Source: Oscillospiraceae bacterium (GTDB taxonomy: Bacteria > Bacillota > Clostridia > Oscillospirales > Oscillospiraceae). Taken from it: 61,561 nt of DNA. Below the pieces are notes generated by a model. The model had not been told where the DNA came from, ran no database searches, and worked only from the letters and a program-made list of their open reading frames with translations. Within the stretch, counting starts at the first letter, position 1; each line of letters starts with the position of its first letter. The stretch covers positions 1 to 61,561 of the forward strand of contig JAFTVM010000040.1 in assembly GCA_017465745.1 (NCBI GenBank). The letters run 5' to 3'. Both the position numbers and the translations under genes were made by a program. Positions 1-61,561 of this stretch are shown piece after piece.

Positions 1-153
1 ATGGTACACCAATGTAGGGGACGGGTTCCCCGTCCCGTGAACCTTCCGATTACGAATTCGCCGATACAAATGTCAATTCGCCAGGTTTTACCGCCGGGAC
101 GGGCGACCCGTCCCCTACAATTGAAAACGTTAAGTGTACGATAAACTACAATT
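1..153. repeat. palindromic inverted-repeat element, copy A (left end cut by window)
   Basis: Matches the full-length copy at 7132-7312 almost base for base: the GGGGACGGG / CCCGTCCCC inner arms, the CGATTACGAATTCGCC middle and the right terminal repeat at 140-153. The right terminus has one change from the consensus (GATAAACTACAATT). The left terminal repeat lies outside the window. It looks like a non-autonomous MITE-like element or intergenic palindromic repeat; no reading frame is present. Confidence 0.85.
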
Positions 154-302
154 CATCTTCCTCCCATTCTACACGTTCCATTTCATATCATCAAGGAAAA
201 TTTCGCCAGTTTCCCCATGTCGGCCCTGATTTCTCGACATTTTCAGCGGCTAAAGAAAATCGGGGCGGCGAATATTAAGAGGGCAAGCAAAGGAGGTCAG
301 CT
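154..302. other. spoIVB upstream region
   Basis: About 150 bases between the repeat copy and spoIVB. The only clear signal is the ribosome binding site AAAGGAGG at 289-296 just before the ATG. A forespore (sigma-F or sigma-G) promoter would be expected here from the known control of spoIVB, but I cannot point to a convincing match. Confidence 0.4.
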
Positions 303-1271
303 ATGTTGAAACGAATCGCCAATCGTTTGTTTATTTCATTCGCTTTTTTCGTGGTCTGTGCGGTACCCGTCTGTGCTGCCCAGACACTGGTGCCCGTGGG
401 GGAGGTCATCGGACTGGAACTGCGGGGGGACGCCGTCACCGTATCCGCCTTTGACCAGGCCCTGCCTGCCGGGAAGGATGCGGGACTGCGGATCGGGGAT
501 GAGATCCTGGCCATCGACGGCTACACCATCGATTCTGCCGCCGATATCCGCCATGCCCTGAACCGGGCCGACGGGGATGTGGATGTGGTGGTCAGCCGGG
601 ACGGCCGGGAGACCGCGCTGCGGGTGGAGCCGGATGTAACCCCCGACGGCCCCCGGCTGGGGGTCTATCTGCGCCAGGGGGTGACGGGCATCGGCACCGT
701 GACCTTTTATGATCCCGCCACCGGAGCCTTCGGCACCCTGGGCCACGGGGTCAACGATCCAAAGGGCAATCTGCTGGCCATGACGGCGGGCAATGTGTAT
801 CCCGCCGGAGTCGCCGCCATCGACCGGGGACAGGCGGGGCGGCCGGGGCAGCTGCGGGGGAGCCTTGCCAATGACCGGCTGCTGGGTACCATTTCGAAGA
901 ACACGGAGCAGGGGGTTTTCGGGCAGCTTCACGGCATTTTCGGCGGCGAGGCCATTCCGGTGGGTACGTCTGACTGCGTCACCGCCGGAGCCGCCACCAT
1001 CCGTTCCACGGTGGACGGCAGCGGTCCCCGGGATTATTCTGTGGAGATCCTGAAGATCTATCCCGAAACCCGCGCCGACGGCCGGAACCTGCTGCTGCGG
1101 GTGACGGATCCGCAGCTGCTGCAAGCCACCGGCGGTATCGTACAGGGGATGAGCGGTTCGCCGATTATCCAGAACGGCAAGCTGATAGGGGCGGTGACCC
1201 ATGTGCTGGTGAATGAGCCGACGACGGGGTATGGGATCTTTATCGAAAATATGCTGGACGCGGCGTCATAA
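303..1271 (+). CDS. spoIVB: SpoIVB, stage IV sporulation serine peptidase (S55 family)
   Basis: A 322-residue protein with an N-terminal membrane/signal segment (about residues 8-25), a PDZ domain (about 35-108; GLRIGDEILAIDG is typical) and an S55 peptidase domain. The motif TLGHGV carries the likely catalytic His148 and QGMSGSPI the likely nucleophile Ser284. In the known pathway SpoIVB is secreted from the forespore and cleaves SpoIVFA to trigger pro-sigma-K processing in the mother cell. It is shorter than the roughly 425-residue Bacillus protein, mainly before the PDZ domain. The ATG is supported by AAAGGAGG six bases upstream. It stands alone and ends in a strong terminator at 1274-1304. 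This is good evidence for a spore former. Confidence 0.95.
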   Translation: MLKRIANRLFISFAFFVVCAVPVCAAQTLVPVGEVIGLELRGDAVTVSAFDQALPAGKDAGLRIGDEILAIDGYTIDSAADIRHALNRADGDVDVVVSRDGRETALRVEPDVTPDGPRLGVYLRQGVTGIGTVTFYDPATGAFGTLGHGVNDPKGNLLAMTAGNVYPAGVAAIDRGQAGRPGQLRGSLANDRLLGTISKNTEQGVFGQLHGIFGGEAIPVGTSDCVTAGAATIRSTVDGSGPRDYSVEILKIYPETRADGRNLLLRVTDPQLLQATGGIVQGMSGSPIIQNGKLIGAVTHVLVNEPTTGYGIFIENMLDAAS

Positions 1272-1273
1272 GG

Positions 1274-1304
1274 GGACAGAGGCATTTGCCTCTGTCCGAT
1301 TTTT
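1274..1304 (+). terminator. rho-independent terminator of spoIVB
   Basis: Perfect stem GGACAGAGGCA (1274-1284) with TGCCTCTGTCC (1287-1297), followed by GATTTTT. Confidence 0.9.
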
Positions 1305-1340
1305 ATGCTATCATATAGAAAATGGAAGGAGGAACGGGAT

Positions 1341-1583
1341 GTGATCAGTAAGGCAATCAACAGAATCCGCCGGATGGAGGGGATTTTCGACGCCCTCCGG
1401 GCAGATACTTCCCGCTCCGATCTGATGCGGGAACTGACCGAATATTACGAGGGCGGTCAGTGGCTCCGGGACTACGAGCTGGATGAACAGGGGCTGCTGC
1501 CCCCGGATCTCAGGCGGGGCGTTCTTTCCCAGGACGCGGTATTTGATTTTCTGAATGATACGGAGGAACCATCATGCAGGTGA
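1341..1583 (+). CDS. DUF4298 family protein
   Basis: An 80-residue acidic protein. The spacing of RIRRMEGIFD near the N-terminus, a YY-x-GG-x-W-x-x-D-x-E-x-DE block in the middle and GLLPPDLRRGVLSQD toward the end fits the DUF4298 family, whose function is unknown. I choose the GTG at 1341 because AAGGAGG (1326-1332) stands 8 bases upstream. The in-frame ATG at 1305 lies inside the terminator T-tract and a TATGCTAT promoter-like box and has no ribosome binding site. It overlaps the next gene by 10 bases, so it is probably translationally coupled in a small operon with the MazG-like and RidA genes. Confidence 0.75.
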   Translation: MISKAINRIRRMEGIFDALRADTSRSDLMRELTEYYEGGQWLRDYELDEQGLLPPDLRRGVLSQDAVFDFLNDTEEPSCR

Positions 1584-1909
1584 CCATCAAGAATCTGGAG
1601 GACTACCTCTGCCATCAATACGGCGGCCGGGCACCGGAACAGAGCCTGTTCATGAAGCTCGTCGAAGAAATGGGCGAAGTGGCGGAGGTCCTCAACAAGC
1701 GGGCCGGCCGGAAAGCCGGGGACGGCGCAGACCTGGACGCGGAACTGGGCAGGGAACTGGCCGACATGATCCACTACACCGTGGCCATCGCTGCGGTGAA
1801 CGGTCTGGACCTGAATGAGATCATCCTGGAAAAGGACCGCCGGGCATCCGTCAAATACCATCACGATATCAACCTGGAAACTTTTATCAAGGAGGCAAAT
1901 CATGGATAA
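1574..1909 (+). CDS. MazG-like nucleotide pyrophosphohydrolase
   Basis: A 111-residue all-alpha NTP pyrophosphatase of the MazG/dUTPase-like group. The metal-binding helices are visible as KLVEEMGEVAEVLN (the E-x-x-E pattern, about residues 28-41) and a second helix ELGRELADMIHYTVAIA (the E-x-x-x-D pattern). Such proteins hydrolyse (d)NTPs to monophosphates and pyrophosphate as house cleaning; the exact substrate cannot be read from sequence. GGAGG lies seven bases before the ATG. The gene overlaps the DUF4298 gene before it and the RidA gene after it, which indicates one transcript. Confidence 0.85.
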   Translation: MQVTIKNLEDYLCHQYGGRAPEQSLFMKLVEEMGEVAEVLNKRAGRKAGDGADLDAELGRELADMIHYTVAIAAVNGLDLNEIILEKDRRASVKYHHDINLETFIKEANHG

Positions 1910-2285
1910 CCAGCACATCATTTTCATCGAGGAAGAAGACCAGCCCTACAGCGACATCGTGGTCACCGAGGGCAGGTATCTGTTTCTGTCCGGCCTGGTC
2001 AGCGAGGAACTGTCCACCCGGGACGAGGCCTACGGCACCATCGAATTCGAGACGAACCGGATCCTGGACAACCTGAAGGTGATCCTGGAGCGCCACGGAT
2101 CTGACATGGATCACGTGGTGAGGGTGGATGTCCTGCTGTCCAAGTGGGAATATAAGGACGCCATGAACGCCGAATATGTCAGGCATTTCAAGCGCGCCAA
2201 GCTTCCTGCCCGGATCTGCTTCGGCGACGTGGCCATTGCAGGGCAGTGCAAGGTGGAGATGGCCGTCATCGCCACAAAGAAATAA
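1902..2285 (+). CDS. RidA family (YjgF/YER057c/UK114) protein
   Basis: A 127-residue member of the RidA superfamily. The N-terminal LFLSGLVSEE segment, the central LERHGSDMDHVVRVDVLL helix-strand and the C-terminal LPARICFGDVAIAG block follow the family pattern. Canonical RidA hydrolyses reactive enamine/imine intermediates and keeps the conserved arginine; here an arginine sits in LPARICF, so deaminase activity is possible but not proven. The start at 1902 is set by AAGGAGG ending five bases before it. The ATG lies inside the last codons of the MazG-like gene (8-base overlap), typical of coupling. Confidence 0.85.
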   Translation: MDNQHIIFIEEEDQPYSDIVVTEGRYLFLSGLVSEELSTRDEAYGTIEFETNRILDNLKVILERHGSDMDHVVRVDVLLSKWEYKDAMNAEYVRHFKRAKLPARICFGDVAIAGQCKVEMAVIATKK

Positions 2286-2325
2286 ATCTGCCGCCATGGG
2301 GCATCCTGTAAACGGAGGTGATCCC

Positions 2326-2508
2326 ATGGATCTTACAAAAGTGCCCGCAGGCTTTGCGCTGGCGCTGGCGCAGAGCGAACTGGCGATGGGCGTCTATGCC
2401 GATCTGGACGGGAAGCAGAAACAGATGGTGCTGGATAAGGCCCGCCGCGCCCGCACCAGAACGGAAATGCAGCAGATCGTGGACACGCTGGAAAACAGTC
2501 CCATGTAA
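2326..2508 (+). CDS. small conserved-type protein, unknown function
   Basis: Sixty residues beginning MDLTKVPAGFALALAQSELA. It is predicted to be fully helical, with no signal peptide or metal motif. The C-terminal KARRARTRTEMQQIVDTL segment resembles small Clostridia proteins of unknown function. GGAGGTG lies six bases before the ATG at 2326. It follows the RidA gene by 40 bases and probably shares its transcript. I do not recognise a named family. Confidence 0.65.
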   Translation: MDLTKVPAGFALALAQSELAMGVYADLDGKQKQMVLDKARRARTRTEMQQIVDTLENSPM

Positions 2509-2589
2509 CGGGGACGGCTTCGGCTGTCTCCGTTTTTCTTGCATTTTTTCTCCGCTGTGGTATGATGGTGCAAAAGGAGGGACCGCCCC

Positions 2590-3639
2590 ATGAAAAAAGG
2601 ATCCTTCGCCGACAAGATGGCGAAAAAAGCATTTGAAAAGGAAGACGTCAAAAGAAGCTGGGAGACCCATATCAAAGCCTTCGGCCCGATTCTGGAGCCT
2701 GCGTTTGAAAATAATCTCCAGGCCCGCATCCATCTGACTGCCGCCCTGAACATGATCTCCAATCGAAATCTGGCGGGCGCGCTGATGAAGCTGAAGGCGC
2801 TGCAGAAAAGTGTGGTCACCGAGGCGGACAAGGCTGCCCTGCTTTTCTGCTTCGGCCTCTACGCCGAGATGGCCGGCAGCCAGGAGCAGATGCTGGCATA
2901 CTACTCCATGGCCAATCAGTGCGGCCACAAATTCTATCTGCCCTACCTGAAGGTGGCAAAATTCTATCTGAACGGCCGCATGTGCCGGGAAGCCGAAGAG
3001 AATTTCCGCAAAGCCATCGACTGCTTCGAAGCCAAGCCCCTCAGCGACGGCGACAAGCTGATCCTGGGCTCTGCCTATGCCAATCTGGCATCCTGCCTGA
3101 CCACCCAGCACCGCTATGACGAAGCGAAAACCGCTCTGGAAAACTCCCGTACCTTCTGCCCCGACGCTTCCGGACGGGCAGCGGTGGAAGCTGTACTCTT
3201 CGCCCTGGACGGGGATGAAGCCAGGGTCACCGCATGTCTGGAAGCCCTGAAGCCCAAGGGCGAGCAGGTGGTGGCTGCCGTGAAGAAGACCATTGACGGC
3301 ATCCTCAGCCGCACCGATCCCATGTTCTTCGAAGTCCCCGTGGAAAGCAACCGGCTCACCGATTTCTGGGAGTGGTTCGCCGGCTATGAAGCGGAGATGA
3401 AGAAGTTCCTGGATAAAGAAAAGTACGACGACGGCCTGACCCCCGTGGCAAAGCAGCTGCTCACCACCTTCCCCTTCCTGGAGGAGATCCCCAATGTGGG
3501 CCTGGGTAAGAACGCCAAGGGCTATGTGGTGGAGCTGAAGGACTACTACGCCGTGGGTATCGCGGCGGCCTATGAAAAACTGATCGAAGTATGCCCGGAG
3601 GATATTCTGACCCGGTGGCAGTTTGTGATCGCGCATTGA
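2590..3639 (+). CDS. tetratricopeptide-repeat-type protein
   Basis: A 349-residue soluble protein without a signal peptide. Several 34-residue-like helical pairs are visible, for example AALLFCFGLYAEMAGSQEQM, YLKVAKFYLNGRMCREAEEN and LILGSAYANLASCLTTQHRY, with the usual small-aromatic-Ala spacing of TPR repeats (about residues 55-225). The last 110 residues (from about EVPVESNRLTDFWEWF) look like a separate domain I cannot name. AAAGGAGGG precedes the ATG. It is transcribed with or shortly after the upstream small gene. TPR proteins serve as protein-protein scaffolds, and the partner is unknown. Confidence 0.7.
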   Translation: MKKGSFADKMAKKAFEKEDVKRSWETHIKAFGPILEPAFENNLQARIHLTAALNMISNRNLAGALMKLKALQKSVVTEADKAALLFCFGLYAEMAGSQEQMLAYYSMANQCGHKFYLPYLKVAKFYLNGRMCREAEENFRKAIDCFEAKPLSDGDKLILGSAYANLASCLTTQHRYDEAKTALENSRTFCPDASGRAAVEAVLFALDGDEARVTACLEALKPKGEQVVAAVKKTIDGILSRTDPMFFEVPVESNRLTDFWEWFAGYEAEMKKFLDKEKYDDGLTPVAKQLLTTFPFLEEIPNVGLGKNAKGYVVELKDYYAVGIAAAYEKLIEVCPEDILTRWQFVIAH

Positions 3640-3644
3640 GCGGG

Positions 3645-3743
3645 AAATTGTAGTTTGTCGTACACTTAACGTTTTCAATTGTAGGGGACGGCGAACCCAT
3701 CCCCTACATTGGTGTACCATATCGGAACGACAAACTACAATTT
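3645..3743. repeat. palindromic inverted-repeat element, copy B (internally deleted, inverted)
   Basis: A 99-base copy in the opposite orientation to copies A and C. Terminal repeats AAATTGTAGTTTGTCGT-like (3645-3661) and their complement (3727-3743) are intact. About 80 bases of the middle, including the CGAATTCGCC segment, are missing. It sits just after the stop codon of the TPR gene. Confidence 0.85.
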
Positions 3744-3759
3744 GAAACACCTTTATGAA

Positions 3760-3789
3760 AGGCACGGCTTGGCCGTGTCTTTTTCTTTT
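3760..3789 (+). terminator. rho-independent terminator after the TPR gene
   Basis: Stem AGGCACGGC (3760-3768) and GCCGTGTCT (3772-3780, one G-T pair) followed by TTTTTCTTTT. It lies immediately before the his-cluster promoter. Confidence 0.85.
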
Positions 3790-3793
3790 GGGG

Positions 3794-3821
3794 TTGACAT
3801 ATGGGGATATCGTGCTATAAT
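3794..3821 (+). promoter_or_regulatory. vegetative promoter of the TrpR-family/his operon
   Basis: Perfect consensus boxes: TTGACA at 3794-3799 and TATAAT at 3816-3821, spaced 16 bases. A strong promoter like this usually needs a repressor, which fits the TrpR-family gene it drives. Confidence 0.85.
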
Positions 3822-3837
3822 TTACTACACCGCTACA

Positions 3838-3849
3838 TTAGCACACTAA
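3838..3849. promoter_or_regulatory. candidate operator TTAGCACACTAA
   Basis: An interrupted palindrome, TTAG-N4-CTAA, about 17 bases downstream of the -10 box and before the first gene. Its position fits a repressor site for the TrpR-family product. The match to a known motif is inference only. Confidence 0.35.
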
Positions 3850-3871
3850 AGCGATGAATTGAGGAATGACC

Positions 3872-4168
3872 ATGAAGAACTGGTATGACCATACGACCGA
3901 CGAACTGTGCCGGGCGCTGCTTTCGCTGCAGACCACCCAGGAATGCTACGCATTCCTGGAAGACCTGTGTACCATCAAGGAGATCCTGGGTATGTCCCAG
4001 CGGCTGGAGGTGGCCCGGATGCTCCATGCGGGAGCCAGCTACGCTGTCATTTCCAAAACCACCGGTGCCAGCACCGCCACCATCAGCCGGGTCAGCAAAT
4101 GCTGCGAATACGGCGAGGGGGGCTACCGCACTGTCATCGCCCGTCTCAATGAGGAGAATATAACATGA
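3872..4168 (+). CDS. TrpR-family (YerC/YecD type) regulator, probable histidine regulator
   Basis: A 98-residue all-helical protein with the TrpR-like helix-turn-helix: TIKEILGMSQRLEVARML followed by SYAVISKTTGASTATISRV (about residues 40-80). YerC/YecD proteins belong to the Trp repressor superfamily. A TrpR-family regulator called HisR is associated with histidine genes in Clostridia, and the direct coupling to hisZ here supports that role. I prefer the ATG at 3872 because GAGG at 3861-3864 is seven bases away; the ATG at 3866 would leave almost no spacing. The stop overlaps the start of hisZ by 4 bases. Confidence 0.8.
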   Translation: MKNWYDHTTDELCRALLSLQTTQECYAFLEDLCTIKEILGMSQRLEVARMLHAGASYAVISKTTGASTATISRVSKCCEYGEGGYRTVIARLNEENIT

Positions 4169-5244
4169 TCGATTCATCCATCCTGAAGCCCGAGGAACGG
4201 GCCGTCTTCGCCCTGCGGCAGCTCTACCGCCGCTATGGCTATCTGCCCTACAAAATGAGCAAATTCGAGGAATTCGAATACTATATCGCCAACAAGGATT
4301 TTCTGCTGTCCGACCGTTTCATCACCTTCAACGACATTGGCGGCCGGCTGCTGGCGCTGAAGCCCGATGTGACCCTGTCCATCGTCAAGAGCCGGGAAGC
4401 CGCGCCGGGCTGCAAGCAGAAGGTCTACTATAACGAAAATATCTACCGGGTCTCGGGCAGCACCCACCGCTTCACGGAGATCATGCAGACGGGCCTGGAA
4501 TGCATCGGCGACATCGATCTGTATGATATTTACGAGGCCGTGTCCCTGGCGGCACAGAGTCTGGGGCTGATCTCACAGGATTTCATCCTGCAGGTGTCCC
4601 ATCTGGGCATCCTGGCCGCTGCCCTGGATTCTCTGGATGCCGACGCGGAATTCCGCCAGGCCGCCATCGGCTTCATCGCCGGGAAAAATGCCCACGATCT
4701 GTCCCGGCTGTGCGAAGACGCCGGTGTGGATGCGGAAAAACTGACAGGCTTCATCGAGATCTGCGGCAGCCGTGCCGATGTGATCGCCAGGCTGGAAGCC
4801 ATGATTCCCTGCTCCGCGCTGGAAGAGCTGAAAGCCCTGTCCGCGCTGCTGGACGGCTCCCCCTATAGTGAGAAGATCATCTTCGATTTCTCCGTGGTGG
4901 GCAATCTGAATTACTACAACGGCGTCGTCATGGGCGGTTTTATCCAGGGCATTGACCAGCGGCTCCTGTCCGGCGGCCAGTACGATAAACTCATGGAGAA
5001 GCTGGGCCGCTCCGGCGGCGCCATCGGCTTCGCCCTGTATCTGGATCTGCTGGAGCAGCTTCCAGGCACCCGCCGGGGCTGCGATGTGGATGTGCTGCTT
5101 CTGTATGATGATCCCGCCGCCGTTCCCGCGGCTGTGGAAGCCCTCACCGCCGACGGCAAAACCGTCTCCGCCCAGAAGGCCGTTCCCGACCGGCTCCGCT
5201 ACCGGGAAGTGCTGGATCTGCGAAAGGAGGCCGCCAAATGCTGA
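4165..5244 (+). CDS. hisZ: ATP phosphoribosyltransferase regulatory subunit HisZ
   Basis: A 359-residue class II aminoacyl-tRNA-synthetase-like protein without the tRNA-binding domain. Motif-like segments are visible as DRFITFNDIGGRLLALKPDVT (motif 1-2 region, about residues 50-70), YYNENIYRVSG and, near the end, LLSGGQYDKLMEKLGRSGGAIGFAL in the histidyl-synthetase position. HisZ pairs with the short form of HisG to make the active, histidine-inhibited first enzyme of histidine synthesis. The gene overlaps both the regulator before it and hisG after it (7 bases), so the stoichiometry is probably coupled. Confidence 0.95.
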   Translation: MIDSSILKPEERAVFALRQLYRRYGYLPYKMSKFEEFEYYIANKDFLLSDRFITFNDIGGRLLALKPDVTLSIVKSREAAPGCKQKVYYNENIYRVSGSTHRFTEIMQTGLECIGDIDLYDIYEAVSLAAQSLGLISQDFILQVSHLGILAAALDSLDADAEFRQAAIGFIAGKNAHDLSRLCEDAGVDAEKLTGFIEICGSRADVIARLEAMIPCSALEELKALSALLDGSPYSEKIIFDFSVVGNLNYYNGVVMGGFIQGIDQRLLSGGQYDKLMEKLGRSGGAIGFALYLDLLEQLPGTRRGCDVDVLLLYDDPAAVPAAVEALTADGKTVSAQKAVPDRLRYREVLDLRKEAAKC

Positions 5245-5867
5245 ATGTTGCACTGCCCAAGGGCCGCCTGGGCGATAAGGTCTACGCCATGTTTGAAAAG
5301 GCGGGCTTCGAGTGTCCCGCCATCCGGGAGCCGGGCCGGAAGCTGATTTTCGAAAACGAAGAAAAGGGCGTCCGCTATTTTTGGGTCAAGCCCTCGGACG
5401 TGGCCATCTATGTGGAACGGGGCGCCGCCGACATCGGTGTGGCGGGCAAGGACATTCTGCTGGAATACCGCCCCGACGTCTATGAACTGCTGGACCTGGA
5501 ACTGGGCAAATGCCGCATGGCGGTGGCAGGCCCCCGGGATTTCCACGACGACGGTGCGCGCACCCTCCGGGTGGCCACCAAATTCGTCAACATCGCTTCT
5601 GAATACTACGCCGGTCTCGGCCGTGAAATTGATATCATCCAGTTAAACGGCTCCATCGAGATCGCCCCCATCCTGGGGCTGTCCGATGTGATCGTGGACA
5701 TTGTGGAGACCGGCTCCACCCTGAAGGAAAACGACCTGGCGGTGCTGGAGACCATCGTCCCCATCTCCGCCCGGCTCATCGCCAATAAATCTGCCTTCCA
5801 GTTCAAGGGAACGCAGATCAGACAAATCCAATCTTCCCTGAAAGCGCAGGTGGAAAAACGTGATTAA
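5238..5867 (+). CDS. hisG: ATP phosphoribosyltransferase catalytic subunit, short form
   Basis: A 209-residue short-form HisG, which lacks the C-terminal regulatory domain and therefore needs HisZ. Recognisable segments are LPKGRLGDKVYAMFEKAG at the N-terminus, the GAADIGVAGKDILLEY block and the PRPP-binding IVDIVETGSTLKENDL region (about residues 150-166). It joins ATP and PRPP to give phosphoribosyl-ATP. AAAGGAGG inside the end of hisZ provides the ribosome binding site. The stop overlaps the GTG start of hisD by 8 bases. Confidence 0.95.
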   Translation: MLNVALPKGRLGDKVYAMFEKAGFECPAIREPGRKLIFENEEKGVRYFWVKPSDVAIYVERGAADIGVAGKDILLEYRPDVYELLDLELGKCRMAVAGPRDFHDDGARTLRVATKFVNIASEYYAGLGREIDIIQLNGSIEIAPILGLSDVIVDIVETGSTLKENDLAVLETIVPISARLIANKSAFQFKGTQIRQIQSSLKAQVEKRD

Positions 5868-7128
5868 GATCATGAATTACGGTGAGGTTCCCAATGAAGA
5901 GATCTTTGCCCGGGACAATATCGCATCCAATGTGGAGGGCGTGGTCAGCGCCATCATCGCCGATGTCCGCGCCCGGGGCGACCAGGCGCTCCTGGACTAC
6001 ACTGCCCGGTTCGACAAGGCGGCACTGACTTCCCTGGAAGTATCCCAGGCAGAGATCGAGGATGCCTTCGCTGCCGTGGAGCCGGAATTCCTGGAGATCC
6101 TCCGCCAAGCTGCCGCCAACATCCGGCTCTTCCATGAAAAGCAGGTGCGGTCTTCTTTTATCATCAATCAAAACGGCGTCACCATGGGTCAGAAGGTCAT
6201 CCCCATCCAGCGTGTCGGCCTTTATGTTCCCGGCGGCACCGCTGCCTATCTCTCCACGGTGCTGATGGATTCCATCCCCGCCAAGATCGCGGGCTGTCCC
6301 ACCATCGTGATGACCACGCCCCCCGGCGCGGACGGCAGGATCAATCCAGCGATCCTTGCTGCTGCCAGGATCGCGGGCGTCGACCGGATCTTCAAGGTGG
6401 GCGGCGCCCAGGCTGTGGCTGCCCTGGCCTACGGCACCGAAAGCATCCCCCGGGTGGACAAAATCGTGGGACCCGGCAACGCTTACGTGGCCGAAGCCAA
6501 GAAGCAGGTCTTCGGCCAGGCGGCCATCGACATGATCGCAGGCCCCAGCGAGATCCTGGTGGTGGCCGATGCGACAGCCAACCCCAGGTTTGTTGCTGCC
6601 GACCTGCTGAGCCAGGCAGAGCACGATAAAATGGCCAGCGCCGTGCTGGTGACGGACTCGGCAGAATTCGCCGCCGCCGTCAGCGCCGAACTGGAAAACC
6701 AGATCCCCCAGTTGCCCCGGGCCGAAATTGCCCGCCACTCCATCGACCACAACGGCAAGATCATCGTGGCGGATACGCTCATGAAGGCCATCGACATCGC
6801 CAACGAGATCGCGCCGGAGCATCTGGAGCTGTGCGTGGACAATCCCTTTGACTACCTGGACAAGATCCTTCACGCAGGATCCATCTTTATGGGCAAGTAC
6901 TGTCCCGAAGCCCTGGGGGACTATTTCGCAGGCCCCAACCACACCCTGCCCACCTCCGGCACCGCCCGGTTCTCCTCGCCGCTGAGTGTGGACGATTTCG
7001 TGAAGAAATCCCAGTTCACCTATTTCACCGCCACCGCTCTGGAAACGGTGGCGGACAAAGTGGCAGCCTTTGCCGAAAAAGAGGGCCTCACCGCCCACGC
7101 CAGAAGCGCCACTATCCGCTTTGAATGA
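5860..7128 (+). CDS. hisD: histidinol dehydrogenase
   Basis: A 422-residue enzyme that oxidises L-histidinol to L-histidine using two NAD+ and a zinc ion. The family signature is clear at about residues 205-232 (VGPGNAYVAEAKKQVFG, then IDMIAGPSEILVVAD). The C-terminal part carries AEHDKMASA and EIAPEHLELC, which hold zinc and catalytic histidines. I use GTG at 5860, with AGGTGG 6 bases upstream; ATG at 5872 is an alternative that would remove four residues. The remaining his genes are not next to it: hisD is followed by a repeat element and then thioredoxin. Confidence 0.95.
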   Translation: MIKIMNYGEVPNEEIFARDNIASNVEGVVSAIIADVRARGDQALLDYTARFDKAALTSLEVSQAEIEDAFAAVEPEFLEILRQAAANIRLFHEKQVRSSFIINQNGVTMGQKVIPIQRVGLYVPGGTAAYLSTVLMDSIPAKIAGCPTIVMTTPPGADGRINPAILAAARIAGVDRIFKVGGAQAVAALAYGTESIPRVDKIVGPGNAYVAEAKKQVFGQAAIDMIAGPSEILVVADATANPRFVAADLLSQAEHDKMASAVLVTDSAEFAAAVSAELENQIPQLPRAEIARHSIDHNGKIIVADTLMKAIDIANEIAPEHLELCVDNPFDYLDKILHAGSIFMGKYCPEALGDYFAGPNHTLPTSGTARFSSPLSVDDFVKKSQFTYFTATALETVADKVAAFAEKEGLTAHARSATIRFE

Positions 7129-7131
7129 AGT

Positions 7132-7312
7132 GTAAATTGTAGTTTGTCGTTCCGATATGGTACACCAATGTAGGGGACGGGTTCCCCGTCCCGTGAACCT
7201 TCCGATTACGAATTCGCCGATACAAATGTCAATTCGCCAGGTTTTACCGCCGGGACGGGTGACCCGTCCCCTACAATTGAAAACGTTAAGTGTATGACAA
7301 ACTACAATTTAC
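7132..7312. repeat. palindromic inverted-repeat element, copy C (full length)
   Basis: A complete 181-base copy with perfect 17-base terminal inverted repeats: GTAAATTGTAGTTTGTC at 7132-7148 and its complement at 7296-7312. Inside are two further hairpins built on GGGGACGGG / CCCGTCCCC. No coding capacity is present. Its right end abuts the -35 box of the thioredoxin promoter. Confidence 0.9.
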
Positions 7313-7315
7313 ACA

Positions 7316-7344
7316 TTGCATCCCGCCGCATTATGGGTTATACT
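7316..7344 (+). promoter_or_regulatory. thioredoxin promoter
   Basis: TTGCAT (7316-7321), a 17-base spacer and TATACT (7339-7344). The -35 box begins four bases past the terminal repeat of element copy C. Confidence 0.75.
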
Positions 7345-7378
7345 GGACTTACAGATTATATGCAAAGGAAGTGTTTTT

Positions 7379-7687
7379 ATGTCCGTTGTGAACATTACGA
7401 AGGAAAATTACCAGTCCGTGGTATCCGCCAATCAGACCGTGCTGCTGGATTTCTGGGCCGTGTGGTGCGGCCCCTGCAAGATGATCGCTCCCATTGTCGC
7501 CGAGATCGCTGAAGAGCGCCATGATGTGGTGGTGGGCAAGGTGGATGTGGACAGCGAAATGGAGCTTGCCATGCAGTTCGGCATCTCCAGCATCCCCACC
7601 CTGGTGGTCATCCGAAACGGCGTCCCCGCCGTCAAGAGCGTGGGCTACCGCCCCAAGGCAGATATTGAGAAGCTGCTGGATGCATAA
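7379..7687 (+). CDS. trxA: thioredoxin
   Basis: A 102-residue single-domain thioredoxin with the active site W29-C30-G31-P32-C33 followed by K, and the conserved cis-proline region SIPTLVVIRNG (about residues 72-82). It reduces protein disulfides in the cytoplasm using electrons from thioredoxin reductase, which is not in this window. AAAGGAAG lies about 8 bases before the ATG at 7379. Upstream in-frame codons overlap the promoter and are not used. Monocistronic, with its own promoter and terminator. Confidence 0.95.
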   Translation: MSVVNITKENYQSVVSANQTVLLDFWAVWCGPCKMIAPIVAEIAEERHDVVVGKVDVDSEMELAMQFGISSIPTLVVIRNGVPAVKSVGYRPKADIEKLLDA

Positions 7688-7693
7688 AATAGG

Positions 7694-7720
7694 AAAAGCG
7701 CCCCGGCGGGGCGCTTTTTT
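7694..7720. terminator. bidirectional terminator between trxA and the DtxR-type gene
   Basis: AAAAGCGCCCC (7694-7704) pairs with GGGGCGC (7708-7714) and a T-run. The A-run on the other side makes it work for the converging minus-strand gene as well. Confidence 0.9.
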
Positions 7721-7725
7721 ACGGT

Positions 7726-8103
7726 TCAGATCTTTTCAGTCAGCGTTTCCACAAAGCGCTGGATGGCCTCGAAGGTCTCGTCACTGATGGCGTGTTCCAT
7801 GCGGCAGGCGTCCTCGGCAGCAGTCTCCCGGCTGACACCGATGCGCTCCAGCAGCGCAGACAGCACCGTATGGCGCTGGTAGATCTTATGGGCGATCTCA
7901 AAGCCGGTATCCGTCAGATGGAGGTAGTTATCCTCATCCATGGTGATATAGCCGGCATTTTTCAGCAGGCTCACCGCCCGGGACACGCTGGGCTTGGAGT
8001 ACCCCATATATTCGCTGATATCGATGGAACGAACATTGCCGCTCCGCTGACCCAGAACATAAATAGACTCCAGATACATTTCACCGGATTCCTGCAGACG
8101 CAT
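7726..8103 (-). CDS. DtxR/MntR-family metal-dependent repressor
   Basis: A 125-residue two-domain protein: a winged helix-turn-helix (about residues 1-62; DISEYMGYSKPSVSRAVSLL is the recognition region) and a helical dimerisation/metal domain. It lacks the SH3-like third domain of DtxR, so it has MntR size. The metal residues, however, follow DtxR: Met9 in EMYLESIY (MntR has Asp there) and Cys100, Glu103 and His104 in CRMEH. That points to iron rather than manganese sensing, by inference. GGAGGGG precedes the ATG at 8103. An AATATG-ATAC-CATATT palindrome overlaps its own -10 box, which suggests autoregulation. Confidence 0.85.
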   Translation of the reverse strand: MRLQESGEMYLESIYVLGQRSGNVRSIDISEYMGYSKPSVSRAVSLLKNAGYITMDEDNYLHLTDTGFEIAHKIYQRHTVLSALLERIGVSRETAAEDACRMEHAISDETFEAIQRFVETLTEKI

Positions 8104-8133
8104 ACAATTCCCCTCCTGTTGCGCTCGGTCCCT

Positions 8134-8165
8134 AATATGATACCATATTCCGGCCCTGATTGCAA
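8134..8165 (-). promoter_or_regulatory. promoter and candidate operator of the DtxR-type gene
   Basis: Minus-strand boxes TTGCAA (8165-8160), a 17-base spacer and TATCAT (8142-8137). The 16-base palindrome AATATGATACCATATT at 8134-8149 covers the -10 box, a good position for metal-dependent repression. Confidence 0.65.
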
Positions 8166-8189
8166 GCGGCAATCAGCCGGCACCGGCGC

Positions 8190-8663
8190 TCAGTTCCTTC
8201 TGTCCCGGTGCGCAATGCTGTACAGACGGTGAAGGGGCTGCCGCAGGGGCACCACACGAATCCAGATTTTTTCAAAAAATGCCCACCAGAAGCTGCCGGG
8301 AGTCAGCTTTCTCCCTTTTCGTTCCACGGCAGTGACGACAGCGATGATCTGGTGGTCCCGGATCCCCGGCTCCAGCTCCTGCTGGGCGTCGCCCACCATG
8401 GTATAGCTGTCCGGGCACACCTTCCACACCCGGTGGAGTACATAGGCGCCGTTTGCGCGCTGATACAGCAGGATATCGCCCCGCCGCACGGAGCGCTGCA
8501 GCCGGGACAGCCAGACCGTATCCCGGCCATGGATCAGGAACGGACTCATGGAGCTGCCGCTGACCACCAGGGGCAGCGCCTGGACCCGGGGATCTTCAGC
8601 CAGGATCTTCCGGTACTCCTCCAGCAAAACCTCCGGCGGCAGGGTGGTTCTGTTTGTGCGCAT
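8190..8663 (-). CDS. S24/S26-family peptidase (signal-peptidase-like)
   Basis: A 157-residue protein with SGSSMSPFL, where Ser38 matches the nucleophile of the S24/S26 fold, and RRGDILLYQ plus VLHRV, where His77 takes the place of the general-base lysine as in SipW/archaeal-type enzymes. There is no clear N-terminal membrane anchor, unusual for a true signal peptidase; a hydrophobic stretch FWWAFFEKIWIRVV lies near the C-terminus (about 129-142). AAAGGAAG stands about 8 bases before the ATG at 8663. It stands alone, so a substrate cannot be named. It might be a housekeeping processing enzyme or a protease of unknown target. Confidence 0.7.
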   Translation of the reverse strand: MRTNRTTLPPEVLLEEYRKILAEDPRVQALPLVVSGSSMSPFLIHGRDTVWLSRLQRSVRRGDILLYQRANGAYVLHRVWKVCPDSYTMVGDAQQELEPGIRDHQIIAVVTAVERKGRKLTPGSFWWAFFEKIWIRVVPLRQPLHRLYSIAHRDRRN

Positions 8664-8868
8664 CGTATCCGCTTCCTTTCTGTGCGTTGCCGGCTGCCAG
8701 CAAATGAAAACCGCCGGAGAACCCATACTCCGGCATTATAGTTTATGTTCTTTTCATTCTATCACAGCCAGACAGGGGGCGCAATCCGTTTTTTACTTAA
8801 AAATGTCCAAAATCCCCATCATTCTTTTCAGCATTACCACGAAAAATCGATTTATTATCTATTTTCTG

Positions 8869-8897
8869 TTTACAAATCTCCGCCTCCCCTTTATAAT
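8869..8897 (+). promoter_or_regulatory. promoter of the COG2509 flavoprotein gene
   Basis: TTTACA (8869-8874), a 17-base spacer and TATAAT (8892-8897), followed 38 bases later by GGAGGG and the ATG. The rest of 8664-8868 shows no gene. Confidence 0.8.
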
Positions 8898-8946
8898 GAT
8901 TTCATGCGGGGACTTGCCCTGCTTATTTTTCTTTGGAGGGATTTCC

Positions 8947-10314
8947 ATGAATTATGACGTGATCATCATTGGCGCAGGCCCCGGCGGTATTTTCTCCGCT
9001 TACGAGCTGGCCAAGCTGAACCCCGAACTGAAGGTGGCCGTATTCGAGGCCGGTCACGCCCTGAATAAACGCCACTGCCCCATCGACGGCGAGAAGGTCA
9101 AGACCTGCATCGGCTGCAAGAGCTGCTCCATCATGAGCGGTTTCGGCGGCGCGGGCGCTTTCTCCGACGGCAAGTACAATATCACCAACGATTTCGGCGG
9201 CACGCTGCATGAGTACATCGGCAAGAAGAAGGCTCTGGATCTGATGAAGTATGTCGATGACATCAACATGGCCTTCGGCGGCGAAGGCACCCGCCTGTTC
9301 TCCACCGCCGGCACCAAGTTCAAGCGCGAGTGCATCATGCACGACCTGCACCTGCTGGACGCTTCCGTCCGCCACCTGGGCACCGACATCAACTATGTGG
9401 TTCTGGACAATCTGTACAACTTCCTGAAGGATAAGATCGACTTCTTCTTCGATACCCCCGTGGACACCGTCACCCGTATTGAAGGCGGCTACCAGGTCAC
9501 CTGTAAGGGTGAAGTCTACACCTGCGAAAAGTGCATCATCTCCGTCGGCCGCATCGGCTCCAAGTGGATGGAGAAGGTTTGCAAGGACATGAAGATCCCC
9601 ACCAAGTCTAACCGCGTGGACATCGGCGTTCGCGTGGAGCTGCCCGCCGAGGTCTTCTCCCACATCACCGATGAGCTGTACGAATCCAAGATCGTCTACC
9701 GCACCAAGCAGTACGGCGACCGGGTCCGTACCTTCTGCATGAACCCCCGCGGCGCAGTCGTCAACGAGAACACCAACGGTATCATCACCGTCAACGGCCA
9801 CAGCTACGAGGATCCCGCCCTGCAGACCGGCAACACCAACTTTGCCCTGCTGGTTGCCAAGCACTTCTCCGAGCCCTTCAAGGACTCCAACGGCTACGGC
9901 GAATCCATCGCCCGCCTCAGCAACATGCTGGGCGGCGGCGTCATCGTCCAGCGCTTCGGCGACCTGATCCGCGGCCGCCGCTCCAACCCCGTCCGCATCG
10001 AGGAAGCCTTCATCACCCCCACCCTGAAGGCCACCCCCGGCGACCTGAGCCTGGTGCTGCCCAAGCGCATCCTGGACGCCATCATTGAGATGATCTACGC
10101 CCTGGATAAGGTCGCCCCCGGCACCGCCAACGATGACACCCTGCTCTACGGCGTGGAAGTCAAGTTCTACAACATGGAGGTCGAGGTGGACGAGAATCTG
10201 GAGTGCTGCTACGACGGCCTGTACATCATCGGCGACGGCTCCGGCATCACCCACTCCCTGTCCCACGCATCCGCCAGCGGCGTCCACGTGGCACGGAACA
10301 TCTGCAAGCAGTAA
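8947..10314 (+). CDS. NAD(P)/FAD-dependent oxidoreductase, COG2509 type
   Basis: A 455-residue flavoprotein. The FAD-binding dinucleotide fold is at the N-terminus (VIIIGAGPGG, residues 5-14) and the second FAD segment near the C-terminus (GLYIIGDGSG). A cysteine group, C44, C54, C57 and C60, followed by GFGGAGAFSDGKY, is characteristic of the uncharacterised COG2509 dehydrogenases and could bind metal or a cluster. The substrate is unknown. Codon use is strongly biased to GC-ending optimal codons, as in highly expressed genes. GGAGGG precedes the ATG at 8947; in-frame codons upstream run through the promoter and are not coding. Confidence 0.85.
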   Translation: MNYDVIIIGAGPGGIFSAYELAKLNPELKVAVFEAGHALNKRHCPIDGEKVKTCIGCKSCSIMSGFGGAGAFSDGKYNITNDFGGTLHEYIGKKKALDLMKYVDDINMAFGGEGTRLFSTAGTKFKRECIMHDLHLLDASVRHLGTDINYVVLDNLYNFLKDKIDFFFDTPVDTVTRIEGGYQVTCKGEVYTCEKCIISVGRIGSKWMEKVCKDMKIPTKSNRVDIGVRVELPAEVFSHITDELYESKIVYRTKQYGDRVRTFCMNPRGAVVNENTNGIITVNGHSYEDPALQTGNTNFALLVAKHFSEPFKDSNGYGESIARLSNMLGGGVIVQRFGDLIRGRRSNPVRIEEAFITPTLKATPGDLSLVLPKRILDAIIEMIYALDKVAPGTANDDTLLYGVEVKFYNMEVEVDENLECCYDGLYIIGDGSGITHSLSHASASGVHVARNICKQ

Positions 10315-10324
10315 ATACCCTGGT

Positions 10325-10392
10325 AGGGGGCGATGCCCACATCGCCCCCTATTTTCATACCCATAAATTGGGGCGATGCAGGCATCGACCCC
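10325..10392. repeat. intergenic palindromic repeat pair (GGGGCGATG family)
   Basis: Two hairpins in a row. The first has a perfect 11-base stem AGGGGGCGATG (10325-10335) with CATCGCCCCCT (10340-10350). The second pairs GGGGCGATGC (10370-10379) with GCATCGACCCC (10382-10392). They may double as a transcript end for the flavoprotein gene, but no T-run follows. Confidence 0.75.
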
Positions 10393-10418
10393 TACGCACA
10401 TCATTTTGGAGAACTCCC

Positions 10419-11162
10419 ATGACCAAATCAACACGGCTGCACCTGTTGGACGCCCTCCGGGGCCTGACCCTCATCAGCATGGCGGCTTATCACGCCATGT
10501 GGAATCTTGTCCATCTATACGGTATAGATGGAGCCTGGTTCACAGGCTCCATCGGCTACGCCTGGCAGCAGAGCATCTGCTGGACGTTCATCCTGCTCTC
10601 CGGCTTCTGCTTCTCCCTGAGCCGCAACCACATAAAACGGGGTCTTCTGATCTTCTCCGGCGGCGTCATCGTCTCGCTGGTTACCCATCTGGTAATACCC
10701 GCCGCCCGGATCACCTTTGGCATCCTGACCTTCACCGGCAGCGCGGTGCTGCTGATGATCCCATTGGAAAAGCTTTTGAAGAAAGCCTCTCCCCTGCCGG
10801 GTCTGATCGTCAGCGCTATGCTGTTCGCCCTGCTGCGCAATGTGCCGAAAGGCAGCCTGGGCTTCGAAGGTCTGGTGCTCACCGCGCTGCCCCGCGGGCT
10901 GTACCGCAATCATCTGACCGCCTTTTTGGGCTTTCCCCAGCCGGCGTTCTGGTCGGCAGATTATTTTCCGCTGCTGCCCTGGCTATGCCTGTTCGTCTGC
11001 GGCTATTTCCTCTTCCGCGTCTTCCATGACCGGGGCTGGAACGAAAAGCTTTTCGCCCGGGGCAATTTCCCGCTCCTGAACTTCCTGGGCAGGCACTCTC
11101 TGATGGTGTATCTGCTCCACCAGCCTGTCATCTATGGCCTGATGGCGCTTTTACTCCAATAA
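10419..11162 (+). CDS. DUF1624 / HGSNAT-like integral membrane protein
   Basis: A 247-residue membrane protein with about seven hydrophobic segments. The N-terminal RLHLLDALRGLTLISMAAYH and the SGFCFSLSRN stretch match the catalytic-domain family of heparan-alpha-glucosaminide N-acetyltransferase (DUF1624). Bacterial members are membrane acyltransferase-like proteins; the histidines in AAYHAMWNLVH are candidates for acyl transfer. Substrate unknown. The ribosome binding site GGAG lies 8 bases before the ATG at 10419. It ends at a strong terminator. Confidence 0.8.
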   Translation: MTKSTRLHLLDALRGLTLISMAAYHAMWNLVHLYGIDGAWFTGSIGYAWQQSICWTFILLSGFCFSLSRNHIKRGLLIFSGGVIVSLVTHLVIPAARITFGILTFTGSAVLLMIPLEKLLKKASPLPGLIVSAMLFALLRNVPKGSLGFEGLVLTALPRGLYRNHLTAFLGFPQPAFWSADYFPLLPWLCLFVCGYFLFRVFHDRGWNEKLFARGNFPLLNFLGRHSLMVYLLHQPVIYGLMALLLQ

Positions 11163-11169
11163 AGGCTTC

Positions 11170-11202
11170 ACCCCCGGTACCAAGGTACCGGGGGTTGTTT
11201 TA
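11170..11202 (+). terminator. terminator of the DUF1624 gene
   Basis: Perfect 12-base stem ACCCCCGGTACC (11170-11181) with GGTACCGGGGGT (11184-11195), followed by TGTTTTAT. Confidence 0.9.
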
Positions 11203-11205
11203 TGC

Positions 11206-11234
11206 AAAAACCGGCCCGCTTCCGCGGGCCGGTT
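11206..11234 (-). terminator. terminator of the ribose operon
   Basis: Stem AACCGGCCCGC (11209-11219) with GCGGGCCGGTT (11224-11234). On the minus strand it is followed by five T. Confidence 0.85.
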
Positions 11235-11252
11235 CTGCTTTGGGGAAATGAT

Positions 11253-12140
11253 TTATACCTTCAGGGCTGCTTCCACCTCTGCCCGGTAAGGGATGGAGGG
11301 GACAGCGCCTTCCCGGGAGACAGCGATGGAGGAAGCCTTGGCGCTCATTCTCAGACAATCGGGAATGGGCAGGTCTTCCGCCAGGCCGGCCAGGAAGTAA
11401 CCGGTGAAGGTATCACCGGCGGCAGTGGTGTCCACCGCCTTGACCTGGAAGATGGGCTGGAAGTGCTTCTGGTTTGCGTCGGCGTACACCGCGCCGTCCT
11501 TGCCCAGGGTCAGGACGATCCGGGCATGGGGATACAGCTCCAGAAGCTTTGCGATGATGGCATCGGGGTCAGTCAGACCGGTGATCTGGGCGCCTTCCAC
11601 CTCGTTGAGCAGGAAGATGGAGATCTTGCCCATATCCACCGCATCCAGCTTCTCGTTGAAGGGGGAGGGATTCAGGGCGATCTTCATGCCCCGCTCATAG
11701 GCCTTTTCCACGATGTAGGGCATCATGTTGACCTCATTCTGCAGCAGCAGAATGTCATCGGAGCCGAAGTCCGCCAGGACGGAATCCACATACTCCTCGG
11801 TCAGGCACTGGTTGGCGCCGCCGTAGAGCAGGATGCAGTTCTGGGCATTCCTGTCGATCTGGATGATGGCATGGCCCGTGGGGGTGGTGATGCGGCGGAT
11901 ATAGTCGGCGTTGACGCCATACTCAGCGCATGCATCCAGGAAGGGCTGGCCGTCGGGGCCGATCATGCCGCCCTGGTAGGTGGGCACGCCGGCCTTGGCC
12001 AGCGCCACGGACTGGTTCATACCCTTGCCGCCCAGGAACACATTCATGTCCAGGGAAGCCTCGGTCTCGCCGGGCACCACAACATGGTCCACGCTGTACA
12101 CATGGTCCAGGTTCATGGAGCCGATATTCAGAACTCTCAT
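11253..12140 (-). CDS. rbsK: ribokinase
   Basis: A 295-residue PfkB-family sugar kinase. The N-terminal substrate signature appears in VFLGGKGMNQSVALAKAG (about residues 35-52). The C-terminal signature DTTAAGDTFTGYF (about 239-251) carries the catalytic Asp. It phosphorylates D-ribose at O5 with ATP after uptake. It is the last gene of the ribose operon, 13 bases after the binding-protein gene, and the strong terminator at 11206-11234 follows. Confidence 0.95.
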   Translation of the reverse strand: MRVLNIGSMNLDHVYSVDHVVVPGETEASLDMNVFLGGKGMNQSVALAKAGVPTYQGGMIGPDGQPFLDACAEYGVNADYIRRITTPTGHAIIQIDRNAQNCILLYGGANQCLTEEYVDSVLADFGSDDILLLQNEVNMMPYIVEKAYERGMKIALNPSPFNEKLDAVDMGKISIFLLNEVEGAQITGLTDPDAIIAKLLELYPHARIVLTLGKDGAVYADANQKHFQPIFQVKAVDTTAAGDTFTGYFLAGLAEDLPIPDCLRMSAKASSIAVSREGAVPSIPYRAEVEAALKV

Positions 12141-12153
12141 GGGTTTCTCCTTT

Positions 12154-14829
12154 TTAGCCGGCGTTGGCGGCGGTGATCAGGGTGACCTCAACGGGGATGG
12201 AGGGAGCAATGCCCTCGCCGCTGATGAGCTTGAACGCGTTCTCGATGGCGGTGCGGCCGATCAGGTCGGGCTGCTGGGCGATGGTGGCAGCCATGCGGCC
12301 CTCCTTGATGGCCTCGATGGCATCATCGGTGGCGTCGAAGCCCACGACCATGATGGTCTTGCCGGCACCGTAGATGGCCTCGACCGCGCCCAGAGCCATT
12401 TCGTCATTGGCGGCGAAGACGGCCTGGATGTCACCGTGGGCCTGGAGCATGTTCTCCATGACGGACATGCCCTCGGTACGGTCAAACTTGGCGGTCTGGT
12501 TTGCCACCACATTCAGCTTGGTGTCAGCCACATTGTGGAAGCCCTTGCTGCGGTCGATGGCAGCGGAAGCACCGGGAGTGCCTTCCAGTTCCGCAACCTT
12601 GACGCCCTCACCCAGGGTGTCCACGATGTACTGGGTAGCCAGCTCGGCGCCCAGTACATTGTCAGAAGCGATCTGGCAATCGATGGTGACACCGTTGACG
12701 GCACGGTCCACAGCGATGACGCGGACGCCCTTGGCCTGAGCAGCTTCCACGGCGCCGGTAACGGCGTCGGAGTCAACGGGATTGATGACCAGGACGGAGA
12801 TGCCCTTGTTCACCAGGTCCTCGATGTCGGCGACCTGCTTGGTCACGTCGTCACCGGCGTCCACCACGCTCAGACTCACGCCCAGCTCCTTGGCAGCAGC
12901 CTCGGCACCCTCGGCCAGGGTGACGAAGAAGGGGTTGTTCAGGGTGGAGATGGACAGGCCGATGGAGCCGTTGCCCACGATCTCCACGGGTGCGTAGGTG
13001 GGCTGCTGGACAGGCTCTTCCTCGGTGACGTCATTGTAGGTGTCCACATTGTCGATGGTGACCAGGGTGACTTCAACGGGGATGGAAGCGGGGATCTGCA
13101 CGCCGTGGGTCAGATTGAAGGCATTCTCCACAGCGGTCTTGCCGATGAGGGCAGGCTGCTGGGCAATGGTGGCAGCCATACGGCCGGCCTTGATGGCCTC
13201 AATGGCGTCGTCGGTGGCGTCGAAGCCAACGACCATGATGTTCTTGCCGGCACCCAGGATGGCTTCCACGGCGCCCAGTGCCATTTCGTCGTTGGCGGCA
13301 AAGACGGCCTGGATATCGCCGTTGGCCTGGAGCATGTTCTCCATCACTGCCATACCCTCGGTACGGTCAAACTTGGCGGTCTGGTTTGCCACCACGTTCA
13401 GCTTGGTGTCAGCCACATTGTGGAAACCTGCAGAGCGGTCGATGGCGGCGGAAGCGCCGGGAGTGCCTTCCAGTTCCGCAACCTTGATGCCCTCGCCCAG
13501 GGTGTCTACGATGTACTGGGTAGCCAGCTCAGCGCCCAGGACGTTGTCGGATGCGATCTGGCAGTCAATCTCCACGCCGTTGACAGCGCGGTCCACAGCG
13601 ATGACACGGACGCCCTTGGCCTTGGCAGCCTCCACAGCGCCGGTAACAGCGTCGGAGTCAACGGGGTTGACAATCAGAACGGAGATGCCCTTGTTCACCA
13701 GGTCCTCGATGTCGGCGACCTGCTTGGTCACATCGTCACCGGCGTCAACGACGCTCAGGGTTGCGCCCAGCTTGGCAGCGGCAGCCTCTGCGCCCTCAGC
13801 CAGGGTGACGAAGAAGGGATTGTTCAGGGTGGAGATGGACAGGCCGATGGAGCCGTCGCCCACGGTGGCGACAGGTTCTGCGGTGTCGGCGTAGGTCTCC
13901 ACGTTGGTGATGTTGACCAGGGTCACCTCAACGGGGATGGCGGTGGGGATGGTCTGGCCGGCGATCAGCTTGGCGGCATTCTCAACGGCGGTCTTGCCGA
14001 TCAGAGCGGGCTGCTGGGCGATGGTGGCGTCCATGCGGCCTGCCTTGATGGCCTCGATGGCGTCGTCGGTGGCGTCGAAGCCAACGACCATGATATCCTT
14101 GCCGGAGGCGGAGATGGCCTCAACAGCGCCCAGCGCCATTTCGTCGTTAGCGGCGAAGACAGCCTGGATATCACCGTTGGCCTGGAGCATGTTCTCCATG
14201 ACGGACATACCCTGGGTACGGTCGAAGTTTGCGGTCTGCTTGGCAACGACCTCCAGCTTGGCGTCAGCCACGTTGTGGAAGCCGGCGGAGCGGTCAATGG
14301 CAGCGGAAGCGCCGGGGGTACCCTCCAGCTCCACGACCTTGACACCCTCGCCCAGGGTCTTGACGATGTACTCGGTGGCCATCTCAGCGCCCTTGACGTT
14401 GTCGGATGCGATCTGGCAGTCGATCTCCACGCCGTTGACAGCGCGGTCCACAGCGATGACCTTGACGCCCTTGTCCTTGGCGGCCTGGACGGCGCCGGTG
14501 ACGGCATCGGAGTCAACGGGGTTGACGATCAGGACAGAAATGCCCTTGTTCACCAGGTCTTCGATATCGGAGACCTGCTTGGTGACGTCGTCGCCGGCGT
14601 CCACCACGCTCAGGCTCAGGCCCAGGTCGTTGGCTGCCTTCTCAGCGCCTTCCACCAGGGTAACGAAGAAGGGGTTATTCTGGGTGGAGACGGACAGGCC
14701 GATGGTGCCGGAGTTGGTGTTATTGTTCACGAGGCCTTCCTCACCGTCGATGACGATGCGGCAGGCGGTGAAGGACAGGGCCATGGCGAAGCAGAGCACC
14801 AGGGCCAGGATCTTTTTCATGTTCTTCAT
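12154..14829 (-). CDS. rbsB: ribose-type substrate-binding lipoprotein with three tandem binding domains
   Basis: An 891-residue lipoprotein: signal peptide with lipobox ending at Cys23, then three complete periplasmic-binding-protein-1 domains of the RbsB type (about 41-313, 322-605 and 617-891). They are joined by short acidic linkers such as DVTEEEPVQQPTYAP. Each domain repeats GLSxSTxNNPFFVTL, VVDAGDDVTKQ, NPVDSDAVTGAV, AVDRAVNG, ASDNV, LEGTPGASAAIDRS and FAANDEMALGAVEA, so all three probably still bind sugar. A normal RbsB is about 300 residues with one domain. It sits between rbsC and rbsK. GGAGG lies 9 bases before the ATG at 14829. The DNA of the three units is also very similar, which indicates recent or homogenised duplication. 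Confidence 0.95.
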   Translation of the reverse strand: MKNMKKILALVLCFAMALSFTACRIVIDGEEGLVNNNTNSGTIGLSVSTQNNPFFVTLVEGAEKAANDLGLSLSVVDAGDDVTKQVSDIEDLVNKGISVLIVNPVDSDAVTGAVQAAKDKGVKVIAVDRAVNGVEIDCQIASDNVKGAEMATEYIVKTLGEGVKVVELEGTPGASAAIDRSAGFHNVADAKLEVVAKQTANFDRTQGMSVMENMLQANGDIQAVFAANDEMALGAVEAISASGKDIMVVGFDATDDAIEAIKAGRMDATIAQQPALIGKTAVENAAKLIAGQTIPTAIPVEVTLVNITNVETYADTAEPVATVGDGSIGLSISTLNNPFFVTLAEGAEAAAAKLGATLSVVDAGDDVTKQVADIEDLVNKGISVLIVNPVDSDAVTGAVEAAKAKGVRVIAVDRAVNGVEIDCQIASDNVLGAELATQYIVDTLGEGIKVAELEGTPGASAAIDRSAGFHNVADTKLNVVANQTAKFDRTEGMAVMENMLQANGDIQAVFAANDEMALGAVEAILGAGKNIMVVGFDATDDAIEAIKAGRMAATIAQQPALIGKTAVENAFNLTHGVQIPASIPVEVTLVTIDNVDTYNDVTEEEPVQQPTYAPVEIVGNGSIGLSISTLNNPFFVTLAEGAEAAAKELGVSLSVVDAGDDVTKQVADIEDLVNKGISVLVINPVDSDAVTGAVEAAQAKGVRVIAVDRAVNGVTIDCQIASDNVLGAELATQYIVDTLGEGVKVAELEGTPGASAAIDRSKGFHNVADTKLNVVANQTAKFDRTEGMSVMENMLQAHGDIQAVFAANDEMALGAVEAIYGAGKTIMVVGFDATDDAIEAIKEGRMAATIAQQPDLIGRTAIENAFKLISGEGIAPSIPVEVTLITAANAG
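12172..14712 (-). repeat. three tandem copies of the rbsB domain coding unit
   Basis: Units begin near 14712, 13860 and 12975 when read on the minus strand and have a period of about 850-885 bases. Long identical stretches recur, for instance around the NPVDSDAV and FAANDEMA codons. The units stay in frame. Confidence 0.9.
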
Positions 14830-14844
14830 AGTTCCATTCCTCCC

Positions 14845-15840
14845 TCAGCGCTTTCTGTCGGACAGCACGGCAACCAGGATGACGATTGCCTTGATGACGT
14901 CCTGATAGTAAGAGGTGACGCCCAGGATGTTCAGACCGTTGTTCAGAACAGCGATGATCAGAACACCTGCGATGGTGCCCACGATCTTGCCGCGGCCGCC
15001 GGACATACTGGTGCCGCCCAGAGCGACAGCAGCGATGGCGTCCAGCTCGTAGCCCTCGCCCAGAGTGGGCTGGGCGGAGTCAACGCGGGAGATCATCATC
15101 AGGCCTGCCAGAGCGGACAGGAAGCCGGAGATGGCGTAGACGGACATCTTGATCTTCTGGGTGTCGACGCCCACCAGCTGCGCGCACTTGGCGTTGGAGC
15201 CGGTGGCGTAGATCTTACGGCCGTAGGTGGTGTGGTTCAGGATGAAGTAGAAGGCTGCGAACACCAGCACGAAGATGATGGCAGGCAGGGGGATCTTCAC
15301 GGTCTCGAACAGCAGCACGTTGCCCTTGCCCAGAGCCTTGAAGAGGAATGCGCCGCCTTCGCTCTGGATGGAGCTTGCCAGGCGGGAGATGGGCTTGCCT
15401 TCCGTCAGGATCATAGCCAGACCGCGGTATGCGCTCATGGTGATCAGGGTGGCGATGAAGGCCTGCAGACGGCCCTTGGTCACCAGAATGCCGCTGACCA
15501 GACCCAGCAGGGTGCCGGCCACCAGGGCGATGATGATGGCAATGGGGGCTGCGATGCCGGCCACGATCAGCTCGGCGCAGATGATGGCGGCCAGAGCGAA
15601 GACGGAGCCGACGGACAGGTCGATGCCGTCGGAGAGGATGACGCAGGTCATACCGATGGCGATCAGACCATTGAAGGTTGCCTGACGCAGCAGGCTGGTC
15701 AGGTTGCTGAACTGACGGAACTCGGGGCTGACGATACCCAGCACCAGAGCCAGGAACACCAGGGCGATAAACGCGCCGTACTCACCGACCAGCGCGCCGA
15801 TGTTTCTTTTTTCAGGTTTAATTCTGATGTTAACATTCAT
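14845..15840 (-). CDS. rbsC: ribose ABC transporter permease
   Basis: A 331-residue inner-membrane permease of the RbsC/BPD-transp-2 family with about eight to ten membrane helices. TCVILSDGIDLSVGSVFALA and the EAA-like loop DAIAAVALGGTSMSGGRGKI (about residues 245-265), which contacts the ATPase, are both typical. It forms the ribose channel as a homodimer. Its ATG overlaps the end of rbsA by 4 bases, and rbsB follows after 15 bases. Confidence 0.95.
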   Translation of the reverse strand: MNVNIRIKPEKRNIGALVGEYGAFIALVFLALVLGIVSPEFRQFSNLTSLLRQATFNGLIAIGMTCVILSDGIDLSVGSVFALAAIICAELIVAGIAAPIAIIIALVAGTLLGLVSGILVTKGRLQAFIATLITMSAYRGLAMILTEGKPISRLASSIQSEGGAFLFKALGKGNVLLFETVKIPLPAIIFVLVFAAFYFILNHTTYGRKIYATGSNAKCAQLVGVDTQKIKMSVYAISGFLSALAGLMMISRVDSAQPTLGEGYELDAIAAVALGGTSMSGGRGKIVGTIAGVLIIAVLNNGLNILGVTSYYQDVIKAIVILVAVLSDRKR

Positions 15841-17324
15841 ACTAAACTTCCTCCCGTGGCCAATGTCATAACTTTTGCCTGATCCGCGCCTGCGGCGTCG
15901 ATGATGCCGGTGACGTGTCCCTCGTGGACGACCATGATCCGGTCGCTCATGCCCAGAACCTCGGGCAGCTCAGAGGAGACCATGATCACGGCGACGCCCT
16001 TGGCGGCCATGTCATTGATGACGCTGTAGATCTCCTTCTTGGCGCCGATATCGACGCCGCGGGTGGGCTCGTCCAGGATCAGGATCTTGGGGTCGGTGGC
16101 GACCCACTTTGCCAGGACGACCTTCTGCTGGTTACCGCCGGACAGGTTGCCGCACTCGTGCTCCGGGCCGAAGCACTTGATGTGGAACTCCTCGATGCCG
16201 TGCTGCACCAGCTTGGCCCGCTTGGACCTGGAGCGGACGCCGTGGTTGGAGGTCTTGCCGAAGTTGCAGATCTCGATGTTCTCGGAGATGCTCTTCTCCA
16301 GCAGCAGGCCCTCGGTCTTGCGGTCCTCGGTGATGAAGCCGATACCGGCGGCGATGGCCTGGCGGGGATTGCGGATGGTGACTTCCTTGCCGTCAATGTA
16401 GAGCTTGCCGCCGACGATGGGCAGGTTGCCGAAAATGGCCTGCATGATCTCGGTACGGCCGGCGCCCATCAAACCTGCCACGCCCAGCACTTCGCCGGCG
16501 TGGACGGTGAAATTGACGTCCTTGAAGATCTTCTGGTGGCTCAGACCCTCCACCCGGAGGACCTCGCCGCCGATGGCACACTCACGCTTGGGGAAGCGCT
16601 CGCCGATCTCGCGGCCGATCATCATCTGGACGATGTCGTCCATGTTGACATCTTTGATATAGCGGGTGCCGATGTACTGACCGTCGCGCAGGATGGTGAT
16701 CCGGTCGCACAGGGCGAAGATCTCCTCCATACGGTGGGAGATATAGACGATGGAAACGCCCTTCTCCCGCAGGGAGTTGATGACCCGGAACAGACCCTCG
16801 GTCTCGCTCTCGGTCAGCGCGGCGGTGGGTTCGTCCATGATCAGCACCTTGGCGTCTGCCATCAGTGCCTTGCAGATTTCCACCATCTGCTGCTGGCCCA
16901 CGGACAGGTCGCCCATAACGGCGTTCACGGGAATGTTGACGCCCATGCGGTCCATGACTTCCTGCGCCTTCTTCCGCATGGCCTTCCGGTCCACGATGCC
17001 GAAGCCCTTGGTGATCTCCTTACCCATGAAGAGGTTCTCCTCGACGGTCAGGTCGAACAGGGAGTTGATCTCCTGATAGATAAAGACGATACCGGCCTTT
17101 TCGGCCTCCTGGGGATTCTTGTAGCACACTTCCTGACCGTCCACCAGCACCGTGCCGGCGTCACGGGTGTAGACGCCGGTGAGAATCTTCATCAGGGTGG
17201 ACTTGCCGGCGCCGTTTTCGCCCATGAGGGCGTGGATCTCGCCATCGTTCAGGACGAAGCCGGCGTCTTTCAGGACCTGGTTGGAGCCAAAGGACTTGTC
17301 GATGCCCTTCATCTCAATATTCAT
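15837..17324 (-). CDS. rbsA: ribose ABC transporter ATP-binding protein
   Basis: A 495-residue protein of two fused ATPase halves, as is normal for RbsA. The first half has Walker A GENGAGKST (about residues 35-43), signature LSVGQQQMVEICKAL and Walker B VLIMDEPTAAL. In the second half the Walker A position is degenerate (GLMGAGRTE), as in known sugar ATPases, with LSGGNQQKVVLAKW and LILDEPTRGVD. It powers ribose import through RbsC. It lies 16 bases after rbsD. Confidence 0.95.
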   Translation of the reverse strand: MNIEMKGIDKSFGSNQVLKDAGFVLNDGEIHALMGENGAGKSTLMKILTGVYTRDAGTVLVDGQEVCYKNPQEAEKAGIVFIYQEINSLFDLTVEENLFMGKEITKGFGIVDRKAMRKKAQEVMDRMGVNIPVNAVMGDLSVGQQQMVEICKALMADAKVLIMDEPTAALTESETEGLFRVINSLREKGVSIVYISHRMEEIFALCDRITILRDGQYIGTRYIKDVNMDDIVQMMIGREIGERFPKRECAIGGEVLRVEGLSHQKIFKDVNFTVHAGEVLGVAGLMGAGRTEIMQAIFGNLPIVGGKLYIDGKEVTIRNPRQAIAAGIGFITEDRKTEGLLLEKSISENIEICNFGKTSNHGVRSRSKRAKLVQHGIEEFHIKCFGPEHECGNLSGGNQQKVVLAKWVATDPKILILDEPTRGVDIGAKKEIYSVINDMAAKGVAVIMVSSELPEVLGMSDRIMVVHEGHVTGIIDAAGADQAKVMTLATGGSLV

Positions 17325-17340
17325 TCAGCTGCTCCTCCTT

Positions 17341-17745
17341 TCAGGCGAAGATGCAGCCGGACTGCAAAATGATATTTGCGTACGGCGTGGTCTCGCCCGT
17401 TCTGATGACTGCCTTGCAGTCGTAGGTCAGAGCCTTCAGTTCGGCATGGCTGACGAACTGAACCTCGATGTTCTGCCCGGCGAAGAGTGCCTCCACCTCG
17501 CCAAGCACCTTGGGATTCTGCGTTTTGATTTCCTCGGCCAGAACGATCTTCTCCACCTTCATGTCACCGACCACCGTTTCCAGGGTCTCCATGAAGGAAG
17601 GAACACCAAATTTCAGAGCCAGGTCGATCCGCTCCACCTCGTCGGGGATGGGCAGACCGCAGTCACCGATGGCGATGCAGTCCGTGTGTCCCATGTAGGA
17701 CAGCACCCGGGAGATGTCGCTGTTCAGGATTCCTGCTTTTTTCAT
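17341..17745 (-). CDS. rbsD: D-ribose pyranase
   Basis: A 134-residue RbsD/FucU-family mutarotase that interconverts the beta-pyranose and beta-furanose forms of ribose so that RbsK can use it. The N-terminal MKKAGILNSDISRVLSYMGHTD contains the conserved catalytic His20. IGDCGLPIP and the C-terminal TGETTPYANIILQSG are also typical. It begins five bases after rbsR. Confidence 0.95.
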   Translation of the reverse strand: MKKAGILNSDISRVLSYMGHTDCIAIGDCGLPIPDEVERIDLALKFGVPSFMETLETVVGDMKVEKIVLAEEIKTQNPKVLGEVEALFAGQNIEVQFVSHAELKALTYDCKAVIRTGETTPYANIILQSGCIFA

Positions 17746-17749
17746 TGTT

Positions 17750-18739
17750 TCACTTGCTTCCTTTCCTTGTCGTTTCTCGTACGGTGAGCTGCACAGGATA
17801 TACGATCTCTACCCCCTTTTCTCCAGTGGTTTTATGATCGATGATCAGTTCCATGGCACGCCGTGCCATCTGTTCGATGGGCTGGCTGACGGTGGTCAGC
17901 GCCGGGGTGAACAGACTGGACCAGGCGATGTCATCGAAGCCGATCAGCTGAACCTGTTCCGGAACGGAGATGCTCTTGCGGTGCAGGATCTTGTAGGTGG
18001 ACAGGGCGACGACGTCATTACAGGCAATGATGCCGTCCACGTCCGGATACAGCCGCAGCAGCTCCTCCGTCATGGAAAGTCCCGCGTGGAAGTCGTAGTC
18101 ACAGCAAACCGTCCGCTCCGTGATGCCCCGCTCCCGGCACACATCCCGGTAGCCCTCGTATCTGGCCTTGGCGGAGAAGATACGCTGGGGGCCCTTGATG
18201 CAGACGATACGCTCACAGCCACAGTCAATGAGGTGCTCCATGGCCACGCGTCCGCCCTGATAGTAATCGCAGCAGACATAGGCTTCTACCCGGGAGGTGG
18301 CGAACATGGAGTCGATGGCCACCACGGGGATCTGGCACATGTCCAGATAAGGGGCGATGGACTCATTGGTGGAGGCAATGATGATGCCGTCGGCATTCAT
18401 GGATACCAGGGTCTGGACAGCCGCCTGCTCCTTCTCCACATCATCTCCAGCCACGCACAAAAACACCCGGTATCCGTGTTCGGAGGCGATGCTCTCGATG
18501 ATGCTGGCTACCTGGGTGAAATAGGGGTTTGTGATACTGGGAAAAATGAGGCCGATGAGCTTGGCGGATTTGCGGTAGAGGCTGCGGGCCACTTCGTTGG
18601 GAACGAAGTCCGTGGCGGAGATAGCCTCCAGCACCCGGGCACGCTTCTCTGCAGAGACCTTGGCGGTTCCGTTGATGACCCGGGACACGGTTGCAGGCGA
18701 AACCCCGGCCAGCTTGGCTACTTCTCTGATATTGATCAT
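17750..18739 (-). CDS. rbsR: LacI-family repressor of the ribose operon
   Basis: A 329-residue LacI/GalR regulator: helix-turn-helix INIREVAKLAGVSPATVSRVINGTAKVS at the N-terminus, hinge, then a PBP1-type sugar-binding domain (about 60-329). It is the first gene of the operon it most likely represses, and the inducer is expected to be ribose or a phosphate of it. I start at the ATG at 18739, six bases after AAAGGTG; the in-frame GTG at 18748 is part of that ribosome binding site. Two palindromic operators lie just upstream. Confidence 0.9.
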   Translation of the reverse strand: MINIREVAKLAGVSPATVSRVINGTAKVSAEKRARVLEAISATDFVPNEVARSLYRKSAKLIGLIFPSITNPYFTQVASIIESIASEHGYRVFLCVAGDDVEKEQAAVQTLVSMNADGIIIASTNESIAPYLDMCQIPVVAIDSMFATSRVEAYVCCDYYQGGRVAMEHLIDCGCERIVCIKGPQRIFSAKARYEGYRDVCRERGITERTVCCDYDFHAGLSMTEELLRLYPDVDGIIACNDVVALSTYKILHRKSISVPEQVQLIGFDDIAWSSLFTPALTTVSQPIEQMARRAMELIIDHKTTGEKGVEIVYPVQLTVRETTRKGSK

Positions 18740-18761
18740 AATAATCACCTTTGTTTCAGAT

Positions 18762-18833
18762 TTTGAAACATTTCAAACTTTGAAACGGGTTTCAAATCAC
18801 TAATATAATAGGATTTTCTAACAAAAATGTCAA
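18762..18833 (-). promoter_or_regulatory. ribose operon promoter with two LacI-type operators
   Basis: Minus-strand promoter TTGACA (18833-18828), a 17-base spacer and TATTAT (18810-18805). Directly downstream are the perfect palindrome TTTGAAACGGGTTTCAAA (18779-18796) and a second, TTTGAAACATTTCAAA (18762-18777). Both hold GAAAC/GTTTC half-sites, typical of LacI-family operators, so RbsR binding would block initiation. Confidence 0.8.
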
Positions 18834-19036
18834 TATTCAGTAATTCTTTTCTCCATTTTGAATATATTAGAAACGGTTCACTTGTACAGTTTTACTACGA
18901 TTTTTCGGGATGTTTCGTATCATTTTCTGAAACACATTTTTCACCTGCAAATTGTAGTTTGGCCCCCGGTGTTTCGGCACCGGAGCGCCTCAAAATCTCC
19001 CCTCTGCGTGGGTGCCTTGTGTGTGTCCCGACGCGC
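18834..19036. other. intergenic region between rbsR and galT
   Basis: No gene. It holds further GTTTC/GAAAC half-sites (18913-18934), a short CCCCCGGTG..CACCGG hairpin near 18964-18984 and AAATTGTAGTTTG at 18950-18962. That 13-mer matches the terminus of the element at 7132-7312 and is probably a solo remnant. Confidence 0.5.
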
Positions 19037-19066
19037 AAAAATGGCGCTGCTTTCGCAGCGCCATTT
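19037..19066 (-). terminator. terminator of galK-galT
   Basis: Perfect 12-base stem AAATGGCGCTGC (19039-19050) with GCAGCGCCATTT (19055-19066) and a TTTC loop, followed by T on the minus strand. Confidence 0.9.
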
Positions 19067-19076
19067 GCCATGTAAT

Positions 19077-20570
19077 TTATGCGTTGACGGCTTCCACAAA
19101 CTTCCCGAATGCAGCCCGGCCGGCGGGGGTATTCTTGTAGACGCCGGCGTCCTCCAGGACGGCGGCAAAGACCCTGCCGGTCTCCCGGAGCAGGATGTCC
19201 ATGGCATTATCAGCAGTGAAGGCATACTGCCTCTTCAGTGCCTCCACCCAGTCGGCGTGCTTGCTCAGACGCTCATCAGACGCCACATCCCTGCCCTCGG
19301 CCAAGGCGGCAGCCAGATCCGTCAGCTCGCCCTTCAGGCGGCTGGGCAGGACGGCCAGACCCATGACCTCGATGAGACCGATGTTCTCCTTCTTGATGTG
19401 GTGCTTGTCGGCATGGGGATGGAAGACGCCCAGGGGATGTTCTTCCGTGGTAATATTGCAGCGCAGCACCAGATCCAGCTCGTAGTCCTCCCCTCTCCGG
19501 CGGGCGATGGGGGTGATGGTGTTGTGGGGTTCGCCTTGATCGAAGGCGATGACACCGACAGACTCATCGGAATAGCCCCGCCAGGCATTGAGGATCTTCT
19601 CGCCCAGGTCGGCAATTCTCTGGCGGTCAGCGCCCCGCAGGCGGATGACACTCATGGGCCACTTGACGATACCGGCGGTGATGTCCCCATAACCGTTGAA
19701 AACCACTTCCTTCTCGATGGGAGCGGTCTCCATGGCGAAGGTGTAGTGGCCCCCCTGGAAATGCTCATGGCTCAGGATAGAGCCGCCCACGATGGGCAGG
19801 TCGGCGTTGGAGCCTACGAAATAATGGGGGAACACCCGAACAAAGTCCAGCAGCTTCTCAAAGGCAGCGCGGTCGATCTTCATGGGGATGTGCCGGGAAT
19901 TGAAGACGATACAGTGCTCGTTGTAGTACACATAGGGGCTGTACTGCAGGCACCAGTCAGCGCCGCAGACCTCGATGGGGATGATGCGGTGGTTGGCCCG
20001 GGCGGGGTGGTTCATCCGTCCGGCGTAGCCCTCGTTCTCCCGGCAGAGCTGACACTTGGGGTAGGCCGTCTGGGGGGCGTTCTTGGCGGCGGCGATGGCC
20101 TTGGGATCCTTCTCAGGCTTGCTCAGGTTGATGGTAATGTCCATCTCGCCGTAGTCGGATGCGTACTTCCAGCGCATGTCCCTGGCAATGCGGTAGCGGC
20201 GGATGTAGTCGGTATCGCAGCTGAACTGATAGTACCAGTCGGTGGCCTCCACGGGAGACTGCTGATACTTGTCCCAGAAGGCGCGGATGATCTCGCGGGG
20301 CATGGGCGTCAGGGCGCCCATGATGCGGGTATCGAAGATATCACGGGCGGTGACGCCGTCGTCACACAGGCCCTTGGCAACCGCGTAGTCCAGGATCCCC
20401 GCCAGGATCGCTTCCAGATCCTCGGTCTGGGGCTCATCGGAGGGGATGTAGTCATCCAGGCGCAGCAGATCCAGCAGCCGGTTCATAAGCACCTGGTGGT
20501 CGGCAGGCTCCGCCAACCGGGTGTTCATGGCATAGGAAACCAGGGAATCAATATAAGTTTCGATCTTCAT
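19077..20570 (-). CDS. galT: UDP-glucose--hexose-1-phosphate uridylyltransferase (Firmicutes type)
   Basis: A 497-residue GalT of the longer Gram-positive class. Typical segments are CQLCRENEGYAGRMNHPARANHRIIPIEV (about residues 175-205) and GGSILSHEHFQGGHY, where the HEHFQ block holds the catalytic histidine region. It exchanges UMP between UDP-glucose and galactose-1-phosphate in the Leloir pathway. It lies 76 bases after galK on the same strand, with the operon terminator behind it. No galE or galM is in the window. Confidence 0.93.
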   Translation of the reverse strand: MKIETYIDSLVSYAMNTRLAEPADHQVLMNRLLDLLRLDDYIPSDEPQTEDLEAILAGILDYAVAKGLCDDGVTARDIFDTRIMGALTPMPREIIRAFWDKYQQSPVEATDWYYQFSCDTDYIRRYRIARDMRWKYASDYGEMDITINLSKPEKDPKAIAAAKNAPQTAYPKCQLCRENEGYAGRMNHPARANHRIIPIEVCGADWCLQYSPYVYYNEHCIVFNSRHIPMKIDRAAFEKLLDFVRVFPHYFVGSNADLPIVGGSILSHEHFQGGHYTFAMETAPIEKEVVFNGYGDITAGIVKWPMSVIRLRGADRQRIADLGEKILNAWRGYSDESVGVIAFDQGEPHNTITPIARRRGEDYELDLVLRCNITTEEHPLGVFHPHADKHHIKKENIGLIEVMGLAVLPSRLKGELTDLAAALAEGRDVASDERLSKHADWVEALKRQYAFTADNAMDILLRETGRVFAAVLEDAGVYKNTPAGRAAFGKFVEAVNA

Positions 20571-20646
20571 ACTCTATCACTCCAAATTACATCAATGCAA
20601 CGAATCGAGCAGTGCACAACGGCGTAACGCTTTCCGGCCAGGGTGA

Positions 20647-21870
20647 TCACGCATTGTCAGCCGGCACTGCCGGCACGCCGCCCTGGGGACGGATGGACAG
20701 CACGTGGCAGGCGCCTTCGCCGAGAGCGGCGTCGATACCGGCCACGAAATCATCCAGAATATCGTGGGGTACAAAGGCCTGGACGGTGCCTGCAAAGCCG
20801 CCGCCGTGGACACGGTAGGCGCCCCGGCCTGCCAGGTAATGCTCACACAGGCCCAGAGCCACCGCCATGGCCTGCTGCTTCACATAACCAGCAGGAATCA
20901 CGTTCTGCAGATACATCCAGGAGGAATAACCGGACTCCTTGGTCAGCCGCAGGAAGGTGTCGAAATCACCGCTTTCCAGCGCGGCAACCTGCTTCACCAC
21001 ACGGCGGTTCTCGTTGTACTCATGAATGGCGCGCATGACGGCCCGGTCGCCGCACTTCTCCCGCAGGACGGGGATGGCGGCATAGAACGCATCTTCGGGG
21101 ATCTCGTTGGTGACTTCCCTGCCGAAATGGCGGCAGATGGCCTTCAGCTCCAGGGTAACAGCGGCGTATTCGTCGGTCAGGTCAGCATGGTCGGCGCGGC
21201 TGTCGATGATGCACAGAGCGTGGCCGTAGGCGGAGAAATCCACGTTGACGGGACGGATGTCAGGATGGGCCTTGTCGGCAAAATCGATGGTCACCAGGCC
21301 GCCCACGGCAGAAGCCGTCTGATCCATCAGGCCGCAGGGCTTTCCGAAGAACACGTTCTCGGCATACTGGCCGATCTGGGCGATCTCGGGCTGGCTCACC
21401 TTTGCCTCAAAGAACAGGTGGTTGATGATGGTGCCGATGAGGACTTCATAGGCGGCGGAGGAGCTGAGGCCGGAGCCGGGCAGCACAGTGGACTCGCAGT
21501 AGGCGTCAAAGCCCTGCACCTGGCAGCCCAGCTGGACAAAACGGGCAGCGACACCCCGGATCAGGGCGGGGGTGGAATTGATCTCATCGGCCCTGGGCTC
21601 CAGTTCGGAAAGGCTGACCTCGCACATGGGATAACCCTTGGACTGGATGCGGATCTCATTGGTGCCGTTGACCCGGACAGCGGCAACGGTATCCAGATTC
21701 ACGGCGCCGGCCAGGACGCGGCCCCGCTGGTGGTCGGTATGGTTGCCGGAAATTTCAGTACGGCCGGGAGCGGAGAAATAGCGTACCGGACTGCCGCCGA
21801 AGACGGATGCGAAGCCGGCATCCAGCGCAGCCTTGGTTTTGGGGTTCAGAATCAGTGCAGGGACAGACAT
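20647..21870 (-). CDS. galK: galactokinase
   Basis: A 407-residue GHMP kinase. The galactokinase signature GRTEISGNHTDHQRG (about residues 35-49) and the ATP-binding LPGSGLSSSAAYE loop (about 130-142) are plain, as is RVHGGGFAGTVQAFV near the end. It phosphorylates galactose at C1. It is the first gene of galK-galT. AGGAGG lies 7 bases before the ATG at 21870. I see no clear LacI-type operator in the 95 bases upstream. Confidence 0.95.
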   Translation of the reverse strand: MSVPALILNPKTKAALDAGFASVFGGSPVRYFSAPGRTEISGNHTDHQRGRVLAGAVNLDTVAAVRVNGTNEIRIQSKGYPMCEVSLSELEPRADEINSTPALIRGVAARFVQLGCQVQGFDAYCESTVLPGSGLSSSAAYEVLIGTIINHLFFEAKVSQPEIAQIGQYAENVFFGKPCGLMDQTASAVGGLVTIDFADKAHPDIRPVNVDFSAYGHALCIIDSRADHADLTDEYAAVTLELKAICRHFGREVTNEIPEDAFYAAIPVLREKCGDRAVMRAIHEYNENRRVVKQVAALESGDFDTFLRLTKESGYSSWMYLQNVIPAGYVKQQAMAVALGLCEHYLAGRGAYRVHGGGFAGTVQAFVPHDILDDFVAGIDAALGEGACHVLSIRPQGGVPAVPADNA

Positions 21871-21964
21871 GGATTGTTCCTCCTGTACAAAAATTATTAA
21901 ATGGTATACCGTTACTTTACCACAATGCGCTGTGCATCGTCAAGGATTTCGGGATGTTTCGAAA

Positions 21965-21994
21965 ACGCAAGCCCCCGCTCGCGGGAGCGGGGGC
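21965..21994 (-). terminator. terminator of the TetR gene
   Basis: Perfect stem GCCCCCGCTC (21971-21980) with GAGCGGGGGC (21985-21994), followed on the minus strand by TTGCGTTTTC, a moderate T-run. Confidence 0.75.
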
Positions 21995-22002
21995 AGATCA
22001 CG

Positions 22003-22581
22003 TCAGAAAATATTGAATTCCCGGTCCAGCGTGAACCGCAGGTATTCCATGGTGGTGTCGTTATACTCGAATTCACCGGCATCGAAGAGGAACACCGCGC
22101 CGAAAATCAGGGAGCGGAATACCATGAGCTTGCGCTTCCACACATCCGCCGGCAGGCCGGAGGTGGCAAAGAGCTGGGCCTCCATGGACTGGGAGAGGCT
22201 GCGGAACTGGGTGCGCTTCTTGTGGTAGAGATTGTCGAATGCCTCATCCTTGAGCATCAGCACCGCCCGGTAGTGGGGCTTCTCCATGAGGAAACGGATA
22301 TAGCTCAGGCTGATCTCGATGATCTTCTGCCGCAGGCCGTAGTCCGCCGGGCAGGCCGCCAGAACTTCCTCCTGCCGCTGTGCCCACTGGTCGTTGACAT
22401 AGTCGATGATGGCGGCGATCAGATCCCGCTTGTTGGCGAAATGCCGGTACGGCGCCGCGCAGGACACACCGCAGCTTTCCGCCACACGGCGGATGGAGAA
22501 TCCGGAAACGCCGTGAGTATTGACTTCAGCGATGCCTGCGAGGATCAGGGATTCGCGCAGATTGGCATTTTTTTCCGTCAT
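22003..22581 (-). CDS. TetR/AcrR-family transcriptional regulator
   Basis: A 192-residue regulator: N-terminal TetR helix-turn-helix (VSGFSIRRVAESCGVSCAAPYRHFANKRDLI, about residues 24-54) and a helical ligand domain with no recognisable ligand signature. The target is unknown, as no efflux or enzyme gene is adjacent on the same strand. The palindrome TTAACAATGTTAA overlapping its -10 box suggests autoregulation. ATG at 22581; its ribosome binding site is weak (GGAGAGGATGG). Confidence 0.85.
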   Translation of the reverse strand: MTEKNANLRESLILAGIAEVNTHGVSGFSIRRVAESCGVSCAAPYRHFANKRDLIAAIIDYVNDQWAQRQEEVLAACPADYGLRQKIIEISLSYIRFLMEKPHYRAVLMLKDEAFDNLYHKKRTQFRSLSQSMEAQLFATSGLPADVWKRKLMVFRSLIFGAVFLFDAGEFEYNDTTMEYLRFTLDREFNIF

Positions 22582-22605
22582 TGCATTTCCATCCTCTCCA
22601 TGTAG

Positions 22606-22645
22606 TTAACAATGTTAATATAATACAAAACGTACCGAAAGTCAA
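22606..22645 (-). promoter_or_regulatory. promoter and operator of the TetR gene
   Basis: TTGACT (22645-22640), a 17-base spacer and TATATT (22622-22617) on the minus strand. The 13-base palindrome TTAACAATGTTAA (22606-22618) touches the -10 box. Confidence 0.7.
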
Positions 22646-22666
22646 GATACAGACCCAGTCCCGCCG

Positions 22667-22697
22667 GAAAAAGAGGCTGCCTGTGCAGGCAGCCTCT
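22667..22697 (-). terminator. terminator of malQ
   Basis: Stem AGAGGCTGCCTG (22672-22683) with CAGGCAGCCTCT (22686-22697), followed by five T on the minus strand. Confidence 0.9.
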
Positions 22698-22708
22698 CAA
22701 TGTGTGGT

Positions 22709-24181
22709 TTACAGCCGGCCGTAGCGCTGGGTCGTATCATAGATACGCCGGGTGAGTTCTTCGGTGATGAAGCCCGCCTCAGCCCGCCAGGTCCAGTTGT
22801 TGGTGGACAGGGTACCGGGGAAATTCATCCGGGCGATGGCGCCCAGTTCCAGATAGTCCTGCATCTGAATGATGCACAACCAGCTGGCGGAGCTCATACA
22901 GCCGCGGATCATTCCGCGGACCAGCCCCTCTTCCTCGTGCAGACCCAGATATTCCTTCGCCATGGTGATATCCACGGGGGCGGCCTCGTCGAACCATTGC
23001 TGCATGGTCAGGTTATCATGGGTGCCGGAATAGCAGACGGAATTCACCGGATAGGTATAGGGCAGGTAGTTGCCTGCCTCCCGGGAATCGAAGGCAAACT
23101 GCATGACCTTCATGCCGGGATAGCCGGAATCTTCCTGGAGCTTACGGACTTCCGGGGTCACGTAGCCCAGATCCTCGGCAATGAAGTCCAGCTCCGGCAG
23201 TGCCGCCTGGATGGCGCTGATGAAATCCATACCGGGGCCGGGCTGCCAGGAACCACCGGCAGCGGTGCTATCCCCCGCAGGGATGGCCCAGTAGCTCTCG
23301 AAGCCACGAAAATGATCCAGCCGCACCACATCGTACATCTTCGCGGCGGCGGCCAGACGGCGGATCCACCAGGTGTAGCCGTTTGCCTTCATCTTGTCCC
23401 AGTCGTACAGGGGATTGCCCCAGAGCTGGCCGTCTTCAGAGAAGGAATCCGGCGGGCAGCCCGCCACCATCTTCGGGCGGCAGTTTTCATCCAGCTGGAA
23501 CAGCTCCGTATTGGCCCAGACGTCGGCGGAATCCAGGGGCACGTAGATGGGGACATCGCCGATGATGCGGATGCCCTTTTCATTGGCATACGCGCGCAGC
23601 GCCTGCCACTGGCGGGAGAAGATATACTGCAGGAAATACTGGAAGGAAATGGCGTCTGCCAATTCCCGGCGGTAGCTTTCCAGGGTAGCCGGATCCCGCT
23701 TCACCAGTTCCGCCGGCCAGTTCTGCCAGGGCTGGCCGTGGTACATTTCCTTCAGGGTCATGAACAGGGCGAAATCCTCCAGCCAGCCGGCATTCTCTGC
23801 CGCATAGCTTCGGAAATCTTCGTCCGGGGTGAACCGCTGGTACGCCAGGCGCAGGAGTCTGGCCCGGTTGTCATACAGGCAGCCGTAGTCCACCCGGGTC
23901 TCGTCCCCGCTCCAGACAACGCTGTCCGCCTCCTCTTGGGTCAGCAGCCCCTGCCCGATCAGCATATCCAGATCGATCAGGTAGTGGTTTCCGGCGAAGG
24001 TGGAGGTGGACTGATAGGGTGAATCACCGAAGCCCGTGGGGCACAGAGGCAGGATCTGCCAGTAGCTCTGCCCCGCCCGGGCAAGGAAATCCACAAATTC
24101 GTAGGCGCACTTTCCCACGCTGCCGATGCCGTAGGGATTGGGCAGGGAGGAAATGTGCATCAAAATGCCGCTTTTTCGCAT
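22709..24181 (-). CDS. malQ: 4-alpha-glucanotransferase (GH77)
   Basis: A 490-residue amylomaltase. It begins RKSGILMHISSLPNPYGIGS, the usual GH77 start. The catalytic-region blocks VVRLDHFRGFESYW (nucleophile Asp), PELDFIAEDLGYVTPEV (acid/base Glu) and YSGTHDNLT (third carboxylate) are all present. It disproportionates maltodextrins. I start at 24181 because AAAGGAG is 6 bases upstream; 13 more in-frame codons upstream lack a ribosome binding site. It is the last gene of the maltodextrin cluster. Confidence 0.95.
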   Translation of the reverse strand: MRKSGILMHISSLPNPYGIGSVGKCAYEFVDFLARAGQSYWQILPLCPTGFGDSPYQSTSTFAGNHYLIDLDMLIGQGLLTQEEADSVVWSGDETRVDYGCLYDNRARLLRLAYQRFTPDEDFRSYAAENAGWLEDFALFMTLKEMYHGQPWQNWPAELVKRDPATLESYRRELADAISFQYFLQYIFSRQWQALRAYANEKGIRIIGDVPIYVPLDSADVWANTELFQLDENCRPKMVAGCPPDSFSEDGQLWGNPLYDWDKMKANGYTWWIRRLAAAAKMYDVVRLDHFRGFESYWAIPAGDSTAAGGSWQPGPGMDFISAIQAALPELDFIAEDLGYVTPEVRKLQEDSGYPGMKVMQFAFDSREAGNYLPYTYPVNSVCYSGTHDNLTMQQWFDEAAPVDITMAKEYLGLHEEEGLVRGMIRGCMSSASWLCIIQMQDYLELGAIARMNFPGTLSTNNWTWRAEAGFITEELTRRIYDTTQRYGRL

Positions 24182-24245
24182 AAATTGCTCCTTTATTTTG
24201 ATCTTCCGAAAATCATCCATCCCGGAAGACCATTCCGAAACGGAA

Positions 24246-25253
24246 TTATTCGCCGAGACGGCGGGTGCTTTCGCGCTGCGCCAGGGAATACTGGATGTAT
24301 TCGTGGCATGCGCCTCCCCCGTTCTCGATCCGGTCGATGAGGATCTCCACGCCCCGCCTTGCCATCTCCTGCCGGGACTGGATCACCGTGGACAGCTGGG
24401 GTACCAGGAAGGAGCCCAGGGGCAGACCGTCGAAGCCCATCACCGACACATCCTGGGGCACCCGCAGGCCATTGTTGTGCAGGGCCCGGATGGCGCCGAT
24501 GGCCATGACGTCCGCCGCCGCAAACAGGGCCGTGAATTCCCGGCCGCTGGCGATGAGGCGCTGGGTGGCGTCGTAGCCGTCCTGATAGGAGAAGCGCACG
24601 CCCGCATAATCCAGCTGCTCGTCAAAATCGATGCCGTGCTTGCGGAAGGAATCCAGGCAGCCGGCGTAGCGCAGGCGGCCGATATCGGTGGTCTCCCGGT
24701 CGCCGCCGACGATGACGAATTTCCGGTGTCCCAGGGCGATGAGAGAATCCATGGCGCACCGGGTAGCCTGACGGTCATCGGTGGTGACGCTGGAGAGGTT
24801 GTCAAAGGGCAGCCCCGAGCCATCACTGGAGACCAGCACACAGGGCACCTCGATCCTGGCGAAGTCCCTGCGGAAATTCCGGTCGTTGCCCCCCAGGAAA
24901 ATGATGCCCAGGGGCTTCTTTTCCGGGCAAAGCTGGATGGCCCGCAGGACTTCGTTGGAATCCTCATCCATATAGTCCACATACAGCGGATAGTGGGTCT
25001 GGGCCACAAGGCTCTGGATGGTCTCCACCATCTCGCCGAACATTTCGTTGGCGGTGCCCTTGACCACCACCAGGATGGACTTGGCGGCAGCCTTCAGCTG
25101 CTGGGCGTTGGAATTGGTCTGGAAACCGCTCTCCTCCACCGCCTTGAGGATCGTCTCCCTCGCCTTCCGGCTGACATTGGGGTGGTTGTTCAGCACCCGG
25201 GACACGGTGGCCACACCGTAGCCGGTCTTTTCGGCCAGATCCTTGATGGTCAT
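24246..25253 (-). CDS. LacI-family regulator of the maltodextrin cluster
   Basis: A 335-residue LacI/GalR regulator with helix-turn-helix TIKDLAEKTGYGVATVSRVLNN at the N-terminus and a PBP1-type effector domain. It lies between the permease genes and malQ on the same strand, so it probably controls this cluster (MalR-like). Candidate sites with the ACGATT core are upstream of the binding-protein gene at 28513-28526 and 28654-28667. AAGGAGGTG is a strong ribosome binding site before the ATG at 25253. Confidence 0.88.
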   Translation of the reverse strand: MTIKDLAEKTGYGVATVSRVLNNHPNVSRKARETILKAVEESGFQTNSNAQQLKAAAKSILVVVKGTANEMFGEMVETIQSLVAQTHYPLYVDYMDEDSNEVLRAIQLCPEKKPLGIIFLGGNDRNFRRDFARIEVPCVLVSSDGSGLPFDNLSSVTTDDRQATRCAMDSLIALGHRKFVIVGGDRETTDIGRLRYAGCLDSFRKHGIDFDEQLDYAGVRFSYQDGYDATQRLIASGREFTALFAAADVMAIGAIRALHNNGLRVPQDVSVMGFDGLPLGSFLVPQLSTVIQSRQEMARRGVEILIDRIENGGGACHEYIQYSLAQRESTRRLGE

Positions 25254-25283
25254 AGGACACCTCCTTTCATGGTTTTGCTCGGA

Positions 25284-26129
25284 TTAACCCTTCACAGCAC
25301 CGGCGGCAACACCCTTGATGATGTGCTTCTGGCAGGTCAGGTAGAACACGATGACGGGGATGATGCTCAGCAGGATCAGGGCCATGGTGGCGCCCAGATC
25401 CACGGTGCCATAGCTGCCCTTCAGGTACTGGATGTGGATGGGCAGGGTACGGTACTCGGTGATGTCGAGGACCAGGTAGGGCAGCAGGTAGTCATTCCAG
25501 ACCCACATCATCTCCAGGATGGTGACGGAGATCAGGGTGGGCTTCATCATGGGAAGGACCACGCTGAAGAAGGTGCGCAGGGGGGTGCAGCCGTCGATGG
25601 CGGCAGCTTCCTCGATCTCCACGGGGATGCCCTTGACGAAGCCCACGAACATGAATACCGCCAGGCCGGCGCCGAAGCCCAGATAGATCACAGGGATGGT
25701 CCAGGGGGTGTTGAAGCCCAGGGTGTCCGCAGTCTTGGACAGGGTGAACATCAGCATCTGGAAAGGAACGACCATGGAGAACACGCACAGGTAGTAGACC
25801 ACGCGGCAGGCGGGAGAGTCCACACGGGTAATGTACCACGCTGCCATGGAGGTGACCAGCACGATCAGCACCGTGGAAATGACAGTGATGACCACGCTGT
25901 AGAAAACGGAATTGACGAAGGGATAGCCGCCGAAGGTCATACCCTTGATGAAGTTGTCCCAGCCGGCGAAGGACTCGGCGTTGGGCATGGAGAAAGTGTC
26001 GGTCTTGACGAAGGTGTTCTGCTTGAAGGAGTTGACCACCACCATGACCACGGGGAAGATATAGGCGATGCTCACCAGGGCGAAGAGCACAGTCAGGGCG
26101 GATTTGCCCATTTTCTTATTCTTAATCAT
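25284..26129 (-). CDS. carbohydrate ABC transporter permease (MalG type)
   Basis: A 281-residue permease with six membrane helices. The EAA loop EIEEAAAIDGCTPLRTFFSVVLPMMKP (about residues 168-194) is the ATPase contact of the MalG/LacG family. It pairs with the MalF-type protein encoded just upstream, and its start shares a base with that gene's stop (TAATG). Substrate inferred as maltodextrin from malQ and the binding protein. No ATPase gene is present in the cluster, so a shared MsmX/UgpC-like ATPase encoded elsewhere is likely. Confidence 0.92.
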   Translation of the reverse strand: MIKNKKMGKSALTVLFALVSIAYIFPVVMVVVNSFKQNTFVKTDTFSMPNAESFAGWDNFIKGMTFGGYPFVNSVFYSVVITVISTVLIVLVTSMAAWYITRVDSPACRVVYYLCVFSMVVPFQMLMFTLSKTADTLGFNTPWTIPVIYLGFGAGLAVFMFVGFVKGIPVEIEEAAAIDGCTPLRTFFSVVLPMMKPTLISVTILEMMWVWNDYLLPYLVLDITEYRTLPIHIQYLKGSYGTVDLGATMALILLSIIPVIVFYLTCQKHIIKGVAAGAVKG

Positions 26130-27058
26130 TATGCAGCGACCTCCTTATCACGGGTGGAACGCAGCTGCAGGATGCTCAGTGCTGCGACCAGGACGAAGAA
26201 CAGGACAGCCTTGGCCTGGGCCACGCCGCGGGAATTGACATTCTGGCCGTAGAAGGTGTTGAAGATGTTCAGAGCCAGCATTTCCGTGGTATGGACGGAA
26301 GAGCCGTCGGGATTGATGATGTAAGGCTGACCGCCGGTCAGGGCCAGGTTCTGGTCGAACAGCTTGAAGCCGTTGGTCAGGGTCAGGAACATGCAGATGG
26401 TGATGGAGGGCATGACGTTGGGGATGGTGACCTTGAAGAGGGTCTGCCAGCCGTTGGCGCCGTCGATCTTGGCGGCTTCCAGCATGTCCTCAGGCACCGC
26501 CTGGAGGCCGGCGATGTAGATGATCATCATGTAGCCGATCTGCTGCCAGCACATCAGGATGATCAGGCCCCAGAAGCCCCAGGTGGAATTGGTCAGGATG
26601 GAGGTATTGTAGGCAGCCAGCAGGCCGTCGAAGATCATGCTCCAGATGTAGCCCAGAACGATACCGCCGATGAGGTTGGGCATGAAGAAGACGGTACGGA
26701 ACAGGTTGGCGCCCTTGATCTTCTGGGTCAGGGCATAGGCCACAGCGAAGGCGATGACGTTGATCAGCACCAGGCTCACCACGGCGTAAACGGCGGTGTA
26801 GCCGAAGGAATAGCGGAAGCTCTCGTCACCGAAAGCCTTGATATAGTTGCTGATACCGACCCAGGTCCACTTGCTGGTGGTCTTGAACTCGGTGAAGGAC
26901 AGGAACAGACCCTGCAGGAAGGGCCAGATAAAACCGATGCAGAATGCGGCCACCATGGGCAGCAGGAAGATCGGCGCGCAGCGCTGGATCGGTCTGCGGA
27001 GGATGCTGCTGTTGATGGCGGCGGCATCGCGCTTGTAGTTTTTCATTTTTTGAATCAT
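26129..27058 (-). CDS. carbohydrate ABC transporter permease (MalF type)
   Basis: A 309-residue permease with six membrane helices. The EAA loop is DMLEAAKIDGANGWQTLFKVTIPNVMP (about residues 195-221). It heterodimerises with the MalG-type permease. The ATG at 27058 directly abuts GAGGAG, and the ATG at 27046 would be 12 bases away; both spacings are poor, so the start is uncertain by four residues. Confidence 0.92.
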   Translation of the reverse strand: MIQKMKNYKRDAAAINSSILRRPIQRCAPIFLLPMVAAFCIGFIWPFLQGLFLSFTEFKTTSKWTWVGISNYIKAFGDESFRYSFGYTAVYAVVSLVLINVIAFAVAYALTQKIKGANLFRTVFFMPNLIGGIVLGYIWSMIFDGLLAAYNTSILTNSTWGFWGLIILMCWQQIGYMMIIYIAGLQAVPEDMLEAAKIDGANGWQTLFKVTIPNVMPSITICMFLTLTNGFKLFDQNLALTGGQPYIINPDGSSVHTTEMLALNIFNTFYGQNVNSRGVAQAKAVLFFVLVAALSILQLRSTRDKEVAA

Positions 27059-27089
27059 CTCCTCAATTGGATTGAACAGAAAAGAAAAG

Positions 27090-27115
27090 GCGGGGCGAGC
27101 GTGTGCTCGCCCCGC
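27090..27115 (-). terminator. intra-operon hairpin between binding protein and permeases
   Basis: Perfect 11-base stem GCGGGGCGAGC (27090-27100) with GCTCGCCCCGC (27105-27115), followed on the minus strand by CTTTTC. It probably works as a partial terminator or mRNA-stabilising hairpin, giving more binding protein than permease. Confidence 0.75.
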
Positions 27116-27149
27116 TTGCTATAGAGGGTATCCGGATCTGTTTCGTTAA

Positions 27150-28439
27150 TTAGCCGTTGGCAGCCTGATACTGAGTAGCCCAGCCGTCAACGAATGCAGC
27201 AACGACGTCCTCCCAGTTGGCGTCGGTGGGATCGGCGTTGTAAGCGTTCAGAGCGGAAACAGCGGTGGCACGGTAAGCGTCAACATTGGGCTGGAAGCCG
27301 TTGACACAGGCCATGATGGAGCAGCCAGCGTCCAGGTACTCCTGAGCGGAGCCATAGAAGGGGTTGGGGGACTGGACAGCCTGCTTGTAGGGCATGACAC
27401 CGAAGGTGCCGACAGCGATCTCGGAAGCCTCGGGATCGGTGACGACCCAGTACATGAAGTCCAGGGTAGCCTGGATGTCAGCCTCGGAAGCCTCAGCGTT
27501 GACAGCCCAGTAGTTCTCGGTACCGGCGTTCAGGCCGACCTTGTCTTCGCCCTCAACACCGCAGTAGTAGGGGTACATGTGCAGCTGGTCAGCAGTCATG
27601 CCCTTGCCTTCCAGGTTGGACCACTCCCAGTTGCCGTTGACATAGAACAGAGCCTCGCCGTTGGCGAACTCAGCACCGGCGTCGAAGCCGCCGTTGGCCA
27701 GGTCAGCACGGGGGGTAGCGGAGTTGACGACCATCAGGTCGTACAGCTGCTTGAAGTTGTCCATGTAGGTGCCCTCGATGGAGGGGGGGCAGGTGACCCA
27801 TGCATCGGGGTTATCAACGGACTCCCAGTAGTAGGCAGCGTTGATCAGGTGGCCGGTGTAGCGCCAGGAAGAGGAGCCGTCCATGCCGGCGGAGGTGAAG
27901 GCGTCGAAGCCCAGCTCAGCAGCGCGGGCGTGAACGTCCTCAGCAACTTCCTTCAGGGTAGCAAAGTCCTTGATGTAATCCTTGGCGTAGCCAGCCTGCT
28001 CCAGCAGGGTGGTGTTGACGATGATGCCGTAGCACTCGTAGCAGTAGCCGATGGAGCACAGCTTGCCCTCATCGTCATACAGCATGTACTGGTCGGTGGA
28101 CAGTTCCTTTGCCACAGCGGTGTCGGTCAGGTCCAGGCAGTAGTCGCCCCAGTTCTTGACGGCGGCAGCGTTGCCGACGACGAACAGAGTGGGAGCGCCT
28201 TCCTTGTCCATCTGAGAGGTCAGGGTCTGCTCGTAGGTGCCGGAAGCAGCGGTGACGATCTTGACGTCCACGCCGGTCTCTTCCTTGTACATTTCGGCGA
28301 TCTGCTTCAGAGCTTCGTCAGACTCGGGCTTGAAGTTCAGCCAGTAGACGGAACCGGTCTCATCAGCAGCGGGAGTGCCGCAGGCGCACAGGCCCAGGAC
28401 CATGACCAGAGCCAGCAGCAGAGCAATCAGCTTCTTCAT
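27150..28439 (-). CDS. carbohydrate ABC transporter substrate-binding lipoprotein
   Basis: A 429-residue MalE-type (PBP family 1) lipoprotein: signal peptide MKKLIALLLALVMVLGLCAC with lipid-attachment Cys20, then an extracellular binding domain. LKQIAEMYKEETGVDVKIV, the GEALFYVNGNWEWSN block and the EASEIAVGTFGVMPYKQAV segment are family-typical. It delivers a sugar, probably maltodextrin, to the permeases downstream. It is the first gene of the cluster, with its own promoter at 28541-28569. Confidence 0.92.
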   Translation of the reverse strand: MKKLIALLLALVMVLGLCACGTPAADETGSVYWLNFKPESDEALKQIAEMYKEETGVDVKIVTAASGTYEQTLTSQMDKEGAPTLFVVGNAAAVKNWGDYCLDLTDTAVAKELSTDQYMLYDDEGKLCSIGYCYECYGIIVNTTLLEQAGYAKDYIKDFATLKEVAEDVHARAAELGFDAFTSAGMDGSSSWRYTGHLINAAYYWESVDNPDAWVTCPPSIEGTYMDNFKQLYDLMVVNSATPRADLANGGFDAGAEFANGEALFYVNGNWEWSNLEGKGMTADQLHMYPYYCGVEGEDKVGLNAGTENYWAVNAEASEADIQATLDFMYWVVTDPEASEIAVGTFGVMPYKQAVQSPNPFYGSAQEYLDAGCSIMACVNGFQPNVDAYRATAVSALNAYNADPTDANWEDVVAAFVDGWATQYQAANG

Positions 28440-28512
28440 TTTGTTTCCTCCTAATTTTCTTGTTGATTTATGCTTGTTCGGCGTGATGCCGGAAAAGCCG
28501 TTGGAACAGATA

Positions 28513-28569
28513 TGGAAACGATTTCATTTCCGACAATTCAAATATAAATCAAATTCTCTAAAAATTCAA
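28513..28569 (-). promoter_or_regulatory. maltodextrin cluster promoter with LacI-type operator
   Basis: Minus-strand TTGAAT (28569-28564), a 17-base spacer and TATATT (28546-28541). The sequence TGGAAACGATTTCA (28513-28526), a LacI-type site with a central CG, lies just downstream. Confidence 0.7.
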
Positions 28570-28653
28570 CCGAAAAATGTACATATTCTGAAAGTTCCAC
28601 ACATCCGACAACTGACAGCCCGACTTTTTGTTCATTATTTCAGAACCATTTAT

Positions 28654-28667
28654 TGAAAACGATTCCA
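28654..28667. promoter_or_regulatory. second candidate LacI-type operator
   Basis: TGAAAACGATTCCA shares the AACGATT core with the site at 28513-28526, about 140 bases away, a distance suited to looping. Confidence 0.45.
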
Positions 28668-28828
28668 TTTCGTTCCAATGCCGTTTCCCTTTCAGATTGG
28701 GAAGGCGCACCTCTGCTTTAGCAAATGCACCCGGACAGCTCTTTTTTCCGGCGGCGCACCAAAATCATTTCACGGAGCTTCACCTCCGGCTTATTCATCA
28801 AAATCCGCAGGACGACGTGCCATGATCT

Positions 28829-28932
28829 GTCTTTCTTTCCGCAAAGCACCATTCATATCAGCGGTCATCCGGGGCATGATATGTTTGCGGAAAGAAAGAC
28901 GTTTTCCCCGGAAAATGTCGGACTTTCCGGGG
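28829..28932 (+). promoter_or_regulatory. large inverted repeat and hairpin in the leader of the spore protein gene
   Basis: A 17-base perfect inverted repeat (28829-28845 with 28884-28900; GTCTTTCTTTCCGCAAA and its complement) encloses an inner CATATCA/TGATATG pair. A second hairpin follows, CCCCGGAAA (28906-28914) with TTTCCGGGG (28924-28932), ending about 10 bases before the ribosome binding site. I do not recognise the structure. It could be a leader RNA element or a terminator-like barrier. Apart from these features and the operator at 28654, 28570-28958 holds no gene. Confidence 0.6.
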
Positions 28933-28958
28933 AATCTGATTCAAGGAGAGAATGAATT

Positions 28959-29063
28959 ATGAGCAACAATTCCAACAACCTCAACATCCCCCAGGCACGT
29001 CAGGGCATGGAGCAGTTCAAGATGCAGGCTGCCCAGGACCTTGGTGTCCTTTTTACCTATTAA
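28959..29063 (+). pseudogene. alpha/beta-type small acid-soluble spore protein, cut by element insertion
   Basis: The first about 30 codons read MSNNSNNLNIPQARQGMEQF and continue KMQAAQDLGV, the conserved N-terminal half of alpha/beta-type SASPs, which coat and protect spore DNA. The normal protein has about 60-70 residues and a conserved GxxGGxMVKxM half. Here the frame runs into LFTY and a stop at 29061, inside the 3' end of the serine recombinase gene. AAGGAGAG precedes the ATG. The rest of the gene should lie at the far junction of the element, outside the window. Other intact SASP genes may compensate. Confidence 0.85.
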
Positions 29064-29065
29064 AC
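29035..29065. other. left attachment junction of the integrated element
   Basis: The SASP reading frame stops matching its family after the codons for DLGV (about 29041-29049), and the recombinase stop codon is at 29060-29062. The crossover core must lie around here. The exact dinucleotide needs the right junction. Confidence 0.6.
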
Positions 29066-30841
29066 TCCCCCCGTTGAGGGAGTTTCGGCTGTTTCCGTTG
29101 CCTTCAGACCGGCAGCCGTCATCTCCCGGACTGGTTCATTCACGATTTCGCCAATGAACTTGTAGAAGATTCGGATGCTCTGCTGATAGCTGGCGTTCTT
29201 CCGGGGCATCTTCTCGTAGCCCTCCGGGAGAATCTTCTCGCCAACTTCAATGCGGTCAATGAAGGTAACAAGGGTGTTACGGTCCAGAGTTTCGATATAG
29301 GTGTACTGCTTTGCCAGCGCAAAGAACCGCTCGTAGTTTTCCTGGATTTCATCCGCAGGATCATCCACATCCAGTTCTGCAATTTTGGCTTCCAGGGCAC
29401 TGGCCTCTTTTTCCAGGTCAGGGAGTACACGGGCAAGCCGATCATCGGAAATCTTACCTTCTGCATTATCCATATACATTTTGGTAATCATCCGATCAAT
29501 CGTTTTCAAGCGGGCCTTGGCCTGTTCAATCTGTGCTTTCTTGTCAGCCAGATTCATTCTGGAATTTTCATTGGCAATCACTGACTGAACCAGGACATCG
29601 ATTTCCTCATCAGTCAGGCCGATCAGACTGTTCAGATCGTTCCGAACGATTTCGCAGATGTCTGCATAGCGGATGTTGACACCGGTGCAGGGATTGGCTA
29701 GGTGCTTCTTCGTGTGATTGCAGGACAAAAACCAATATTTTTCCCGTTCCCCTTTGTGAACCGTTCCGGATGAGCAAAGGGAGTAGCCGCATTTGCTGCA
29801 CACTGCGATTCCACCGAAAATGCTCTTGCGAACATGGTCGTACTGGCGATAGTCGCGGGAGGCTTTACCGATGTTGGTCTGGGCTTTTTCAAAGGTGTCT
29901 ACATCGACCAGAGGTTCATGGGTTCCTTCGGTGATGGTCCAGTCCTGCTTCGGGACCGGAACTTTCTTTTTCGATTTCACACTGACCTTTTTGGACTTTC
30001 CCAAAATGGTATCTCCCAGGTACACCCTGTTTTTCAGGATTCGCTTGACCGTCGTATGGTTCCAGATATCGGATGCCCTTGCAGCACCTTCCGGCGTGAA
30101 ATTATCCCGGCACAACGCCCGGTATTTCAGTGGAGGCATGATACCCTCTGCGCTCAGGTCCGTTGCAATCTTGATGCAGGAATCACCGGCTGCAGCTCTT
30201 TCAAAGATTCGCTGAACGACAGGAGCGGTATCCTCATTGGGTACTAAAACATCTTTTGTCTGCGGATGCTTCATATATCCATAAGGAGCGCAGGCGCAGT
30301 ATTCACCACGCTGCCGCTTCATCTTCAGGACATCCTTGATCTTTCTTGAACCGTCCCGGAGATAGACCTCGTTCATTGCAAACTGGAATGGAGCCATCAC
30401 ATTTTCGGTTTCGGAGTCAAAATTATCTGCAATGGCAATATAACGGATCTGATTTTCCGGAAAGAACTGTTCCGCATAGTAGCTGGATTCTCTCATGTCA
30501 CGACCCAGTCTGGAAAGGTCCTTTGTGATGACCACATTTGCCTTTCCGGATTCCAAGGCACGCATCATCTCCTGAAAACCGGGCCGTTCAAAGTTGCCGC
30601 CGGACCAGCCGTCATCCACAAAGGATTTCAGAATGGTGATACCGTACTGGTGACAGTAGGCTTCCACGATCTTCTTTTGGTTGGAGATACTGGTGGACTC
30701 ACTTTTTTGCGCTTCTTCACGGGACAAGCGGTAGTAGGCATAGGCAAGCAACTGAACTCTGCTGCCCATACCACAGCTGGCTCTGGAGAAGGTGGGAGAA
30801 TTGGTTCTGACAGTGGAATAGGATTGAGTATAATTACGCAT
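29060..30841 (-). CDS. large serine recombinase (element integrase/excisionase)
   Basis: A 593-residue TnpX-like large serine recombinase. The N-terminal resolvase domain has YAYYRLSRE with the likely nucleophile Ser40 and DLSRLGRDMRES. A recombinase domain follows (about residues 190-300), then a zinc-ribbon (CSKCGYSLC, later CNHTKK and C) and a long coiled coil (about 430-500), which in this family controls directionality. It sits at the extreme left end of the element with its stop at the junction, as expected of the enzyme that joined it to the SASP gene. GAGGAGG precedes the ATG; tnpW ends 10 bases upstream. Confidence 0.95.
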   Translation of the reverse strand: MRNYTQSYSTVRTNSPTFSRASCGMGSRVQLLAYAYYRLSREEAQKSESTSISNQKKIVEAYCHQYGITILKSFVDDGWSGGNFERPGFQEMMRALESGKANVVITKDLSRLGRDMRESSYYAEQFFPENQIRYIAIADNFDSETENVMAPFQFAMNEVYLRDGSRKIKDVLKMKRQRGEYCACAPYGYMKHPQTKDVLVPNEDTAPVVQRIFERAAAGDSCIKIATDLSAEGIMPPLKYRALCRDNFTPEGAARASDIWNHTTVKRILKNRVYLGDTILGKSKKVSVKSKKKVPVPKQDWTITEGTHEPLVDVDTFEKAQTNIGKASRDYRQYDHVRKSIFGGIAVCSKCGYSLCSSGTVHKGEREKYWFLSCNHTKKHLANPCTGVNIRYADICEIVRNDLNSLIGLTDEEIDVLVQSVIANENSRMNLADKKAQIEQAKARLKTIDRMITKMYMDNAEGKISDDRLARVLPDLEKEASALEAKIAELDVDDPADEIQENYERFFALAKQYTYIETLDRNTLVTFIDRIEVGEKILPEGYEKMPRKNASYQQSIRIFYKFIGEIVNEPVREMTAAGLKATETAETPSTGGV

Positions 30842-30851
30842 GGTTCCTCCT

Positions 30852-31025
30852 CTAACCAGCGTTTCTTCCGCCGCTATTATAAGAGGCAGACGCCGAGTTT
30901 GTCAAAGGTAAGACCTGGGAACGGTTCGCCTCTATCCTTTGCTGAATCAACTCAGATACATTCTTATTTCCAACAAAAACCCGGCTAACAAGATACGTTG
31001 CATTGCCGATCACAATATTTTCCAT
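30852..31025 (-). CDS. TnpW-family transposon-encoded small protein
   Basis: A 57-residue protein beginning MENIVIGNATYLVSRVFVGN and continuing with VSELIQQRIEAN, which fits the TnpW family found next to large serine recombinases in Tn4451-like elements. It was located by translating the minus strand between the recombinase and 31025. GGGAGG lies before the ATG at 31025. The stop TAG is followed at once by AGGAGG and the recombinase ATG, so the two are coupled. Function is unknown; a recombination accessory role is plausible. Confidence 0.75.
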   Translation of the reverse strand: MENIVIGNATYLVSRVFVGNKNVSELIQQRIEANRSQVLPLTNSASASYNSGGRNAG

Positions 31026-31663
31026 GGTGGTTCCTCCCTGAACTGGAAAGCTGTTTCATCTGCAAAGAGTATTTACAAAAATACCAGCTTATATGCTTTT
31101 TATTCGTGTAACGTAAATGACCAAAGTTACATGAATGCGCTGGAGAATATGCCCCAGCGCATGGTATCTAACTTTGGAAACGCTGCACCTACCCATTTGC
31201 TGATCCGAAACATGGAACTCGTGGTGCAGCATTGTCCTGCCGTTTTGTTGGTAAAAGCAATGATTTACTTTCGCCATTTTTGCCACGCCCCCTGACGATA
31301 GGCGTATTACAAGTCGCCCCTGGCAGGGCTGTCATAACTCCACAACGCCGTTATTCTCGTGCGCCGCAGGGTTCCCCCTCAAGTCTGTGGGAGGTCGTGA
31401 GAAAGTATCGTTAGCCCCTGCGTTTGTCATCGCAACCGGGATGCCACTCCCGGCTTTAAGACTTCCGTGGGTCGCTCGGACAGCTTGGGCTATCACCTCC
31501 TAAAAGCTATCGTCTTGGCGTCGGGTCTTGTGCCGCTCGTCACGCAGGTTTCGTACTTGTAATACGGTGTATTCTGTTTTCAATGTGCCTGAAGGTTGAG
31601 AAATGTCCCCCTCACTTGTTTCCTAACTAAAAGGTCAAAAGTGTAGTCTGAAATCCAATTTTT
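31026..31663. ncRNA. 640-base noncoding, hairpin-rich region; candidate structured RNA
   Basis: No convincing gene. Several paired segments are visible: TGTAAC..GTTACA near 31108-31131, ATGCGCTGG (31135-31143) with CCAGCGCAT (31154-31162), and CCGGGA-TGCCAC-TCCCGG (31436-31453). A minus-strand frame of 65 codons at 31089-31286 lacks a good ribosome binding site. The stretch 31290-31600 is GC-rich without an open frame, unusual between element genes. RNA identity is inference. Confidence 0.35.
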
Positions 31664-32167
31664 TTAGATTTTTTCTTTCAGCTTTCGCAGGGCCAGATCG
31701 ACACTGAATTTCACGGCTCTTTTGGTACAGCCTTCAATTGTTGCAATTTCCTCATAGGTATATTCTTCAAAGAAATACAGCTTAACACGCCTGCGCTGTA
31801 CCTCTGGCAATGTACCAATGGCAGCGTGTAACCTGACGTAATCCATTCCGCGAAGTGTTGTTTCCTCCAGATCTTCCTGCTGTCCAAAAGCCCGTGTATG
31901 GAGTGATATTTCCGTCAGCTCCGAATGTTCATAATGATTATCCACCTCATTCAGAAAAGAAAGATCGTCCAGTTCAAACTGATCGAACTGGACGAACAGC
32001 TCCCGGCTTATTTCCATGCAGTGACACTTCCCTTGTCCATCCCGGAATGATAGATAGTAGTGCGGCTCATCCGAGTCAGCACCAGTAGAAAAGATAGTAT
32101 ATGGATTATCACGATCTTTGCGCCGCTTCGGGCGAGGATCAATATTTTCAGGATGCTTTACATCCAT
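31664..32167 (-). CDS. RNA polymerase sigma factor-like protein of the element
   Basis: A 167-residue protein. The C-terminal half carries a sigma-70 region-4 type helix-turn-helix: LHAAIGTLPEVQRRRVKLYFFEEYTYEEIATIEGCTKRAVKFSVDLALRKLKEKI (about residues 110-167). The N-terminal half, with YYLSFRDGQGKCHCMEISRELF, is typical of element-encoded sigma-like proteins related to those of conjugative transposons, and no region 2 is seen. It may regulate transfer or excision genes. GGAGG lies 9 bases before the ATG at 32167 but is locked in a strong hairpin. Confidence 0.85.
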   Translation of the reverse strand: MDVKHPENIDPRPKRRKDRDNPYTIFSTGADSDEPHYYLSFRDGQGKCHCMEISRELFVQFDQFELDDLSFLNEVDNHYEHSELTEISLHTRAFGQQEDLEETTLRGMDYVRLHAAIGTLPEVQRRRVKLYFFEEYTYEEIATIEGCTKRAVKFSVDLALRKLKEKI

Positions 32168-32175
32168 TTTGTTTT

Positions 32176-32219
32176 CCTCCTGTCAGTCTGAAATGTGAGA
32201 ATTTCAGATCGACAGGAGG
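32176..32219 (-). promoter_or_regulatory. hairpin sequestering the ribosome binding site of the sigma-like gene
   Basis: In the minus-strand transcript CCTCCTGTC (32219-32211) pairs with GACAGGAGG (32184-32176), and ATCTGAAAT-like inner arms (32208-32201 with 32194-32187) pair perfectly, with a 2-by-2 internal loop and a 6-base apical loop. The AGGAGG of the gene lies in the 3' arm, so translation should be blocked until the stem opens. Confidence 0.75.
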
Positions 32220-32252
32220 GCTGCGGCACCGGCACTCTACTGGCGCATAAAA

Positions 32253-32295
32253 AGAATAAGAGCGTCCACTTCTGCGGTAAATTGCAAAAGTGGAC
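32253..32295 (-). promoter_or_regulatory. candidate promoter and inverted repeat upstream of the sigma-like gene
   Basis: Minus-strand TTTACC (32281-32276), a 17-base spacer and TATTCT (32258-32253). It is embedded in an inverted repeat GTCCACTT (32264-32271) / AAGTGGAC (32288-32295) that could bind a dimeric regulator. The remaining sequence up to 32510 holds the hairpin at 32329-32394 and no gene. Confidence 0.45.
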
Positions 32296-32328
32296 ACTCT
32301 GCCATAGGTAGCTGGATACACAAAAAGT

Positions 32329-32399
32329 ACCCCCGTAGGATAAGAGTCAAGGCAAGCGATTTGCTCTTGCCCGGACACCTTATCCTACGGGGGTGTTTT
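32329..32399. terminator. long hairpin terminator, probably bidirectional
   Basis: A perfect 16-base stem ACCCCCGTAGGATAAG (32329-32344) with its complement (32379-32394) and a 34-base loop that itself contains GGCAAG/CTTGCC. T-runs follow on both strands (GTTTTG on plus, ACTTTTTG on minus). It closes the transcript of the GAF-BTAD gene. Confidence 0.75.
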
Positions 32400-32510
32400 G
32401 AAAGTTTTTGAGCGTTGGTTCAGCGTGCGATTTGCCCGTTCTGCGTTTGTTGAGCGTTTGCACGGCGTTGTTTCAGCGTTTACAGGATGAAATTTGTGTT
32501 TGCGAAGCGT

Positions 32511-33908
32511 TTACAGAGGGATATTTTCATCAAAAAGTTCTCTTGGCGGCAGTTCCGGACTGTCTTTCAAGTACTTGACCAGGGTGGCGTATTCATCGCC
32601 GGTCAGATCGTTCTTTGCCCGTGTCATTTCACCCTTTGCCATCTCCACAGCACCCATCTGGTACATGGAGAAAATAAGCCAGTAATATGCTCTCATATTT
32701 CCGGGTGTCAGTTCTAGGGCATGGGTGGCGTATACCTGAAGGCAGGGATAGTCCTTTTCCGCAGCCAGCACTGCAAGCAACTCATTGACAAGGCCCACAT
32801 AGCGAAGGCTGTAACTGTTGACCAAGTTGATGATCCACGGCTCATCGCAGGCGTTCTCAAAGATATGGCCCTTATAGAGCATATACGCCTGTTTCAGCAG
32901 TTCCTCTTTATGTACGGCATCCAGCGGTTTCTGGGCAGCTTCGTACAGCTTATCGAACTGCTGGAGGTCTGTCATGATCCGCAGCTCCGGGTTGATGCGG
33001 TAGCCGTTGGGCGTGGATTCTATCAGCTGATAATCAGAGACCAGCGAAAACGCTTGGCGGAACCGGTAAATGAAGCCACGAATATTACTGCCGATGGCAT
33101 CCGGATCATAAGTATCATCCGGCCACAGGGCTTCCGCAATCTGTATCGGAGGATGTGCCGCTTTGCGGTGTAGCATGAGGTAGGTAATGACACGAGCAGC
33201 TTTCGGAGACTTGAAATCCTGCTCCCGGAGTACACCTTTGGATGTGATGATTTCCATATTTCCGAAAAAGTTAATGATAATATCCTTTTCGGTTTGGATG
33301 GAATCCGGTGCCATAATCAGTTTAACGCTGTCCAGCAGTTTCTTCTCATTCACTGTGGTAAGCACCACAAAAGCCAGCATTTGGAGCATACTGGTACGTT
33401 CAATGTATCTCTTAGGATTGCGAACTACCAGAAATGCCACAGGACGTGGCTTGACAGGGACACCGATCACAGACCTTACATCCAGCCGTTTGTAAATATC
33501 ATATTCACCGGGCCACTCATCCTTAATGGCTCCTGCGTCCGGGACAACAATAGCGTGATTATCCCGCATGGCCGCAACCCAACGGTATAAATACTCAGAT
33601 GATTCAAATTCGTGCATCGCTTCTATCGTTTTATCATTCGGATGTGTGTTGTACCACCAAAACGGCGTCCAGATATTCAGATCCAGATCCACTTCCAGAA
33701 TGCCTGCCCAGTCGCCCTGGTAGAATTCACAGGCAGCTTTCAGTGTCATCTTGGCAATTTCCTCGGGGTCATCACTGGTATGCAAGCGTGCTTCCAGGCT
33801 CGTCAGAGTACGTTCCACCTCCATTGCGTACCTTGTGTATTCCCGTTCTTCATCGTGTAAAGTCTGTTCACCTGAGGAGGTCTTTTTCTTAAACAGCTTA
33901 TCAAACAT
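32511..33908 (-). CDS. GAF plus BTAD (SARP-like) transcriptional regulator
   Basis: A 465-residue protein. The first part (about 45-200) looks like a GAF sensory domain (EEIAKMTLKAACEFYQGDWAGILEVD). The middle (about 220-315) is an OmpR/SARP-type winged helix (FKSPKAARVITYLMLHRKAAHP, then IGSNIRGFIYRFRQAF). The rest is a TPR-like bacterial transcriptional activation domain. It is the last gene downstream of the surface operon and probably regulates it, by inference. I start at the ATG at 33908 with GGGAG upstream; a terminator hairpin lies just before. Confidence 0.8.
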   Translation of the reverse strand: MFDKLFKKKTSSGEQTLHDEEREYTRYAMEVERTLTSLEARLHTSDDPEEIAKMTLKAACEFYQGDWAGILEVDLDLNIWTPFWWYNTHPNDKTIEAMHEFESSEYLYRWVAAMRDNHAIVVPDAGAIKDEWPGEYDIYKRLDVRSVIGVPVKPRPVAFLVVRNPKRYIERTSMLQMLAFVVLTTVNEKKLLDSVKLIMAPDSIQTEKDIIINFFGNMEIITSKGVLREQDFKSPKAARVITYLMLHRKAAHPPIQIAEALWPDDTYDPDAIGSNIRGFIYRFRQAFSLVSDYQLIESTPNGYRINPELRIMTDLQQFDKLYEAAQKPLDAVHKEELLKQAYMLYKGHIFENACDEPWIINLVNSYSLRYVGLVNELLAVLAAEKDYPCLQVYATHALELTPGNMRAYYWLIFSMYQMGAVEMAKGEMTRAKNDLTGDEYATLVKYLKDSPELPPRELFDENIPL

Positions 33909-33927
33909 TTCCGCTTTCTCCCTTACT

Positions 33928-33971
33928 GAAAAAACATAGAGCGGCAGTAAGATACACACTTACCGCCGCTC
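33928..33971 (-). terminator. terminator between surface operon and regulator
   Basis: Stem GAGCGGCAGTAAG (33939-33951) with CTTACCGCCGCTC (33959-33971, one mismatch), followed on the minus strand by TATG and a T-run. It ends only about 20 bases before the regulator start, leaving no room for a promoter between, so the regulator is probably expressed by read-through. Confidence 0.7.
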
Positions 33972-34024
33972 CAATATGCATTGAGAACATAAACAGCGGC
34001 ATCTTATGGAAAGAGGATGCGTAT

Positions 34025-35542
34025 TTATGCGTTTTCGGTTTCGTCCTTTTTTCTGCGCTTCCAGAAAATCAGGAAGAACAGAACGATTACGGACAGGATC
34101 AGGATACCGACCCACAGGAAGATATTGCTTGTATCGCCGGTTTCGGGAATCCATTGGCTTGCGCCGCAGCGGACGCACTTACCGTCCTCGAACTTATGGC
34201 CCAGCTTGCTTCCCTTGTCGGTTCGGGTATCGGTCTTGCCGCAGCCGTGGTCACACTTGGCGGTTTCGGTGCCGTCCTTTTTGCAGGTGGCATTGTTGTC
34301 GGATTCGTACTTGGTGAAGCTATGTCCAGTAGCGGGTTCCGCCTTGGTGTAGGTGTGGTTCTTATCCCGCTTACAGGTGAATGTTCTGACACCATCCTTA
34401 TCACAGGTGGGCTTGGTGGTTACGGTGCCCTCGTCCCAGTCGTGGCCCAAAGGTTCGCCTACGGGCACGGTTTTTTCAGTGGTATGCTCCTCACAGTTAT
34501 CACACTGGACATAGTAAGTAGCAGCTTCGGTGCAGGTTGCATCGGTGGCCTTTACATCGGATGCCTTATTGGTAAAGCTGTGACCACCGGGAGCAGTAGA
34601 GGTCGTGTCGGTCCAGCCAACCATGATGGGAGAAAGACCTGTCACATAGAACTCAATGTGTCCATCCCGTTCCGTAACTGCAGGATACTCCACGTCACCA
34701 GCCTTCTTGCCGAAGGCATCCTTGCTGAACATATGCACCACATAGTAATCATGCTTCACAGGATCTGTGCCAGCGGGAACAGGCAGGGAGACCAGCAGCT
34801 TACCATTCTCCGGGAAATGTTCTTCGTCTGCTTTGGTCCAGGTTTTTCCGCCATCGGTGCTGTACATCAGCACCACATCATACAGTGCTGTATTGCTGTC
34901 ATCCAAATCACAGTTCAGCTCATTGATGGCAACTCTCAATGTCGTTTCCACCTTGGTAACGGTATCATACCCTGCATCCTTCAAGTCATCCGTAACATCT
35001 TCATCCCCGAAGTTCTCGATTTCAACCTTGGTCTGAGTTTCATAGTTCTCTGTCAACACATAGTAATGACTACCATCTGTGGTGAAAGACACCTTACCAC
35101 CAGCAAGTTCGCTCGTCAGAGTCTTATCCGCACCGGAGGCGGTAACAGAACTGACGGACAGCTTTGTGCCAGAAACGGCAATACTCACTTTTGCACCGTT
35201 GGCATTGATGCGGTTGCCCTGGGCATCCCGGAAGTGGATGTCAAAAGCGGCAACAGCATCCCCATCCACGCAGCCGTCCGCCCAGGTCAGAGCTTCGCCC
35301 TCCATGGGGATCACCACAAGGGTCACAGCATCGGTAGGGGTGTTGGTTACGGAAACTGTACCATCCGGGGTGGTGACGGATGCGGAACCGTTTTCTATGG
35401 GAGCAGTGTATTCTCCTTCAATGCTACATTCCGTTTTTGCGTACACACCGATTTCTACGGGATCATCTTCTGCCGCAAAAGCGGTTACGGTGCAGGACAG
35501 GAGCAGCACCGCAGCCAGCGATAAGGAAATCAATTTTCTCAT
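34025..35542 (-). CDS. cell-wall-anchored surface protein with IPETG sortase motif
   Basis: A 505-residue secreted protein: signal peptide (cleaved after about residue 23, AFA), beta-rich domains (about 28-320) and Cys-rich repeats GHSFTNKASDVKATDATCTEA and CDHGCGKTDTR (about 345-465). The C-terminal sorting signal is IPETGD, a hydrophobic helix and the RRKK-rich tail. It should be linked to peptidoglycan by a sortase, none of which is in the window. The Cys repeats resemble those in the giant protein of the same operon. It is the last structural gene and its start shares one base with the stop of the gene before. Confidence 0.85.
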   Translation of the reverse strand: MRKLISLSLAAVLLLSCTVTAFAAEDDPVEIGVYAKTECSIEGEYTAPIENGSASVTTPDGTVSVTNTPTDAVTLVVIPMEGEALTWADGCVDGDAVAAFDIHFRDAQGNRINANGAKVSIAVSGTKLSVSSVTASGADKTLTSELAGGKVSFTTDGSHYYVLTENYETQTKVEIENFGDEDVTDDLKDAGYDTVTKVETTLRVAINELNCDLDDSNTALYDVVLMYSTDGGKTWTKADEEHFPENGKLLVSLPVPAGTDPVKHDYYVVHMFSKDAFGKKAGDVEYPAVTERDGHIEFYVTGLSPIMVGWTDTTSTAPGGHSFTNKASDVKATDATCTEAATYYVQCDNCEEHTTEKTVPVGEPLGHDWDEGTVTTKPTCDKDGVRTFTCKRDKNHTYTKAEPATGHSFTKYESDNNATCKKDGTETAKCDHGCGKTDTRTDKGSKLGHKFEDGKCVRCGASQWIPETGDTSNIFLWVGILILSVIVLFFLIFWKRRKKDETENA

Positions 35543-36075
35543 TAGGCAGCACCTCCTATTTGGGTGTTCAGGACAACAGAACCTGCGCTTAAATATGTGT
35601 CAGGCTCGTAGCCCATGATCTTTAGTTTGATGGGAGTGCCAGGGGCAAGTTCCTTGTTCAGTTCCACATACTGCACATACTCACCGGGCTTTATTAGGCC
35701 GGTCTCTCCAAGAACATTACCATTTTCATCGTAGATCCGCAGCTTCGTCCAGGTTTCATTTTCAGCCGGGTTGGTGAAGTACACCAGCGCCTGTCTGCCA
35801 TTCATCGTCACATTGCCGCAGACTGCGAAGCGGTACGCCATGCCCTCCTGGAAGGGGGCGGAGTAGCCTAACCCCTCCGGCACCTCCGGGGTTCCTTCAA
35901 CGGCAGAAGCATCAAAGGTAGGGGGGACAAATTCGCCACGCTCTGCCTCCTTGGGAGCGAGCAGCGCCACGATCATTATGATAACGGCAACGGCAAATAC
36001 TACCGCCAGCACGGTCACCTGCTTGTTTTGTTTGGGTTTATTCTGTTGGGGTGTTTTCTTTTTTGCTTTGCCCAT
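35542..36075 (-). CDS. membrane-anchored accessory protein of the surface operon (1)
   Basis: A 177-residue protein with a Lys-rich cytoplasmic start, one membrane helix (about residues 20-41, VTVLAVVFAVAVIIMIVALL) and an extracellular beta-rich domain. ALVYFTNPAENETWTKLRIY followed by GLIKPGEYVQYVEL resembles SLLYANP...LISPGNGVDTLTL in the 171-residue protein at 37924, so the two are probably diverged paralogues. No known family is recognised. They could hold the secreted subunits at the membrane during assembly, by inference. Confidence 0.7.
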   Translation of the reverse strand: MGKAKKKTPQQNKPKQNKQVTVLAVVFAVAVIIMIVALLAPKEAERGEFVPPTFDASAVEGTPEVPEGLGYSAPFQEGMAYRFAVCGNVTMNGRQALVYFTNPAENETWTKLRIYDENGNVLGETGLIKPGEYVQYVELNKELAPGTPIKLKIMGYEPDTYLSAGSVVLNTQIGGAA

Positions 36076-36157
36076 GGTTACACCTCATTATTAGGAATCA
36101 GATCTCATATTGCGCCACTATCAGCCGATGGAGCAATATCAAAGCTGATTTCCGGGC

Positions 36158-36177
36158 GGGGGCTGTTGCCAGCCCCC
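36158..36177 (-). promoter_or_regulatory. intra-operon hairpin after the third small subunit gene
   Basis: GGGGGCTG (36158-36165) pairs with CAGCCCCC (36170-36177) without a T-run. It sits between the run of subunit genes and the downstream genes and may protect the upstream mRNA from decay, setting subunit excess. Confidence 0.5.
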
Positions 36178-36202
36178 AGCCGAAGATCTCTAAGATTGGT
36201 TA

Positions 36203-36733
36203 TTAGTTAGCCTTTGCGATGGTCACAGTGATGGTGCCCAGGGTATCCTTGTTTTCGGTGATAGCGGCACCGGTAATGCCGAACTCAGCAGTAGCAAAGG
36301 GGGCAGCATCGACCTCAGTGCCGACTGCGGTAGCAAGAGTCAGAACATTGTCATTTACGGTACCGCTGGACTCTGTGAAGGTTCCGACAACACCGGTAAC
36401 AGCAGGTGCGAAGCTCAGAGTAGCAGTCACAGCAGCATTGGAGTGGTTGGTGACGGTAACAGTGCCCTTGTTGGCAGACCATGCGCCTTCGCCATCTTCT
36501 GCGTACTTGTGTTCGCCGGGGAGCCATTCACCGGCTTCGCCCTCGGTGTAGGTGAACTCCATGCCTCCCCATGCCACATCAACGGAAATCTTCTCACCGG
36601 CTGCGCCAGCGGTCTTGAAGGTACCCTTAACATTGATGGTAGTATCGCCACCCTCGTTGGTTGCAGCAAAAGCGGTAACAGACAGGCTCATGACCATAAC
36701 CAGAGCCAGAATCAGAGAAAAAATCTTCTTCAT
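36203..36733 (-). CDS. secreted small surface subunit, paralogue 3
   Basis: A 176-residue secreted protein: signal peptide cleaved after Ala23 (AFA), mature acidic beta-rich domain. It carries the shared signature VAWGGMEFTYTEG...W...HKY...AWSAN...VTVTNHSN (about residues 52-100) found in all three paralogues and once in the giant protein. No sortase motif and no cysteine in the mature part. I do not recognise the family. The pattern of three abundant-looking, similar secreted subunits suggests a polymer-forming fibre protein. Confidence 0.75.
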   Translation of the reverse strand: MKKIFSLILALVMVMSLSVTAFAATNEGGDTTINVKGTFKTAGAAGEKISVDVAWGGMEFTYTEGEAGEWLPGEHKYAEDGEGAWSANKGTVTVTNHSNAAVTATLSFAPAVTGVVGTFTESSGTVNDNVLTLATAVGTEVDAAPFATAEFGITGAAITENKDTLGTITVTIAKAN

Positions 36734-36756
36734 AGTCAGTTCTTCCTTTCAGATAA

Positions 36757-37278
36757 TCAGTTCTGAGCGATGTTGATAACAACGGTACCGACCTGACCGG
36801 CATCTTCTGCGGTCATGGTGCCGCCCAGGGTCAGGGTGACAGAGCCGGAGGGAGCGTTCTCAACGGTGGTATCCACAGCAGAAGCCAGGGCGATCACACC
36901 TTCGTTGGAGAAAGTGCCGGTAACGGTTTCAACAGCCTTGTTGTAGGTGAAGGTTGCCTTGATGCCGACATTGGAGTGGTTGGTGACTTCGATTGCATTG
37001 TCGGATGCACTCCATGTGCCGTTGCCCTTTGCGCCGTAGGTATGGGTAGCGGGGTCCCATTCGCCATCAGCGCCATCGGTATACTGGAAAGTCATAGCGC
37101 CCCAGGAAATATCAACAGAAACCACATCATCAGCTGCAGCGCCTGCCTGGTAAGCAGCGGAGATATTGATGGTTGCGGCTTCGCCCTCACCGTTGCCGTT
37201 ATCTTCGGCGGCGAAAGCAGTGACGGACAGGCTCATGACCAGAGCCAGGGCCAGGATCAGGGAAAGAATCTTTTTCAT
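36757..37278 (-). CDS. secreted small surface subunit, paralogue 2
   Basis: A 173-residue secreted protein with signal peptide MKKILSLILALALVMSLSVT plus AFA, then a domain with ISWGAMTFQYTDGADGEWDP, HTYG, TWSAS and EVTNHSN. The signal peptide is almost identical in DNA and protein to that of paralogue 1, evidence of tandem duplication, while the mature parts have diverged to moderate similarity. It lies 30 bases after paralogue 1 and 23 bases before paralogue 3. Confidence 0.75.
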   Translation of the reverse strand: MKKILSLILALALVMSLSVTAFAAEDNGNGEGEAATINISAAYQAGAAADDVVSVDISWGAMTFQYTDGADGEWDPATHTYGAKGNGTWSASDNAIEVTNHSNVGIKATFTYNKAVETVTGTFSNEGVIALASAVDTTVENAPSGSVTLTLGGTMTAEDAGQVGTVVINIAQN

Positions 37279-37308
37279 ATTTCGTTTCTCCTTTCAGAAT
37301 TTCATAAA

Positions 37309-37833
37309 TTACTGCTTGGTGATCTTAACAGTGATGGTGCCGACCTTGGTGGAGGTCTTGACAGAATCAGCCAGAGTGCCGTCCAGGGTCAGAGTAGCGG
37401 TGTCCTTGTCGGCATTTGCATAGGTCAGGCCGTCGCCGGAGTCCAGCAGCAGCTCAGCCTTGTCGAAGGAGCCGGTGACGGTGTTGTAGGCAGTGTCAGC
37501 GGTGAATGCCAGCTCAGCCTTGACAGCGATATTGGAGTGATTGGTGACGGTGACAGTATTGCCGGTTGCAGTCCAAGCGGAATTGATGTTGGTGGTGTAC
37601 TCATGCTTGGTGGCATCCCACTGCTTGTTGCCGCTGACGGAATAAGTGAAGCTCATTGCGCCCCACTCAACGTTCACGGAGATCACATCAGGGGTGGAAA
37701 CGCCGTCAGAGTACATGGCGTTGACATCGATGCTGGTATCGTTTTTGCCGTCGTTGGTCTCCGCGGCGAAAGCGGTGACGGACAGGCTCATAACCAAAGC
37801 CAGAGCCAGGATCAGGGACAGGATCTTTTTCAT
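37309..37833 (-). CDS. secreted small surface subunit, paralogue 1
   Basis: A 174-residue secreted protein: signal peptide as in paralogue 2, then VEWGAMSFTYSVSGNKQWDA, HEYTT, AWTAT and VTVTNHSN, the shared signature. The mature domain is predicted all-beta and ends in IxVKITKQ-like strands, as in the other two. First of the three tandem genes, 90 bases after the membrane-anchored 171-residue protein. The ribosome binding site is strong (AAAGGAGAAATG). Confidence 0.75.
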   Translation of the reverse strand: MKKILSLILALALVMSLSVTAFAAETNDGKNDTSIDVNAMYSDGVSTPDVISVNVEWGAMSFTYSVSGNKQWDATKHEYTTNINSAWTATGNTVTVTNHSNIAVKAELAFTADTAYNTVTGSFDKAELLLDSGDGLTYANADKDTATLTLDGTLADSVKTSTKVGTITVKITKQ

Positions 37834-37923
37834 TGGTCATTTCTCCTTTGCGTTTTGTTTTGAAATTACAAATTATGTTCTTGCCTTACGGCAGTAAAAA
37901 GGGGGATTCCTCCCGGTGGTGGA

Positions 37924-38439
37924 TCATTCCACCACCGTCAGGGAGAGCTGGCCTTTGGTATCCACCATGGCCTTTTCGCCGGATTCCGGGTCATAGGCCC
38001 GGATGACCAGTTCCGCGTCATAGCCGCCGACGCCGAGCTTGCCTGCGGCGTATTCATCCAGAGTCAGGGTATCCACGCCGTTGCCGGGGCTGATCAGATC
38101 GGACTTGGCGACCACCAGATCGTCGATCATAATGAGGATCGCCACATCCTGATTGGATGAGCGGGGATTGGCATAAAGCAGGCTGACCGTTCCTTCGGAC
38201 AGGTCAACAGTTGCGTTGACATTGTAAGTAACGTTGATGGAGCCGCCGCCCTGGGGACTTTCCATCTTCTCGCTTTCGTCACCCTCCAGGGGCTTCTGAT
38301 TGGCTTCCGTTCCCTGGGGCGGGTAGTCCGGGGCGATGGGCTTGCCGCCATCCCGGAAGAACAGGGCCCACATGGTCACCGCCAGGCACAGCACGATGCC
38401 GGTGCAAAGGACCGGGACCAGCCATTTATTCTTGTTCAT
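37924..38439 (-). CDS. membrane-anchored accessory protein of the surface operon (2)
   Basis: A 171-residue protein with one N-terminal membrane helix (about residues 7-27), a Pro/Glu-rich linker (about 32-65) and an extracellular beta-rich domain. GTVSLLYANPRSSNQDVAIL and DLISPGNGVDTLTL echo the 177-residue protein at 35542. The linker may reach into the cell wall. Family not recognised. It lies 17 bases after the giant gene in the same operon. Confidence 0.7.
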   Translation of the reverse strand: MNKNKWLVPVLCTGIVLCLAVTMWALFFRDGGKPIAPDYPPQGTEANQKPLEGDESEKMESPQGGGSINVTYNVNATVDLSEGTVSLLYANPRSSNQDVAILIMIDDLVVAKSDLISPGNGVDTLTLDEYAAGKLGVGGYDAELVIRAYDPESGEKAMVDTKGQLSLTVVE

Positions 38440-38456
38440 GTTCTGTTCCTCCTTTC

Positions 38457-41400
38457 TTACTCTGCAAATTCAACGTCCCAGATGTAACAGTAATATAGGT
38501 ATACTGTACGATCGGAATAAGAAGGAAAATAAGAGCGCTGATTAAGCTTCCAAGACGTATCGTCTATATATCCTAGACGATATAAAATTTTACCATCATT
38601 TGTGGAATACGAATATACTGCCGCATACCTAACAGTTGCGTTGCCAGAACTGTTATTGCACACAAATTCATCGGTTCTTGCCCGGTAATACTCGGCTGTT
38701 GCTTCTTCTGGACTGGGGTATCTTGCGCCAACGGAAATTACCAGATTCCTTACCGTGTTGTCATTCCACTTATCCATTGTATATGTTGCTTTGTTCACGG
38801 TATCCCCGATCAGCACCATCTTACTGTCTGAGACCTCACCGACCGTAGTTTCATAAGCCTTGCCATTCTTGGCATAGAAGGTTACGCTGTCACCTGCCGC
38901 CCAGCCGGAGCTGCCCAGAGATACGGTGACGGTGCCGATCTGCTCGTCCACAAATCCGGATTTCCGGGGGCCGCCGCTGACGGTGAGGGTGGTGGTCACC
39001 GCTCTGCCCGGGGTCAAAGCCGCCTTTTCTACATCAAACTGGCCGGTGACTTCGCCCATGGTTCCGGCAAATGTGAAGCGCACAGGAACATTGGCAGCGC
39101 CGACATTTTTGACGGTGATCTGCGCCGCACCATCATCCGCCGTCCAGCTTCCGGTATAGGTGTGGGTTTCGGGGTCCCATTCACCGTCGGTGTAGGTAAA
39201 GCTCATTTCCGTCCAGGAGATGCTCACGTTTACGGTATTGCCGTTATGATATGTATCACTTTCGGTGTTGTAATTCACAACACAGCCCACAAACTTGGGG
39301 TAAGCATCCATACCAATGTTCTGATACCACACCAGGTCGCCCTGATCTGTGGAACCGTTCAACAGCCATGCAACCTCGCCGGAGGCAAACTGGTCAGCGG
39401 TCTTATAATCGCCGCAAGAGCCGGTGTTTTCGCTTTCTGCCAGATAGTAGCAGTTGGTCACAGCGTCAGCATTACTTGCTGTCAAGCAACCGTAAGTGGT
39501 AAAGCAGTTTGTCAGTGTGCTGTCTGCACACTCTCCGGCGATGCCGCCCGCCTGTGCATGGGTCGTGGTAACAGTGAGATTGCCTGCACTGTACACATTG
39601 GCAACGGTACACCGATGCAGCTCACCGGCAACGATACCAGCCCGGTAGCCGGTGCCATTCACAGGATCGCTGACCACGGCAACATCCACGACACCGAAAT
39701 TCGACAGGGTTGCGTCTTGTGCTCTGCCGAACAGGCCCGCTTCACGTCCGTCAGTCACGTGGATGCTCAGATTTTTGATTACATGGCACTGTCCGTCGAA
39801 GACACCCATATAAGGCACCTTTACATTCGGGCTGACGGATTCGTTCTGGGTGCCGATGGGAGTCCAGTTCCGGTTTTCCAGATCAATGTCGGCAGTTAAC
39901 ACGGCATTGCTGGTATTATTGCCGCCGTTGACAAGCTCTGCAAACCAGAAGAGCTTACCTCCATTGTCGATTACATAGTATCCGTCCGCGTTCTGCACAG
40001 CTTCTTCATACCCGCCGCAGGCACAGAAGCCATTGGTGTATTCATGCGGGATGACAACTGCTTCATTCACATTGGAATAAGCATATTCCCCCTGTGCCGA
40101 ACAGCCGGTCTTTGCAACCTGATAAACCGTTGCGCCGCCAAAGACAGGGCAGCCATCCGTTCCAATGGTCTGACCCCAGCCGTTGCCAAGGGCGTAAGCG
40201 ATCTCGCCGGAGGCGAAACGTTCCGCACTGACGCCTGCTTCACAGTTTGTAGTTGTGCCAGCCTCAGAGCTTGCCAGCGCAGAATAATCGGTATAGCAGT
40301 TTTCCAGTTTGCCGCCCGAATAGTCGCCGCTGATGCCGCCGAAACGATTGTTGTAACCGGCAAGGGTCATATTGCAGGTATAACAGTTTTTAACTGTGCC
40401 TTTGTTCATGCCCACGATACCGCCGACAACTCTGCTGGATGCTTTCACAGTAGAGTTGATCACAAAACAATCGCTGATGGTACTGTCCGCCAACAACTGA
40501 CCTGCAATACCGGCTGCACGATGGTCATAATCGTTATTATCAAAGGTAAGGTTCTCAACACCCAGGTTTTTCACTGTGCCGCCGGACTGAACGGTACCGA
40601 AAATACCTGCCGCCATCGCCGAAGCAGGTGCTGCAAACGTAACATTGCTGATAACATGACCCTGTCCGTCGAAGGTGCCTGTATAACCATCCGTGACACT
40701 CTCACCCATAGCCGTTACGCCAATCGGTGTCCAGGTATGGTTTGTCAGATCGATGTCATTCATCAGAACGGCATTTATGGACTTTTCGCCACCGTTGACC
40801 TGTTCGGCAAACCAGTAGAGCTGACTTGCATTGTAAATTTCGTAATAGCCATCGGCATTCTGCGATGCACGCTCATAGGCATTGCAGATACCGCCGGAAA
40901 GCAGGGTGTTGACACATCGGAAATCCTCGCCTATGTTATGTTCCTTCGTTTCTTCCGCATCATTGGAATAAGGAACACCGCCGCCGCAGCTACTGTGATA
41001 TACGGTTCCGCCTGTAAAGCCGGGATATGTGTCAGTGCCGATGGTCTGCTTCCAAATACCCTCTGCGGATTCGCCGTTCAGCAGCCAGGTTATTTCGCCG
41101 CTGGCAAAAGCCTCGGTGGTCTTGCCCTCCACTTTGGTGAGGGTGGCGCTGGCGTAGCTACCGCCGTTTACACCTACGGGGGCATAGCCGCAAACAGTGT
41201 TATCGTGGTAACAGTTGGTGATTGTGGCATTCGTAGTGGAATGGTTCAAGACATAACCTACCACACCACCTGCCTGCGACGAACCCTCAACGGTGCCAAC
41301 GCTGATGCAATTACTGATATTCGAGGTGTCTTGCATCGAGCCGGCAATACCGCCCACGCTGCTGTCAGCTTTAACAGAGCCGGTGTTGTAGCAGTTATTG

Positions 41401-44400
41401 ATCGTTCCGCCGGATGCACAGCCGCAAATACCGCCGGCATGAGTAGTGCTGTTGACCGTGCCGTAGTTCGTGCAATTTTCAACAAGACCTGCGATTATGC
41501 GTCCTATGATACCACCGACCTGGTTACCACCGACCACAATGCCGTAATTGCTACAATTACTGACGGTACCCTCATTCAAACCGGTAACGGAACCGGCTCT
41601 GCCGTCGGAATGGGTGGTATGGATATAAGTGTCCGCAATGGTCAGATCCCGGATGGTTCCGGCAGAATAACCGAACAGACCGGCATATCTGGCAGTGTCA
41701 CCGTAGTGATACAGGCCGCTGATGGTTTTTCCGTTGCCGTCAAAGGTTCCAGCAAAGCCCAGATTATCGGTATCGGAATTATAATGTCCAATGGGGGTCC
41801 ACTGGCGCAGACCGGAGGTGTCGCTGATCAGATTTCCGTCAGCATCCAGCACCTGAGAATTGATCACAATGTCATTCATCAAAATGGCACTGATGGTGGT
41901 TTCGCCGTTGTTGACCTGCTGCGCGAACCAGTACAGCTGACCGGCATTGGAGATTTCATATACCTCGCCATTGAGCACGGCAGGCTCATAGCAGCCGTTG
42001 GTGCAGAAGCCATTGCTGTCGAAGGCAACGGTTTCGTCGTGGTTGGTGGTGTCCACTTCGCCGTAGCTTGCGCCGCAATATTCACAATTTGCCTGCGTGG
42101 TGCAGGAGGTTGCGGTGCCGCCGGTGTGATCCTCGGTGACAGTGCCGCAGACAGTGCAGGTGTAGCTGTGGGTGCCATCGCCGTTATCGGTGTAGCCAGC
42201 TGCATCGGGGGTGTGACTACTCACTTCGCCGTAGCTTTCACCGCAGACGGTGCAGACTGCAAGTTCGGTGCAGGTTGCGGTGCCGCCGATGTGGCCAATA
42301 TCTTCATTGGTATTGCTGTAGGCGACTTCGCTCTTGCAGTTGGTCACCTGATACACGGTGCCGCCGGTGAAGTTGGGCGCTGCATCGCCGTCTTCGCCCA
42401 GAGTCTGCTTGAAGACGATGGTGCTTTGGTCGCCGTTTAAGAGGTACGCCACCTCACCGATCTCAAACTGCCCGGCAGTCTTGGCGGTGGTGCCGTCAAA
42501 GCTGTCGGTTTCGCTGTCTGCCAGATAGTAGCAGTCCTTCAGTGTGTGGCGATTGTCGCCCGCTATGCCGCCGTAATAGGCAGCACCGCCGGCAAAACCG
42601 GTGTTGTAGGCGTACTGTAGGATGTAATTGTTATAGCCCGTCACGCCGCCTGCATAGTCCATGGCGAATACTGTGCCGGTGTTGTAGGCGTACTGAACGA
42701 TGTAATTGTTCTCGCCCACCACGCCGCCTGCATATTTGCTGCCGTTGACGTTTCCGGTGTTGTAGACGGACTGCAGGGTGCCGCGGTTACATCCCGCCAC
42801 GCCGCCAACATACGAGCCGGCGTAAAAGTAGGAGTCGATGACACCCACATTCTCCACGGTGCCGCCGCTGCCGACATAACCAAACAGACCCACATAGTCT
42901 GCGCTTCTGCTGTTGAAGTACAGACCAGAGACGGTATGTTCGCTGCCGCGGAACTCGCCGGTGTAGGCATTGTCCTCGGTGCCGATGGGGGTCCAGACTC
43001 TGAAAGCAGAGCCGTCGCCGTTTAGCGCGCCGTCCGCAGTCAGCACGTTCTCGTTGACCACGATATCGGCGGTCAGCTCACCGTTGATTGCGGTACTGCC
43101 GGAGTTCACCTGCTGGGCAAACCAGTAGAGCTGGCCCGCATTGGTGATCTCGTAGTAGCCGTCGCTGTCGGAATCGGTGGCAGGCTCATAGCCGCCGCAG
43201 ACGGTGCATATGCCGTTTTCATACTGATGGCCGTCTTTTTTATAGGTGTTGGAATACTCCCTTTCATTCTTACAAGTGTCGAATCGATAGACCTCCGCGC
43301 CATACAGGACGGGATAAGGATCGGTGCCGATGGTCTGACCCCAGGGGTCGCCCAGCAGGTACGCTACCTCGCCGGAGGCGAAACGTTCCGCACTGACGCC
43401 TGCTTCACAGTTTGTAGTTGTGCCAGCCTCAGAGCTTGCCAGCGCAGAATAATCGGTATAGCAATTTTCCAGTTTGCCGCCCGAATAGTCGCCGCTGATG
43501 CCGCCGAAACGGTTGCTGTAACCGGCAAGGGTCACATTGCAGGTATAGCAGTTTTTGACTGTGCCCCTGTTCATGCCCACGATACCGCCGACAACTCTGC
43601 TGGATGCTTTCACAGTAGAGTTGATAACATAACAATCGCTGATGGTACTGCCCGCCAGCAGCTGACCTGCAATACCGCCTGCACGATGGTCATAATCGTT
43701 ATTATCAAAAGTAAGGTTCTCAACGCCCAGGTTTTTCACTGTGCCGCCGGATTGAACGGTACCGAAAATACCTGCAGCCATCGCCGAAGCAGGTGCTGCA
43801 AAGGTAATATTGCTGATGACATGACCCTGTCCATCAAAGGTGCCTGTATAACCATCCGTGACACCCTCGCCCATAGCCGTTACGCCAATCGGTGTCCAGA
43901 TATGGTTTGTCAGATCGATATCATTCATCAGAACAGCATTTATGGACTTTTCGCCGGAGTTTACCTGTGCCGCGAACCAATAGAGCTGACCTGCATTTGC
44001 GATCTCGTAAACGCCGTCGGCGTTGGAATCGGCGGCAGGCTCATAGCAGCCGTTGGGGCAGAAGCCATTGCTTCCGAAGGCAACGGTGCTGTCGTGGTTG
44101 GTGGTGTCCACTTCGCCATAGCTTGCGCCGCAGTGTTCACACTTTGCCTGCGTTGTGCAGGTTGCGGTGCCGCCGGTGTGATCCTCGGCAACGGTCTCTT
44201 TGCAGTCGGTGCAGGTGTAGCTGTGGGTGCCGTCGCCGTTGTCGGTGTAATCGGTATTTTCTGCGGGGGAATGACCGCCCAGCTCGCCGTAGCTTGCGCC
44301 GCAATGTTTGCACTTTGCCTGTTCGGTGCAGGTGGCGGTGCCGCCGGAGTGTTCCTCGGTGGCGGCGGTGCCGCAGACGGTGCAGGTGACGCTGTGGGTA

Positions 44401-47102
44401 CCGTTGCCATTGTCGGTGGGCTTGGTGGTGCTGCCGCTGTGGTCGCAGACTTCGCCGCAGGCGGTGCAGATGCCGTCTGTGTAATTATGGTCCAGGTCGC
44501 TCTGGGTGTTGGCGTAGGCCTCTGCGCCTTCCGTGCAGGTCACGCCGACCCGGTACACAGTGCCGCCGGTGAAGTTGGGGGAGGCATCGGTACCGATGTC
44601 CTGTCCGAAGGGACTGCCCAGCAGATAGGCCACCTCGCCGCTCTTAAACTGATCGGCGGTCTTGGCTTCCGCCTGACCGGCCACATCCCCGCCCTTGATG
44701 CCGCCGTCTGCGGCGGTGTCGAGGTAGTAGCAGCTTGCCACGGTGCCCATGTTGTCGCCCACCACGCCGCCGACATAGCTGCCGGTACCGCTGACGGTGC
44801 CGGTGTTGTAGCAGCCGGTCATAGTGCCGTGGCTGTTGCCCGCCACGCCGCCGACTAAGTCATAGCCGCTGACGGCGCCGGTATTGTAGCAGCCGGTCAT
44901 AGTGCCGTGGCTGTTGCCCACCACGCCGCCGACATAGTTGGTGCCGCTGACGGTGCCGACGTTGGAGCAGCCGGTCACAGTGCCGTGGCTGTTGCCCGCC
45001 ACGCCGCCTACATGGTTGCCGGTGCCGCTGACGGTGCCGGCGTTGGAGCAGCCGGTCACAGTGCCGTCGCTGTTGCCCGCCACGCCGCCTACATGGTTGC
45101 CGGTGCCGCTGACGGTGCCGGCGTTGGAGCAATTCTCCACGGTGCCACCGAAGACGCGGCCCGCCACACCGCCGACAGCGTAAGTGGCGCAGATGTAGGA
45201 GTCCGTGATGCGCACGTTCTTCACGGTGCTGCCGCTTTCAAGACAGCCGAACAGGCCCACATAATATGCAGTGCTGTCATTGAAATACAGACCGCTGATT
45301 GTATGCCCGCCGCCGTCGAAGGTGCCGAGGTACGCATAGGTATCATTGCCGATGGGGGTCCATGCCCGTGCACCGGTGGTTTCGGCGGTCATGGTGCCCT
45401 CGTTGACCACGATATTGGCGGTCAGCTCACCATTGATTGCGTTGTCGCCGCCGTTGACTGCTGCCGCAAAGGCGTACAGCTCGTCGGCGGTGGATATTTC
45501 GTAATAGTCGTCGCGGTCGGCGTCCCGCAGGGTAACGGATGCACCCGTGTCAATGGTGACGGTGATGTCGTCATAATAGGTCAGGAAGATGCCTGTATTC
45601 TGCCAGCTTTCAAGACTCTGCAAGTCATTGCAGTACTGAATCTCAAAGTTATCGCAGGAATCAAACCAGGAAATGTTTGCGGAGAGATCCAGGGTAGCTG
45701 TATTGGCTGCGGTGTCAATGGTCCAGTAGCCGCTGCTCAAGATGCCTCCGGCGCCGTCAGCGTACTGTACATAATTGTCATTACTTGCATTGGCAAAATT
45801 GGTGCCGGTGGCGGTAACGATGATGGACTGGGTATCAGGGGTGATGGTCACATTGCCTTCGGTGTAGGTCACGCCGTCCACGGTGATGCTCACGCCGGTA
45901 ATCTGGGCGGGGGTGGTGTCCTCTTCGCCGCCGGTACCGTCGTCATAGGTCAGGTAGATACCGGTCTCCACGCGGGTTCCATCGTCAGTAACATAGACAA
46001 TGGGGTATTCAGAAAGACCTTCAAGCCATTCTGGAGGAAGGTAGATATCGATCGTACCGTCATCACTTAAGGAGCCGGCTGATTTCATATACACAGGCGT
46101 ATAGGGAATATCGAAATAATACTCCTCGGACAAATTTTCAAGGTTTGTTCCATTTACAATAAGAAAAATGGAATTTTCAGAAGTGACGGTAATATGACCG
46201 CTGTTTATCGTAGTATCACCGTCTAAATGAATGGAAACGCCGGTGATCTGCGCAACATCGGCATAGGTCACACCCTCGTCCGTTCCGCCGGCGCAGGCGG
46301 CATAGCCAAAGCCGCAGACATCGCAGTATTCGTTGAAGCTCTCAGCGGTGCATTTTTCCACACAGTAGCAGACAGGAGCAGGCTCGGAGGATTCCTCAGA
46401 TGCCGCACATTCCGCGCACTCGTAGTGGCAGTCGTGAGCCTCCACAGCTTGCGCGTAGCCGCAGGCATCGTCATGGCCGCCGTCTGCATGGGAGCAGAGG
46501 AGCTTGTAGCAGCTATCGGCGCTGTCCACCTTTACCGCATGGGTATGGGTGCAGGGAGTACCCTCGGTAGCTGGGGTATAACCGCAGGTATCATCGCAGG
46601 CGGTATGTCCGCAGGGCTGACCCTCAACCGCTGCCACAAAACCGCAGTCCCCGGAGTGGTCACATTCGGGGTCAGTCTCGGCATTGGCGCAGGGGTTACC
46701 TGCCACGGCTTCTACATAGCCGCAGCTCTCGTTATGGACATGGCCGCAGGGAACTTCAGCGGTTCCCTCGCTGTAGCCGCAGTCGCCATGGACATGGTGG
46801 CAATCCAGCTCCAGGCGTACGCACCCGTTATCTACGGTGCATTCATGGTTGCAGCCATCAGCACATTCTTCACCGCAGGTATGTAAGCACTCCAAAATAG
46901 CATAGCAATCCTCGCTATGCTCATGGGTGCAGGCACTTCCTGCGCTGCCCTCGCGGTAACCGCACTCGGCTGTATGCTCGGTGTGATGCTCACACAGATT
47001 GTCCGTAGTGGCAGCAAAGGCCGGTAACGGCACGCTGGACAACACCATATTCAGCGCAAGCAAAGCACTGATTCCTTTCTTAATCCATTTCATCTTTTCC
47101 AT
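38457..47102 (-). CDS. giant secreted surface protein with Cys/His-rich head and GLUG-type modules
   Basis: 2,881 residues. Signal peptide (about 1-31, PAFA). Cys/His-rich repeats of the C-x-H-x-H / CGY type (about 35-277). Two Ig-like segments starting ITGVSI (about 287-510). Six beta-helix GLUG-type modules (about 524-847, 1024-1261, 1304-1567, 1704-2034, 2074-2330, 2367-2604), each opening with YxIxxAxxLYxFA. CxxC repeats (CEHCGASYGE) fall between some modules. A domain like the small subunits follows (about 2614-2734), then a tail without a sortase motif. I start at the ATG at 47102, eight bases after AAGGAGG. It is the first gene of the surface operon and probably the tip or adhesin of a fibre. 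Ligand unknown. Confidence 0.85.
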   Translation of the reverse strand: MEKMKWIKKGISALLALNMVLSSVPLPAFAATTDNLCEHHTEHTAECGYREGSAGSACTHEHSEDCYAILECLHTCGEECADGCNHECTVDNGCVRLELDCHHVHGDCGYSEGTAEVPCGHVHNESCGYVEAVAGNPCANAETDPECDHSGDCGFVAAVEGQPCGHTACDDTCGYTPATEGTPCTHTHAVKVDSADSCYKLLCSHADGGHDDACGYAQAVEAHDCHYECAECAASEESSEPAPVCYCVEKCTAESFNEYCDVCGFGYAACAGGTDEGVTYADVAQITGVSIHLDGDTTINSGHITVTSENSIFLIVNGTNLENLSEEYYFDIPYTPVYMKSAGSLSDDGTIDIYLPPEWLEGLSEYPIVYVTDDGTRVETGIYLTYDDGTGGEEDTTPAQITGVSITVDGVTYTEGNVTITPDTQSIIVTATGTNFANASNDNYVQYADGAGGILSSGYWTIDTAANTATLDLSANISWFDSCDNFEIQYCNDLQSLESWQNTGIFLTYYDDITVTIDTGASVTLRDADRDDYYEISTADELYAFAAAVNGGDNAINGELTANIVVNEGTMTAETTGARAWTPIGNDTYAYLGTFDGGGHTISGLYFNDSTAYYVGLFGCLESGSTVKNVRITDSYICATYAVGGVAGRVFGGTVENCSNAGTVSGTGNHVGGVAGNSDGTVTGCSNAGTVSGTGNHVGGVAGNSHGTVTGCSNVGTVSGTNYVGGVVGNSHGTMTGCYNTGAVSGYDLVGGVAGNSHGTMTGCYNTGTVSGTGSYVGGVVGDNMGTVASCYYLDTAADGGIKGGDVAGQAEAKTADQFKSGEVAYLLGSPFGQDIGTDASPNFTGGTVYRVGVTCTEGAEAYANTQSDLDHNYTDGICTACGEVCDHSGSTTKPTDNGNGTHSVTCTVCGTAATEEHSGGTATCTEQAKCKHCGASYGELGGHSPAENTDYTDNGDGTHSYTCTDCKETVAEDHTGGTATCTTQAKCEHCGASYGEVDTTNHDSTVAFGSNGFCPNGCYEPAADSNADGVYEIANAGQLYWFAAQVNSGEKSINAVLMNDIDLTNHIWTPIGVTAMGEGVTDGYTGTFDGQGHVISNITFAAPASAMAAGIFGTVQSGGTVKNLGVENLTFDNNDYDHRAGGIAGQLLAGSTISDCYVINSTVKASSRVVGGIVGMNRGTVKNCYTCNVTLAGYSNRFGGISGDYSGGKLENCYTDYSALASSEAGTTTNCEAGVSAERFASGEVAYLLGDPWGQTIGTDPYPVLYGAEVYRFDTCKNEREYSNTYKKDGHQYENGICTVCGGYEPATDSDSDGYYEITNAGQLYWFAQQVNSGSTAINGELTADIVVNENVLTADGALNGDGSAFRVWTPIGTEDNAYTGEFRGSEHTVSGLYFNSRSADYVGLFGYVGSGGTVENVGVIDSYFYAGSYVGGVAGCNRGTLQSVYNTGNVNGSKYAGGVVGENNYIVQYAYNTGTVFAMDYAGGVTGYNNYILQYAYNTGFAGGAAYYGGIAGDNRHTLKDCYYLADSETDSFDGTTAKTAGQFEIGEVAYLLNGDQSTIVFKQTLGEDGDAAPNFTGGTVYQVTNCKSEVAYSNTNEDIGHIGGTATCTELAVCTVCGESYGEVSSHTPDAAGYTDNGDGTHSYTCTVCGTVTEDHTGGTATSCTTQANCEYCGASYGEVDTTNHDETVAFDSNGFCTNGCYEPAVLNGEVYEISNAGQLYWFAQQVNNGETTISAILMNDIVINSQVLDADGNLISDTSGLRQWTPIGHYNSDTDNLGFAGTFDGNGKTISGLYHYGDTARYAGLFGYSAGTIRDLTIADTYIHTTHSDGRAGSVTGLNEGTVSNCSNYGIVVGGNQVGGIIGRIIAGLVENCTNYGTVNSTTHAGGICGCASGGTINNCYNTGSVKADSSVGGIAGSMQDTSNISNCISVGTVEGSSQAGGVVGYVLNHSTTNATITNCYHDNTVCGYAPVGVNGGSYASATLTKVEGKTTEAFASGEITWLLNGESAEGIWKQTIGTDTYPGFTGGTVYHSSCGGGVPYSNDAEETKEHNIGEDFRCVNTLLSGGICNAYERASQNADGYYEIYNASQLYWFAEQVNGGEKSINAVLMNDIDLTNHTWTPIGVTAMGESVTDGYTGTFDGQGHVISNVTFAAPASAMAAGIFGTVQSGGTVKNLGVENLTFDNNDYDHRAAGIAGQLLADSTISDCFVINSTVKASSRVVGGIVGMNKGTVKNCYTCNMTLAGYNNRFGGISGDYSGGKLENCYTDYSALASSEAGTTTNCEAGVSAERFASGEIAYALGNGWGQTIGTDGCPVFGGATVYQVAKTGCSAQGEYAYSNVNEAVVIPHEYTNGFCACGGYEEAVQNADGYYVIDNGGKLFWFAELVNGGNNTSNAVLTADIDLENRNWTPIGTQNESVSPNVKVPYMGVFDGQCHVIKNLSIHVTDGREAGLFGRAQDATLSNFGVVDVAVVSDPVNGTGYRAGIVAGELHRCTVANVYSAGNLTVTTTHAQAGGIAGECADSTLTNCFTTYGCLTASNADAVTNCYYLAESENTGSCGDYKTADQFASGEVAWLLNGSTDQGDLVWYQNIGMDAYPKFVGCVVNYNTESDTYHNGNTVNVSISWTEMSFTYTDGEWDPETHTYTGSWTADDGAAQITVKNVGAANVPVRFTFAGTMGEVTGQFDVEKAALTPGRAVTTTLTVSGGPRKSGFVDEQIGTVTVSLGSSGWAAGDSVTFYAKNGKAYETTVGEVSDSKMVLIGDTVNKATYTMDKWNDNTVRNLVISVGARYPSPEEATAEYYRARTDEFVCNNSSGNATVRYAAVYSYSTNDGKILYRLGYIDDTSWKLNQRSYFPSYSDRTVYLYYCYIWDVEFAE
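38900..39260 (-). other. subunit-like domain within the giant protein
   Basis: Encodes VSISWTEMSFTYTDGEWDP, then HTYTG, SWTAD and ITVKNVGAANV, the same order of W-x-x-M-x-F-x-Y, W, H-x-Y and W positions as the three small secreted proteins. Confidence 0.75.
40203..40790. repeat. 588-base near-identical direct repeat, copy 1
   Basis: Coding repeat inside the giant gene, nearly identical to 43368-43955 and of the same length. It covers the second half of one GLUG module (protein segments SAERFASGE through NDIDLTNHTW). Confidence 0.85.
43368..43955. repeat. 588-base near-identical direct repeat, copy 2
   Basis: Partner of 40203-40790, 3,165 bases apart (an exact multiple of three). Recombination between the copies would delete 1,055 residues in frame. 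Confidence 0.85.
44750..45160. repeat. tandem 66-69-base coding repeats (GLUG motifs)
   Basis: About six tandem units. Each encodes about 22-23 residues with GGVAGNS-GTVTGCSN-GTVSGT, and neighbouring units are almost identical in DNA. This is the most repetitive part of GLUG module 1. Confidence 0.85.
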
Positions 47103-47141
47103 ACGCATTTCCTCCTTGGGGAGATATGAGAAAAGGGACAT

Positions 47142-47340
47142 TCCCTCGTTATTTCAGCAGTTCTGGATAACTCACCCTATTTTACACTTTGCATTTTATT
47201 TCAAGGGTTTCCAAAAAACAATGGGCCTTGCGTGAGATGTATCAAATCCCGCATGAAATGTCAGCGCGGAAGATTGACACTATCCTTTTTCCTGATTATG
47301 ATTTATAATATGGAATATTATAAATAGGAGGTGACCCCTA
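47142..47340. promoter_or_regulatory. divergent control region between the giant gene and the sensor kinase
   Basis: On plus, TTGACA (47274-47279), a 17-base spacer and TATGAT (47297-47302) drive the kinase, with AGGAGGTG before its TTG start. On minus, a TTGAAA/TAAAAT pair with short spacing is the only promoter-like signal for the surface operon, suggesting it needs an activator. I could not identify clear LytTR repeats. Confidence 0.55.
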
Positions 47341-49236
47341 TTGTGCGATAAACTCATACGGCACGGACCGCTGATCCTGGCGCTGATCCTGGCGGTTTTC
47401 TGCGCCGGTGTTCTTATGATGTATGTAGAACCTATGGAGGATGTTTTTCTGGATCTGTCCCTGATGAGTCTGGAGGATGGTGCAGCCCCCTCCCCGGAAG
47501 GTCCTGACACCAAGGGCTGGACTGTCTACACCCAGGAGGGCAGCACCCGAACAGAGTTGACTCCCGATGGTTTTGGCGGTTACACAGGTCTCCAATTAGG
47601 GCAGACCTTCTATTTTTCCCGTGTCATGGAAGAAGACCTGGACAGCCCCACCTTGCAGCTTGGAACTGCGGAACGGCAGTTTTCCGTCTGGCTGGATGAT
47701 ATGCTGATCTATACCGACTGCCCAGATCTGGACAACCGTATCGGCTATGTGCAGCTGCCCATGAGCGAGTGGTTCCGGGATGACCCCATTACCATCAGTC
47801 TGCCCGCCGACTACCAGGGCAAGACCCTGACCGTCGCCCAGTCTTTCCCGGAATGGGCGGAGACCAGCTCTGTGGTCGCATGGCCTGCATCTGTCCGCCT
47901 TTACTGCGGCTATGCTTACGAAAGCGGCTTGATCTCCGAGACTTTCCAGACCGCCCTTCTGTCAGCAGTTGCCTTCGCGTTGACCGTGAGCCTGCTTGCG
48001 GCCTTTGTCCGCAGCCGGGACTGGAGCATTCTCTGCCTTGCTGTGGTCGCGTTTCTCTGGATGGCACAGAAGCTCGCAGGAACCAGCTACTTTTTCCGGT
48101 ATTATGCAATCAATTCCAACTCGCTGATCACCGAAGTTCCGCGGATTTCCGCTCTTGCGCTGCTGTGCTATCTCACACTTCAAGGTGGGACACGCCGGAA
48201 GTTCCTCTGGATTCCGGTGGGAGCCTTCGCCCTGGTGGTGATCGCCGATGCCATCATTCTGAGCGTATTCCCCGGTGCTTCGACAGGGCCGGTTCAGTTC
48301 TCTACCGTGATCCTTTATCTGCCCCTATGGTTTGCCGTTATCAGCCTGACAGTCTTGCTGGTGATGGGAACCATTTGGTGGAGAAAGGAAAATCGATTCT
48401 ACCGGCTCTTTATTCCGCTGGCCTTTACCGGGATCGCTGTCAGCTGGGTAATGCAGTTCTTCCTGGAGGGCGCAGACTATGTCTGGCAGCAAATCACGGC
48501 TAACCTGCTCAACTACCAGATACACTATGTCTATACCCATACGCTTTCCGGTGTTACAGTTGCTGCCCTCCTTGCCGCTTTTGCGGAGGCGGTCAGAGCA
48601 GAACTGAATCGCCGTACAGAACAGCAACTGATGCAGCAGCGGCATGAGCTGGCCATGTCCAGTTACGAAAACCTCCGCCGCCAGCATGAGGAAGTCATGA
48701 TGCTGCGGCATGATATGCTCCGTCACTACCACACCCTCCACGATATGGACAGTGATGAAAAACGGACGGCTTATCTTGCAGAGCTGATCGGTCAAAATCA
48801 GAAAATCCGCCCCATCGTTGAGAGCGGAAATGAAATGCTGGATATTATTATCAATGGCAGACTTGGCGCTGCCGTAGATGCAGGTATCCATGTTGAGATT
48901 CCCCATGTAACTGCTCCTGCTGAATTACGCCTGTCCAATCCGGATCTATGTGCCTTGGTTATGAACATCATGGACAATGCCATTTCCGCAGCCGCCAAAG
49001 CAAAAGCTCCATTTGTGAAGCTGACCATTCACGAGAAGGCAGGTTATCTTGCTGTCTTCTGTGAAAACAGTTTTGATCCGGAGCAGCAAAACAGGTCAAC
49101 AAAAAAAGAAACCGTGCCGAAGCACGGTTTGGGATTAAAAATTATTCGCAGTATCGTTGCAAAATATGAAGGTGTGGTCCTGGATGAAGTGAGGGACGGA
49201 AACTTCGTCGTGGAGATCGTGATCCCACTCAGCTAA
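47341..49236 (+). CDS. membrane sensor histidine kinase, GHKL (AgrC/LytS-like) type
   Basis: A 631-residue protein: one N-terminal membrane helix (about 8-28), an extracellular domain (about 30-195), about seven membrane helices (about 200-420, 7TMR-DISM-like arrangement) and a cytoplasmic kinase. The phosphoacceptor is probably His457 in MLRHDMLRHYHTL. The N-box is NIMDNAISAA and the G-box HGLGLKII. It starts at TTG 47341 with AGGAGGTG seven bases upstream. It presumably phosphorylates the LytTR regulator encoded convergently, whose stop overlaps by 4 bases. Located beside the surface operon, it is a likely regulator of it. Confidence 0.88.
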   Translation: MCDKLIRHGPLILALILAVFCAGVLMMYVEPMEDVFLDLSLMSLEDGAAPSPEGPDTKGWTVYTQEGSTRTELTPDGFGGYTGLQLGQTFYFSRVMEEDLDSPTLQLGTAERQFSVWLDDMLIYTDCPDLDNRIGYVQLPMSEWFRDDPITISLPADYQGKTLTVAQSFPEWAETSSVVAWPASVRLYCGYAYESGLISETFQTALLSAVAFALTVSLLAAFVRSRDWSILCLAVVAFLWMAQKLAGTSYFFRYYAINSNSLITEVPRISALALLCYLTLQGGTRRKFLWIPVGAFALVVIADAIILSVFPGASTGPVQFSTVILYLPLWFAVISLTVLLVMGTIWWRKENRFYRLFIPLAFTGIAVSWVMQFFLEGADYVWQQITANLLNYQIHYVYTHTLSGVTVAALLAAFAEAVRAELNRRTEQQLMQQRHELAMSSYENLRRQHEEVMMLRHDMLRHYHTLHDMDSDEKRTAYLAELIGQNQKIRPIVESGNEMLDIIINGRLGAAVDAGIHVEIPHVTAPAELRLSNPDLCALVMNIMDNAISAAAKAKAPFVKLTIHEKAGYLAVFCENSFDPEQQNRSTKKETVPKHGLGLKIIRSIVAKYEGVVLDEVRDGNFVVEIVIPLS

Positions 49237-49949
49237 TCCCGGAAGAAAGACACAAACTGACGGTTGATCTCGTTATAACGCAGACGGCTGATGGGAACGG
49301 TGACACCGGATTTCATCAGAAACTCATATTGATTGATACGCTTGGTTTGGGCAAGGTTGACTATGTATGCCCGGTGGCAAAGAAGGAAACTCGCCTTGGG
49401 AAGCATTGCTTCCACCTCGCTGAATTTCAGTTTCGTTTCCACCGTTTCATCGGTCAGAACGAACCGGGTACCACGGTCAAATGCTTCCACATATTGAATA
49501 TCTGCAAAAGAAGTCCTGTACTGCCCCTTATCGGTTGGCAGCAGGATTTCTTTTTTTGCCAATCTTTCGCGGCAATACAGCAATGCTTCCTTCAGTTCCT
49601 CTTTGTCCAGAGGTTTCACAAGGTATCCGGATGCCTCCACATGATAACCCTGGCGGCACAGCTCCTGGCTGATGGAGATGAAGATGATCATGGTGCTGTC
49701 GCCCTGGTCACGCAGAGACTTGGCAAGGGCCATACCGTCCATTTCGTCCATCAGAACATCCAGCAGGATGAGGTTATATTTTTTGCCACTGCGCAGATCA
49801 TCAAGGAGGGATTTACCATCCGCATAGCTGTCAATGCTATGGGAGATCTTTTCATTGCACAGAATACACTTTGCCATGTCTGCGATTTGAACACGATCCT
49901 TTTCCATGTCGTCCACGACAGCGATCTTCAGTTCCGGATGTGCAAGCAT
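49233..49949 (-). CDS. LytTR-family response regulator
   Basis: A 238-residue response regulator: receiver domain (about residues 7-128) with acidic DD at 13-14 and the phosphoacceptor Asp64 in LILLDVLMDEMDG, then a LytTR DNA-binding domain (about 138-235; HRAYIVNLAQTKRINQYEF). It converges with the kinase gene and overlaps it by 4 bases, unlike the usual same-strand pair. Own promoter at 49994-50022. AAGGGGG precedes the ATG at 49949. The target is inferred to be the surface operon. Confidence 0.9.
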   Translation of the reverse strand: MLAHPELKIAVVDDMEKDRVQIADMAKCILCNEKISHSIDSYADGKSLLDDLRSGKKYNLILLDVLMDEMDGMALAKSLRDQGDSTMIIFISISQELCRQGYHVEASGYLVKPLDKEELKEALLYCRERLAKKEILLPTDKGQYRTSFADIQYVEAFDRGTRFVLTDETVETKLKFSEVEAMLPKASFLLCHRAYIVNLAQTKRINQYEFLMKSGVTVPISRLRYNEINRQFVSFFRD

Positions 49950-49993
49950 GATACAACCCCCTTTCCAGCGCAGTCGTAGTTTTCCAAAACTAA

Positions 49994-50022
49994 ATTATAC
50001 ACCTTTGGGTTGGAAAAGTCTA
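49994..50022 (-). promoter_or_regulatory. promoter of the LytTR regulator gene
   Basis: Minus-strand TAGACT (50022-50017), a 17-base spacer and TATAAT (49999-49994). Confidence 0.7.
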
Positions 50023-50068
50023 TCGCTGTTTAGAGATTTATTTTTACTTCAGGATAACGGCAACAGAA

Positions 50069-50722
50069 TCACTCATACCGATTGGGACAGTAATGGATCA
50101 GCAGGTCGATAGCACCATTCTCCTTAAACTCACAGTCAATGCCAAAGTTTCCGGCTGCAAACCACGGGTGAGCATTCAACAGCGGCTGGATCGTCCGATC
50201 CTCAAAGCAGATTACTGCATACTCTGCCAGGGGCTGATCTGTAAACCACAGGTCATTTATGGAATTAAGGCAGTTCTGACACAGCCGATTTTGTACAGAG
50301 TCCCGGTCAATCGCGTACTGTACCCCGGTTATCTGAACGCTGGCATAGGCATTGTCCGGGAAGCAATAGGCATGAGCATAGGTGTCTGCTTCCTTATCGA
50401 TCAGACCACTGCTGGACATATAACCAGCCGGTTCTTCAATCAGTTCCCCATGATCGCCGTAGCGGTTGATCTCCAGCCGCATCATTTCAAAGGTGTTCAG
50501 GTTGACGATACCCACATTATCCTCGCCCCAATGGAGGCTCACAGGATCTTTGGTGCTGTTCCCACAGACGAAGCATTCATCCTGGGTGATGGCAGACACA
50601 TAATCGATGTGTTCGTATTCCTTATTTTCCTGTTTGTTGGCTGCACTGATATTTGCGATTAGGATCAGAGCAATGAGCATTATAATGGCTCCTCCGATTG
50701 CAGACAGAATATATTTTTTCAT
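50069..50722 (-). CDS. membrane-anchored or exported protein with two CxxC motifs, unknown
   Basis: A 217-residue protein with an N-terminal membrane helix (about residues 5-27) and an extracellular domain. CFVCGN (about 51-56) and CQNCLN (about 148-153) could form a zinc site or disulfides, and two further cysteines lie near AYCFPD and HYCPNR. No family recognised. It overlaps the SLOG gene upstream by 4 bases (ATGA), so both are translated from one message. Confidence 0.6.
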   Translation of the reverse strand: MKKYILSAIGGAIIMLIALILIANISAANKQENKEYEHIDYVSAITQDECFVCGNSTKDPVSLHWGEDNVGIVNLNTFEMMRLEINRYGDHGELIEEPAGYMSSSGLIDKEADTYAHAYCFPDNAYASVQITGVQYAIDRDSVQNRLCQNCLNSINDLWFTDQPLAEYAVICFEDRTIQPLLNAHPWFAAGNFGIDCEFKENGAIDLLIHYCPNRYE

Positions 50723-51153
50723 TGGCCCGACCTCTTATAGAGAACGATGCTTTTCTTTTTCTGATTTGCATATTCCAGCGTCTGGGCTGCACCACCCCAA
50801 CTGTGCAGAACATAAGCCACAACAAAATTTGCTTTGTCTACCATATAGCGGTTTCGGTGGGAAATCGCATACCGCTTTGGAACCGTTTCAAGACCGGGAT
50901 ACACAGTCCAGTCATATTTGCTTTCGTCCATCTCCCGGTCAAGATAAGGCTTCACGAGGACAGACTGTATCTGCGGGTATTTCTGCTTCAGATCCCACAC
51001 GACGGAAGCTGCCATGCGGTCAAAGGCTCCGTACCCACCAAGCAGAAACATATCCGCATCCAGCAGGATCAACTGCTCAACTTTCTCATACAACCATGCA
51101 CGAACTTCCTCTGGATTAGACACATCACTGTGTCCGCAAAAGGTCACGTTCAT
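50719..51153 (-). CDS. SLOG-family (DUF1273-like) protein
   Basis: A 144-residue Rossmann-like protein: TFCGHSD at the start, FLLGGYGAFDRMAASVVWDLKQKYP (about residues 36-60) and VVAYVLHSWGGAAQTLEYA near the end match the DUF1273/YpsA-like SLOG group, predicted to bind nucleotides or nucleotide-derived ligands. Such genes are frequent on Clostridia ICEs. The ribosome binding site AAAGGAGGG lies before the ATG at 51153. The partner is the exported protein downstream. Confidence 0.75.
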   Translation of the reverse strand: MNVTFCGHSDVSNPEEVRAWLYEKVEQLILLDADMFLLGGYGAFDRMAASVVWDLKQKYPQIQSVLVKPYLDREMDESKYDWTVYPGLETVPKRYAISHRNRYMVDKANFVVAYVLHSWGGAAQTLEYANQKKKSIVLYKRSGQ

Positions 51154-51185
51154 TGTTACCCTCCTTTAGTACAAACCTAAAAAAT

Positions 51186-51225
51186 AAGCACCGGGTGTCT
51201 GCATTACTGCATCGTCCCGGTGCTT
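51186..51225. terminator. hairpin terminator
   Basis: AAGCACCGGG (51186-51195) pairs perfectly with CCCGGTGCTT (51216-51225). On minus it is followed by ATTTTTT and on plus by TATCTTT, so it may act on both strands. Confidence 0.65.
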
Positions 51226-51557
51226 TATCTTTCCTGGCTCCCTATCTGTTATAAGCGGTTCTCATAGAACCGAACAGGACTTACCACAGCCATCCATTTG
51301 CGCCATAAAGTGCTGGACACACTGCGGGCTTTTACCTGATGATCATATGTGTATAGCGGCCACCAAAAGATAAAATAGACTTCATTGTGCATTTTTGGCG
51401 TAGCACACAGCCGGACACCCAGACTGACTGCCTATTTAGAAATATTATACCCAGTAATTCTGGGTGTGTCAACGCAAATTCACGGATGGACTGGGCAAAA
51501 TTTAGCACACTGTATAGTAGAATTGGTTACAAGATCAAAGGAAAGGTGGTGGTCTGC
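51226..51557 (+). promoter_or_regulatory. upstream region and candidate operator of the XRE gene
   Basis: The palindrome ACCCAG-TAATT-CTGGGT (51449-51465) is a likely operator. A -10-like TATAGT is at 51513-51518 without a clear -35. A hairpin GGTTCT-CAT-AGAACC lies at 51257-51271. No gene is seen between 51154 and 51557. Confidence 0.45.
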
Positions 51558-51866
51558 GTGGAAAGAGAAGAATTTTGCAAACGGTTGACGCAATTACGGA
51601 TGAATAAGGGCGTGTCCGCCAGAGATATGAGCTTATCCATCGGTCAGAGTCCCAACTATATCAATGGCATTGAGTGCGGTGACAATTATCCGTCAATGGC
51701 GACATTCTTTTATATCTGCGATTACTTCGGGATCACCCCACAGGAATTTTTCGACATTGATTCCACCAATCCGTCGAAGGTAAAAGAATTGACTAACCTC
51801 GCAAAGACTTTGCCAAATGACCAGCTGGACAATATTATTTCACTGGTCAAAGCAATCAAGAAATAA
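51558..51866 (+). CDS. XRE-family helix-turn-helix regulator
   Basis: A 102-residue protein. The Cro/C1-type helix-turn-helix is FCKRLTQLRMNKGVSARDMSLSIGQSPNYINGIECGDNYPSM (about residues 5-46), followed by a helical C-terminal part. It is the only element gene besides the kinase on the plus strand. I start at GTG 51558 with AGGTGG upstream; the longer in-frame extension has no ribosome binding site and crosses the operator. Probably an element maintenance or transfer repressor. Confidence 0.85.
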   Translation: MEREEFCKRLTQLRMNKGVSARDMSLSIGQSPNYINGIECGDNYPSMATFFYICDYFGITPQEFFDIDSTNPSKVKELTNLAKTLPNDQLDNIISLVKAIKK

Positions 51867-51872
51867 TCTGAG

Positions 51873-51900
51873 TAGCAGCCCTGCGGGGCTGCTATTTTTA
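51873..51900 (+). terminator. terminator of the XRE gene
   Basis: TAGCAGCCC (51873-51881) pairs with GGGCTGCTA (51886-51894), followed by TTTTTA. Confidence 0.85.
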
Positions 51901-51939
51901 CGTTGAAACGAAGGAACTGAGAGAAACGGTTGAGAAACC

Positions 51940-52035
51940 GGCAAGCAATGCTTGTGGCTATCCACATAGCCACAAACGCTTGTTGAGGGTAATCCCCCAA
52001 GCCCCCTGAGAACGCATAATTTCATTATGCGGCTG
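51940..52035. other. candidate origin of transfer
   Basis: Perfect inverted repeats TTGTGGCTAT-CCAC-ATAGCCACAA (51952-51975) and CGCATAAT-TTC-ATTATGCG (52013-52031) flank a G/C-skewed GGGTAATCCCCCAAGCCCCC segment (51987-52006). It lies next to a MOBP relaxase gene, though downstream of its 3' end. Inverted repeats beside a nick region are usual for oriT; the nick site is not proven. Confidence 0.4.
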
Positions 52036-52087
52036 CGCATCCTTCGGACGCTTTTCTTCCTGACGCCAAGGTGTCAGAATACAAAAA

Positions 52088-52123
52088 GAACAGGCCGGTA
52101 AAGTCGTAATGACAATACCGGCC
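52088..52123 (-). terminator. terminator of the relaxase gene
   Basis: GGCCGGTA (52093-52100) with TACCGGCC (52116-52123), followed on minus by TGTTCTTTTTG. Confidence 0.75.
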
Positions 52124-52143
52124 CGTTTCTTGTGGAAGCATGA

Positions 52144-53550
52144 TTATCGCCGTTCCTGTTCCTGTTTCTTTTCAGATTTCTCCTGTTCCTGTCTGCCCAA
52201 CAGCTTGTCGATGTTATGCTTGATGATGCTCAGTTCCTTCATTTCCTCACGGGCCTGCCGATATTCGCCGTAGGCCGTTTTCTTTTCTGTCAGCAGCTGC
52301 GCATACTCCGTGTCCAAGCTTTTCTTTGTCGGGATCTTCGATACGCCCAACTCGTCAAAAGCTTTCTTTGCCGCCTTGTGCAGAATGATTTCCGCTTCAT
52401 GCTCCGCAAAAAACTTTTTGGAATAACCGGACTTCCGGTAGGTCACATACACATCATGGGTCTTGGAATAATTGATGATGTGCTTGCGCAGAACATCAAT
52501 CTCGCCCATGCGTTTCTCCGCTGCCTTGATCTGCGCCGCCAGCGCATTGTATCTTGCGGTTGCAGAAGATACTTTCTCCGCCAGCTCATCGTATTCAATG
52601 TTATGCTCCTGAATATAGTTCATGGCTTGGGCCATCTGCTTCAAGTTAAAGACAGATGCAAACCGGGCATACCCAGCACCCTTGCCCTCCTGCAGCTTGG
52701 CCTGAATATCAATGGCCAGCTGGAGCCGGGGCTTCTCCTGGGTAACAGTTTTTCGCTTGCGGGGTGTATGGGTTTTCTCGCCTTTCAAGACTGCAAGCAG
52801 ATCGTCTATCATGTATCCTTCGCCCAGAGTATCCATACGAAGGAACCGCTTCTGACCGGCGCACCGGAAAGAAAGCTGCTTGCCGCTTTTGATCTCATAA
52901 CCGGCATCCTTTAGCAGCTGCAATAGCGCATCCAGATCGTCAGGCTTTTGCGCCAGAGCGTTGTCAATGGCGATACGCAGCAGCTCCCGATGAGAGGGCT
53001 TTGCCTGATCGCCCAGCCATTTATCATAGCTTTTGCCGTGGCCTTTGGGGTTCTCCACGATGGAGTATCCGTTCTCAATGCAAATGGTATCGTTGAGCCG
53101 CCGTACCGCTTTGGTGCTGCCCCAAAAGTTACGGAACTTCCGGTCACATTCCAACGTGGTTGCCGTCCAGATTATATGATTATGGATATGTGCTTTGTCG
53201 ATGTGGGTACAAACGATAAAGGCATGATTCCCCTTAGTAAATCTTCGGGCCAGTTCACAGCCCAGCCGGTTCGCTTCTTCTGGTGTGATCTCGCCGGGAA
53301 CAAAGGACTGCCGCAGATGGTAGGCAATCACATCATCCTCCCCCCGGACACGGCCTGTCTTTTTGATGTACTGCTGCTTGGCAAACAGAAACTCCGCATC
53401 GGCAATCTGGCTGTTGCAGCCATGACTGGTAATGAGCCTGCCATGATCAGTTTTCTCCGGATTCTTTACATAGTCGATAATGTCAGAAATGGCCTTGCCC
53501 ACAGTCCTGCCTTTGCCGCAATGCAGGGGCATGATCCTCGTAGTTGCCAT
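52144..53550 (-). CDS. MOBP-family relaxase
   Basis: A 468-residue mobilization nuclease. The N-terminal relaxase domain has a likely catalytic Tyr near YVKNPEKT (about residue 27) and the metal-binding HIDKAHIHNH motif (about residues 116-125). The C-terminal half is a charged coiled coil ending in a Lys/Glu/Gln-rich tail. It nicks oriT and pilots the strand during transfer. GGGAGGG lies before the ATG. It would work with the MobC-like protein at 55676; AbiE and a CD1845-type gene separate the two. Confidence 0.92.
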   Translation of the reverse strand: MATTRIMPLHCGKGRTVGKAISDIIDYVKNPEKTDHGRLITSHGCNSQIADAEFLFAKQQYIKKTGRVRGEDDVIAYHLRQSFVPGEITPEEANRLGCELARRFTKGNHAFIVCTHIDKAHIHNHIIWTATTLECDRKFRNFWGSTKAVRRLNDTICIENGYSIVENPKGHGKSYDKWLGDQAKPSHRELLRIAIDNALAQKPDDLDALLQLLKDAGYEIKSGKQLSFRCAGQKRFLRMDTLGEGYMIDDLLAVLKGEKTHTPRKRKTVTQEKPRLQLAIDIQAKLQEGKGAGYARFASVFNLKQMAQAMNYIQEHNIEYDELAEKVSSATARYNALAAQIKAAEKRMGEIDVLRKHIINYSKTHDVYVTYRKSGYSKKFFAEHEAEIILHKAAKKAFDELGVSKIPTKKSLDTEYAQLLTEKKTAYGEYRQAREEMKELSIIKHNIDKLLGRQEQEKSEKKQEQERR

Positions 53551-53572
53551 GATGTTTCCCTCCCTTCCAACG

Positions 53573-53600
53573 AAAAAGGAGCAGCCATAACAGCTGCCCC
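53573..53600 (-). terminator. terminator of the abiE pair
   Basis: GGAGCAGC (53578-53585) with GCTGCCCC (53593-53600, one G-T pair); five T follow on minus. Confidence 0.7.
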
Positions 53601-53629
53601 TTGGTGTTTATGATATTGTAACTGCGGAT

Positions 53630-54469
53630 TTAGAAATCCAACAGCTTTGCTACTTCCTCCACGGTGTCCATCACCTCATGGAAGGCAAGCTCTCCAATGT
53701 ATTTGTTATCTGCCACATAGTTGTCCCACAGCTGATACAGCGCCGGTTCCTCGCGGATGTCTGTCAGAATATCTTCCCAGTCATGGATGTCCTCAACAGA
53801 GTCCCGCTTCTGTGCCGTGTGTGATACTGCCGCTTTCAGAATCTCCGGGCGAATCTCATGCTTGCGACTCCGGTACAGGGTATGCAGGTCATAAAAATCT
53901 CTGGCTCTGGTGGTTCCGATGTTTCGGCGGATAATCGTTTCGTACTTCTCAGCCAGCACCGTTTCCAGTGTATAGGCCATGACCGAAACCGTCTTATCAT
54001 CAAAGAGCATAGGAAAATCATATCGGATCGCAGCAGGCGTAATCACATCTCCGGTGGTAACATCGATCTTCATGGGGCTGTCGATTTTGCCGTACTTCGC
54101 CCGCAGATGCACACGGAAATTATTGTAGGCATCTTCTTCCCGGATCGGCTCAATACCTTTATATTCAAAGGCAATACCATCGCCAACATCAATGGACAGA
54201 ATTTCATTTACCGCAGCAACAATTTCATCTTCTTCCATCTGGATGCCGCGAACGGTTGTGTCCATATCCATCGTAGTTCGCTCACTAATTCCGATCATGG
54301 ACGAAATCAGCAGACCGCCTTTCAGGATAAAGTTATTCTGATATTTGGATGCGGCCAGCCGCTCCAAAATGCGTTCAAACAGGAACATTTGCAGCACTTC
54401 CTGGGCACGAAGATTTTTCTTCGCCGCCATACTGCGAATGGAGCCTTTTAACTGTTCAGGTGTTTTCAT
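53630..54469 (-). CDS. abiEii: AbiEii/AbiGii-type nucleotidyltransferase toxin
   Basis: A 279-residue DNA polymerase-beta-like nucleotidyltransferase. The active-site motifs are FILKGGLLISS (about residues 46-56) and ERTTMDMDTTVRG with the paired Asp (about 62-74), then MKIDVTTGD (about 134-142). AbiE is a bacteriostatic type IV toxin-antitoxin and phage abortive-infection system. Its ATG shares a base with the stop of the antitoxin gene (TAATG), the usual arrangement. Confidence 0.92.
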   Translation of the reverse strand: MKTPEQLKGSIRSMAAKKNLRAQEVLQMFLFERILERLAASKYQNNFILKGGLLISSMIGISERTTMDMDTTVRGIQMEEDEIVAAVNEILSIDVGDGIAFEYKGIEPIREEDAYNNFRVHLRAKYGKIDSPMKIDVTTGDVITPAAIRYDFPMLFDDKTVSVMAYTLETVLAEKYETIIRRNIGTTRARDFYDLHTLYRSRKHEIRPEILKAAVSHTAQKRDSVEDIHDWEDILTDIREEPALYQLWDNYVADNKYIGELAFHEVMDTVEEVAKLLDF

Positions 54470-55065
54470 TATAGCACCTCCATATAGGTTCTGATTTTTT
54501 CTTCGATACCGAACTTTCTGCCATACTTGAGCAGTTTTCGGTTATTGGGCTTGGATTTGAAATAGTCTTTTATTGCCTGGGCGTAAAGCTGCATATCCAC
54601 CTGACCCTTATCCCGGATCAAGTCACAGATACACCGCTCCCGGTCATAGACTTTAACCATAGCCCCCTGCGGGGACTGGACCTCTGTTATCCCCAGGTCA
54701 TAGATGTCCTGCTGCACATAATGACAGCGGAGATTGGAAACATCCTTTTTCAAAGAATTGATGTTCGCTCCCCTGGGCAGGGTAATATCATATACATGGG
54801 GTACTCGATCAGAAAGCCCCCATAAATACAATGCCGTTCCGTAGGAGAATACAGCGAATTTGCTTCTGACTTGCAGCAGCGCATATTCATCTGCAATCTC
54901 ACCGGCCAGAATATACAGCCCTTTGCGGATGCGCTCCAACTTTCCCGCATCAGAATACTTTTTCAGCATGGGTCTGCTGATCCCCAGCTCCTCAACCTGT
55001 GCAGTCTGGATGAAACCGTTATTTGCTTTTGCGACTTCCTCTATACGATTCCATATCTGGTCCAT
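54469..55065 (-). CDS. abiEi: AbiEi-type antitoxin and autorepressor
   Basis: A 198-residue protein with an N-terminal winged helix-turn-helix (GFIQTAQVEELGISRPMLKKYSDAGKLERIRKGLYIL, about residues 17-53) and the AbiEi C-terminal antitoxin domain (SYGTALYLWGLSDRVPHVYDITLPRG). Known AbiEi proteins bind inverted repeats at their own promoter, and a matching pair of repeats flanks the promoter here. GGGAGG lies upstream of the ATG at 55065. The first gene of the two. Confidence 0.92.
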   Translation of the reverse strand: MDQIWNRIEEVAKANNGFIQTAQVEELGISRPMLKKYSDAGKLERIRKGLYILAGEIADEYALLQVRSKFAVFSYGTALYLWGLSDRVPHVYDITLPRGANINSLKKDVSNLRCHYVQQDIYDLGITEVQSPQGAMVKVYDRERCICDLIRDKGQVDMQLYAQAIKDYFKSKPNNRKLLKYGRKFGIEEKIRTYMEVL

Positions 55066-55089
55066 GGTGGCACACCTCCCTAAAACGCA

Positions 55090-55136
55090 TTTACATTCAC
55101 TCTACACAATATAGCATATTGCAGAGCAAATGTAAA
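55090..55136 (-). promoter_or_regulatory. abiE promoter framed by inverted repeats
   Basis: Minus-strand TTTACA (55136-55131), a 17-base spacer and TATATT (55113-55108). Arms TTTACATTCACTCT (55090-55103) and AGAGCAAATGTAAA (55123-55136) form an inverted repeat with one mismatch around it, the expected layout for AbiEi autorepression. Confidence 0.75.
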
Positions 55137-55238
55137 CGGGTATTTTCAGAGCATAGTATGTCCAGCCAGGGAAATTTTATAAGCTGACCGCAGAAACAGC
55201 CGGAGCAAATGCCCCGGCTGTCCGGCTTGATTTGTTAT

Positions 55239-55520
55239 TCAGATGGACTGGATTACATACCGCAGATCCTGCATCTTTCCCAGCAGCCACGTAGCTGCTG
55301 TAGGGATGCCCACCGGACTAACCAGGAACGCAATCACTGCCAGAATCAGGGCATTGGCTAGATGGCCGGAGAACAGCACCAACAGGGCCAGTATTCCAAT
55401 CAGGGTGCCTGCAAGTCCAAACACGAAAGCAGAGCAGTACAAGATGGCGGAGCAGAACCAGACGAACAGGGTCAGAGCCAGAACAACAGGGGTGGTCAAT
55501 ATCTTCAAAAGCACTCTCAT
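55239..55520 (-). CDS. CD1845-family small membrane protein of the element
   Basis: A 93-residue protein with three hydrophobic segments (about residues 8-30, 33-52 and 55-78), starting MRVLLKILTTPVVLALTLFV. This matches the CD1845 family carried by Clostridia conjugative transposons, function unknown. AAGGAGG lies before the ATG at 55520; an upstream in-frame extension lacks a ribosome binding site. Confidence 0.8.
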   Translation of the reverse strand: MRVLLKILTTPVVLALTLFVWFCSAILYCSAFVFGLAGTLIGILALLVLFSGHLANALILAVIAFLVSPVGIPTAATWLLGKMQDLRYVIQSI

Positions 55521-55675
55521 AGGGAACCTCCTTGTGACGATCAGTTGTTTTCTCACTTCATTTATACAACACTTTGGCCCTAAAGCCAAGGATGCGGCTG
55601 GGCAAAAAGAAAAGACGGAGGGAGCGACGGTGCCAACACCGTTCCTCCCTCCGCTGAATGGGTTTTATATCCCTG

Positions 55676-56017
55676 TTACGAAATCTTTCCCAGCTGGGTC
55701 AGTATCTCTTTCAGCCCATCCCAGAGGGCATCCTGTTTTTGGAGTATATCTTCCAAATCCGCATCGTAAATGCGCCCTGTTTCATGCACACGGCGTGTCA
55801 GCTGATTGATGTTGTTACTGGTGTAGCGCATGAGCGACAGCAGTTCCTTCAGTTCCGGAATTTCCAGATTGACCACGATCCCGTCAATGGCCATCTTTCT
55901 GAGATAGGCTTCCCGATTTTTTGTCCCAACTTGGGACATTTTTTTCTCGATCAGTTCCAATTCATGGGGAGATACCCGGAAATTCAGCTGTACATCACGG
56001 GTTCTGTTCGCTGCCAT
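55676..56017 (-). CDS. MobC-like relaxosome accessory protein
   Basis: A 113-residue protein: an N-terminal ribbon-helix-helix-like DNA-binding segment (VQLNFRVSPHELELIEKKMSQVG, about residues 9-31) and the MobC-type C-terminus SLMRYTSNNINQLTRRVHETGRIY (about 60-85). It would help the relaxase open oriT. AGGAG is about 10 bases before the ATG at 56017. It follows the DUF3849 gene by four bases. Confidence 0.85.
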   Translation of the reverse strand: MAANRTRDVQLNFRVSPHELELIEKKMSQVGTKNREAYLRKMAIDGIVVNLEIPELKELLSLMRYTSNNINQLTRRVHETGRIYDADLEDILQKQDALWDGLKEILTQLGKIS

Positions 56018-56021
56018 AGGG

Positions 56022-56513
56022 TTATCGCTCCTGCGTATGCTTATGGGCAACAGGTGGCTTTACGGCATCCGGAGCCGGTTTCAGCTTTTCGATAACGGAG
56101 GGCTTCTTCTCTCGTTCCTTTTCTTTACGGACTTGGGACAGGAAAAGGTCTGTCAATCCGGGATGACTGCCGACCACAAAATAGCGGTTTCGGTCAGCGC
56201 CCCAGGCATCCGGATTCTCCATCACAGGGATCGTCTGCGCCCAGGCTTTGTTATCACGGGATATACGGCCATCCCAATCCATGTGCCTGACCGTATTAGC
56301 CAGCACATGAAATACTCGGTCATAGCCGAACTGAGAGATCACCTGCTTGGCTGCATCTGCATCCAGACGGTTATCGTGGTAGTGGTCACGAATGGCAGCT
56401 TCAATCGCTTCCTTGCAGGCGATATTTACCTTGGTGGACGCACGGTAGACAGGCAGTTCGTCATGTTCTTCGGCATAAGTGCCGGGATATTTGTAGACGG
56501 GTATCTCTTTCAT
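56022..56513 (-). CDS. DUF3849 family protein
   Basis: A 163-residue protein. ELPVYRASTKVNIACKEAIEAAI (about residues 18-40) and RVFHVLANTVRHMDWDGRIS (about 66-85) match DUF3849, a family found next to ICE helicase genes. The Lys/Pro-rich C-terminus is likely disordered. Function unknown. Its ATG follows the helicase stop with one base between, and GGAGG lies inside the helicase 3' end. Confidence 0.8.
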   Translation of the reverse strand: MKEIPVYKYPGTYAEEHDELPVYRASTKVNIACKEAIEAAIRDHYHDNRLDADAAKQVISQFGYDRVFHVLANTVRHMDWDGRISRDNKAWAQTIPVMENPDAWGADRNRYFVVGSHPGLTDLFLSQVRKEKEREKKPSVIEKLKPAPDAVKPPVAHKHTQER

Positions 56514-56514
56514 A

Positions 56515-59500
56515 TTACAGCACCTCCTCATGGTGTTTTTGTTTTTTCTCTGCAGAACGCTGGGGAACAGGTTTGCGCAGGCTTTCCAGAATGGATGGTC
56601 TGACACTCTTTGCGATTTCCCGATGCGCCGACGGTTGCTTTCTGCCATCCATATTCAACTCCATGTCCAACTGAACCAAACGGGCAGTTTTCGTCCGTAA
56701 TTCCTCCTCAAAGGGGAACGGCTTGCCAACCTCGGCCTTTGCCGCAGTCTGCTGCTGATACAGGTTGTCCAGTTGGGCATGAACGGCATCCAACCGGGCC
56801 TGCATCTGCCCCAGGGCGTTGTCGATGCGGATAAGGTTACCACGGGGGTCTGCACCCAGCGTGACCTTGTGGGTCATTTCTCCACGCAGGGACAGTTCAT
56901 ATTCCTGATGGAACGCATCAAATGCCACATACATATCGAAACCACGGTAACTGCCGATCTGCACCGGCTCTTTGCCTTTCACTTCTTTGCAGGCATCCAG
57001 CAGAGCGGCACCGGCGTTCTCCTTGTCGGTCAGCATATCCCCACGGACTTCCATCCCGGCAAACCCTTCCTCCGGATGGGGATGGGCTGCGAGTGTCTGC
57101 ATATCCGTTTCCAGACCACGGATAAAGCCCTTGTTCTTCTCGATCTGTTCCGGGAAGTAGGTCAGCAGATTGTCCTCCAGACGGAACTGCTTGCTCTGAT
57201 GGTCTGCTTTCATCAGTTTCAGACGGGCCACTTCCACATCCAAGTCCATGCGCTCCTTGATACGGGGATCACCGGCGCACAGGGCCTTGATTTCCGCAAA
57301 GGACAGTGCGGTTTCATCCACATCGTCGCAGGAACGTACCGGGGATTTGGAGGTCATAATCTGGCTGATGAATTTCTGCTTGTTCTCCACGGTCTGCCAC
57401 AGGTAGGCATCAAATGTACCCTCAGTGACATAGCGATACACATGAACCAGTTCATTCTGATTACCCTGACGCTCGATACGGCCCTTGCGCTGCTGCAAGT
57501 CACCGGGACGCCAAGGACAATCCAGATCATGGATTGCCACAAGCCGGTCCTGGACATTGGTACCGGCTCCCATTTTGGAGGTACTGCCCAACAGCACACG
57601 CACCTGTCCGGTTCTAACTTTGGCAAACAGTTCTTTCTTCCGAACCTCGGTATTGGCTTCATGGATGAACGCAATCTGTTCCGGGGGAACTCCCTGGGCA
57701 ATCAGCTTGCTGCGAATATCATCATAGACGGTAAAGGCAGGTTCCGGGTCAGGCAGCGGCACCATCGCTTCAATGGCATGAAGTTCCGGATTATCCAGAT
57801 TGCCGCTGGCTCCCTTGGCTACCTTACGGCTGGGTGCAAGTTTCGGAGTGGAAATATCACAGAATACCAGCTGCGTCAGCTTTTCAGCTTCGCCGTCCCG
57901 CCATACCTGCATAATGTTAGATACACACTGGTTGACTTTGGTGCCTTCCTGATCGGGCAGCATGGGATTGATGATACGCTGGTCAAGTCCCAGCTTTCGG
58001 CCATCGGAGGTAATTTTCAGCATATTATCGACGGAAGGATCGACGTTACCGGCATGGACTTCGGCGGCTCGTTCAGACAGAGCGGCAACCATATCCTGCT
58101 GATGCTCGGTGGGTTTTGCGACCACTGTATGATACTCCACTTCGGGAGTGGGAAGATTCAGATGGTCAGCTGTCTTAATATCCGCCACCTCTTTGAACAG
58201 GTTCATCAGTTCAGGAAGATTGAAGAACTTGCTGAAACGGGTTCTTGCCCGGTAGCCGGTTCCCTCCGGAGCCAGTTCCAGAGCGGTGACGGTTTCACCA
58301 AAGCGGGATGCCCAGCAGTCGAAGTGGGTCATACCCATTTGCTGCAAGCGTTCATATTGCAGATACCGCTGCATGGTGTACAACTCCGTCATACTATTGG
58401 AAACAGGGGTGCCGGTGGCAAAGACCACGCCACGACTTCCGGTGACCTCATCCAGGTAACGGCACTTGGCAAACATATCGCTGGACTTCTGCGCATCGGT
58501 AGTGGAAAGACCGGCAACATTCCTCATTTTCGTATAAAGGAACATATTTTTATAGTCGTGGGCTTCATCCACGAACATCCGGTCAACACCCAGCTGTTCA
58601 AAGGTGATAACATCGTCCTTTCGGTGATCGGCCTGGAGTTTTTCAAGTCTGGCTTCCAGACTGCGCTTGGTACGTTCCAGCTGTTTGACGGTGAACCGTT
58701 CGCCGCCGCTGGCTTCCACCTCAGAAATGCCCTCAGTGATCTCCCAAATCTGTTCCTGAAGCAATCGCTCCTGCCGCTCCTTGCTGATGGGGATACGCTC
58801 AAACTGGCTGTGTCCAATGATGACCGCATCATAATCTCCGGTAGCAATTCTGGCACAGAACTTCTTTCGGTTATGGGTTTCAAAGTCCTTTTTGGTAGTG
58901 ACAAGGATATTGGCAGAGGGGTACAGCCGCAGGAACTCAGACGCCCACTGCTCGGTCAGGTGGTTCGGCACAACAAAGATGGACTTGCTGCACAGGCCCA
59001 GCCGCTTGCTCTCCATGGCAGCGGCGACCATCTCGAAGGTCTTGCCCGCTCCCACTTCGTGTGCAAGCAGTGTGTTTCCACCATAAAGCACGTGGGCAAT
59101 GGCGTTTTTCTGATGTTCTCTTAGAGTGATTTCTGGGTTCATACCAGAAAAAACAATATGACTGCCATCATATTCACGGGGCCGGGTGCTGTTCATTTCC
59201 TCGTTGTACTGACGCACCAGGGCTTGTCTGCGCTCCGGATCACGCCAGATCCAATCTTTGAACGCATCCCGAATGGCCTGCTGTTTCTGCGCCGCAAGGG
59301 TGGTTTCCTTGGCGTTCAGCACCCGGCGCTCCTTGCCGTCTGCATCTTCAACGGTGTCATAAATACGAACATCCCGGAGATTCAGAGAATCTTCCAGGAT
59401 GCGGTAAGCGTTGGCCCGGTCTGTACCATAGGTGGTATGGGCGGCGATATTGTTGTATGGGATTTTTGTCTTTCCGGTAATCTGCCATTCTGCGGTAAAG

Positions 59501-60747
59501 GCAGAATATTTTACGTCAATGGCACCACGCAGATAGCGGGGCGTATCAAAGGTTTCGTACATGAATTGGCGAATATAGTCCGGATGAATCCAGGTAGCAC
59601 CCAACCGCACTTCAATTTCCGAAGCATCCAGGTCTTTGGGCTGGGCAGCTTTCAGGGCTTCCACATTGACTGCAAAAGCCGGGGCACGGTCTGCGGCCCT
59701 CTGCGCTGCCCGTAACTTCTGTCGGACATTACCAGACAGATATTCGTCGGCGGTCTGCCAACCGGAAAGCGGGTCATTACCAAAGGCAGGATCTTTGAAG
59801 ATAACGCCCGTCAACTCAGCAGCAATTTCCTCTGTGGTCTTGCCGGTCAGCTGGGACATATACTCCATATCCACGCAGGCTTTTTCAGCGATGGATACAG
59901 CAAGTGCTTCGCTGGCAGTATCGACGCGGGATACGGCTCTATGCTGCTTGATGGTTCGCTTGGTGAACATATCTGCCTTGCGCTCCAGCTTGCCGTCCTC
60001 GTCCAACACTTCCAGAGAACACAGCAGATAGTAGGAGGAATCGTCGGAAAATGCCAGACGGTTGCCACGGTCATTGATAAGACCAAACTTGGCAGAAAAA
60101 GCATCGTACAGATCGTTCAGTCGCTGCTGTTCCTGACGGATTTCCAGAGGATCAGACTCCCACATCTGAAGGTCGATCAGATGGTGAACACAGTCCCGCA
60201 GTTCCACCATGCCCTTTACACGCTCCATAGCGGTAGCGTTCAGATCAGGCTTGACCATACGGCTGTTTTCCCGGTAGTACACCTCACCATCCACAACGGT
60301 ATAAGAGTAATTCTTCACATTGGGGTCGGCGGGGATGGATGTGTCGATAGCTTCGCCATCGCCCAGGTCAGGCAGCTCCGCTTCCTGATAGGTGCCACGG
60401 ATATACTTCACTGCATCATGCAGCTGGTCGGACAGCTCCAATGCTTCGATTGGCTCCACCGTGTAGTCCATGCCGTGTGCGGTACTTTCCTCCGTGCTGT
60501 TGCCCAGCACCATTTCCGGATGCTCCAGGAAATAGTTGTTGATGGCATAGCCCTGTTCATTACGTCCGGTATGCACCCATTCCGGTTCCTCCACAGATGG
60601 ATGGTCACGCTTCTGGAGGAAGATAATATCGGAAACAACTTCCGTACCGGCATTGGCCTTAAACGCATTGTTGGGCAGTCGGATGGCACCCAGCAGATCC
60701 GCCCGCTGTGCCAGATATTTTCGGACTTCCGGGTTCCTGGAATCCAT
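56515..60747 (-). CDS. SNF2-type helicase of the element, missing the N-terminal methylase part
   Basis: A 1,410-residue protein. The start, MDSRNPEVRKYLAQRADLLG and on to LPNNAFKANAGTEVVSDIIFLQ, corresponds to the middle of an N6-adenine methylase domain. The upstream half with SAM-binding and NPPY motifs is absent. The helicase part has Walker A HEVGAGKTFE (about 562-571), DEAHDYKN (about 723-730) and the motif VI-like GRIERQGNQ (about 1090). Full-length homologues on ICEs are usually methylase-helicase fusions of over 2,000 residues. An in-frame stop precedes the ATG and AAAGGAG stands 9 bases upstream, so it is translated as a separate frame. Confidence 0.85.
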   Translation of the reverse strand: MDSRNPEVRKYLAQRADLLGAIRLPNNAFKANAGTEVVSDIIFLQKRDHPSVEEPEWVHTGRNEQGYAINNYFLEHPEMVLGNSTEESTAHGMDYTVEPIEALELSDQLHDAVKYIRGTYQEAELPDLGDGEAIDTSIPADPNVKNYSYTVVDGEVYYRENSRMVKPDLNATAMERVKGMVELRDCVHHLIDLQMWESDPLEIRQEQQRLNDLYDAFSAKFGLINDRGNRLAFSDDSSYYLLCSLEVLDEDGKLERKADMFTKRTIKQHRAVSRVDTASEALAVSIAEKACVDMEYMSQLTGKTTEEIAAELTGVIFKDPAFGNDPLSGWQTADEYLSGNVRQKLRAAQRAADRAPAFAVNVEALKAAQPKDLDASEIEVRLGATWIHPDYIRQFMYETFDTPRYLRGAIDVKYSAFTAEWQITGKTKIPYNNIAAHTTYGTDRANAYRILEDSLNLRDVRIYDTVEDADGKERRVLNAKETTLAAQKQQAIRDAFKDWIWRDPERRQALVRQYNEEMNSTRPREYDGSHIVFSGMNPEITLREHQKNAIAHVLYGGNTLLAHEVGAGKTFEMVAAAMESKRLGLCSKSIFVVPNHLTEQWASEFLRLYPSANILVTTKKDFETHNRKKFCARIATGDYDAVIIGHSQFERIPISKERQERLLQEQIWEITEGISEVEASGGERFTVKQLERTKRSLEARLEKLQADHRKDDVITFEQLGVDRMFVDEAHDYKNMFLYTKMRNVAGLSTTDAQKSSDMFAKCRYLDEVTGSRGVVFATGTPVSNSMTELYTMQRYLQYERLQQMGMTHFDCWASRFGETVTALELAPEGTGYRARTRFSKFFNLPELMNLFKEVADIKTADHLNLPTPEVEYHTVVAKPTEHQQDMVAALSERAAEVHAGNVDPSVDNMLKITSDGRKLGLDQRIINPMLPDQEGTKVNQCVSNIMQVWRDGEAEKLTQLVFCDISTPKLAPSRKVAKGASGNLDNPELHAIEAMVPLPDPEPAFTVYDDIRSKLIAQGVPPEQIAFIHEANTEVRKKELFAKVRTGQVRVLLGSTSKMGAGTNVQDRLVAIHDLDCPWRPGDLQQRKGRIERQGNQNELVHVYRYVTEGTFDAYLWQTVENKQKFISQIMTSKSPVRSCDDVDETALSFAEIKALCAGDPRIKERMDLDVEVARLKLMKADHQSKQFRLEDNLLTYFPEQIEKNKGFIRGLETDMQTLAAHPHPEEGFAGMEVRGDMLTDKENAGAALLDACKEVKGKEPVQIGSYRGFDMYVAFDAFHQEYELSLRGEMTHKVTLGADPRGNLIRIDNALGQMQARLDAVHAQLDNLYQQQTAAKAEVGKPFPFEEELRTKTARLVQLDMELNMDGRKQPSAHREIAKSVRPSILESLRKPVPQRSAEKKQKHHEEVL

Positions 60748-60793
60748 GGGTTATCACTCCTTTCCTCAGATTTGCAGGGGTGGCAGTACCGCA

Positions 60794-60832
60794 CTAAGGC
60801 GGAACCACCAGTCGATGCAGCAGTTTTTTCAT
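60794..60832 (-). CDS. possible 12-residue leader peptide
   Basis: ATG at 60832 reads MKKLLHRLVVPP and stops at 60794. A very good ribosome binding site (AAAGGAGG) lies 6 bases before it, better than chance would give. It ends 46 bases before the helicase start. It may be a leader peptide or the start of a gene lost by deletion. Confidence 0.35.
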   Translation of the reverse strand: MKKLLHRLVVPP

Positions 60833-60877
60833 AGGCCCCTCCTTTCTCCCGGCAATCCGGGCAGTAAAATAGGCGGC

Positions 60878-61561
60878 TTATGGATTGCCGCCGTACATAT
60901 CGTGATTTACAAGAGCCGAATAGTAGTTGCTGATGGTAGTGGGTGCGTTGTACAACACCGTGAGCAAGTACTGCTTGATGTTCCGGATTTTTGTGGTGTT
61001 CTCCTTCATGCAGTCCATAGCGAACTGAATGTGTTCCGATTGCAGTTTCAGGAAACGGGATCGAACAACCTCATGGGGGAAGTCGCTGCCAGCGATCCGG
61101 GTGGATTTCCGCTTGGCACAGACTATCTCCACAATCAGTTCCGCAATTTCATCCAGGGTATCCCCGTCAAAGGGAAACCGTTCTTTCAGTAGATCGTACT
61201 CGATATTTTCGTATATCAAATCCCGATAATCATAAATACTTTGCATCTCATCCGGTTCCTTTCGCTTCGGTTCCGGTGGCACAGCCGCCGCATCTTCCCG
61301 GAAGGGAATGGAATCGGTACTTGATCTATCTGTTTTTGATTTTTGGGTATTTGATTTCTTAGTATTTAATTGCGTTGGATTTTCCGCTGACGGTTTTCCC
61401 GTTGGCGGATTATCCGTCGTCGGGTTTTCCGACAACGGTTTTTCCAACGACGGATCAGCACCGGTATCCGGTTTTGAAACAGGCACCTCGTAGATGATGT
61501 ACTCGTTTTTGCTGAACTTGCCGCTGGCATCGGTGGTCTGGCGGCGAACTACATAGCCCTG
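60878..61561 (-). CDS. replication initiator protein A (RepA, DUF6017-type C-terminus), partial
   Basis: The C-terminal 227 residues; the N-terminus is beyond the window. At the edge the frame reads QGYVVRRQTTDASGKF and onward to YIIYE, the end of the RepA N-terminal winged-helix domain. A Pro/Asn/Thr/Ser-rich linker with repeats such as SENPTTDNPPTGKPSAENP follows. A helical C-terminal domain, from YDYRDLIYENIEYDLL to TTISNYYSALVNHDM, is typical of DUF6017. It probably starts replication of the excised circular element. Confidence 0.85.
   Translation of the reverse strand, partial: QGYVVRRQTTDASGKFSKNEYIIYEVPVSKPDTGADPSLEKPLSENPTTDNPPTGKPSAENPTQLNTKKSNTQKSKTDRSSTDSIPFREDAAAVPPEPKRKEPDEMQSIYDYRDLIYENIEYDLLKERFPFDGDTLDEIAELIVEIVCAKRKSTRIAGSDFPHEVVRSRFLKLQSEHIQFAMDCMKENTTKIRNIKQYLLTVLYNAPTTISNYYSALVNHDMYGGNP

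Follow-up and report, generated by a model that had tools for sequence, protein, structure and literature searches.

Seven genes for secreted and membrane proteins lie together in an Oscillospiraceae genome, and the question is whether they encode a cell-surface appendage and, if so, of which kind. The window analyzed here, 61,561 nucleotides long, is one complete contig (G000:C61) of a 2.73-Mb draft genome of 122 contigs. Between positions 34025 and 47102, all in one direction, are the genes for a giant protein, two membrane proteins (MEMA and MEMB), three secreted subunits (SUB1, SUB2, and SUB3), and a wall-anchored protein (ANCH), as seen in Table 1; these seven genes of the original prediction were confirmed where it had placed them. 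We give an even chance to the reading that the locus is a module for a donor-strand-type surface fiber that is not polymerized by sortase. Comparison with relatives shows a recurrent gene order that keeps small SUB proteins together with large proteins bearing a SUB domain, two homologous membrane proteins, and a wall-anchored protein; we infer the fiber, its polymerization, and the chemistry of that step. No description of the module was found in the excerpts of the open-licence PMC literature that were retrieved.

The locus and its carrier element

The module genes are on the minus strand and, from the GAF/BTAD-like regulator to the giant, are separated by intergenic gaps of -1 to 127 bases. 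For the giant, the start at 47102 (2,881 residues) was preferred, with a GGAGG ending 8 nucleotides upstream; the start at 47141 (2,894 residues) is without a preceding GGAGG. In a hydropathy scan, the signal-peptide segment was the only hydrophobic one in SUB1-3 and the giant. MEMA and MEMB have a transmembrane segment close to the N-terminus, with an additional weaker peak within the outer domain of MEMA, and ANCH has a C-terminal one behind IPETG. The GAF and BTAD matches of the regulator fall just below the Pfam cut-offs (20.2 vs 22.4 and 20.5 vs 22.1 bits); the receiver, LytTR, and GHKL domains of the kinase/regulator pair are above theirs. This pair had been predicted at the start of the locus. 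Both genes are present, but they lie outside the predicted interval, and the kinase is on the plus strand, facing the LytTR gene.

Table 1. Features of the window with their positions, strand, and basis of assignment
Feature	Positions	Strand	Basis
Front part of split SASP gene, Pfam positions 1-26	28974-29051	+ (stretch 28959-29063)	
Large serine recombinase of carrier element	29060-30841	-	
GAF/BTAD-like regulator (weak domain matches)	32511-33959	-	Pfam
ANCH, secreted, wall-sorting signal; proposed base	34025-35542	-	sequence, homologue alignment, hydropathy
ANCH IPETG, transmembrane segment, and basic tail	34028-34150	-	sequence, hydropathy scan
ANCH strand near mature N-terminus, SUB-motif-like (p 0.04)	35432-35452	-	motif score
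MEMB, membrane protein homologous to MEMA	35542-36075	-	hhalign, hydropathy
SUB3, secreted subunit	36203-36733	-	pairwise identity, hydropathy
SUB3 N-terminal strand motif	36617-36637	-	motif
SUB2, secreted subunit; AlphaFold2-folded	36757-37278	-	identity, model
SUB2 N-terminal strand motif	37150-37170	-	motif
SUB1, secreted subunit	37309-37833	-	pairwise identity, hydropathy
SUB1 N-terminal strand motif (proposed donor strand)	37711-37731	-	motif
MEMA, N-terminal transmembrane segment and outer domain	37924-38439	-	hhalign, hydropathy
Giant, 2,881 aa: signal peptide, GLUG repeats, SUB domain near C-terminus; proposed tip/cargo	38457-47102	-	Pfam, alignment
SUB domain within giant, residues 2628-2742 (2,894-aa numbering), with about 150 residues beyond it	38916-39260	-	alignment
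GHKL histidine kinase, divergent from giant	47341-49236	+	Pfam
LytTR response regulator, convergent with kinase	49233-49949	-	Pfam
MobA/VirD2-type relaxase	52144-53550		

The module sits among the genes of an element, which from 29 kb on also include a sigma-70 region-4 protein, an AbiEi/AbiEii pair, DUF3849, a SNF2-like helicase, and DUF6017. The G+C content falls from about 0.58-0.62 in the first 27 kb to 0.48-0.50 at 28-34 kb and is 0.50-0.62 across the module. Next to the recombinase gene lies the front part of a small acid-soluble spore protein (SASP) gene, and the remainder (Pfam positions 19-59) is on contig C58 (G000:C58:1759-1881). These two pieces, which overlap by about eight codons, are the only SASP matches in the genome, and the element has split what is apparently the sole SASP gene of the genome. 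Among nine genus-mates, the gene is split in G044 as it is here, and G060 shows a similar pair. A single piece covering 49-59 positions is present in five; G019 gives two partial matches and G035 none. Other elements interrupt sporulation genes, and by analogy excision of this one might restore the spore gene.

The original prediction suggested that the module spreads between gut bacteria, and this is borne out in part. The same element with the module is indeed present in G044, of the same genus. Its proteins are 66-98% identical to those of the window, except for the GAF/BTAD regulator at 41%, and the aligned pieces of element DNA are 77-94% identical, with the giant rearranged. The regulator gene (32511-33959 against L039:2913-4250) stands at 41% and the kinase and LytTR regulator at 97% identity, which points to different histories. 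Other relatives, however, carry the module without a recombinase match in the stretch retrieved. One of them is L043, which also has the kinase/regulator pair and, over 20 kb, nothing that matches the recombinase of the window; its flanking genes resemble chromosomal housekeeping genes, as judged by eye only. Going by these gene neighborhoods, the module is not tied to the element.

The SUB domain and its neighbors in relatives

SUB3 and SUB1 are 48% and 46% identical to SUB2, and the four SUB-domain matches that the genome yields at E 1e-6 or better are confined to this locus (SUB1-3 and the giant). Relatives were found in records of Subdoligranulum, Oscillospiraceae, Candidatus Enterenecus, and Lachnospiraceae, with the domain present in 8 of 10 loci. 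Counting the window's own genome each time, the domain occurs in 19 of 400 genomes of the family, 3 of 391 of the class, and 1 of 398 of the phylum. These counts exclude a first whole-genome search made with an alignment that included the signal peptide; its matches, in 53 of 99 genomes, fell largely on the leader. In an alignment of 19 members, 13 columns are invariant, including three W, one H, and an NHSN block. Megablast of the whole locus against a plasmid collection gave no match. By tblastn with SUB2, a phage collection gave two unannotated fecal contigs at 33-36% identity. Viral contigs gave 151 pattern stretches, and tblastn showed none of them to be a relative.

Type IV prepilins carry a GFTLxE-type site; SUB1-3 have a Sec-type leader ending AFA-A and no pilin Pfam match. 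They also show no sorting signal, no LPXTG-type match, and no C-terminal transmembrane segment. SUB1-3 and the 19 alignment members had no Pfam or NCBIfam match above cut-off, including none to the camelysin/TasA Pfam family, which we take to be the marker for TasA/CalY subunits. Against PDB sequences, the sole chain at E up to 1 stood at 0.037, which is chance level. Four further candidates were set aside: ExtJ and Asr as names for SUB or MEM proteins (chance-level matches that fell on the signal peptide), a fimbrial-usher NCBIfam model (E 0.009 in 1 of 19 members, taken as chance), and GspH (E 0.054 in 1 of 19, chance level). Two observations stand apart. A Subdoligranulum MAG encodes a SUB-family secreted protein (L028:8648-9970, plus strand) with a ubiquitin domain at residues 27-99, between the leader and the strand plus SUB domain, that matches single-ubiquitin PDB chains at E of about 1e-26. 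Directly behind the SUB genes of L040 is an ORF (10310-10552, plus strand) that by eye resembles a type IV pilin N-terminus.

The SUB domain in the giant had been missed in the original prediction and is new here; it is 39% identical to SUB2 over 117 residues (E 5e-14 for that single comparison). Among relatives, the domain either makes up nearly the whole mature protein (about 170-250 residues) or lies on the C-terminal side of proteins of 270-3,036 residues, where it mostly ends within 16 residues of the C-terminus. The exceptions are two L028 proteins, with 194-199 residues after the domain, and the giant and its G044 homologue, with 137-152; two L044 subunits have a tail of 85-91 residues. 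A Pfam scan of the fronts of 13 large proteins from other loci found GLUG repeats, which the window's giant also has, in L083 and L092 and just under cut-off in L043. It also found a CBM26 starch-binding module in L043, YDG and MBG in L029, InlB-type repeats in L045 and L047, purple acid phosphatase/metallophosphatase in L031 and L085, LamG, cadherin-like, and M26_N domains in L083, and ALK/LTK glycine-rich and Listeria-Bacteroides repeats in L096. The large protein of L094 and two of L032 had no Pfam match in front. Since the giant and these large proteins share the SUB domain and differ in their fronts, exchangeable tips or cargo sharing one dock on one fiber are suggested. The common dock is well supported by comparative anatomy. 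The tip role proposed for the giant thus gained evidence from its SUB domain and from the large proteins with varied fronts, the fiber they would cap being putative.

Two other groups of large proteins were seen. L047 (1-8924) holds a module with two large SUB proteins, MEMB, and ANCH; further along, a second giant begins that over 240 residues is 87% identical to that of the window. In the window's own genome, G000:C113:32000-51999 (L050) encodes another group of large secreted proteins without the SUB domain, one of which has GLUG-type repeats and 32% identity to the giant over 698 residues.

The order large protein, MEMA, SUB, MEMB, ANCH recurs wholly or partly in relatives. Across 37 distinct loci (38 rows of the gene-order table, L040 and L041 being near-copies in one genome), MEMA is present in 24, MEMB in 21, and ANCH in 8, with absences not firm at the many loci that stop at a contig end; L036 and L037, which have no SUB domain, and L048-L050 were left out of the count. 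ANCH directly follows MEMB in 8 of the 8 loci that have it, and a large SUB protein stands directly ahead of MEMA in 13. Of the 17 loci with all three, 15 have the SUB genes flanked by MEMA and MEMB, and in the other two, Lachnospiraceae L032 and L033, the SUB genes come first. Several loci have two or three tandem SUB genes, and there the small SUB proteins outnumber the large. Minimal loci have one MEMA and one SUB (L087, L088, and L090), and six, with no obvious cut by a contig end, have SUB genes but no MEMA or MEMB nearby (L089, L092, L093, L095, L098, and L099).

MEMA matched in 17 of the 19 genomes with SUB and in 19 of the 381 others (Fisher 4e-18, not corrected for kinship), with MEMA (36 genomes) and SUB (19) counted in what, by their handles, are apparently the same 400 family genomes. 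Each of the 15 genomes whose MEMA match is below 1e-20 also has SUB. In G590, G742, G755, and G735, MEMA and SUB are not neighbors. The recurrent order in relatives marks this as a real module, and comparative anatomy gives good support to a coherent one that is kept together. Scattered genes in homologous elements would have spoken against this part of the original prediction; the order is kept in most relatives and, together with the co-occurrence of SUB and MEMA, bears the coherent surface module out.

The N-terminal strand, the predicted fold, and the membrane and wall proteins

Most small SUB proteins carry the motif x-[IV]-x-V-x-[AG]-x-[YF] immediately behind the signal peptide. One pattern was applied to all proteins in a 36-residue segment that lies somewhat downstream of the intended place and fails to cover at least one motif (L040 9650). 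In this count, the motif was found in 27 of 39 small SUB proteins (5.6 expected by shuffling; 12 lack it) and in 5 of 23 large proteins (3.2 expected, near chance), giving Fisher 5e-4 for small against large, where the small class includes one large-protein fragment (L041), the large class includes the 440-residue SUB protein of L028 with its own strand, two short fragments are excluded, and six proteins of 263-399 residues (two with the motif) stand outside the test. The large proteins of Lachnospiraceae have a similar strand directly ahead of the SUB domain, which may simply be the first strand of the domain there.

A like stretch was found in ANCH. The best strand match lies 5-13 residues past the signal peptide in 8 of 8 ANCH proteins, with p from 0.0002 (L029) to 0.14, values that are modest, come from several homologues that are close kin, and derive from a score built on 30 strand windows chosen with the motif itself. 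With the same score, none of 18 MEMA and 21 MEMB proteins reached p 0.05. The leader-free motif score replaced an hhalign match of ANCH to SUB (96%), which covers the signal peptide and was discarded. The motif in small SUB proteins and the similar one in ANCH suggest donor-strand linkage in the fashion of TasA and TapA.

AlphaFold2 predicted a beta-sandwich core for SUB2 at residues 51-173 (block pLDDT 89-98), with residues 21-50, which include the motif, unplaced (pLDDT 50-63). High confidence for the core was thus reached with no donor strand present. In a fold of SUB1 joined to the SUB2 leader and strand, neither strand was placed and both were coil (pLDDT 52-55). This fold is a weak test, its hydrophobic leader being modeled as a helix and its second strand having no aligned rows. 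Foldseek with SUB2 gave no PDB match below E 0.001 among the best 50 of 394 and of 469 matches, and none below 0.001 in a viral library. The best among the matches listed were eukaryotic ASH and MSP domains (E 0.005-0.1), followed by weaker ones to Caf1 (0.15 and 0.055), Caf1M chaperone chains, CfaB (0.16), FimA (0.29), and the PapG pilin domain (0.59). The best 50 of either set included no chain of TasA, a sortase pilin, or a type IV pilin. We read the modeled core as an Ig-like domain of unsettled kinship.

The homologues of ANCH have their N-terminal region in common. Six of the eight aligned end in an LPXTG-type signal, that of L029 has choline-binding repeats instead, and the row of L084 stops short of such an end. 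One wall-binding device swapped for another supports the anchor role; comparative anatomy makes ANCH a well-supported wall anchor, and the role predicted for it gained evidence in this way. The L029 homologue (11196-12419, plus strand) also has the N-terminus that best fits the SUB strand motif. The genome has five sortase matches, all elsewhere and none on this contig.

By hhalign, MEMA is homologous to MEMB (probability 98%, E 7e-14), with only a weak pairwise BLAST match (E 0.007), and is unrelated to SUB (probability 6%). No convincing Pfam family was found for 21 MEMA and 20 MEMB proteins, and neither these nor the rest of the module had a Pfam match to a PapD-type chaperone or an usher. 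SUB, MEMA, MEMB, and ANCH had no WxL or WxL-interacting Pfam match. Two candidates for MEMA were rejected, PF23933 DUF7269 (1.9e-5 in only 1 of 21 members, chance level) and designed proteins (best E 1.6e-8 against the profile, yet no single stretch passes); the MEMB profile had no PDB match.

The MEMA domain also ends longer proteins with extra N-terminal regions (L032:12202-13617, GLUG-like by eye in that region; L094:9487-10386; L096:11019-11849; and L102:5212-6291). For the 19 genomes with MEMA only, 12 neighborhoods were fetched, and several have another small secreted protein adjoining MEMA, without a Pfam match (e.g. L103, L110, L112, L113, and L114). In L103 (1-11977), a GLUG giant and a pair of MEMA-like proteins accompany a small secreted protein that belongs to a different family, and the C-terminal region of this giant is 37.5% identical to the small protein over 72 residues (E 6e-6 against four sequences; not reported by phmmer). 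MEMA-like proteins beside other secreted families, as in L103, hint that the membrane half may serve a wider fiber superfamily.

Possible mechanisms and comparison with known systems

If the donor-strand reading is right, SUB proteins would polymerize head to tail on the outer side of the membrane, with the N-terminal strand of each one donated to the following subunit. At the far end, a large protein, which has the SUB domain and usually no such strand, would form the cap as an exchangeable tip or cargo. ANCH, with a strand and no recognized SUB domain, would end the chain at the cell, where a host sortase would fix it to the wall. MEMA and MEMB may hold the subunits, or hand them over, at the membrane, and the kinase/LytTR pair and the GAF/BTAD protein may regulate expression of the module. 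The five sortase matches elsewhere in the genome count in favor of this reading. Counting against it are the confident core with no donor strand, the unplaced strands of the joined chain, the 12 small SUB proteins without the motif and the 5 large ones with it, the strand ahead of the domain in Lachnospiraceae, the modest ANCH p-values, the six loci with SUB and no nearby MEM gene, and Foldseek matches short of significance. A bolder version, which we put forward tentatively and rate somewhat short of an even chance, is that this is a new class of Gram-positive fiber, in which Ig-like subunits are chained by donor strands, the base is anchored in the wall, and two dedicated membrane proteins serve assembly; it would be patchily distributed in Clostridia and moved among some of them by an element. 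Its swappable tips would include a GLUG adhesin, a starch-binding module, a phosphatase, and even a ubiquitin-bearing subunit.

The layout of the loci could also be that of a display scaffold, in which the SUB domain docks one to one on MEMA/MEMB or the wall, the large proteins are displayed, and the small SUB proteins are ligands or fillers. Small proteins consisting of the domain only and large ones ending in it, beside membrane and LPXTG-type proteins, resemble the arrangement of WxL clusters, and the loci with a single MEMA and a single SUB fit this. Yet tandem SUB genes, an excess of small SUB proteins over large, and a motif specific to the small ones suit a polymer better, and with no WxL or WxL-interacting Pfam match, we find the scaffold rather unlikely. 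SUB proteins might also form a fiber in some other way, for instance by stacking of whole domains or by cross-links, and the N-terminal stretch would then be no more than a linker. In favor of this, the model shows a complete core with no donor strand and leaves the N-terminal strand unplaced. A mere linker would fit poorly with a stretch that is conserved, with alternating residues, in most small SUB proteins and that has a counterpart in ANCH, and this route seems improbable to us.

The weak Foldseek matches to Caf1, FimA, CfaB, and the PapG pilin domain raise the further thought that the module belongs to a described fiber family (chaperone-usher-like, type V, or TasA-like) from which it has diverged too far for the searches to detect. 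All of these matches are at E above 0.001, however, the pilus folds rank below eukaryotic ASH and MSP domains, TasA, sortase-pilin, and type IV pilin chains are absent from the best 50 of 394 and 469 matches, and SUB has no Pfam or NCBIfam match above cut-off; such hidden membership would be very surprising. By the sequence tests made, the module belongs to none of the sortase, TasA, type IV, and WxL systems. The remark in the original prediction that the locus could not be matched to sortase pili, TasA/CalY fibers, or type IV pili stands: no known pilus family was matched by sequence, nor significantly by fold. The larger claim of a complete appendage system fared less evenly; the module and its tip, subunit, and wall-anchor roles gained evidence, but the sole structural test of strand exchange, the joined-chain fold, was negative.

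To our knowledge, few adhesive fibers have been described for the abundant gut Clostridia. A module of subunit, tip, base, and membrane proteins makes attachment and display by such bacteria testable, and its C-terminal docking domain would mark proteins presented at their surface. If strand linkage is true, donor-strand polymerization would have arisen again, in a wall-anchored Gram-positive form.

Several known systems share features with the module. Sortase-dependent pili likewise involve a wall-anchored protein with an LPXTG-type signal, but SUB1-3 are without a sorting signal or C-terminal transmembrane segment and the contig has no sortase match. WxL clusters of Firmicutes contain small domain-only proteins, large proteins with the same terminal domain, and membrane and LPXTG proteins, a layout like that of the module; the differences are that no WxL or WxL-interacting family is matched and that the transmembrane segment of MEMA and MEMB is N-terminal. 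Chaperone-usher pili have a tip protein with a subunit-like domain. Their subunits (Caf1, FimA, and CfaB) resemble SUB in its predicted Ig-like fold, the alternating N-terminal strand, and the weak Foldseek matches, whereas the module has no usher or PapD-type Pfam match and MEMA and MEMB are single-pass membrane proteins. The alternating residues of the chaperone-usher strand are described in the portion of PMC4654587 consulted. Archaeal threads (Saci_0406) are, according to an excerpt of PMC9715654, strand-complemented filaments outside the chaperone-usher pathway; they differ in being archaeal, and Saci_0406 is absent from the best 50 of the 394 and 469 Foldseek matches. TasA of Bacillus subtilis, as presented in the available part of PMC9674648, is a jelly roll matured by SipW and encoded in the tapA-sipW-tasA operon; its fibers are linked by N-terminal donor strands, and the N-terminus of TapA resembles the strand. 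In contrast, the SUB model is Ig-like, no TasA-type Pfam match was found, and the module genes include no SipW-like gene. The likeness lies in secreted subunits of a Gram-positive cell and in an anchor protein, ANCH, whose N-terminus may resemble the SUB strand as that of TapA does the strand of TasA.
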